Origin: a virus
Virus record (IMG/VR): IMGVR_UViG_3300031787_000755
Location: 1 to 25,469 of that record
Direction: 5' to 3' (one strand)
DNA length: 25,469 nt
A program made the translations under genes and the position numbers. The notes below the pieces were generated by a model. The model saw only the letters and a list, made by a program, of their open reading frames with translations, made no database searches and was not told where the DNA came from. Positions 1 through 25,469 of the stretch are shown here, one piece after another (position 1 is the first letter of the stretch; each line of letters starts with the position of its first letter).

Positions 1-2
1 GG

Positions 3-212
3 ATGCGCGAGGTCGTGCAGGAGGCGGCGGCGGTCAATCCGAGGCCGTTGGCAAAGGACACCTCGACCACCGCGCACGAAGAGCGCACGATGTTTTTTTC
101 GCCGTCCGCGCCTCGGCTGGTCGAGCTCGCCGCCGAACGCGCGGAACGCGGCTTCCACTACTACGCCATCGCGCGGCGGCATCGCTCGCCGCGCTTCAGG
201 ACAGCGAGGTAA
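3..212 (+). CDS. hypothetical protein at window edge, possibly partial
   Basis: An open frame of 69 codons starts at the edge and ends with TAA at 210-212. It may be the C-terminal end of a longer gene, because the frame is open to the first bases. Third codon positions are strongly G/C, like the neighbouring genes. An internal ATG at 90 would give a 40-residue product with a short amphipathic stretch followed by a basic tail. I recognise no family. It reads in the same direction as the nuclease gene, about 130 nt upstream of it. It could be a chance ORF in GC-rich DNA. Confidence 0.35.
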   Translation: MREVVQEAAAVNPRPLAKDTSTTAHEERTMFFSPSAPRLVELAAERAERGFHYYAIARRHRSPRFRTAR

Positions 213-282
213 CCTCGGGCACTCCAGGGGCGATGGCGGCTAGCCCAGCACACCAAGCCGCGCTGCGCGATCCGCCCGAGGT
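205..282. repeat. inverted CGAGGT motifs upstream of the nuclease gene
   Basis: CGAGGT-A-ACCTCG is a near-palindrome at 205-217. ACCTCGGGC at 212-220 is matched by its exact reverse complement GCCCGAGGT at 274-282. The pair lies between the edge ORF and the replication genes, so it could be an operator or part of a terminator. Short GC-rich inverted repeats also arise by chance in such DNA. No convincing -10/-35 promoter is visible in 213-330. Confidence 0.25.
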
Positions 283-341
283 GGGTGCTATGTCGGGACA
301 AGCGCGGTGGCCGCCACTTTCTCTAATCGGAGGATTGCACA

Positions 342-1082
342 ATGAGCGGATTGAAACTGCACAAGATCGAGCACGTATCAGCGTCGAGCCTCAACCTGTT
401 TGCCGCCGAGCCGGCGCTCTGGGTGATGGAGCGGCTACTCAAGATGCGCTCGCCGGTCGGCCCGGCGGCGCATGTCGGGACCGCCGTGGAGCACGGCGTC
501 GAGTTCGCGCTCCTTAACCACGCGGAGCGCTATGACGCGCTGCCGCGCGCGCTGGAGCGGTATGACGAACTGGCCTCGGACATCGAGGCGAAAGGCAAGA
601 TCGCGGGCATGCTGGAGCAGGCGCTCCGGCAGCTTGAGCCCTACGGTCGCCCCGACGTGCCGGAGGACGGGCGTCAACATCGCGTCGAGATCGCGCTCGA
701 CGGCGTGCCGGTCCCCTGCGTCGGCTACACCGATTTCGTGTTCCACTCGCACGGCATCGTCATCGACCTCAAGACGTCCTCGACGCTGCCCAGCGCGATC
801 AAGGTCAGCCACGCGAGACAGGGCGCGGTGTATGCGCGCGCATTCTCCAACTACGCCATGCGCTTCTGTTACGCGACGCCGAAGAAATCCGCCGTCTACG
901 TTCTGGAAAACCCCGCCGATCATCTCGCGGCGCTGGCGAATATCGCGCGCCGGCTCGATCGGTTCCTGGCGGTCAGCGCCGATCCGGCGGAACTCGCGGC
1001 GATCGTGTGTCCTGACTACGACAGCTTTTACTGGTCCGCGCCCGAGGCGCGGGCGAATGGGCTCAAGGTCTTCGGCTTCTGA
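342..1082 (+). CDS. PD-(D/E)XK nuclease, RecB/Cas4-like phage exonuclease
   Basis: The 246-residue product carries the residues expected of a RecB/Cas4-type nuclease. These are a GTAVEHGVE segment near residues 46-54 (His51), an Asp in GYTD at 131, the IDLK motif with D142 and K144, and QxxxY at 160-164. Proteins of this size serve phages as recombination or replication exonucleases, but the exact substrate cannot be read from sequence. The ATG at 342 follows a GGAGG Shine-Dalgarno at about 331-335. It is the first clear gene of the + strand replication cassette and is followed 56 nt later by the SSB-like gene, which suggests joint action on DNA ends or single strands. I see no four-cysteine Fe-S cluster signature, so 'Cas4-like' refers only to the nuclease fold. 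Confidence 0.85.
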   Translation: MSGLKLHKIEHVSASSLNLFAAEPALWVMERLLKMRSPVGPAAHVGTAVEHGVEFALLNHAERYDALPRALERYDELASDIEAKGKIAGMLEQALRQLEPYGRPDVPEDGRQHRVEIALDGVPVPCVGYTDFVFHSHGIVIDLKTSSTLPSAIKVSHARQGAVYARAFSNYAMRFCYATPKKSAVYVLENPADHLAALANIARRLDRFLAVSADPAELAAIVCPDYDSFYWSAPEARANGLKVFGF

Positions 1083-1138
1083 GCCGAACGCGCGCCGGGC
1101 GCTTTCCCGGTAGGTAACTTGTTGAAGGATAAAGCAAA

Positions 1139-1786
1139 ATGGCTCTTGGTATTCCCACAGGCGGCAATCGCACGCCGATCGTCAAATACGATGCGCGCGC
1201 CGGTCGCTGGTTCCGCGTGGACGGCAAGGATCAGGTGGTCGACGTGTCCAACGGCTTCGCTGCCGTGTTCGACCTCGCGCAAATCGAAATCGGATGGGCG
1301 AAATTCGCCGCCGGAATGGCGCCGGATGTCGTCATGGCCCGTGTCCCCGCGCCGATGCCGGCGCAGCCGACGGCCGATCACAAGCGGGCGGTGCGCTTGC
1401 ACGTCAAGCTGGGCAAGTCCATCGGCGGCGACATGCGCGAGCTCATGACGCAGGCGGGCATCGTGATGCAGGCGATCGACCAGCTTCATGACGCCTACAT
1501 GGCGGCGCCGGAGGCGCGCGAGGGTAAGCTTCCGGTCGTGGCATGTCCGACCACCGAGGCCGTGACGATCTCGACCGGCGCGGGCAAGAGCACAAACTAC
1601 AAGCCGGTCCTCCAGATCGTGTCGTGGGTGGCGCGGCCGGCGGATCTGCCGTTGACCTCGGCGCCGGCCGCTGCTGCGCCGGCAGCGCCGCCGGCCACCG
1701 GCTCGACCATCGCGCCGCCGCCAGCGCCAAGGGCTGCGCCGCCGGCGCCGCCGCCGCCCGCGCTGGGCGACGACACGGAGTTCTGA
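1139..1786 (+). CDS. putative single-stranded DNA-binding protein
   Basis: The 215-residue product has a folded-looking first 175 residues with alternating hydrophobic positions, including KPVLQIVSWVARPADL near 161-176. A long Ala/Pro-rich flexible linker follows, and the chain ends in ALGDDTEF. That layout of domain, low-complexity linker and acidic tip ending in Phe is the one used by bacterial SSBs (tip DDDIPF) and functionally by T7 gp2.5. No sequence-level SSB signature is clear, so the call rests on layout and on its place between a nuclease and a primase-helicase. A GAAGGA Shine-Dalgarno precedes the ATG. Two stops follow in quick succession (TGA, then TAG). Alternatives are an unrelated phage protein of unknown function or a recombination mediator. 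Confidence 0.55.
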   Translation: MALGIPTGGNRTPIVKYDARAGRWFRVDGKDQVVDVSNGFAAVFDLAQIEIGWAKFAAGMAPDVVMARVPAPMPAQPTADHKRAVRLHVKLGKSIGGDMRELMTQAGIVMQAIDQLHDAYMAAPEAREGKLPVVACPTTEAVTISTGAGKSTNYKPVLQIVSWVARPADLPLTSAPAAAAPAAPPATGSTIAPPPAPRAAPPAPPPPALGDDTEF

Positions 1787-1797
1787 TAGCCTGGGCT

Positions 1798-1829
1798 TTC
1801 CGGCGGGTTTCCTCCCCTGCCCGCCGGAA
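1798..1829 (+). terminator. strong hairpin after the SSB-like gene
   Basis: TTCCGGCGGG (1798-1807) pairs perfectly with CCCGCCGGAA (1820-1829) across a 12-nt loop, just after the stop codon at 1784-1786. There is no U-tract downstream, so it may be an attenuator or an mRNA-stabilising stem rather than a full intrinsic terminator. It divides the nuclease/SSB-like pair from the primase-helicase gene. Confidence 0.45.
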
Positions 1830-1832
1830 GTC

Positions 1833-1922
1833 GTGCAACCTACGACCGGACAGCAGTGGTTGGCGCGCCGGGGCGGCATCCCCGGCATCGGCCTGTCCAG
1901 GCCGCGGGGAGAGGCAAGATGA
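1833..1922 (+). CDS. possible 29-codon upstream ORF coupled to the primase gene
   Basis: A GTG-started frame encodes a product beginning MQPTTGQQWLARRGGIPGIG and ending in a basic stretch. Its TGA (1920-1922) overlaps the ATG of the primase-helicase gene (1919) as ATGA, a common sign of translational coupling. Against it, the start is GTG, the nearest GGAAG is only two or three bases upstream, and no family is recognised. It could equally be a chance frame. Confidence 0.2.
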   Translation: MQPTTGQQWLARRGGIPGIGLSRPRGEAR

Positions 1923-4144
1923 CAGATCTCGACACGTCGCTGCGCCACGCGCTCGACTACTACGACCGCGGGCTGATGGTGGTTCCGACGCAGCGGATTA
2001 TCGCCGTGCGCGATGGGCGGCCGGTCTGCTCCTGTGCGAGCCGGGATCTATGCCCGTCGCCAGGTAAGCATCCCGCGCTGGCCTGGGCGGAGTTCCAGCG
2101 GCGTCGCCCGTCGCGCGACGAGGTCGCCGAGTGGTGGGCCGGCGATCGGGCGCGGCTCGGCGTCGGCATTCTGACGGGCGCCGTGTCCGGCAACATCTTC
2201 GTCGTCGACGTCGACATCGGGCCGGGCAAGGACGGCGACGACAGCCTGCGCGCGCTCCAGATGGCGCACGACGATCTGCCCGAGACCGCCGAGGTGCGGA
2301 CGGGCTCTGGCGGCAGGCATCTCTATTTCCGCGCGCCGCCGGGTGTCGCGGTGGTCAGGAACAGCGCGGGCAAGCTCGGGCCGGGCCTCGACATTCGGGG
2401 CGAGGGCGGCTTTGTCGTGGCGCCGCCGTCCGTGCATGCGAGCGGGCAACCCTATGTCTGGTCGTGGCTGAACACGCTCGCCGAAGGCATCGCCGATGCG
2501 CCCGGGTGGCTGCTCGAGCTCGTGCGCGCGGACGCGCCGGTCTCGGGTGCCACGCCGCGCGAGCGGGCGCCGGTCGAGCCGCTCCAGCGACCGGCGGGTG
2601 CCGGATCGACGGGCGGCCTGGAGCCGCCGGTCGACGACGGGCGCGAGGCCTACATGCGCGACACCGTGCATGCCGTCGCGATCGAACTGACCGGCGAGAA
2701 CGGCGCATGGCCGACCGCCGACGAGATCGCCGATGTCGCGTGGCCGCAATTCCGCCGCCGGGTCGACCTGTCGCGGCCCGGGCGGATCACCGCCGACAAT
2801 GCCGAGGCCGAGATGCGCGGGAAATGCGCCACGTGGGCGCGCAAGGCCGAGGCGGGCGGCTTCGGCGCGCTTGAGGACGTGGTGGCAGGGTATCAGGGCC
2901 GGAAGCGGTCAGACCCGCGTCAGGGGCCGGGAAATCGGCAGGAGGAACCGTCAAGCGATGCTTTACATTTCGAAGGAGCGGCGAGCGGCGGCGAGGACGA
3001 TCTCGCGCGGCCGTTTGTGCTGCGCTCGCCGTCCGATATCCCTCGCCGTCGCTGGCTCTACGGGAACAGCTACATCCGGTCTTTCGTGAGCGTTCTGGCC
3101 GCGCCGGGCGGCGCGGGCAAGACAACGCTCTACGTGGTCGAGTCGCTGTCGATCGCCACCGGAAAGGCGCTTCTCGGGGTTACGCCGACGGAGCGTGTCG
3201 GCGTCTGGATCATGAACCTTGAGGATCCGGCCGACGAGATGGAGCGCCGGATCGGTGCCGCCGCGAAGCACTACGGTATCGCGCAGCGCGATATCGAGGG
3301 GCGACTGTTCGTGGATGCGGGGCGCGAGAAACCCCTCACGATCGCGTACCAGACGCGCGACGGGATCACCATTCACCGGCCGATCGTGGATGCGATCGTT
3401 GAGAAGATCAGGCGGCACAAGATCGGCGTTCTTATCGTGGATCCGTTCGTGGCAAGCCATTCGGTGCCGGAGAACGACAATCAGGCCATCAACGCCGTGC
3501 TTGCGCTCTGGCGGCTCATCGCCGACCTGACGGGGTGCTGTATCGTGCTCGTCCACCACTTCCGAAAGCTCAACGGCGAAGAGGGGTCGATCGACAGCGT
3601 GCGCGGCGGAACGGCGATTATCGGGGCGGTCCGTACCGCCCGCGTCATGAACACCATGTCGGACACCGAGGCCGTCAAGCTCGGGATCGATGAGGCGCAG
3701 CGTCGCCGGTATGTCAGGATCGACGACGCGAAGAACAACCTCGCGCCGCCGGCAGACAAGGCGCAGTGGATCGAGCTGGTGTCGGTCGACCTGGGCAACG
3801 GCTCGGGCATCGCGCCGGAGGGCGACAAGGTCGGGGTGGCGACGCTGTGGGAGCCGCCGTCGGTCTGGGACGGGGTGACCGAGGATCACATGCGCGCGGT
3901 GCATAATCTCGTTCACCGAGATGGCGGTAAGCGGCAGAGCCCGCAGGCGGCCGGGTGGCTGGGCTTCGATGTCATCCGCATATGTGGCTTTGACGACGAC
4001 GCCGGAGGCCGCGCGAAGGCCAAGACGCTCCTGTCGAAGTGGGTTCACACGGGCGTCCTCAAGGTTGAAAAACAGCAGGACAAGACAGAGGGCAGGGCGG
4101 TCCCGGTCTACGTCGCAGGCAACCTTCCGCCGAGGACTGAGTGA
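1919..4144 (+). CDS. bifunctional primase-polymerase / RepA-like helicase
   Basis: The 741-residue fusion would prime and unwind DNA to start phage replication. Residues about 10-205 form a Prim-Pol (AEP) domain. Catalytic acidic residues lie in VDVD (96-99), the basic/His motif is SGGRHLYF (130-137), and GLDIRGEGGFVVAPPS (156-171) is the conserved block after it. A short Cys cluster (residues 37, 39, 45) precedes the core. A linker leads to a RecA-fold NTPase of the RepA/AAA_25 type: Walker A GGAGKTT (397-403), Walker B LIVD (505-508) and HHFRK (546-550). The C-terminal 90 residues look like a winged-helix DNA-binding region. I chose ATG 1919 over the in-frame GTG at 1856 because GGGAGAGG lies just upstream and the Prim-Pol homology begins there. 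The iteron cluster follows immediately. Confidence 0.92.
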   Translation: MTDLDTSLRHALDYYDRGLMVVPTQRIIAVRDGRPVCSCASRDLCPSPGKHPALAWAEFQRRRPSRDEVAEWWAGDRARLGVGILTGAVSGNIFVVDVDIGPGKDGDDSLRALQMAHDDLPETAEVRTGSGGRHLYFRAPPGVAVVRNSAGKLGPGLDIRGEGGFVVAPPSVHASGQPYVWSWLNTLAEGIADAPGWLLELVRADAPVSGATPRERAPVEPLQRPAGAGSTGGLEPPVDDGREAYMRDTVHAVAIELTGENGAWPTADEIADVAWPQFRRRVDLSRPGRITADNAEAEMRGKCATWARKAEAGGFGALEDVVAGYQGRKRSDPRQGPGNRQEEPSSDALHFEGAASGGEDDLARPFVLRSPSDIPRRRWLYGNSYIRSFVSVLAAPGGAGKTTLYVVESLSIATGKALLGVTPTERVGVWIMNLEDPADEMERRIGAAAKHYGIAQRDIEGRLFVDAGREKPLTIAYQTRDGITIHRPIVDAIVEKIRRHKIGVLIVDPFVASHSVPENDNQAINAVLALWRLIADLTGCCIVLVHHFRKLNGEEGSIDSVRGGTAIIGAVRTARVMNTMSDTEAVKLGIDEAQRRRYVRIDDAKNNLAPPADKAQWIELVSVDLGNGSGIAPEGDKVGVATLWEPPSVWDGVTEDHMRAVHNLVHRDGGKRQSPQAAGWLGFDVIRICGFDDDAGGRAKAKTLLSKWVHTGVLKVEKQQDKTEGRAVPVYVAGNLPPRTE

Positions 4145-4323
4145 TGGCAAGTTCCGCACCTTTCCGCACTTTTCCGCACCTCAAAACACGAGGTGCGGAA
4201 ACCCCTTTCCGCACTTCCGCACCGCACCCCTCTAGGGGTGCGGGGTGCGGTGCGGATGGGGTTTCATCCTGTGCGGTGGCTCAAATAGCCTCCGCACCTC
4301 CGCACCCCGAGGTGCGGAAATGA
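4144..4323 (+). CDS. possible 59-codon ORF running through the repeat cluster
   Basis: ATG 4144 overlaps the TGA of the primase gene (TGATG), and its own TGA (4321-4323) overlaps the ATG of the next gene (ATGA at 4320). The frame is therefore linked at both ends. The product is low-complexity and repetitive (FRTFPH, PFRTSAPHP), because it merely translates the CCGCAC repeats. I think the repeats are the functional element and that the open frame may only carry ribosomes across it. Confidence 0.3.
   Translation: MASSAPFRTFPHLKTRGAETPFRTSAPHPSRGAGCGADGVSSCAVAQIASAPPHPEVRK
4152..4319. repeat. iteron-like CCGCACC cluster, candidate replication origin
   Basis: TTCCGCAC(C) occurs directly at 4152-4160, 4162-4169, 4172-4180, 4207-4214 and 4215-4223. 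TCCGCACC occurs at 4291-4298 and 4299-4306. The reverse complement GGTGCGG occurs at 4192-4198, 4237-4243, 4244-4250, 4249-4255 and 4311-4317. These build three hairpins: 12-bp arms 4171-4182/4190-4201, 9-bp arms 4222-4230/4235-4243 with a TCTA loop, and 8-bp arms 4299-4306/4311-4318. Satellite phage P4 and iteron plasmids place such arrays beside the gene for their primase-helicase or Rep protein, which binds them. An origin is the leading reading. A recombination site or repressor operator is also possible. Confidence 0.65.
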
Positions 4324-4847
4324 ACCAGACCGACTACAGCCTCGCCAAAGCGATCCTCGACGGCGTCGATCACGCGATCGCCACGGCGGAGAGAACCTGG
4401 GGCGTCGGCCGCCTCCGACTCCTCGTCTCCGACGACCTCCGAGCGCGGTGGGACCGGCAGTGGCTGGCATGGTGTCGCGCGACCGAGGGCGACGACGTCG
4501 TCGCGATCCAGAAGCAGGGCGCCGCGGTGCGGCGGGCGGTGGCGGCGCTTGAGGCCGAGGCCAAGGCCGCCGGGCAGCAACCGCTGGGGCCGGAGGTGTG
4601 GGAGTGCCGACACGGCGACCGGGTCATCGTCGTGTGCCGCACGTCGGCCGAGGCCGGGGTCGTGGCGCGCGAGGACAGGAAGACGGAGGTGTGGACGCTG
4701 GACGAGCTCGTGCGGCTCGCCCTGGCCGACAGGCCTGGGCTGGCGGCGGTCAAGGAGATCTTCCCCGGCGCCGAGGTCACCGCGATCAAGCCGCAGGTCA
4801 ACTGGGCGGCCGGCGGCGACGAGATGCCGGACGGCTGGATCGGCTAA
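4320..4847 (+). CDS. hypothetical protein after the candidate origin
   Basis: The ATG at 4320 lies directly against the last repeat (GGTGCGGAAATG), giving a 175-residue product. An in-frame GTG at 4245 would extend it by 25 residues, but that part only translates the repeat array. The protein is mixed alpha/beta. A Trp-rich helix (WDRQWLAWCRA, near 44-54) is followed by a charged helix, then the strands WECRHGDRVIVVCRT and KTEVWTLDELVRL. I recognise no family. Third-position G/C matches the primase gene. It has no clear Shine-Dalgarno of its own and may depend on coupling with the frame running through the repeats. Its position suggests a replication accessory role, which is inference only. 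Confidence 0.7.
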   Translation: MNQTDYSLAKAILDGVDHAIATAERTWGVGRLRLLVSDDLRARWDRQWLAWCRATEGDDVVAIQKQGAAVRRAVAALEAEAKAAGQQPLGPEVWECRHGDRVIVVCRTSAEAGVVAREDRKTEVWTLDELVRLALADRPGLAAVKEIFPGAEVTAIKPQVNWAAGGDEMPDGWIG

Positions 4848-4852
4848 GGAGG

Positions 4853-5143
4853 ATGGCGATGGCCAATCGACGGAAGGCAGCACCGGCTCTCCAGAACGAG
4901 AGTATCATCCCTCCAACTCTGGAGAGAGCGGCTCAGGCGCACGCCGCCGGGCTTGAAATCGAGGTGGCGGAGCCCGAGCGGACGGCAAGGGGCGTCGCCC
5001 GGAGATTTTATCCCGCCAAAAGGAAGACATGTCGAAGCCGCCGAAAGCACCCTCCTGGCCCGCCGACCCGGGCTTCAACGATGCAGATGAAAGGCTGGGT
5101 TACCTGTACATGCTTGAATTCATCAATGGCAAAAAGTACATAG
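4853..5143 (+). CDS. small hypothetical protein, 3' end probably replaced
   Basis: ATG 4853 (a second ATG lies at 4859) follows TAAGGAGG, so the ribosome site overlaps the previous stop. The first 55 or so residues look coding: a basic start, then IIPPTLERAAQAHAAGLEIE. From about 5010 onward the frame runs antiphase over the GIY-YIG gene and translates to Cys/Thr/Ser-rich nonsense. It overlaps that gene by 115 nt. The change coincides with the drop in GC. I infer that the gene has lost its natural 3' end at a recombination or assembly junction. I do not recognise the intact family. Confidence 0.5.
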   Translation: MAMANRRKAAPALQNESIIPPTLERAAQAHAAGLEIEVAEPERTARGVARRFYPAKRKTCRSRRKHPPGPPTRASTMQMKGWVTCTCLNSSMAKST

Positions 5144-5277
5144 GCATCACGCGACAAACGCCTGATGCACGGTACACAACGCACAAAGCTGGCATCAAGA
5201 CACGCAAGCAGTTGATCCATAAAGCGTGGGCAAAGCATCGTCATTGCAATGGGCATCGTCGGCCAGTCCGACTTTGA
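5029..5277 (+). CDS. GIY-YIG endonuclease, N-terminal part before a frameshift
   Basis: The 82-residue frame contains the GIY-YIG core LGYLYMLEFINGKKYIGITR at about residues 23-42. Then come an Arg (DARYTTHK) and a helix ending HKAWAKH, as in phage single-domain GIY-YIG nucleases. After that the sequence reads RHCNGHRRPVRL and stops, which does not fit the family. The third helix, with the Glu needed for catalysis, is found in another frame (5216-5386). AAGGAAG lies upstream of ATG 5029. The gene is the first after the composition break, and its moderate GC matches the right block. As written the product would lack the catalytic Glu. Such enzymes may act as homing nucleases or nick competing DNA. 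Confidence 0.65.
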   Translation: MSKPPKAPSWPADPGFNDADERLGYLYMLEFINGKKYIGITRQTPDARYTTHKAGIKTRKQLIHKAWAKHRHCNGHRRPVRL

Positions 5278-5386
5278 GGAGGCCGAGCGCCAGCAGGCCG
5301 AGTACTGCGAGATGGTCAAGCTGTGGAAGCAGACCAAAGGCCAGTCAGGCTGGCCAGCCTACAACGATGAGGGGATGTGCAGATGA
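5249..5386 (+). pseudogene. C-terminal part of the GIY-YIG gene in the +1 frame
   Basis: This frame is open from 5216 to TGA 5384-5386. It reads IVIAMGIVGQSDFEEAERQQ and continues to WPAYNDEGMCR, a plausible end for the GIY-YIG protein including a Glu-rich helix. It uses frame 2, while the N-terminal part uses frame 1, so one base too many (or two too few) lies between about 5216 and 5275. Its stop overlaps the ATG of the Cys-rich gene (ATGA), which suggests the junction was once the end of a normal full-length gene. Causes could be a sequencing error, a real inactivating mutation or, less likely, programmed frameshifting. I see no slippery heptamer. Confidence 0.45.
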
Positions 5387-5580
5387 CCTGCAACCAGAAT
5401 TGCCGTCAGGGCCGGGACTGCAACTGCGCAGGCTGGCATGTGGTGCCGCTGAACGATTTGCGCGATCATGAGGCCAACGGCAGTTGCTTTTGCAAGCCAA
5501 CACTGGACGATGGCGTGTGGCTGCACCACTCGATGGATGGCCGGGAAGCCTTCGAGACTGTCGAGCGCCAGCCTTCTTAA
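5383..5580 (+). CDS. small Cys-rich phage protein of unknown function
   Basis: The 65-residue product starts at ATG 5383, overlapping the upstream TGA as ATGA. An in-frame GTG at 5377 is an alternative start. Six cysteines fall in two groups (3, 7, 13, 15 and 35, 37), with histidines in NDLRDHE and WLHHSMDGRE. I have seen this pattern in other small phage and prophage proteins of unknown function. The Cys/His spacing suggests metal binding. It is the last + strand gene, and its stop overlaps the stop of the convergent endolysin gene. Confidence 0.65.
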   Translation: MTCNQNCRQGRDCNCAGWHVVPLNDLRDHEANGSCFCKPTLDDGVWLHHSMDGREAFETVERQPS

Positions 5581-6014
5581 GCAAACGGCCTGGTGCCTGC
5601 CTTGTCGATGATCAGCGCCTGCTTGCGTGGGCTGGTGTCCTCGCTGTTTGGCACGCTGATGTGAGTCCAGCGATCAAACTCGCGGATGATCTGGTCGTAG
5701 CCAATACCACTGGCCACGATCTTGCGCACTACCTCGTCAGGGGTCATGCCTGGCACCTTAAAATCGGCAGCGCAGCCCAGCCGATGCTGACTGGTGTCTT
5801 TGCTGCCCACCGCATCATTGACCAGCTTTGTGCGCAGGCCTGAGCTGATCATGATTGGCTTGCCGCCCATCACCACCTTGACCTGCTCCAAGAAGTCAGC
5901 CAGGCGGGTCAGGTTGGCCAGCTCCTGATCGTTGGGGCTGTTGTCCCAGCCGTTGCGCTCAGCGGTCTCTGAGGCCGTCAGCTCTTCCAGTGTGAAGTGT
6001 GGGGTCAGGTTCAT
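5577..6014 (-). CDS. M15-family peptidase endolysin
   Basis: The 145-residue product is a phage cell-wall peptidase of the M15_3 type (D-Ala-D-Ala carboxypeptidase or L-Ala-D-Glu endopeptidase). It would cut peptide cross-links at lysis. The zinc site is visible: SQHRLGCAAD gives H77 and D84, and WTHIS gives H118. SGLRTKLVNDAVG sits before it as usual. The N-terminus NLTPHFTLEELTASETA is the common start of this family, and there is no signal peptide, so it should need the holin for release. The ATG overlaps the holin stop as ATGA, placing it at the end of a holin-endolysin pair. Length is normal for the family. Confidence 0.9.
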   Translation of the reverse strand: MNLTPHFTLEELTASETAERNGWDNSPNDQELANLTRLADFLEQVKVVMGGKPIMISSGLRTKLVNDAVGSKDTSQHRLGCAADFKVPGMTPDEVVRKIVASGIGYDQIIREFDRWTHISVPNSEDTSPRKQALIIDKAGTRPFA

Positions 6015-6502
6015 TTAGCAGCCTTGGAAAGCAAATCAGTTTTGGCCTGGGAGCCAGCAGAGCTGCCGAAGTAGTAGGCAATGATGCCCGTCCACGCCGT
6101 GCCCAAGCTGCCCAGCATCATCAGAATGGCTGGGTTGCTGCTGTCAATTTGATTGAAGAACATCATCACCATGATGCCGAAGAAGCCGACAGTGACCGCG
6201 CCAGCCAGGATGGGGGGCATCATCGAGCGAGTAGCTGCCTGCATATCTCTGGCGCTCTTGCGGTCTTCAACTTCCAGCTTCTCGAAATTCAGGCCCAGCT
6301 CCTGAGCCTGCTTTTGCAGCTCAATCTCGGCCAGCTTGACCTGGGCAATTTGGTCGGCGGTCAGCTTGTTGTTGGCGATCAGGTCGCCCACCTTCGCCTC
6401 GTCCACGCCGATGGCCTTGGAGATGGCTGACACGGCCATGCCAGCCAGTGGGCCACCCATTGCGGTGGCGATGGTGGGTGCAATTTGTTTGAGCCAATCC
6501 AT
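6011..6502 (-). CDS. 3-TM holin, GTA-holin type
   Basis: The open frame extends upstream to 6652, but I start at ATG 6502 (MDWLKQIAPTIATAMGG), preceded by AAAGG. This gives 163 residues. There is an N-terminal amphipathic helix (8-32), a charged helical middle with DRKSARDMQAATRSMMPP (80-97), and two clear membrane helices (about 98-116 and 126-146). This matches the holin family first noted in gene transfer agents (GTA_holin_3TM). It would make the inner-membrane lesion that frees the endolysin encoded next. Its stop and the endolysin start share ATGA. The ORF part upstream of 6502 translates to a basic jumble and overlaps the spanin-like gene, so I reject it. Confidence 0.8.
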   Translation of the reverse strand: MDWLKQIAPTIATAMGGPLAGMAVSAISKAIGVDEAKVGDLIANNKLTADQIAQVKLAEIELQKQAQELGLNFEKLEVEDRKSARDMQAATRSMMPPILAGAVTVGFFGIMVMMFFNQIDSSNPAILMMLGSLGTAWTGIIAYYFGSSAGSQAKTDLLSKAAK

Positions 6503-6512
6503 CACTTGCCTT

Positions 6513-6770
6513 TCATTTTTCGTAGATGACCGCAATGTCTTGCCTGTTGTGCATGATGTCATCACGGTTTTTCTGAATTTCTTTTTCCAGGTCTTGGCGC
6601 AGCTTTTCTCTTGCCAGCTCTGCGCTAGTGTTGGTGGCCTGTTTGTTATCACTGGTGACCACCAGGCTGATTTTGTTGTTCAGCACCGTGACTTCGTGGG
6701 ACAGATGGGAAAGAGAATTCATCAAGTACACCACGCAGGTGAACAGGATTGGCAGAATGGCAAAAGCCAC
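6513..6770 (-). CDS. small membrane protein, possible inner-membrane spanin (Rz-like)
   Basis: From GTG 6770 the product is 85 residues. A single membrane helix (AFAILPILFTCVVYLM) is followed by a long charged helix with heptad character (LAREKLRQDLEKEIQKNRDD). One N-terminal TM plus a periplasmic coiled coil is the layout of phage inner-membrane spanins, and the gene lies next to the holin and endolysin. The coding frame appears to extend upstream to a stop at 6810-6812 as AEESAKHALIEK, directly after an ATA codon at 6807-6809 with GGGGG nearby. The natural start may therefore be that ATA or a mutated ATG. I see no nested o-spanin lipobox. A holin accessory protein is the alternative. Confidence 0.6.
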   Translation of the reverse strand: MAFAILPILFTCVVYLMNSLSHLSHEVTVLNNKISLVVTSDNKQATNTSAELAREKLRQDLEKEIQKNRDDIMHNRQDIAVIYEK

Positions 6771-6809
6771 CTTTTCAATGAGCGCGTGCTTTGCAGATTC
6801 TTCAGCTAT

Positions 6810-7013
6810 TTAAACCCCCAGCATCTTTTTCAACATCTCCGCAGCAAAGCCTGGGCCGAGCAGCGTGACCGCAATCAGCGCATAGAGGATGTACTCAATG
6901 CGGCTCATGCGCTTGCTGCCCGACTTAAACGACTTTTGAATGGCCTCGTACCTCAACGCACAAATTTCTTCGTGCGTCTGAAGTCGTGCATCGGTTGCAT
7001 CGACCTGATTCAT
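6810..7013 (-). CDS. XhlA-like small membrane-anchored protein
   Basis: The 67-residue product has a charged N-terminal helix (DARLQTHEEICALRYEAIQK), a basic turn (SGSKRMSR) and one C-terminal membrane helix (IEYILYALIAVTLLGPGFAAEML). That is the layout of haemolysin XhlA-type phage proteins, which work with holins. Its ATG (7013-7011) overlaps the stop of the gene upstream as TAATG, and it ends directly before the spanin-like gene. It forms part of the lysis group (XhlA-like, spanin-like, holin, endolysin). A role in lysis is inferred from neighbours and topology. Confidence 0.6.
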   Translation of the reverse strand: MNQVDATDARLQTHEEICALRYEAIQKSFKSGSKRMSRIEYILYALIAVTLLGPGFAAEMLKKMLGV

Positions 7014-7366
7014 TACATGCCCTCGCCCTGGACGATGTAGACGGTGGAGGCAGCAGAGGCCAAGCCACTGAAGAACACCTCGCGCCCAAAGCGCAACACC
7101 TCGACGGCACCAGGCACCAGCACAATGGCTGCAGATGGCGTGCCAGCGACTGGGGCCACTGCGTTGGCCGTGGCAATTGCAGCAGTTGGGCCAACACCCA
7201 AAAACACCGTATTCTGGCTGCTGTTGATGATGCGGTACTGGCCTGTGCTCTGCGCATCAAAGCGTGCATCAACAAGCGCCTGAACGCCTGTGGAGGCAAC
7301 AGCAGCAGCGGGGATGACAACGGTGTTGCCAAGTGGGGCAAATGCGATTTGCGAGTTGGTGGCCAT
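7013..7366 (-). CDS. hypothetical beta-rich structural protein
   Basis: The 117-residue product is rich in Ala, Val, Thr and Ser, with short alternating strands (QYRIINSSQNTVFLGVGP, VEVLRFGREVFFSGLAS). It has no TM segment or signal peptide. The pattern suits a small beta-sandwich, as in phage decoration or fibre-accessory proteins. It lies between two fibre-like genes and the lysis genes and is preceded by AAGGAGAA. I recognise no named family. The product of 17145-17480 has a similar style, but I see no convincing homology. Confidence 0.65.
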   Translation of the reverse strand: MATNSQIAFAPLGNTVVIPAAAVASTGVQALVDARFDAQSTGQYRIINSSQNTVFLGVGPTAAIATANAVAPVAGTPSAAIVLVPGAVEVLRFGREVFFSGLASAASTVYIVQGEGM

Positions 7367-7375
7367 GATTTCTCC

Positions 7376-7723
7376 TTAGACGCCGAGGTTACCGGCTGCG
7401 ATGAACGAATTTGCAACTGGGCTGAAGAGCGAGATGACAGCATATTGTCCCATTGTGCTCAACAGGCCAGAATATGAGTTCAGCGTTGCAGCGCCTGCCG
7501 CAATCGTGACTTTCCCTGCGCCACCCTGGATGATGGTGCAGGAAAAACCAGCGCCGAGACCTGTTGCGCAAGTGATGGTCACAGCAGAGCCGCTAGTGCA
7601 ATAAATGACCTTGCCATTGTCAGCGGCAGATAAAGTTCTGCTCGTGCCAGATTCTGTGATGATGCCAGCAGGATTCAGTTTGAACGCATCAAACGAATCT
7701 AAGACTTGGATGGTTTTCAGCAT
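7376..7723 (-). CDS. hypothetical beta-rich fibre-associated protein
   Basis: The 115-residue product is almost all short beta strands and Gly/Ser/Thr turns (GKVIYCTSGSAVTITC, GKVTIAAGAATLNS, GQYAVISLFSP). This style is typical of small trimeric domains at the tips of phage fibres. An AAGGAG site lies upstream of ATG 7723. It follows the gene at 7733-8737 with a 9-nt gap, so the two could form a fibre and its companion. No family name can be given with confidence. Confidence 0.65.
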   Translation of the reverse strand: MLKTIQVLDSFDAFKLNPAGIITESGTSRTLSAADNGKVIYCTSGSAVTITCATGLGAGFSCTIIQGGAGKVTIAAGAATLNSYSGLLSTMGQYAVISLFSPVANSFIAAGNLGV

Positions 7724-7732
7724 GATTTCTCC

Positions 7733-8737
7733 TTATTTCGTCGATGCTTGCAATTCTGCCAGCGTGAGTTTCTGAGGCCAATACATGACGCGCTTGATGC
7801 GACCATTAGCAAAATTTGCTGACACAGTGTTGAAGCCTGTGCCGATGACCATCTGATCTGGTGACGGAACATTAGACACCGCAGTGATCGGCGTTCTGGA
7901 TTCAACGCTCATGGCAATTTCGCCAGCGATGTAAGAGCCAGCCAACTCGCTCTCAACACCCAAGGCATTGAATGAATCGGATGCAAGGACGGTCGCACCA
8001 CCAGTCAGCGAACGGGCGCGGGTGCTGGTCGAACTTCGTGCCTCAAGATTGAAAAGCTCAGTGCCACCAGCATTGCACAAAGATGCAAATATGCGTGCAT
8101 TGGTGCCTGTGATGCTGTTGACCACCGCGCCTTCAGCGTAGAGCGTGCCCTGCGTTGCGTTGAACCAGCTTGTGAAGTTGGAGCCAGTCAGCTTGGCAAC
8201 GTCGATGTTGCGCGTCTTTGTCGTGGCGTCGGTCGGGATGAATGAGGTGGCAAACGCTCCGGCCTCAAGGTTGGCAAACTGCACCGTGCCGCTGACAGTC
8301 AACGTCAAGGAGCCTGCCGCTGGCGTGAAAGTCAATGTCGTACGGGTTGGGTATGCGCCAGTACCGTTCACCGTTGCAGAGTGAGCGCCAGACAGCGTGA
8401 CAGTTCCCGTGCCATAGAACGACAGTGTGTGCGCCACTGCGGTGACTGTGACCGACTGCGTTGCCAGACTTGTGCCATCAATCAGGCTGTTGAGCAGCAA
8501 GTTTGTGCGTTGCTCTTCGATCAGCAGACCTTCGCAGACCAGCGTTGTCGGGTTGTAGTCGAAGCGTGGCAGGTCAGCATTGATCGCCGTGATGACGCCA
8601 GACGAGTTGATGACCGTAGCCGTGTTGCCAGATCGAGTGAACGTCACTCGCGGATCAAGCGCAGCCGTGGTGAAGTCCAGCGCCAGCTTGGGCAGGACTC
8701 GTTCTGTTGCAGTCAGTGAGTAAGAAGGCGTAATCAT
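7733..8737 (-). CDS. tail or head-fibre protein with LamG-like C-terminus
   Basis: The 334-residue product begins with LDFTTAALDPRVTFTRSGNT and continues through PRFDYNP and EGLLIEEQRTNLLLNS. I know this block from phage fibre and head-spike proteins. The middle is beta-rich. The last 130 residues read like a concanavalin/LamG jelly roll, ending IKRVMYWPQKLTLAELQAS. It probably binds a host surface glycan or decorates the capsid. The ATG overlaps the stop of the 28-codon gene as ATGA. It sits just after the tailspike gene, so the phage may carry two receptor-binding proteins. Confidence 0.7.
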   Translation of the reverse strand: MITPSYSLTATERVLPKLALDFTTAALDPRVTFTRSGNTATVINSSGVITAINADLPRFDYNPTTLVCEGLLIEEQRTNLLLNSLIDGTSLATQSVTVTAVAHTLSFYGTGTVTLSGAHSATVNGTGAYPTRTTLTFTPAAGSLTLTVSGTVQFANLEAGAFATSFIPTDATTKTRNIDVAKLTGSNFTSWFNATQGTLYAEGAVVNSITGTNARIFASLCNAGGTELFNLEARSSTSTRARSLTGGATVLASDSFNALGVESELAGSYIAGEIAMSVESRTPITAVSNVPSPDQMVIGTGFNTVSANFANGRIKRVMYWPQKLTLAELQASTK

Positions 8738-8820
8738 TTGGGTTTCACCCAGCCTTCCTGCTCATCGTGCTTATTTGGGAAATCAGCAGGCCAGCGCATT
8801 GGCATAGGTTGATTGCTCAT
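8734..8820 (-). CDS. 28-residue micro-protein between the spike and fibre genes
   Basis: The product begins MSNQPMPMRWPADFPNKHDE and ends WVKPK. The ATG (8820-8818) overlaps the tailspike stop as ATGA, and its own TGA (8736-8734) overlaps the next ATG as ATGA. AAGGGG lies 10 nt upstream. Four-base overlaps at both ends, with no wasted bases, argue for a real gene. It is rich in Pro and Trp, charged at the end, and has no TM segment. Function is unknown. It could assist folding or attachment of the fibre, or mainly provide coupling. Confidence 0.55.
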   Translation of the reverse strand: MSNQPMPMRWPADFPNKHDEQEGWVKPK

Positions 8821-10673
8821 CGGAAAATCACCCCTTCGCTTGTTAAAGTGTTGATGGTCTGACTGACACCGCCAGTCGCGCCAGCAGCGTTGATAAACGA
8901 CCCATTCTCAACCACAATATCGGTGACTGACGTTGTACCACCGCGCTGAAAATTGCTGCTTTGCGCGTTGATTGTTGAACCACTGGCAGCAAACACACCC
9001 TCGTTGGTTGCGCCAGTTCCGGTGCAAGATGATGCGTTTATAATTGATGCGCCCGCAGCATAAACAGACCTATTGCCAGCCCCAGTAATTGTGCTGCCAG
9101 TGCAATTGATTGTTGATCCTGATTCGCAACGAATAACGATGCCGGAACATCCGGTTGCGGTCAAACTTTCAACGTTGATGCGCGATGCCGCGTCTGCAAA
9201 TGCCGCTGCGTCATTTGTTCCTGTGCCGCAATTATTGGCTGTGCTAGATGCTGCGCTAATTGTTGAACCACCAGATGCAAAATATCCGTAAGTGCCAGCG
9301 CCACTTACATCGGTTTCGGTAGCATCAACCGTAGAACATGGGCTTGCGTAAACGCCGTTTTCGCCGCAGTCGGTAAGCGTTGCACCTCGCGCATGAATAG
9401 TGCATCCGTTACTTGCCAAAACACCCGAATGCTTGGCGTTTGTGGCCAACGCATCACGGGCCGCAATCCATGAACCATTAAACGCATAAATGCCATATCC
9501 AGCAGCCGCTGCGTCAGGGTAAGGCAAGTTTGTACCAGGGGCGCACCCAGCATAGTTTGATGTTACGCCATCGGCGCTCATCCAACCAGCATCGGTTGCG
9601 CGAAGGTTGTATCGGAAACAGTTGTTTGCAGTACCGTTGTCAATTACCAGAATGCCGCCGTGGGCTGCTTGAGCGCCGTAATACATTGAGTTGCTGACAT
9701 CTGCGCCTGATGCAAATACAGTGCTTCCCCATGAAACAATGCCTGATCCAGTTGTATTATTTTTAGCACACCCCGTCCAAATAGTGTCAAAGGCGTAGAT
9801 GGTGCTGCCACCGTATGCGCGGCAACCATCACCCCAAGTATTTTTAACGCCACAATTTGCCTCAACATAACCGACAGATGCACCCCACGCAGCGTAGCCA
9901 TAATTTGCTTTGGAGTTGGCATCCACAAGGCAAGCCAAGCGCGGAAGTTTGGCGTTTAAACCGTAGATGAAATTTGCAGACGTTCCGAAAGACGGAGACA
10001 GCACGACCTCTGCATCGGTCGAGGTGATGCGGAATTGTGAGTAATCACCATTCGCCACGGTGCATCCGCTTTGCGGCGAATGGCCAGACTCGATGTTGAG
10101 CGTGATGGTGATCTGCGGATTGTTCGGTGCCAAGCAGTCCACAGCCGTCTGCAAGTTTGCAGCATCGGTCGGAATGCGCACGGTCAGGTTGTCATTGACC
10201 AGCAACTTGAATGAGCCGGTGGCCGCTGTAATGGCGTCTGCCAGCGTAGCAAAGTCGCTGATGAAGTGCTCTAGTTCGAGTTGGTCTTGAACAGTAGTTG
10301 CAACAGCACCAAAGCCTGGAGGCTGGTAAACGACCTGATCTGCGTCAATCGTTCCTGTGAAAACAACATCACTGAATCGCTCAGTCGCAGCCGGTGCGCT
10401 GTATACCACGCTGCCGTTTTTGTTCTGCACCTGAATGCTGTAGTCGCTATTGACGTACAGACGTGCAGGAGTTCCATTGCGAGACGGATAACCGTTCAAT
10501 GTGCGGATTGGCTGTGGTGCTGCAATGGTTAGCGCAGCATCCCAATAGACGTTGATTGGGTTGGTCTGTGGATCAAGATTGGCCGTGCCGATCCAGATGT
10601 AGCCGTTCTCCAACGGCAACCCGTCCGTCTCTGTGAAGATCGGGTAGGTGGGTTGAATGGAAAGTGCGCTCAT
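8817..10673 (-). CDS. tailspike with P22-type head-binding domain and beta-helix
   Basis: Residues about 1-110 match the P22 gp9 head-binding domain style: FTETDGLPLENGYIWIG, NPINVYWD, LNGYPSRNGTPARLYVN, YSIQVQNKNG. That domain trimerises on the tail hub. Residues about 150-618 are a long run of short repeats (ASGGSTISAASSTANNCG and similar), a right-handed parallel beta-helix as in glycan-binding or glycan-cutting spikes. I cannot identify catalytic residues. At 618 residues it is close to the 667 of P22 gp9. The ATG overlaps the stop of the ejection-protein gene (ATGA). The gene is visibly more AT-rich than the ejection genes upstream, a usual sign of exchange of receptor-binding modules. 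Confidence 0.85.
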   Translation of the reverse strand: MSALSIQPTYPIFTETDGLPLENGYIWIGTANLDPQTNPINVYWDAALTIAAPQPIRTLNGYPSRNGTPARLYVNSDYSIQVQNKNGSVVYSAPAATERFSDVVFTGTIDADQVVYQPPGFGAVATTVQDQLELEHFISDFATLADAITAATGSFKLLVNDNLTVRIPTDAANLQTAVDCLAPNNPQITITLNIESGHSPQSGCTVANGDYSQFRITSTDAEVVLSPSFGTSANFIYGLNAKLPRLACLVDANSKANYGYAAWGASVGYVEANCGVKNTWGDGCRAYGGSTIYAFDTIWTGCAKNNTTGSGIVSWGSTVFASGADVSNSMYYGAQAAHGGILVIDNGTANNCFRYNLRATDAGWMSADGVTSNYAGCAPGTNLPYPDAAAAGYGIYAFNGSWIAARDALATNAKHSGVLASNGCTIHARGATLTDCGENGVYASPCSTVDATETDVSGAGTYGYFASGGSTISAASSTANNCGTGTNDAAAFADAASRINVESLTATGCSGIVIRCESGSTINCTGSTITGAGNRSVYAAGASIINASSCTGTGATNEGVFAASGSTINAQSSNFQRGGTTSVTDIVVENGSFINAAGATGGVSQTINTLTSEGVIFR

Positions 10674-13600
10674 CGTTGGTTCTCCTGATCGAATTGTCCT
10701 GCAGCTTGCATGGATTGCACAAGCCAGCGCTCGCGCCAGCTCAGCTCTCGCGGCATCTTGGCTGCGTCAGCAAAGCGCCGGAAGGCGGCAGAAAGTGCCA
10801 CGCTGCGGATCGTGGACTGGCTTGGGGTCGTCTTGGTCGCGCCTTCCACGGCCAGACGTTGAAACTCGGGTGACGAGATCAGCTCGTCGGCAGCCTTGAG
10901 CACCTCGGGCTTGACGCCCTTGGTCAATGCTGCCGTCAGGCCAGATGCGATGCCTGCACCAGGCAAGCCCACAGCCGTCGTGGCGGCCTCAGCCGGGATA
11001 CCGACTGCTGCACGCTTGGCCACGTTGAAGATGTTCGACAGCAGCGTGTCAGCGCCTTGCAGCTCCTGCTGGACGGCCTGAATCCGGCCTGTGGTGATGC
11101 GCTCGCGGGTGGCCTTGCGCACGTTGTTCGAGACCCGATACAGGTCCGACAGTGCCTTCCTGGCCGGCTGCGGCAGGTTGTTCATCAAGGCCGCATAGGC
11201 CTGCTTGTTCTGCAGCAGACCTTCGTACCAGTTGGCGTAGGTGTTGAAATTCAGCGCGCCGTTCTGCGTGGCCTTGCCGAAGGCCGTGTTCAGGGCCGAG
11301 GCTGCCACCATCTGGCGCATGTCCTCTGGGATGGCTTGCAGCACCTTGATCAACTTGTCGGCGTCGCCCTTAGACAGCGCCGTGGTGGCCGTGGACAGCT
11401 TGGTGACCAGACTCTGGTCCAGCTCGCGCCCGAACAGCGAGATCATGTCGTCCTCGATGCCCTTGCGCATGGACACCAGGCTTTTGGCCAGGCGGTACTG
11501 CTCGCCTCGGCCAGCGGCCTCAGCCAGCGCGAACTGGTCGTCGTCGATCAGCGCATACAAGCGCTTCGCCAGGCCGGTGTCGGCGTCCTTGAATGCGCCT
11601 TGCTGGCGTGCTGCAGCACCGATGTCGCGCCGCACGTCATCGATCAGCGCATAGGTAGGCTGGCGCATGCCGATCACATTGCCTGCATCGTCTTTGATCT
11701 CCTTCGGAGACAGCTTGCTGCGCACCGCCTTCTCCAGCGGAGAGAGGTTTTTCGGACCGTCCAAGTCCAGCGCACGCTGCTCGACGAAGGCCAGCACGTT
11801 GTCGGCTGGGCCACGAGTCTGGGCCGGGATGTTCTGGCGCAGGTCGTCGTAGGCTGTGTTGGCTCTGCGCTCCAGGTTGGCCACCGTCTGCGACAGGTTG
11901 GTGCGCACGGCCTGGTTCATGCGGCTGAGGTCGGTCATGCCGCCGATCTGGGTGATCAGGTCGTCTGCCTGCTTGCCCACGGCTTCCAGGCCAGTCAGCT
12001 CGGCTGCACGCGCCTGGCTGCCAGGGATCGACTTCACGGCCTGCGCCAGCTCGCGGTAGGCCTGGTTCGAGGTCAGGTGATCCGGCTGCAGGTAGCCCTC
12101 GATCTTGAGCCGACGCGCGGCCTCCAAGACCTTGGGATCGGGTGCAGCCTGGGTGGCCAGCACTTCGGTGGCTCGGCCAGCGCCCATGCCGCCGCCTGTG
12201 GCCGTCCTGGCGGTCTGCGCCAGCTCGGTGGTGGTCATCGGTGCGGCTGCAGCAGGTCTTGGCGGAACTGGAAATGTCACAGCACCACTTGGTTGAATAC
12301 CAGCAGGCATGACGCTAGGGGCTGGAGGAGCTGCCAGTGGCACCTCTGGGCCGACAGCGCCGGTCGGAGAAATTTCGCGCACGGTGCCGGTCGGAGGCAT
12401 GATTGGTGCAGCGACCTGCTCGCCTGCTGCAGGTGCAACAGGAGGAGCCTCGCCGCCGCGCACAGCGCGCACCATCTGCGGAATGCGGGTCACAGCCTGG
12501 CCAGCGCCGCCCATTGCTCCGGCCAGCGCCACCTCGCCAGTGTCGAATCGGCCACCAGTGGCGGCCTGGGTGGTCTCGATGGCTGCCTGAGTTGCCGCAC
12601 CGCCAGCAATGGCAGTGGGAATGGTGGCAGCACGGCCGGCAGGCGTGAAGGCTGCAATCGCACCGGCAGCTCGCGGGATGTCGCTGACCTGGAAGCCAGG
12701 CTTGATGGCGTACATTTGGCCGTCGATGGACGACTGCAGCACGAAGTTGCCCTTCTCGTCCTGGCTGACTTTCACGCCAGGGAAGTTGGCTTGGATGACC
12801 TGCACAGTCTCCTGCGGATTGGTCATCATCGTGCCCAGGGCCGACTTGAAGCTGGCCATGCTGAAGGTGTTCAGCTCAGGCATGCTGGCCCAGTCGGGCA
12901 GCGCTTGGGTTGTCGGCGTGGCGCGCTCGGTGCCGGTGACAGCCTCACGAATGCCACCCAGCACGCCCATCGGCTCGGTCTTCTGGAGTTGGAAGCCAGT
13001 CGGCACCTTGGCCATGCCGCTGGAGACGTCGCGCTCCAGCTCCATCATCTCCTCGCGTGTCATGCGTCCGGTGCTGTAGGCCTGCAGCACAGCCGCAGGC
13101 AGCTCTGGCGTGGTTGGTCTGGCACCTTGGGGCTGCTCGCCACGCAAGGCCGCGCCACGGGGTAGCATGAGGGTGCCGCCGCGAACGTCGGCCTCAAACT
13201 CTGCCGACTCTTCAGGCGTCATTTGTCCGGAGCTGTAGGCTTGGTAGACCCTCGCAATCGCATCCGGCGGTACAGCAGCCATGCTGCTGGCACCAAGAGC
13301 ACGCTGAAAGGTGCTGGTCGTGCCGCCCTCCGCAATAGTTGGTGCCTGCGCAGGGGCACGCTGTGGGCTGAGGTCGCGCACGCCTTGCGAGACGCGATCG
13401 ATGTATGCCCTGGTGCGTGGTCCCCAGTTGGCCGGGTTGGTACCGCCGTGGTACTCAGCAGCCGCCAGTTTGATGTCGCCCTTGTTGCGGTCCAGCGACT
13501 CCTTGAGCAGCAGGCCAGCGGCCTCGGCTGAGTTCTCTGGGCTGAGGTAGGCGTCCACGCCGTACTTCTTGAGCACCGCCTGGCGGGTGGCCGGGATGAT

Positions 13601-13774
13601 CTGGAATGGGGTTTTTGCGCCTGCCTCAGACACCTGGTCGGCATTGCTGCGCTCGCCTCGTGTGAGAACCGAGACCAGCAAGCCCTGCGGCAGCCCGAGC
13701 TTTTGCTCGGTGCCAGCGGCCAGGTCAGACCAAAACGGGTCTTTGTAGCTGGTGGGGGTTTGTTGCGTTGCCAT
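10670..13774 (-). CDS. large ejection protein with lytic transglycosylase domain (gp16-like)
   Basis: From ATG 13774 (MATQQTPTSYKDPFWSDLAA), 2 nt after the previous stop, the product has 1034 residues. A GTG 39 nt further upstream would overlap the previous gene and adds no homology. Residues about 25-130 form an SLT-type transglycosylase: E41 in TRGERSNADQ, then VSEAGAKTPFQIIPATR and AAEYHGG...GPRTRAYIDRV. It would open the peptidoglycan during DNA ejection. Then come two similar helical repeats (IARVYQAYSSGQMTPEES and VLQAYSTGRMTREEMMEL), an Ala-rich hydrophobic region, a Pro/Ala linker and a long helical C-terminus. Position matches P22 gp16 (609 residues), but the enlarged form with an SLT domain recalls T7 gp16. 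Confidence 0.8.
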   Translation of the reverse strand: MATQQTPTSYKDPFWSDLAAGTEQKLGLPQGLLVSVLTRGERSNADQVSEAGAKTPFQIIPATRQAVLKKYGVDAYLSPENSAEAAGLLLKESLDRNKGDIKLAAAEYHGGTNPANWGPRTRAYIDRVSQGVRDLSPQRAPAQAPTIAEGGTTSTFQRALGASSMAAVPPDAIARVYQAYSSGQMTPEESAEFEADVRGGTLMLPRGAALRGEQPQGARPTTPELPAAVLQAYSTGRMTREEMMELERDVSSGMAKVPTGFQLQKTEPMGVLGGIREAVTGTERATPTTQALPDWASMPELNTFSMASFKSALGTMMTNPQETVQVIQANFPGVKVSQDEKGNFVLQSSIDGQMYAIKPGFQVSDIPRAAGAIAAFTPAGRAATIPTAIAGGAATQAAIETTQAATGGRFDTGEVALAGAMGGAGQAVTRIPQMVRAVRGGEAPPVAPAAGEQVAAPIMPPTGTVREISPTGAVGPEVPLAAPPAPSVMPAGIQPSGAVTFPVPPRPAAAAPMTTTELAQTARTATGGGMGAGRATEVLATQAAPDPKVLEAARRLKIEGYLQPDHLTSNQAYRELAQAVKSIPGSQARAAELTGLEAVGKQADDLITQIGGMTDLSRMNQAVRTNLSQTVANLERRANTAYDDLRQNIPAQTRGPADNVLAFVEQRALDLDGPKNLSPLEKAVRSKLSPKEIKDDAGNVIGMRQPTYALIDDVRRDIGAAARQQGAFKDADTGLAKRLYALIDDDQFALAEAAGRGEQYRLAKSLVSMRKGIEDDMISLFGRELDQSLVTKLSTATTALSKGDADKLIKVLQAIPEDMRQMVAASALNTAFGKATQNGALNFNTYANWYEGLLQNKQAYAALMNNLPQPARKALSDLYRVSNNVRKATRERITTGRIQAVQQELQGADTLLSNIFNVAKRAAVGIPAEAATTAVGLPGAGIASGLTAALTKGVKPEVLKAADELISSPEFQRLAVEGATKTTPSQSTIRSVALSAAFRRFADAAKMPRELSWRERWLVQSMQAAGQFDQENQR

Positions 13775-13775
13775 C

Positions 13776-15257
13776 TTATGGTGCGCCTGTGAACGGGCTT
13801 GGCACAGTGACACCGCCTCCGAATGGCGGTGGGTTCACTGGCGTCGTGGGCAGTGGCGATAGATTTTGAGCAGGTGCTGCACCAGGCACAGCGCCTGTTT
13901 CAGGGTTGGCAAAGCGCATGTAGCTACGGCCAGACACCGCACGGCCAGCTTGAGCTGCTGCCAAGTCCTGCGCACGCTGGTCCATGAACTGGCGTGCAAA
14001 GTCCACGTAGGTGGTGCCTTTAGGCACTTGGATGCCGCCGATGTCGATGTCTTTGTTGGCACGGCCAAGGGTGCCGTTTGAGTTCACCCACTCAGACTTG
14101 GCGCTTTCGGCCACCGCCTCGTACTGCGCCATCTTGGCCATGCCGCGCAGGAATGATGCGAGCACGGCTGCATCAGCCGTCTCTGGGGGCAAGCCCTTGA
14201 GCGCCAGCTCGATGTCCTTGTCTGTGGCCACGCCTGGTGGCAACGACTTGATGGCCTGCGTGTTGCGCAGCCGGGTGTACTCGTTGCGCAGTTGCGTGAA
14301 GCCATCCTGATTGCCGGTGAGGTTTTTCACCTTCTCAGAGAACGATGTCCCTGCGCCCCTACCGCCGCCAGCTGACTCCATGCGGCTGGCCAGATCGAGC
14401 ATGCGGCCTGCGGCCTGCTCAGAGCCGACGGCAGCCACTGCTGCATCGTTGACGATCTTGGCTGCGTTGGCATCGAGCGTGGTGCCCTTTTGGTTCAGCT
14501 CGAAGAGCTTGAGTTCAACGTCAGACTGCAACTTGTCGCGGTCTAATTTCAGCTTGTCTTGATCAAGCACCAGCCTGTTGGAGCGTTCCACGATCTGGCT
14601 GTCCAAGTTGCGGATGTTGGCCGCCGTCTGCGTGTTCTCCAGCGCCAGGCGGGTCGGCGTGTTGGCCGTGATCAGCTCTTCCTTGGTCGCGCCAGCCTCG
14701 CCAGCACGAATCTCAGCCGGTGCCTTGAGCGCTTGGATGGACGATGTCAGCACCTTGTCGCCGCCAGGCACACCTGCCAGCATGATGCCGATGGTCTTCT
14801 GGGCGCTCTGTGGGCTGACCTCGGCCATCTGTGCCCAGGTTTCGTATGCCTTGGCCTGGCCTTCGCGGCCGGCATTGCGTTCTGCCGTGGCGCGCTCGCG
14901 CAGGAGCTGGATGCCGATCTGCGGCTGGTTGGCGCTGAATGCCGAGATGACTTGACCACCAAAGCGCAACTGGTTCTGCTGCTGCTCTTTGGACAGCGTC
15001 TCAAAGTTGGCGCGCATGCTGGCTGCTTCTTTTTCAGGCAGCAGCATGGCCACGTTGATGAAGTCTCGCGCAGTCGGGTTGGGATTTTGAATCAGTGCAT
15101 TGACCTGCGTTTGCAAGTTCTGCTTGCGCACCAGCTCCTGCTCCTGCAGTTGACGCTGAGCACCGATGTCGGCAATCGTTGCGCCGATCTTGAAGCCGCC
15201 CAAAGCAGCCTCAAAAGGACTCTGGACGTTGAGTGAATAGTTGATTGGTTGGACCAT
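13776..15257 (-). CDS. internal virion / DNA ejection protein (gp20-like)
   Basis: ATG 15257 (MVQPINYSLNVQSPFEAALG) follows AAGGAGCC and gives 493 residues. The frame is open to a GTG at 15302, but that would overlap the previous gene. The protein is almost all helix, with a strong coiled coil near residues 215-275 (LDQDKLKLDRDKLQSDVELK) and a Pro/Gly-rich tail. By position and length it corresponds to P22 gp20 (471 residues), one of three proteins expelled into the host envelope with the DNA. Its own sequence gives no catalytic motif. It lies 10 nt after the gp7-like gene and 2 nt before the gp16-like gene. Confidence 0.7.
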   Translation of the reverse strand: MVQPINYSLNVQSPFEAALGGFKIGATIADIGAQRQLQEQELVRKQNLQTQVNALIQNPNPTARDFINVAMLLPEKEAASMRANFETLSKEQQQNQLRFGGQVISAFSANQPQIGIQLLRERATAERNAGREGQAKAYETWAQMAEVSPQSAQKTIGIMLAGVPGGDKVLTSSIQALKAPAEIRAGEAGATKEELITANTPTRLALENTQTAANIRNLDSQIVERSNRLVLDQDKLKLDRDKLQSDVELKLFELNQKGTTLDANAAKIVNDAAVAAVGSEQAAGRMLDLASRMESAGGGRGAGTSFSEKVKNLTGNQDGFTQLRNEYTRLRNTQAIKSLPPGVATDKDIELALKGLPPETADAAVLASFLRGMAKMAQYEAVAESAKSEWVNSNGTLGRANKDIDIGGIQVPKGTTYVDFARQFMDQRAQDLAAAQAGRAVSGRSYMRFANPETGAVPGAAPAQNLSPLPTTPVNPPPFGGGVTVPSPFTGAP

Positions 15258-15267
15258 TTGTGGCTCC

Positions 15268-16203
15268 TTATACCTTGCTGTAGTCCACGGTGAGATAGCC
15301 ACCGGACTGGCCCACAGCGTCAGGATAGATGCCCAGCACCTCTTGCGCCATCAGACCGATCTGACGACCGCCGCCCCAGGTGTATTCAAACTCGTAGACG
15401 CCCAGGCCATCTGACCGGGTGCCGATGCGTTGGATGTTCTTTTTCAGCCGGATGTCGCTGAAGATGTTGCGCAGACCTGGCGTCATTGCTGTGCCAGCCT
15501 TGCCTGCGGTCGCACCGTACTGCGCGCCCAAGAACTGAGCAGGCAGGTTCAGGACGTTGGCAAAGGCTTGGCCCTGCGCCAGCTCTGCGCCAGCGCGTGC
15601 AGCACCTTGCTGCCCCATCAATCCTGCGATGTCTGCACCGGTTCTCAGGCCAGCCGTGGCCGTGCCTGCAGCCGATGCCTGGCCCATTTGTGCCAAGTTC
15701 TGGCTGGTGAGCTGGCCCAGTGATGTCAGGCCGCCAAGGCGACCGTACTGGGTTGCGATTTCTTGCTGCAGCATTTGTGGCCTGAACTGTGCCAATGCGG
15801 CTTGGATGTTGCCACCGCGCAGGCCACCAGTGGCCGATGCACGCTGCAGCAGCGCCTCCTCTCCCTGCCGGACTTGAGCCTGAAAGCCTGCGCCCTGCTC
15901 AATGCCTGCAATGGCTGCTTGCTGAGCCTCTGGGCCGCGCAGGCCAAGCAATGCCTGCTGCTGCTCCAGTGCAGGCGCTCCGGCTGCAGCGTAAGGCTGC
16001 AGGCCACCGATGGCAGTGGTGCCTGCGGTGACGTAGGGCTTGAGGATTTCTTGCACCGCCTCAAACTGGCGACGCTGCTCATCGATGCCAGCCTGTGCAG
16101 CTTGCGTTTGTGCGCCTGCCGCTTGACTGGCTGCTCTGCTTTGCACCATGCCGCCGACAACTTGGGTGCCTCCGACAACTAGGGCTGTTACTGGATCAGG
16201 CAT
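15268..16203 (-). CDS. gp7-like ejection protein ending in an S74-type chaperone motif
   Basis: Residues 1-245 are Ala/Gln/Gly-rich and helical with a short hydrophobic start (VTALVVGGTQVVGGMV), like P22 gp7 (229 residues). The C-terminal 65 residues are different: FSDIRLKKNIQRIG (248-261), YEFEYTW, IGLMAQEVLGIYPDAV and LTVDYSKV. These match the start and core of the intramolecular chaperone/Peptidase_S74 domain, normally found at the end of fibres and spikes. S249-D250 is the usual self-cleavage site. The domain stops right after VDYSKV, before the helical part seen in longer members. The ATG overlaps the upstream gene's stop by 8 nt. It could trimerise the protein or be removed on maturation. 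Confidence 0.75.
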   Translation of the reverse strand: MPDPVTALVVGGTQVVGGMVQSRAASQAAGAQTQAAQAGIDEQRRQFEAVQEILKPYVTAGTTAIGGLQPYAAAGAPALEQQQALLGLRGPEAQQAAIAGIEQGAGFQAQVRQGEEALLQRASATGGLRGGNIQAALAQFRPQMLQQEIATQYGRLGGLTSLGQLTSQNLAQMGQASAAGTATAGLRTGADIAGLMGQQGAARAGAELAQGQAFANVLNLPAQFLGAQYGATAGKAGTAMTPGLRNIFSDIRLKKNIQRIGTRSDGLGVYEFEYTWGGGRQIGLMAQEVLGIYPDAVGQSGGYLTVDYSKV

Positions 16204-16645
16204 TGCCGAACTCTTTCATGTAATCTTCAAGCGTCTCGCCGTACAGCTCCATGACTTGTTGCGCCGTTTCAGTGGCGCGCTGAGTGCCGTGGCACAGCGC
16301 CACCGTCATCAGCACCACGTCATAGTAGCCTGCACGCCAGACAAACGAGCGTGCATCTGCCTTGCCACTGCGTTCGGCCTGGTCAGATGCTTGCCACTTT
16401 AAAATCATCGACGCCACGACAGGCGTCAGGGTTTGCGAGTTTGCAATCCAGAATGTGTTTTGGCTCATGCCGACCAGGGTGTTCCAGATCGCAGCGTTCA
16501 GGTCATCACGTTCGACAGCATCACCGTCGGCCACGTCATCAAAGACCTGAATCGCTCCATAGAGCATGAGCAGCCACTCGATGGCTGGCGCAGGTAGCGC
16601 AAGAACCCTTTGCAGGTTCAGTCTCAGCCAATCGACACCAGTCAT
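16196..16645 (-). CDS. hypothetical protein, positional counterpart of P22 gp14
   Basis: ATG 16645 (MTGVDWLRLNLQRVL) follows GAAAGG. A TTG at 16651 is a weaker start. The 149-residue product is helical and rich in Trp and Met, with an acidic segment (VFDDVADGDAVERDDLN) and a hydrophobic helix (YYDVVLMTVALCH). I recognise no family. In P22 the gene before gp7 is gp14, an ejection-assembly factor. This gene holds the same position and is near the same size, but similarity is not visible to me. Its stop overlaps the gp7-like start. Confidence 0.65.
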   Translation of the reverse strand: MTGVDWLRLNLQRVLALPAPAIEWLLMLYGAIQVFDDVADGDAVERDDLNAAIWNTLVGMSQNTFWIANSQTLTPVVASMILKWQASDQAERSGKADARSFVWRAGYYDVVLMTVALCHGTQRATETAQQVMELYGETLEDYMKEFGNA

Positions 16646-16726
16646 GCGCAACCTTTCAATGGTCGGATGAGCTGCTAGCGGCTCGATAAGCTTAGCCCTT
16701 GCATTTTCTCACAATTTGACATTTGG

Positions 16727-17134
16727 TCAATCCTCGTCTTCTTCCCGGTCTTCCCAGGCTTGGCAGACGCGCATGTCGTTGCAGATGAAGTTCAGCTTCT
16801 CGCAGTGGCCACGAAAGCCTGCGCCCTTGTCGTAGGCTGCCATCGGGATGCGCTCGATGCGCACCTGTGCCATCAGGCTGTTGTCGTAGTAGCCGCAGTT
16901 GGAGCAGTGCTTGCGCCGTGCGTCCTTCTCGTCGCATTGCATGGCCTCGGCCAGCCCTGCATAGAACTCCTTGTTTGCGCCTGGCTCGTTGGTTGGCACC
17001 TCGGGGCCGTAGTTCCAGTCCTGCACCGCAATGACGTAGTTCTTTTTGTTCTCTGCGTTGGTCAGCATCGGCTCGCCCATAGGGATGCCGCCGAACCCGG
17101 CAATCATCATTTTTGGCATTTTTGCGTAGTCCAT
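16727..17134 (-). CDS. hypothetical protein with a six-Cys metal-binding pattern
   Basis: The 135-residue product has cysteines at 67, 77, 80, 111, 118 and 124, including CSNC (77-80) and GHCEKLNFICNDMRVC (109-124), and an acidic tail EDREEDED. The arrangement suits a zinc or iron-sulfur site. The N-terminal 60 residues include a Gly-rich GFGGIPMGEP segment. An AGGAGC site lies upstream of ATG 17134. It sits in the stretch between needle and ejection genes, where P22 has small virion assembly genes. An 81-nt gap follows it, the longest between adjacent genes in the right block, and holds no clear promoter. Confidence 0.7.
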   Translation of the reverse strand: MDYAKMPKMMIAGFGGIPMGEPMLTNAENKKNYVIAVQDWNYGPEVPTNEPGANKEFYAGLAEAMQCDEKDARRKHCSNCGYYDNSLMAQVRIERIPMAAYDKGAGFRGHCEKLNFICNDMRVCQAWEDREEDED

Positions 17135-17144
17135 GTGGTGCTCC

Positions 17145-17480
17145 TTATGTAATCTCGCGGCCAGACACGCGCAGCGTCAGTGCTGTGGCGTTGCTGGCGA
17201 TGGTGCTGATAAATGCACCGGCATCCAGCTCTTGGCCGACCAGCTCGGGGCACAGGTAGGTCTCGCCTGGCACCACGGTGCGGTCGTCAATGATCAGGTT
17301 GGAATTACCTGCGCTGCCGCCCACTTGCACCAGGTTGACGCTGAACGTGCGGTTCACCGTGTCGGTGTTGGTGACGGTGGCCTTGTCGATCAGCGCCTTG
17401 GCGGCCGTGGCCGTGTATTGCGTGGTCTGGGTGGCCTCCATCTGCTTGGGAGGCACGAGGGTTTTTACGGTGACGGTCAT
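17145..17480 (-). CDS. hypothetical beta-rich virion protein
   Basis: The 111-residue product has a Thr-rich start and alternating strands (NRTFSVNLVQVGG, NLIIDDRTVVPGETYLCPEL, ALTLRVSGREIT). It looks like a small beta-sandwich, as in capsid or tail accessory proteins. It has no signal peptide or TM helix. The ATG follows the previous stop directly (TAAATG), so it is probably translated by coupling. I recognise no family. Its place right after the needle candidate suggests a tail role. Confidence 0.65.
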   Translation of the reverse strand: MTVTVKTLVPPKQMEATQTTQYTATAAKALIDKATVTNTDTVNRTFSVNLVQVGGSAGNSNLIIDDRTVVPGETYLCPELVGQELDAGAFISTIASNATALTLRVSGREIT

Positions 17481-18350
17481 TTACTGGACTCCTTGGATGT
17501 TGTTGGCGACTGTGAGAATAACGGACGGGATGCCTGGATGCGGGGCCACTGCGCCAGAGGCCAAAAGTTGCACGCCAAGGTTGCTGACCGAGTACATCAG
17601 CTCAACATAGTCGCCAGCTTTGAGATTGAAAAAGAAGTTCAGCGCCACAAACACTTCGGCATTGTTGCCTTGAACACGCAACTGGCTCGCCGAATTAGTG
17701 ACATCCACTCCATTGAGTCTGAACCACAAATAGAAATTTTCTGCAGTAGCAACTGATGAATCAAGTTGAATGCTGGTCTGAAAATTGTAGATTCCATCGG
17801 TGTCAACATAGACGCGAGATGTCGGCGTTCCTAAATAGACGCCATTGCTCAAGTCGGTGGTGTTGAAGGTGATGGCGGTTGCTGTGTTTATGACCAGTGC
17901 CGCCTGCGTGGTGGTGTCGTAAAACGAGCCGTACCGCGCACGCTTGAACTCTCTGGCTGGTGGTGTCATCTGCAGCCCTTCGACGGCTGAGGTCAGTTGA
18001 GCCAGCAGTGCCATCACCTGGTTGACCTTGTTCTCCGTTGACGCGATGCTGACCGCAGCGTTTTGGGCCAGTGATGCGATCTGGTCCAAGGCCAGCGTGG
18101 CGTTGCCATCGATCACGGCAGAGCTGACAGCGGCCTCCTGCGCCAGCGCAGCAATCATGCCCAGCGCCTGCACAGCAGTTGCCTGGGCAGTGCCTGCAGC
18201 GATGTTGATCTCCAGCACCACATCAGGCGCAATGGCGTCGACCGTTGCGAACAACAGCTCGAACTGCCTGATCTGCTGCTGGTCGGTCAGGAACTGCGCG
18301 AGCTGGTCGCGGGTCAGGTTTAGCTTGCGGGAGACGGGTGCGGTGGCCAT
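17481..18350 (-). CDS. tail needle candidate: helical stalk with TNF/C1q-like knob
   Basis: Residues 1-130 of the 289 are helical, with heptad-like runs (LDQIASLAQNAAVSIAS, NKVNQVMALLAQLTSAVEGL). Residues 140-285 look like a jelly roll of the TNF/C1q kind: DTDGIYNFQTSIQL (183-196), ENFYLWFRLNG, FVALNFFFNLKAGDYVELMY. P22 places its tail needle gp26 directly after gp10, and Sf6 carries a needle with a TNF-like knob. This gene is directly after the gp10-like gene, sharing TGATG with it. I infer a needle that plugs the tail and touches the host envelope first. A short fibre is the alternative. It is somewhat longer than P22 gp26 (233 residues). Confidence 0.6.
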   Translation of the reverse strand: MATAPVSRKLNLTRDQLAQFLTDQQQIRQFELLFATVDAIAPDVVLEINIAAGTAQATAVQALGMIAALAQEAAVSSAVIDGNATLALDQIASLAQNAAVSIASTENKVNQVMALLAQLTSAVEGLQMTPPAREFKRARYGSFYDTTTQAALVINTATAITFNTTDLSNGVYLGTPTSRVYVDTDGIYNFQTSIQLDSSVATAENFYLWFRLNGVDVTNSASQLRVQGNNAEVFVALNFFFNLKAGDYVELMYSVSNLGVQLLASGAVAPHPGIPSVILTVANNIQGVQ

Positions 18351-19753
18351 CAGTACAGCAACCCTTCGATCTGCATCTCAAGTCGTGCAAATGCAATATG
18401 TGAATCGCTGTCACCACGGAAACGCTGGATGCGCCAGTTGCGCATGTGGCCCTGCTGGAACCATGCCAGGCGCTTGGAGGTGTTGCCGATGGTGCCCACG
18501 TAGATGTAGCGGTCCTGGCTGTAGGACAGGCCGTCCAGTGAGTAGCTGGTGCTGATCTGCGGGTTGGTGCCCAGCGCCACTCGTCCGGTCAGGCTCACCA
18601 GCTCCATCTTTTGGAATAGCGCGCCCTTGCCCTCGTTGTAGGCAATGATGGTGCCAAACTCCCAGCGCACCTGCTGCCCCCAGTGGCTGCCGATGTCGTC
18701 CACCAGATAGCCGATGGTGCTGGACTGCGGGTCGCCCACCAGCCACTTGTCGTATGCCCAGACGAGGTTGCGTGCTCGGTACTGCGCAAAGCCCACCACC
18801 GTGGTGGTCAGGGTAAACCACACCTGATCGCCCAGCGCCTCGGATGCGGCTGCGTCATAGACGATGGTGCGGTCTGGCAGGTGCACATACAGGTGCTCGT
18901 GCGCCTTATCGTTGCGTGCCTCCATCTTCACCACAGCCAATTGCACCTCAGTGTAGGTCTGCAACAGCTCGTCGATTTCCTGTGTGCTTATTTTTGTTGC
19001 AGTCGCGTTTGCGCCGAGGTAGATGCCTGGGGCTTCGTTGCGGCCGCTGCCCAAAAAGGCGATGCGGTCGATGTAGACGCAGCAGGAAAAGGTGCCGACC
19101 ACGCCCTTTTGGATTTGAGCGCCATCGATGCGTGCGAACGGAAACAGCTCGCCGCCAGTGTTGTCGAACACCTCGATGGTGTTGCGGTTGAGAGCGTAGA
19201 CCTCGTTGCGCAGCTTGAGCAGCGCGACCACGGGGTCGGGGTCGACCTCGGAGCTGCCGTACTTTAGCGGGTTGACATCCAGCGGATTGGACAGCTCGGT
19301 GACGATCAGGAACTCGCCGTCGGTGGTCATGAAGTAGCCGTCCACCCAAACAACATCAAGCACGACGCCAAGGTCTGGATCGGTCACTTGAGTAAGTGCG
19401 CCGTTCCAGTAGTACAAGCGCCCACCGGATGCAATGGCCAGGCGGTCGAAGCTGTAGTCCATGGTCACCAGAGTGTTGACGGGGCCGCCAACGTCACCGA
19501 GCACTGTCACAGCGCCATTGCTGGCCACGGTCACGAGCTTTGTACCCATGACGCGGTAGCAGACGCCGTTCCAGTTGATGCCGCCACGGTCGATGCCTGG
19601 GCCGCTGCCGTTAGCCACGAGGCCATCGCCTGGTCGCAGGTAGCCGGTGCTGATGCCGCTGTTCTTGGGCACCGGCACCATGTTGACCGGGTAGGACGTG
19701 CGAAAGTCCGGTCCGTTGTCCGTGTAGATGCCGTTGAGAATTGAGATTTGCAT
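18350..19753 (-). CDS. packaged DNA stabilization / tail hub protein (P22 gp10-like)
   Basis: The 467-residue product is all beta, with a repeat style typical of a propeller: YRVMGTKLVTVASNGAVTVL, RLAIASGGRLYYWNG, LKLRNEVYALNRNTIEVFDN, DRIAFLGSGRN. The N-terminus reads LNGIYTDNGPDFRTSYPVNM. Length and content fit P22 gp10 (472 residues), the hexameric hub that closes the portal after packaging and carries the spikes. Its place between a gp4-like gene and a needle candidate supports this. It starts 2 nt after the previous stop and ends in TGATG with the needle gene. Confidence 0.88.
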   Translation of the reverse strand: MQISILNGIYTDNGPDFRTSYPVNMVPVPKNSGISTGYLRPGDGLVANGSGPGIDRGGINWNGVCYRVMGTKLVTVASNGAVTVLGDVGGPVNTLVTMDYSFDRLAIASGGRLYYWNGALTQVTDPDLGVVLDVVWVDGYFMTTDGEFLIVTELSNPLDVNPLKYGSSEVDPDPVVALLKLRNEVYALNRNTIEVFDNTGGELFPFARIDGAQIQKGVVGTFSCCVYIDRIAFLGSGRNEAPGIYLGANATATKISTQEIDELLQTYTEVQLAVVKMEARNDKAHEHLYVHLPDRTIVYDAAASEALGDQVWFTLTTTVVGFAQYRARNLVWAYDKWLVGDPQSSTIGYLVDDIGSHWGQQVRWEFGTIIAYNEGKGALFQKMELVSLTGRVALGTNPQISTSYSLDGLSYSQDRYIYVGTIGNTSKRLAWFQQGHMRNWRIQRFRGDSDSHIAFARLEMQIEGLLY

Positions 19754-19755
19754 GG

Positions 19756-20052
19756 TTACTTCTTAGCCTTGTTTCGGGCCGAGATTTTCTTGGCCTTGGC
19801 CTGTGCGTCAGCTTTGCTTGACGCGCCCCAGGCTTTCAGACTGAGCAGCAACCTGGTCGGCTCGCCGTCTTTGTACTCAGGGCCGGGGTTGTTTCCCATG
19901 CGTGCCAAGAACGACGCCCTGCGTGGGTTGTCGCCGGACTTGACAGGCGGCTTGATGTTCTGGCCTGCAGCCTTTAGGCTGGCGCGCCCAGCAGCGTTCA
20001 AGCCGCCCTTGGGGTTCTGCCCCTCCTTGCGCTGCCATGCCGGTGTTTTCAT
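19756..20052 (-). CDS. small Lys-rich protein, DUF6321-like
   Basis: The 98-residue basic product begins KTPAWQRKEGQNPKGGLNAA and continues with FLARMGNNPGPEYKDGEPT, ending in a Lys/Ala tail. I associate KTPAWQRKEG...PKGGLN with a family of unknown function found in phages and large viruses (DUF6321). The charge suggests nucleic-acid contact. The ATG overlaps the previous stop as ATGA, the last link of a chain of three tiny coupled genes just before gp10. Confidence 0.75.
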   Translation of the reverse strand: MKTPAWQRKEGQNPKGGLNAAGRASLKAAGQNIKPPVKSGDNPRRASFLARMGNNPGPEYKDGEPTRLLLSLKAWGASSKADAQAKAKKISARNKAKK

Positions 20053-20282
20053 CGGAACCTCGCAACCTTGGCAGCCACCTTCTTGGGCTGCTTGACAAAT
20101 TGCTTGCCTGCCTTGGTGCCCTCGCGCTTGGCCTTGGTGGTGGCAGCATACTCAGCCGACGACAAAGCCTTGATGGCTTTTTCGGGCAGGTAGCGCTCAC
20201 CGGTCTCGCTCGACGGCTTGCCGGACTTGGTGCGCCACTTTTGCGCGCCCCAGTCCTTCAGGCTTTTTTGCGGGGCTTTCAT
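20049..20282 (-). CDS. small Lys-rich protein, DUF5872-like
   Basis: ATG 20282 gives 77 residues: KAPQKSLKDWGAQKWRTKSG near the start, then GERYLPEKAIKALSSAEYAA and a basic tail. This pattern belongs to a family of unknown function in phages and large DNA viruses (DUF5872). The open frame runs on to 20348, but the extra part overlaps the preceding gene and reads as nonsense. Both ends share ATGA with their neighbours. Basic charge and virion-gene context suggest a packaged DNA-binding protein, which is inference. Confidence 0.75.
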   Translation of the reverse strand: MKAPQKSLKDWGAQKWRTKSGKPSSETGERYLPEKAIKALSSAEYAATTKAKREGTKAGKQFVKQPKKVAAKVARFR

Positions 20283-20467
20283 GACTTGTAGCCTCCGCCC
20301 TTTGCCTTGTACTCCTTGGCCAACAATTGCGCCTTGCGTGCAGACCACTCACCGGCAGCAGTGCCCTGCACCGATGCGCCTTTGATCTGCTCAAACAAAC
20401 GCTTGCGCATCGTCGGCTTGGTGTAGACCCCAGCCTTGTTGACGGAGGACTTGGGCTTGGTGGCCAT
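20279..20467 (-). CDS. small Lys/Gly-rich phage protein
   Basis: The 62-residue product contains NKAGVYTKPTMRKRLFEQIK and GEWSARKAQLLAKEYKAKGG, a recurrent small phage protein pattern of unknown function. It is strongly basic and shares TAATG with the fibre-like gene upstream and ATGA with the DUF5872-like gene downstream. The three small genes together look like a conserved set carried as a unit. Confidence 0.75.
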   Translation of the reverse strand: MATKPKSSVNKAGVYTKPTMRKRLFEQIKGASVQGTAAGEWSARKAQLLAKEYKAKGGGYKS

Positions 20468-21675
20468 TACGCGGCCACGCCTTTGATGACTGCGAAGTTA
20501 AACACAGGCTGCTCAGTGGTCGTGCCGCCAGTGGTGCGAAATGTGATGTTGAAACTGCCAGCCGCCACCGCAGTGACCATCAAGTCGTACAGGTCTGTCC
20601 CTGATTTTTGACTCAAGACGATGACATCCGTTGCCGCCACAGTGCTATTGGTCACAGTAAAAGTTGTCGCACTGGTTGTGCCTGCTGCGCTGAACAGGGT
20701 TATCGCACCAGTTGTTTTATCAAGCGTCACACCTGTGGTTCGGCTTGTGCCTTGGGTGACTGCACCGCCTGCGCCTGTCGCATAGCCAATGCCTGCGGTG
20801 CCAGATGAAGTGACTGCACCAGTGGCCGCCAGACTTGTGCCTGTGGCCGCACCGATGTTTGGGGTGACCAGTGTTGGTGTGTTTGCAAATACGTTCGCAC
20901 CTGTGCCAGTCTCATCGGTCAATGCTGCTGCGAGGTTCGCCGATGTGAATGAACCCAAGGATGTGGCGTTGCCGACTGAAGTTACAGCGCCAGTAAGGTT
21001 TGCGTTTGTGGTGACATTCCCTGCTGTAAGTCCAGCCGCAGTGCCTGTGATGTTTGTTCCAACAAGTGCAGATGGTGTGCCGAGTGCGGGGGTTACCAAG
21101 GTCGGGCTTGTGTTAAACACCAACAGACCTGTGCCGGTCTCATCTGTCATTGCCGCCCGTAGATTGGCACTGGTTGGGTTGGTCAACCATGCAGCAATAC
21201 CTGCAGCCAAAACTGTCTCAGCATTGATGTTGTACCAAGAATTTGTCGGCTGGTAAAAGCGATAAACAGCCGCGCACCCTGCGCCCAAAGCTGTGACTGC
21301 ACCATAAATGGCAGATGCGCCGTTCAAGGCAATGGTCAGCGAGCTGATCTCTTGCGTTGAGGTGATGAGCACCGTAGTGCCATCAGGCACGCCAGTGTTA
21401 AGGGGCAGGGTAATCGTTCCTGATGCTAGCGTTCCAGCGGGTTGCAACAGCATCCACTGTTGCTGGCTGACTGGTGTCGGGACGGTGATGTTGAACCCGC
21501 TGCCAGGCACATAGAGATTTACTGCCAGCGTGGGGCTGGCAAAGGTCTGCTGAAAATACTGCAGCAGCGCATTGATCGACATGCGCCGAGCGTCGCCGTT
21601 GTTCGGGGTATAGACGGGAATCTGATCGCCAGGTGAGACCTGGCCGATGACGGGTAGTTGATTGATGGATGGCAT
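20467..21675 (-). CDS. fibre-like protein with internal repeats
   Basis: The 402-residue product opens with INQLPVIGQVSPGDQIPVYT and MSINALLQYF, a start I know from other phage fibre-type proteins. Residues 169-199 (SANLRAAMTDETGTG...SPTLVTPALG) are repeated at 245-275 (SANLAAALTDETGTG...TPTLVTPNIG) with a 76-residue offset. The C-terminal 80 residues (VIVLSQKSG...GSFNITFRTTGG...FNFAVIK) form a small beta domain seen at the ends of phage surface proteins. It lies between the gp4-like and gp10-like genes, where P22 has no gene, so it is an insertion into the core order. It is probably a capsid or tail surface fibre. Confidence 0.7.
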   Translation of the reverse strand: MPSINQLPVIGQVSPGDQIPVYTPNNGDARRMSINALLQYFQQTFASPTLAVNLYVPGSGFNITVPTPVSQQQWMLLQPAGTLASGTITLPLNTGVPDGTTVLITSTQEISSLTIALNGASAIYGAVTALGAGCAAVYRFYQPTNSWYNINAETVLAAGIAAWLTNPTSANLRAAMTDETGTGLLVFNTSPTLVTPALGTPSALVGTNITGTAAGLTAGNVTTNANLTGAVTSVGNATSLGSFTSANLAAALTDETGTGANVFANTPTLVTPNIGAATGTSLAATGAVTSSGTAGIGYATGAGGAVTQGTSRTTGVTLDKTTGAITLFSAAGTTSATTFTVTNSTVAATDVIVLSQKSGTDLYDLMVTAVAAGSFNITFRTTGGTTTEQPVFNFAVIKGVAA

Positions 21676-21683
21676 GATGGTCC

Positions 21684-22166
21684 TTAGTTGTATGTCAGTG
21701 GCCCATCAGGGCCAGCGTCCACTGGGTTGTAAGGCGGTCTGATGAACGGGTTGTCGTAGACGCGCCAGGGCTTGTTGCCTGCGCCTGCTGGCATGGTGGC
21801 TGGCAGTTGCTGCTCCAGCGGGAACGTGGCGCGCTGCAGCAGGGTGTCGTAGCCTTGCTTGCCGGTGGCCTTGGTCTCGGGCATCACCACCTTGCCATAG
21901 CTCGGGGCCAGGCGCACAGCCAAGTTGCAGATGATGGCCTCATAGGCCGAGTCGGGGACGTTGGTTTCCTCATCGATGCCGCCGTCTTGGGGGCTGGACG
22001 GGATCGGGTAGCCCAGCCGGATGCCCTTGCCGTTCCAGTCGGCCATCATGGCATCGAGCCTGCGCCTGGCAGTCTCAAGCTGCTCAGGCTGAAGATCAAA
22101 GGCATAGGACGCAAGGCCGATCTCTTCGAACGCTGCGCTGATAAATTGGCGCTTGCTGTAACCCAT
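21684..22166 (-). CDS. head completion / tail accessory factor (P22 gp4-like)
   Basis: The 160-residue helical product begins YSKRQFISAAFEEIGLASYA and contains ARRRLDAMMADWNGKGIRLG and YEAIICNLAVRLAPSYGK. These match the P22 gp4 family (166 residues in P22), which binds below the portal so that gp10 can attach. Position after the coat group and before gp10 is as expected. It starts 1 nt after the preceding stop. I see no peptidoglycan hydrolase motif, although P22 gp4 has been reported to have such activity. Confidence 0.88.
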   Translation of the reverse strand: MGYSKRQFISAAFEEIGLASYAFDLQPEQLETARRRLDAMMADWNGKGIRLGYPIPSSPQDGGIDEETNVPDSAYEAIICNLAVRLAPSYGKVVMPETKATGKQGYDTLLQRATFPLEQQLPATMPAGAGNKPWRVYDNPFIRPPYNPVDAGPDGPLTYN

Positions 22167-22167
22167 G

Positions 22168-22467
22168 CTAGGCTCCTTGTGCCAGTGCTGTGGCGATTAA
22201 GCCACTTAGCTTTTTGTCTGTGGTGCGACCGTTGAACGGGATGCCCAGATCGGTGGCCTTGGCCTGCAGCTCGTCGCGTGTCGGTGGTGCATCGTCCTGT
22301 GGTGCATTTTGCACCTCAATGGTCGGGGCATTCATAGGCGATGGAAAGCAGACCTTTGAGGCTTTGCGCTCAATGGCCTGCTGCTTTTTAAAGCGTCGTT
22401 TTTGCAGCCGCAACTCTTTCCACGGGGCAAGAGTCTTGTCTTTTATGATAGCGGCTGACTTGATCAT
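22168..22467 (-). CDS. small protein with a HeH/LEM-like C-terminus
   Basis: The 99-residue product has a very basic N-terminal helix (KELRLQKRRFKKQQAIERK), a linker and a C-terminal helix-extended loop-helix segment (TRDELQAKATDLGIPFNGRT followed by KKLSGLIATAL). HeH/LEM/SAP-like domains of this kind bind DNA or proteins and are common in small phage genes beside the coat gene. A later in-frame ATG at MNAPTIEVQN would give just the C-terminal half. The upstream ATG is favoured because it overlaps the stop of the 56-residue gene as ATGA. Confidence 0.7.
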   Translation of the reverse strand: MIKSAAIIKDKTLAPWKELRLQKRRFKKQQAIERKASKVCFPSPMNAPTIEVQNAPQDDAPPTRDELQAKATDLGIPFNGRTTDKKLSGLIATALAQGA

Positions 22468-22634
22468 TTCATCTTCTTCATCGGTGCTTTGCTGGGCTTG
22501 CCTGCGGCTTTCGCTGCCTTGCTTGCCACGTTCAAAGACATTGCCACGGCTTGCTTTTGGGGCTTGCCGGACTTCATCTCCATTGCAATATTTTTACCGA
22601 TGGTCTTTTTTGAGTAACCTTTGGTCATTGGCAT
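22464..22634 (-). CDS. 56-residue Lys-rich phage protein
   Basis: The product starts MPMTKGYSKKTIGKNIAMEM, continues KSGKPQKQAVAMSLNVA and ends in a Lys/Ala/Pro run. KSGKPQKQAVA is a motif I know from tiny phage proteins of unknown function. AGGAGC precedes ATG 22634, and the TGA overlaps the next ATG as ATGA. It is short enough to fall below common gene-calling limits. Confidence 0.7.
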   Translation of the reverse strand: MPMTKGYSKKTIGKNIAMEMKSGKPQKQAVAMSLNVASKAAKAAGKPSKAPMKKMK

Positions 22635-22651
22635 GATTCGCTCCTAAGTGA

Positions 22652-22679
22652 GACAGGCCAACATTTCTGCTGGCCTGTC
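22652..22679 (-). terminator. hairpin between the coat-group genes and the small tail genes
   Basis: GACAGGCCA and TGGCCTGTC (22652-22660 and 22671-22679) pair over 9 bp with a 10-nt loop, just past the stop of the gene at 22688-23299. No T-run follows, so it is probably a partial terminator or RNA-stability element. It would let coat-group mRNA be made in excess over tail mRNA. Confidence 0.5.
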
Positions 22680-22687
22680 GGGGTTTA

Positions 22688-23299
22688 TCAACCGATACGA
22701 TAGACGACGAAGGTGTCAGCCGCAGTCTTGCGGCAACGGAAGCGTGCAGATGCACCAGACGTTGCAGCAGTTGCGGCAGCACCCACGATGGTCACGTTTG
22801 TGTTGACCGTGAGGGTCAAAGCAAATGCAGCCAAAGTGATGACGCTGAAGTCAAACGAATCACCAATCGCCCACTCAGTTGCCAGATCAAGGTTTGCACC
22901 TGTTGGCAGTTGAATGTCGCGTGATGCGGTTGGGGTAGCGGTAATGATGCCAGTCAACACGTTAGCGGCAGTTGCCGCCATCGAGCCACCGTCAGCAATG
23001 TTGGCTGGCGCATCTTGAGGTTGCCAGTTGCCATTGTTGGTGATGGTAGGCGCAACACCCACTGCATAGTACGCACCCGATGCACCAGCTTGAATTGTCA
23101 CGCTGGTGGCATTGGTGAATGCGCTCGACACATAGGTGGTGTTTTCAACCGTAGTCAGCAAATCCTGTGAATCAGGAAAGTTGGGGAAACCAACTTCTTG
23201 AAACACAAGTGCTGGTGAATACGCCTGCACAGCGATTTTCTCGCCAGCAGGCACAGTGACGGTGGCCGTGCCTTGGGTAAAAATTACGTTATAGCTCAT
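22688..23299 (-). CDS. hypothetical protein next to coat, possible capsid decoration
   Basis: The 203-residue product is beta-rich, with FTQGTATVTVPAGEKIAVQA at the start and Ala/Thr/Val repeats later (VNTNVTIVGAAATAATSG), ending RFRCRKTAADTFVVYRIG. The central part (NIADGGSMAATAANVLTGII) resembles segments of other phage surface proteins. A strong AGGAG precedes the ATG, as expected for an abundant protein, and the gene lies 10 nt after coat. P22 has no equivalent here. A capsid decoration or head-fibre role is inferred, not shown. Confidence 0.65.
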   Translation of the reverse strand: MSYNVIFTQGTATVTVPAGEKIAVQAYSPALVFQEVGFPNFPDSQDLLTTVENTTYVSSAFTNATSVTIQAGASGAYYAVGVAPTITNNGNWQPQDAPANIADGGSMAATAANVLTGIITATPTASRDIQLPTGANLDLATEWAIGDSFDFSVITLAAFALTLTVNTNVTIVGAAATAATSGASARFRCRKTAADTFVVYRIG

Positions 23300-23309
23300 G
23301 ATTCACTCC

Positions 23310-24593
23310 TTACTGACCGAACAGCAAAATGCCAGACATTTCTGGCTGCTTATTGACCACGCCGAACAAGGTATCGAGACGATACTTGGTCTTCATCGTG
23401 TTCACATCGTACTGCTTTTGCATCACCAGCTCGATGCCCTGGTCGGTGCTTGCACGCATCACTGCGACACCAGCGTTTGAAGGCACTGCGTAACGGCCAG
23501 GCAGGATTTCCAGCGCATCTTTCTGCCAGAAGCAGTTGATGGGTGCTGCGTTGACGTTCAAGCGTGTGATGGTGCGGCCAGCGGCTGCAGTCACGATACA
23601 GTTTTGATACTGCAACTCAGCGTCAGTGCCACCCTGTGCCGAGATGATCGGAGGGGTGATCACGCAGGTCGTAGCATTGGTCACGCTCACCACACGGAAG
23701 GTCTTGGAGAAACCAGTGCCCTGTTTGGTGATGTGATGCACAGCCTCAACGCCTTGAATCTGGATTGGCGTGCCTGCTGGCAGGTCAGTGGTGCTGGAGA
23801 CCGTGATGGTCTGGAAGCGGTTGTCCACGTTCTGGGTTTCGCCAGTGATAGCGGTCTGGGTTGCTTGTGGCACGTAGTAGTTGCCAGCCGCAGCCAAGGT
23901 GCTCATCGTTGGGTCTGCACCAGTGCGAGCCGCGATGCGGTTTGCGTAGTCCAGCTTGTAGGTGTCAAAGCCTGCAACCATGCCGACGTACGAGCGCTCG
24001 AAAGCGTTGTTCGACTTGCTGCCTGCGAAGCTGCGAGACACGGATGCGCCACCAGCTCCACCAGCGATATTGCCAGCGATGCCGTTGTAGTCGCGTGAGG
24101 ACAGGGCCATGTAACGGTCAAAGGCTTGGACGCCCTGCTCGTTCATGATCGAGTCGCACAGTGCGATGTCGTCGTAGTCACCAGCAGCGGTGTTCACGGT
24201 CACGACCAGCGAGCCTTGGGCTGCGGCCACGTTCATGATAGCGATGTTGATGTCGGAGGCCAGCTTTTGCTTTGCAGCTTCGCCCAGGCGACCTTCTTGC
24301 AAGGCATCACGCAACTCAAGTGCGTCCAAGATGAACGGCACAGACTTTTGAAAGCCGAGCGTTGCAGGGACGGAGAGCTGGGTGTAAGCCGTGAAGTTGC
24401 CGGTCTGGTCCATGCCATCGTACGACTGTGCGATGTAGGGCTGGGGACGGTAGATCACGTTGTTGGTGCGTTCCATCATCGAGCCGTCGGTGTTGTAGAC
24501 GGACACGTTGCGGGACAGTACCAGCGCGTCGTTGAAGCCTTCGAGGATGTCCTCGAACGCGACGCGCTCTTCTTTGGAAAATGCATTAGACAT
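23310..24593 (-). CDS. major capsid protein (P22 coat gp5-like)
   Basis: The 427-residue product is nearly the length of P22 coat (430). Segment NVDNRFQTITVSSTT (255-269), followed by PAGTPIQIQGVEAVHHITKQ, mirrors the NVDNRF...TGMKRGD region of P22 coat as I remember it. NCFWQKDALEI (353-363) mirrors NVFWADDAIRI. An internal I-domain-like strand region lies around 230-350, with HK97-fold helices on either side. It should form the icosahedral shell with the scaffold encoded just upstream. The start MSNAFSKEER follows the scaffold stop by 22 nt. Confidence 0.9.
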   Translation of the reverse strand: MSNAFSKEERVAFEDILEGFNDALVLSRNVSVYNTDGSMMERTNNVIYRPQPYIAQSYDGMDQTGNFTAYTQLSVPATLGFQKSVPFILDALELRDALQEGRLGEAAKQKLASDINIAIMNVAAAQGSLVVTVNTAAGDYDDIALCDSIMNEQGVQAFDRYMALSSRDYNGIAGNIAGGAGGASVSRSFAGSKSNNAFERSYVGMVAGFDTYKLDYANRIAARTGADPTMSTLAAAGNYYVPQATQTAITGETQNVDNRFQTITVSSTTDLPAGTPIQIQGVEAVHHITKQGTGFSKTFRVVSVTNATTCVITPPIISAQGGTDAELQYQNCIVTAAAGRTITRLNVNAAPINCFWQKDALEILPGRYAVPSNAGVAVMRASTDQGIELVMQKQYDVNTMKTKYRLDTLFGVVNKQPEMSGILLFGQ

Positions 24594-24615
24594 TTTGGTT
24601 TCCTATTCAAAAAAA

Positions 24616-25469
24616 TTATTTGGAAGCTGATCGTTTCTGCGCTTTGTACTGGATGACTTTCGTCATGTTTCCAGTCCTTGCTGCTTCTTCTCTCAGCCGA
24701 TCAAGGGTTGAGTCCACCGCGCCAGATGATCGTCCAGTTCCCGAGACGATACGCTCCGGTGCGGGTGCTGCCCTGCGGTTTGTAACTTTCAATTCTTTCT
24801 CCAGTTTCGCTACCGCAAAGGCAAACTTCACGGGGTCGGTTAATGTTGCGAGTTCCGCTGCCTTTTTCGGGTTCTTGCCGAGTGCATAAATCACCAGGGC
24901 CGGATTGTCCGAGCCTTGCAGGACGATGCCTTGCTGGGTGACGTTCAAGACCTGCTGGACAGTTTCCTCAGCATCCTCGTAGTCACGCACCTTCAGCTCG
25001 GCTTTCGCCTTGCCGTAGGACTCCAGCTTGCTTTGCCAGGCTTGCTGCTGCGCTTGCTCGGCCTGTCGAACCTTGTCGGTCTCTAGGTCGTGCTGGCGCT
25101 TGCGGTCATGCCAGGCGTCCATTGCTTGCTCGTATCGATCCGCATCGTAGTCGTGGTCCTCCAGCTTCGGCTTCGGTCCCAACGTCACGACCGGCTTTTT
25201 CTCAGTCGTTGTGGCCGTCAGCTTGGCTTCGAGTTCACGAATCCGGCGCTCTTTTTCCCTGTTCGCTTTACGCAGCTCGCGCACCCATTCCGGCGCACGG
25301 ACTTCCTCTTCGGCGGGGGGCGCTTCCTCGCCAATGGAGACAACAACCTCGTCCGACTCCTCCTCCTGCGTTTGCGTCTCGCCGTCGTTCAGTTGGTCGC
25401 TGGTGGCATTGTTCTCACCAGTTTCAATCTCAACTTCCTGCGGCTCGTCCTCAATCGCTACGGTTTCGT
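24616..25469 (-). CDS. scaffolding protein (P22 gp8-like), N-terminus beyond the window
   Basis: The frame is open all the way to the right edge. A GTG at 25284 is only an internal codon, because the upstream part also reads as protein (EEEVRAPEWVRELRKANREK). About 283 residues are visible; P22 gp8 has 303. The N-terminal part is very acidic (EDEPQEVEIETGENN, EEESDEVVV), followed by a highly charged coiled coil (ANREKERRIRELEAKL) and a basic end (MTKVIQYKAQKRSASK). P22 scaffold also binds coat through a basic C-terminus. Position just before coat supports the call. The portal gene is expected further right. Confidence 0.85.
   Translation of the reverse strand, partial: ETVAIEDEPQEVEIETGENNATSDQLNDGETQTQEEESDEVVVSIGEEAPPAEEEVRAPEWVRELRKANREKERRIRELEAKLTATTTEKKPVVTLGPKPKLEDHDYDADRYEQAMDAWHDRKRQHDLETDKVRQAEQAQQQAWQSKLESYGKAKAELKVRDYEDAEETVQQVLNVTQQGIVLQGSDNPALVIYALGKNPKKAAELATLTDPVKFAFAVAKLEKELKVTNRRAAPAPERIVSGTGRSSGAVDSTLDRLREEAARTGNMTKVIQYKAQKRSASK

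Follow-up and report, generated by a model that had tools for sequence, protein, structure and literature searches.

The window, by which we mean the whole analysed stretch of 25,469 nt (IMG/VR virus record IMGVR_UViG_3300031787_000755), carries a plus-strand block of nuclease and replication genes and then a minus-strand, P22-like structural block (Table 1). The structural block encodes a coat protein (PF11651), a tail accessory factor (PF11650), a stabilisation protein (PF11134), a head-binding/beta-helix tailspike, an internal protein with an SLT domain and an S74 chaperone. It also contains a small DUF6321 (PF19846) protein. A PD-(D/E)XK nuclease or phage exonuclease-like gene lies upstream of the Prim-Pol gene. 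No match to a RepC-like family was found among the window proteins scanned.

The replication block contains one large gene, our initiator candidate, for whose product Pfam recognised a Prim-Pol domain (PF09250, E 3e-40) and an AAA_25 helicase domain (PF13481, E 5e-39). When a profile of the helicase was built from its relatives, its sole match among PDB sequences was RepA of plasmid RSF1010 (1g8y/1nlf/1olo, E 2e-22); the Prim-Pol part gave nothing at E 0.01. A dense array of short repeats begins 7 nt 3' of the stop codon (4142-4144), and is followed directly by a conserved gene whose product had no Pfam or PHROG match.

Table 1. Features of the window (positions are those of the window)
Feature	Position	Strand	Details
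PD-(D/E)XK nuclease / phage exonuclease-like gene	342..1082	+	
Initiator candidate, 762 aa	1856..4144	+	Prim-Pol aa 32-218; RepA/AAA_25 RecA-fold helicase aa 391-573; C-terminal winged helix (predicted)
Winged-helix domain, predicted origin-binding	3881..4117	+	aa about 676-754; no Pfam family
Gln697 codon, suffix residue	3944..3946	+	Q with CACC, R with CAGT
Thr744-Glu745-Gly746 codons, wing tip	4085..4093	+	745 tracks motif position 2; 746 and 744 track NN
Three direct iterons TTCCGCACC/TTCCGCACT/TTCCGCACC	4152..4180	+	spacing 10 bp
Hairpin A, iteron opposite inverted iteron	4171..4201	.	12-bp stem (4171-4182/4190-4201), 7-nt loop
Central hairpin B, tandem and inverted iterons	4200..4264	.	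15-bp stem (4216-4230/4242-4256); inner tip CCCC-TCTA-GGGG, outer arms AACCCC/GGGGTT; architecture conserved in relatives
Isolated reverse iteron core GTGCGG	4271..4276	-	
Hairpin C, two direct iterons CTCCGCACC and one inverted GGTGCGGAA	4290..4319	.	10-bp stem (4291-4300/4309-4318); abuts start codon of next gene
Last inverted iteron GAGGTGCGGAA	4308..4322		overlaps likely ribosome-binding region of next gene
Downstream gene, 175 aa	4320..4847	+	directly 3' of array; kept beside both motif types
P22-like virion block	7733..24593	-	
DUF6321 gene	19756..20052	-	within virion block

The C-terminal part of the initiator candidate is predicted to be a winged helix without a described family, fused to the RepA-type helicase. 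An AlphaFold2 model of 113 aa, starting at aa 650 and based on a 73-row alignment, consists of three helices (model residues 27-40, 53-61 and 67-83) and two strands (86-92 and 99-105), with pLDDT mostly >90 over the fold. By their position in this model, residues 744-746 occupy the wing tip (model 95-97), and residue 697 is in the loop preceding helix 2 (model 48). The structural neighbours (Foldseek, VIA) were generic winged helices, such as those of BLM RQC, PadR, MecI and TFE, and are non-specific (best Z about 8); the P4 origin-binding domain was absent among the matches listed. Searches against PDB sequences returned only a meaningless bromodomain match (E 0.76), and Pfam gave no meaningful family either for the domain of the window or for its 72 relatives.

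The repeat array and its distribution

The first-pass annotation had described a dense cluster of more than a dozen copies of a 7-9 nt motif, folded into three perfect hairpins, directly after the Prim-Pol/helicase gene. Cluster, hairpins and position stand: positions 4152-4319 hold 14 CCGCAC/GTGCGG hexamers, eight forward and six reverse, far above chance (at most four per 170 bp in 20,000 Markov simulations with the local composition), and CCGCACC occurs 11 times. The core shared by the copies is shorter than the full 9-mer TTCCGCACC, which is present in only five copies (3 + 2), with none elsewhere in the window. Folded as single-stranded DNA, the array has a z-score of -10.4. In the array of the window, no AT-rich melting element could be seen. 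Cumulative GC skew, which had been suggested as a check, gave no usable origin signal in the window and two circular relatives, and showed no clear minimum at the array in those two.

The gene order of Prim-Pol/helicase, array and next gene recurs in IMG/VR relatives, with array words that differ. To this we added a wider sampling of 34 loci in bacterial genomes (titled Alphaproteobacteria), more virus contigs, and plasmids of Methylobacterium, Microvirga and Rhodoplanes. An array was defined as at least four identical T[GT]CNNC[AG] heptamers within 260 bp, and the count was restricted to unique loci that had 400 bp or more of sequence on the 3' side. By this definition, 103 of the 166 unique homologues have an array 3' of the gene, compared with none of 166 in shuffled DNA and one of 166 in an upstream coding control; 72 of the 166 reach at least six identical heptamers. 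The other 63 homologues have no array by this strict definition, some of them with arrays that are degenerate, displaced or on short contigs. The proposal of an iteron-type origin beside its own initiator is thus supported, and the check proposed earlier, a look for homologous primase genes that have no adjacent array, failed to refute it.

The carriers of the array include Alphaproteobacterial phages, prophages and phage-plasmids. For example, plasmid pVL1_6 of Methylobacterium indicum combines the array with genes for a toprim primase, the RepA-helicase, ParA and toxin-antitoxin functions, and a scan of ten of its proteins revealed no further initiator; this gene content is suggestive of replicon function. 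Both pVL1_6 and plasmid 1 of Rhodoplanes serenus (L139) are circular, carry phage tail or head genes together with the cassette, and are apparently phage-plasmids. Of the phages in culture, Rhizobium phage RHph_X2_26 alone has a closely related helicase, and no array could be located beside its gene.

Many marine phages form a group in which helicase gene and array are separated by an endonuclease-like gene, assigned to PHROG endonuclease and HNH families, and the array therefore starts about 470 bp downstream. In L103 (4096-4540) and other marine relatives the inserted gene is probably a free-standing HNH/endonuclease-VII-like gene between the helicase stop and the array, and it is possible that it encodes a homing or origin-targeting nuclease. 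L101 has a short tandem repeat expansion (unit near ACTACGACA) about 455-525 bp past the helicase stop, directly before the array.

The hairpins, too, are a property of the family. Facing iterons within 60 nt were present in 102 of the 105 arrays examined. Because both motif arms are iterons they would pair anyway, and the inner stem is the independent part. In the 102 loci, the perfect stem inside the spacer averages 7.6 bp, versus 4.2 bp in shuffled spacers. It is often tipped CCCC-TAAA/TATA/TTTA-GGGG, and the stem is kept while its sequence varies. The marine relatives have an AT-rich stretch in the spacer between facing iterons, plausibly a melting element. Strong inverted repeats that separate two co-oriented genes would also fit an RNA-level element, such as a terminator, an attenuator or a structured leader. 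We consider this very unlikely: an Rfam scan gave no match, and the direct iterons outside the stems covary with the stems and with residues of a DNA-binding-type fold (see below), which RNA folding alone is insufficient to explain.

Covariation of repeat letters and protein residues

All array words fit the pattern 5'-T[G/T]C-NN-C[A/G][CC/GT]-3'; the word is constant inside each array and changes from one array to another. The window shares TTCCGCACC with L003 and L016, whereas TTCCGCACTG/CTGCGGAA are found in L004-L007 and others, and TGCTCCACC in L008, L010 and L015. As the word changes from phage to phage, TTCCGCACC cannot serve as the signature of an origin class, a possibility raised initially, and is one local variant of a far more variable class.

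Across about a hundred relatives, the letters of the repeat covary with four amino acids of the protein encoded upstream. Residue 697 follows the last bases of the motif: Gln occurs with CAC in 43 of 43 loci and Arg with C[AG][GA]T in 48 of 50 (Fisher 1.6e-24; 100 loci, these and the following counts being inflated by close relatives). Lys697 (L091, L092, L097, L112, L370 and L402) represents a third suffix state, in which motif positions 6-7 are CG instead of CA; this was so in 4/4 loci of the first set and 2/2 of the new set (L370 and L402). Residue 745 follows motif position 2, with Arg accompanying G in 90 of 94 loci; the four exceptions appear to belong to L004-L013, a lineage whose wing alignment is uncertain. 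Where this position is T, Arg is absent (6/6, again with an uncertain wing alignment for the TTC lineage).

The central NN dinucleotide is followed by residue 746. His is associated with G as the first base (21/21), Arg with TC (17/18), Lys with GC or TC (20/21), Met or Asn mostly with A or C first (24/25), and Glu or Asp with NG (5/5). Residue 744 further splits GA (Ser/Ala) from GT (mostly Gln). The wing of the window reads Glu745-Gly746. Independent relatives are scarce in its lineage, and the rule for residue 746 therefore does not predict the CG dinucleotide of the window; for its TTC-CG word, only the rules linking Gln697 to CACC and the loss of Arg745 to TTC apply.

Because these counts include relatives, we made a matched nearest-neighbour contrast. 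Residue 746 differs in 91% of the 43 non-overlapping nearest-neighbour pairs whose NN differs (mean helicase identity 83%), compared with 33% of 36 pairs that share the NN. Across helicase and C-terminal domain, it is the column that discriminates best.

The rules from the earlier loci were also applied to a held-out set of 41 new, non-identical loci from 398 and 397 further genomes. With T[GT]C cores, at least three copies in a 380-bp region and no prediction for unseen residues, they were correct for NN in 14 of 14 loci, for position 2 in 15 of 16 and for the suffix in 13 of 14, under a scoring that was tightened after the result of a looser version had been seen. The means after permuting the predictions among held-out loci were 0.42, 0.71 and 0.53, respectively. 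The looser version (980-bp region, looser cores, at least four copies) gave 13/15 for position 2, 10/12 for NN and 8/12 for the suffix, its misses being mainly distant or misaligned homologues and spurious arrays. An initiator-origin pairing rule can thus be read, it appears, from sequence alone.

Close relatives indicate how the pairs change. The proteins of L005 and L008 are 90-100% identical over the body, and 35-50% over the last ~100 aa. In this pair and in L074/L084, a divergence of about 30-60% is confined to the C-terminal domain and the array, in a block that reaches from near this domain to the start of the next gene, with most flanks near 0-15%. We interpret these blocks as cassette exchange, and the gene downstream of the array marks the right boundary of the exchanged unit. 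L128 and L132 are a near-identical pair of phages. Their words are TGCGAC and TGCTCC, and their wing residues ASRHMR and SQRRLR; the last wing segment and the initial bases past the stop diverge by 18-22% and the array by 11-18%, compared with mostly 0-8% for the helicase and for the greater part of the intervening endonuclease gene.

Exchanged blocks that cover both domain and array, as in L005/L008 and L074/L084, could by themselves produce covariation through genetic linkage, with the two parts functionally unrelated. The chance of this is, in our judgement, minimal. Identical residue-base pairings (His746 with G, Arg746 with TC) turn up again in lineages that are far apart and have predictive value for the held-out genomes, and all copies within an array change together. 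Furthermore, the change of wing codons and iterons in L128/L132, across an endonuclease gene that is mostly unchanged, argues against linkage. The covariation points instead to the encoded protein as the binder of the array.

A candidate origin and its known counterparts

Our preferred reading, to which we assign a probability of about 0.83, is that the array is the replication origin of the phage, and that the Prim-Pol/RepA-helicase encoded just upstream is its initiator, with the winged helix binding the iterons. We infer the following course of initiation. The C-terminal winged helix would dock the protein on the 9-bp iterons 3' of its own gene, wing-tip residues 744-746 reading motif positions 2 and 4-5, and residue 697 the last bases. 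The loaded molecules would then assemble a RepA-type helicase hexamer, which would open the DNA. The hairpins of inverted iterons may be extruded or exposed as single strands, where the Prim-Pol domain could prime. Array and DNA-binding domain, being adjacent, would be exchanged as one cassette or co-mutated, which would give each phage its own origin address.

The same protein might instead bind the array as an operator, as a copy-control or incompatibility site, or as a packaging site, and not as the place where replication starts. Iterons of known replicons act in copy control too. In addition, the overlap of the last iteron with the presumed ribosome-binding region of the next gene means that binding of the initiator could also control, and possibly repress, that gene. 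We regard such a role in place of an origin as unlikely, since about ten sites with conserved GC hairpins are excessive for an operator, and the protein that carries the binding domain is also a replicative helicase and primase. In SaPI, SCCmec and pRN1, comparable layouts represent origins or putative origins (PMC7581432, PMC4234260).

The layout as such, an initiator gene with iterons directly downstream, is already known from SaPI/SCC Rep, P4 and pRN1. In SaPI Rep and SCCmec Cch2, as predicted here, the initiator helicase has a C-terminal dsDNA-binding domain, which recognises iterons downstream (PMC7581432), and an origin of short repeats lies directly 3' (putative for SCCmec). The anatomy of our locus and its covariation agree with such recognition, which for the window protein is a prediction. 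Their primase, however, is encoded nearby, whereas the Prim-Pol is fused here; the helicase family is a different one, and the 9-bp T[GT]CNNC[AG].. iterons come with GC hairpins. A sequence link to the SaPI/SCC helicases was not found, the only PDB match of the helicase profile being to RSF1010.

Replicons of the pRN1 ORF904/BIP-1 type unite Prim-Pol, helicase and C-terminal winged helix in one protein, as here (PMC4234260). They also have a large stem-loop directly 3' of the gene, comparable to the hairpins at 4171-4318, and in pRN plasmids the origin stem is conserved while its sequence is not (PMC4234260). pRN1 differs by an SF3 helicase in place of RepA/AAA_25, the lack of iterons, and binding motifs that are "not yet identified" (PMC4234260). 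The oriV of RSF1010 shares with our locus the RepA-type helicase and the combination of iterons with hairpins, the latter being the ssi sites used for priming (PMC4234260). There, RepC, RepA and RepB' divide the jobs of initiation (PMC4234260), and iterons are bound by a separate RepC; here, the RepA-type protein carries its own predicted DNA-binding domain and primase.

The P4 alpha/ori system, to which the first-pass annotation compared the arrangement, also has a winged helix in its primase-helicase, and origin repeats of similar look. Its repeat, which we take to be GGTGAACAG, i.e. CTGTTCACC, resembles TGCNNCACC. Binding of the P4 origin repeats by the winged helix is stated in the part of PMC4234260 that cites Yeo 2002. 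P4 alpha, however, has a Toprim primase (PMC4234260) and a helicase of another family, whereas the window encodes a Prim-Pol (PF09250) and an AAA_25 helicase like that of RSF1010 RepA. Membership in the P4 system is therefore highly improbable, and the label P4-type is not supported.

Joint changes of initiator and origin have precedents. In the PLE of Vibrio cholerae, the DNA-binding domain of RepA and the ori iterons covary and swap as a module, and only the cognate pair replicates (PMC8263062); that protein has a RepA_N domain, repeats of about 30 bp and two specificity groups, instead of a residue-base code. In geminiviruses, short iterons differ among close relatives and the specificity of Rep follows (PMC12548392), in rolling-circle ssDNA viruses whose fold and mechanism are unrelated to the present system. 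No description of this family of RepA-type helicase, winged helix and iterons was found in the open-access literature. What appears to be new is that an RSF1010 RepA-type helicase carries a reader domain not described before, and that its specificity follows a switching code, base by base.

Proposed rewriting of origins in phages and phage-plasmids

DNA recognition by winged helices usually eludes simple codes, and it is an old question by what route an initiator can switch specificity together with a dozen origin sites. Here, nature offers dozens of switches, several of them in phages that are otherwise almost the same, and the rule extends to pairs from which it was not derived. On balance, we think it probable that an undescribed winged helix on a RepA-type helicase is used throughout a widespread family of phages and phage-plasmids, Alphaproteobacterial and marine and for the most part uncultured, and that the wing tip of this domain, together with one residue ahead of it, acts as a modular code for the 9-bp origin word T[GT]C-NN-C[AG][CC/GT]. 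Protein and about ten iterons would have been rewritten together repeatedly, yielding many orthogonal origins. The benefits would be a testable amino-acid-to-base code, a means of annotating origins in the genomes of uncultured phages, and a supply of replicons that are orthogonal to one another. For the phages themselves, rewriting the origin is possibly an escape from incompatibility or from origin-targeting competitors; in the PLE/ICP1 system, origin-targeting nucleases can select for swaps of origin and initiator (PMC8263062).
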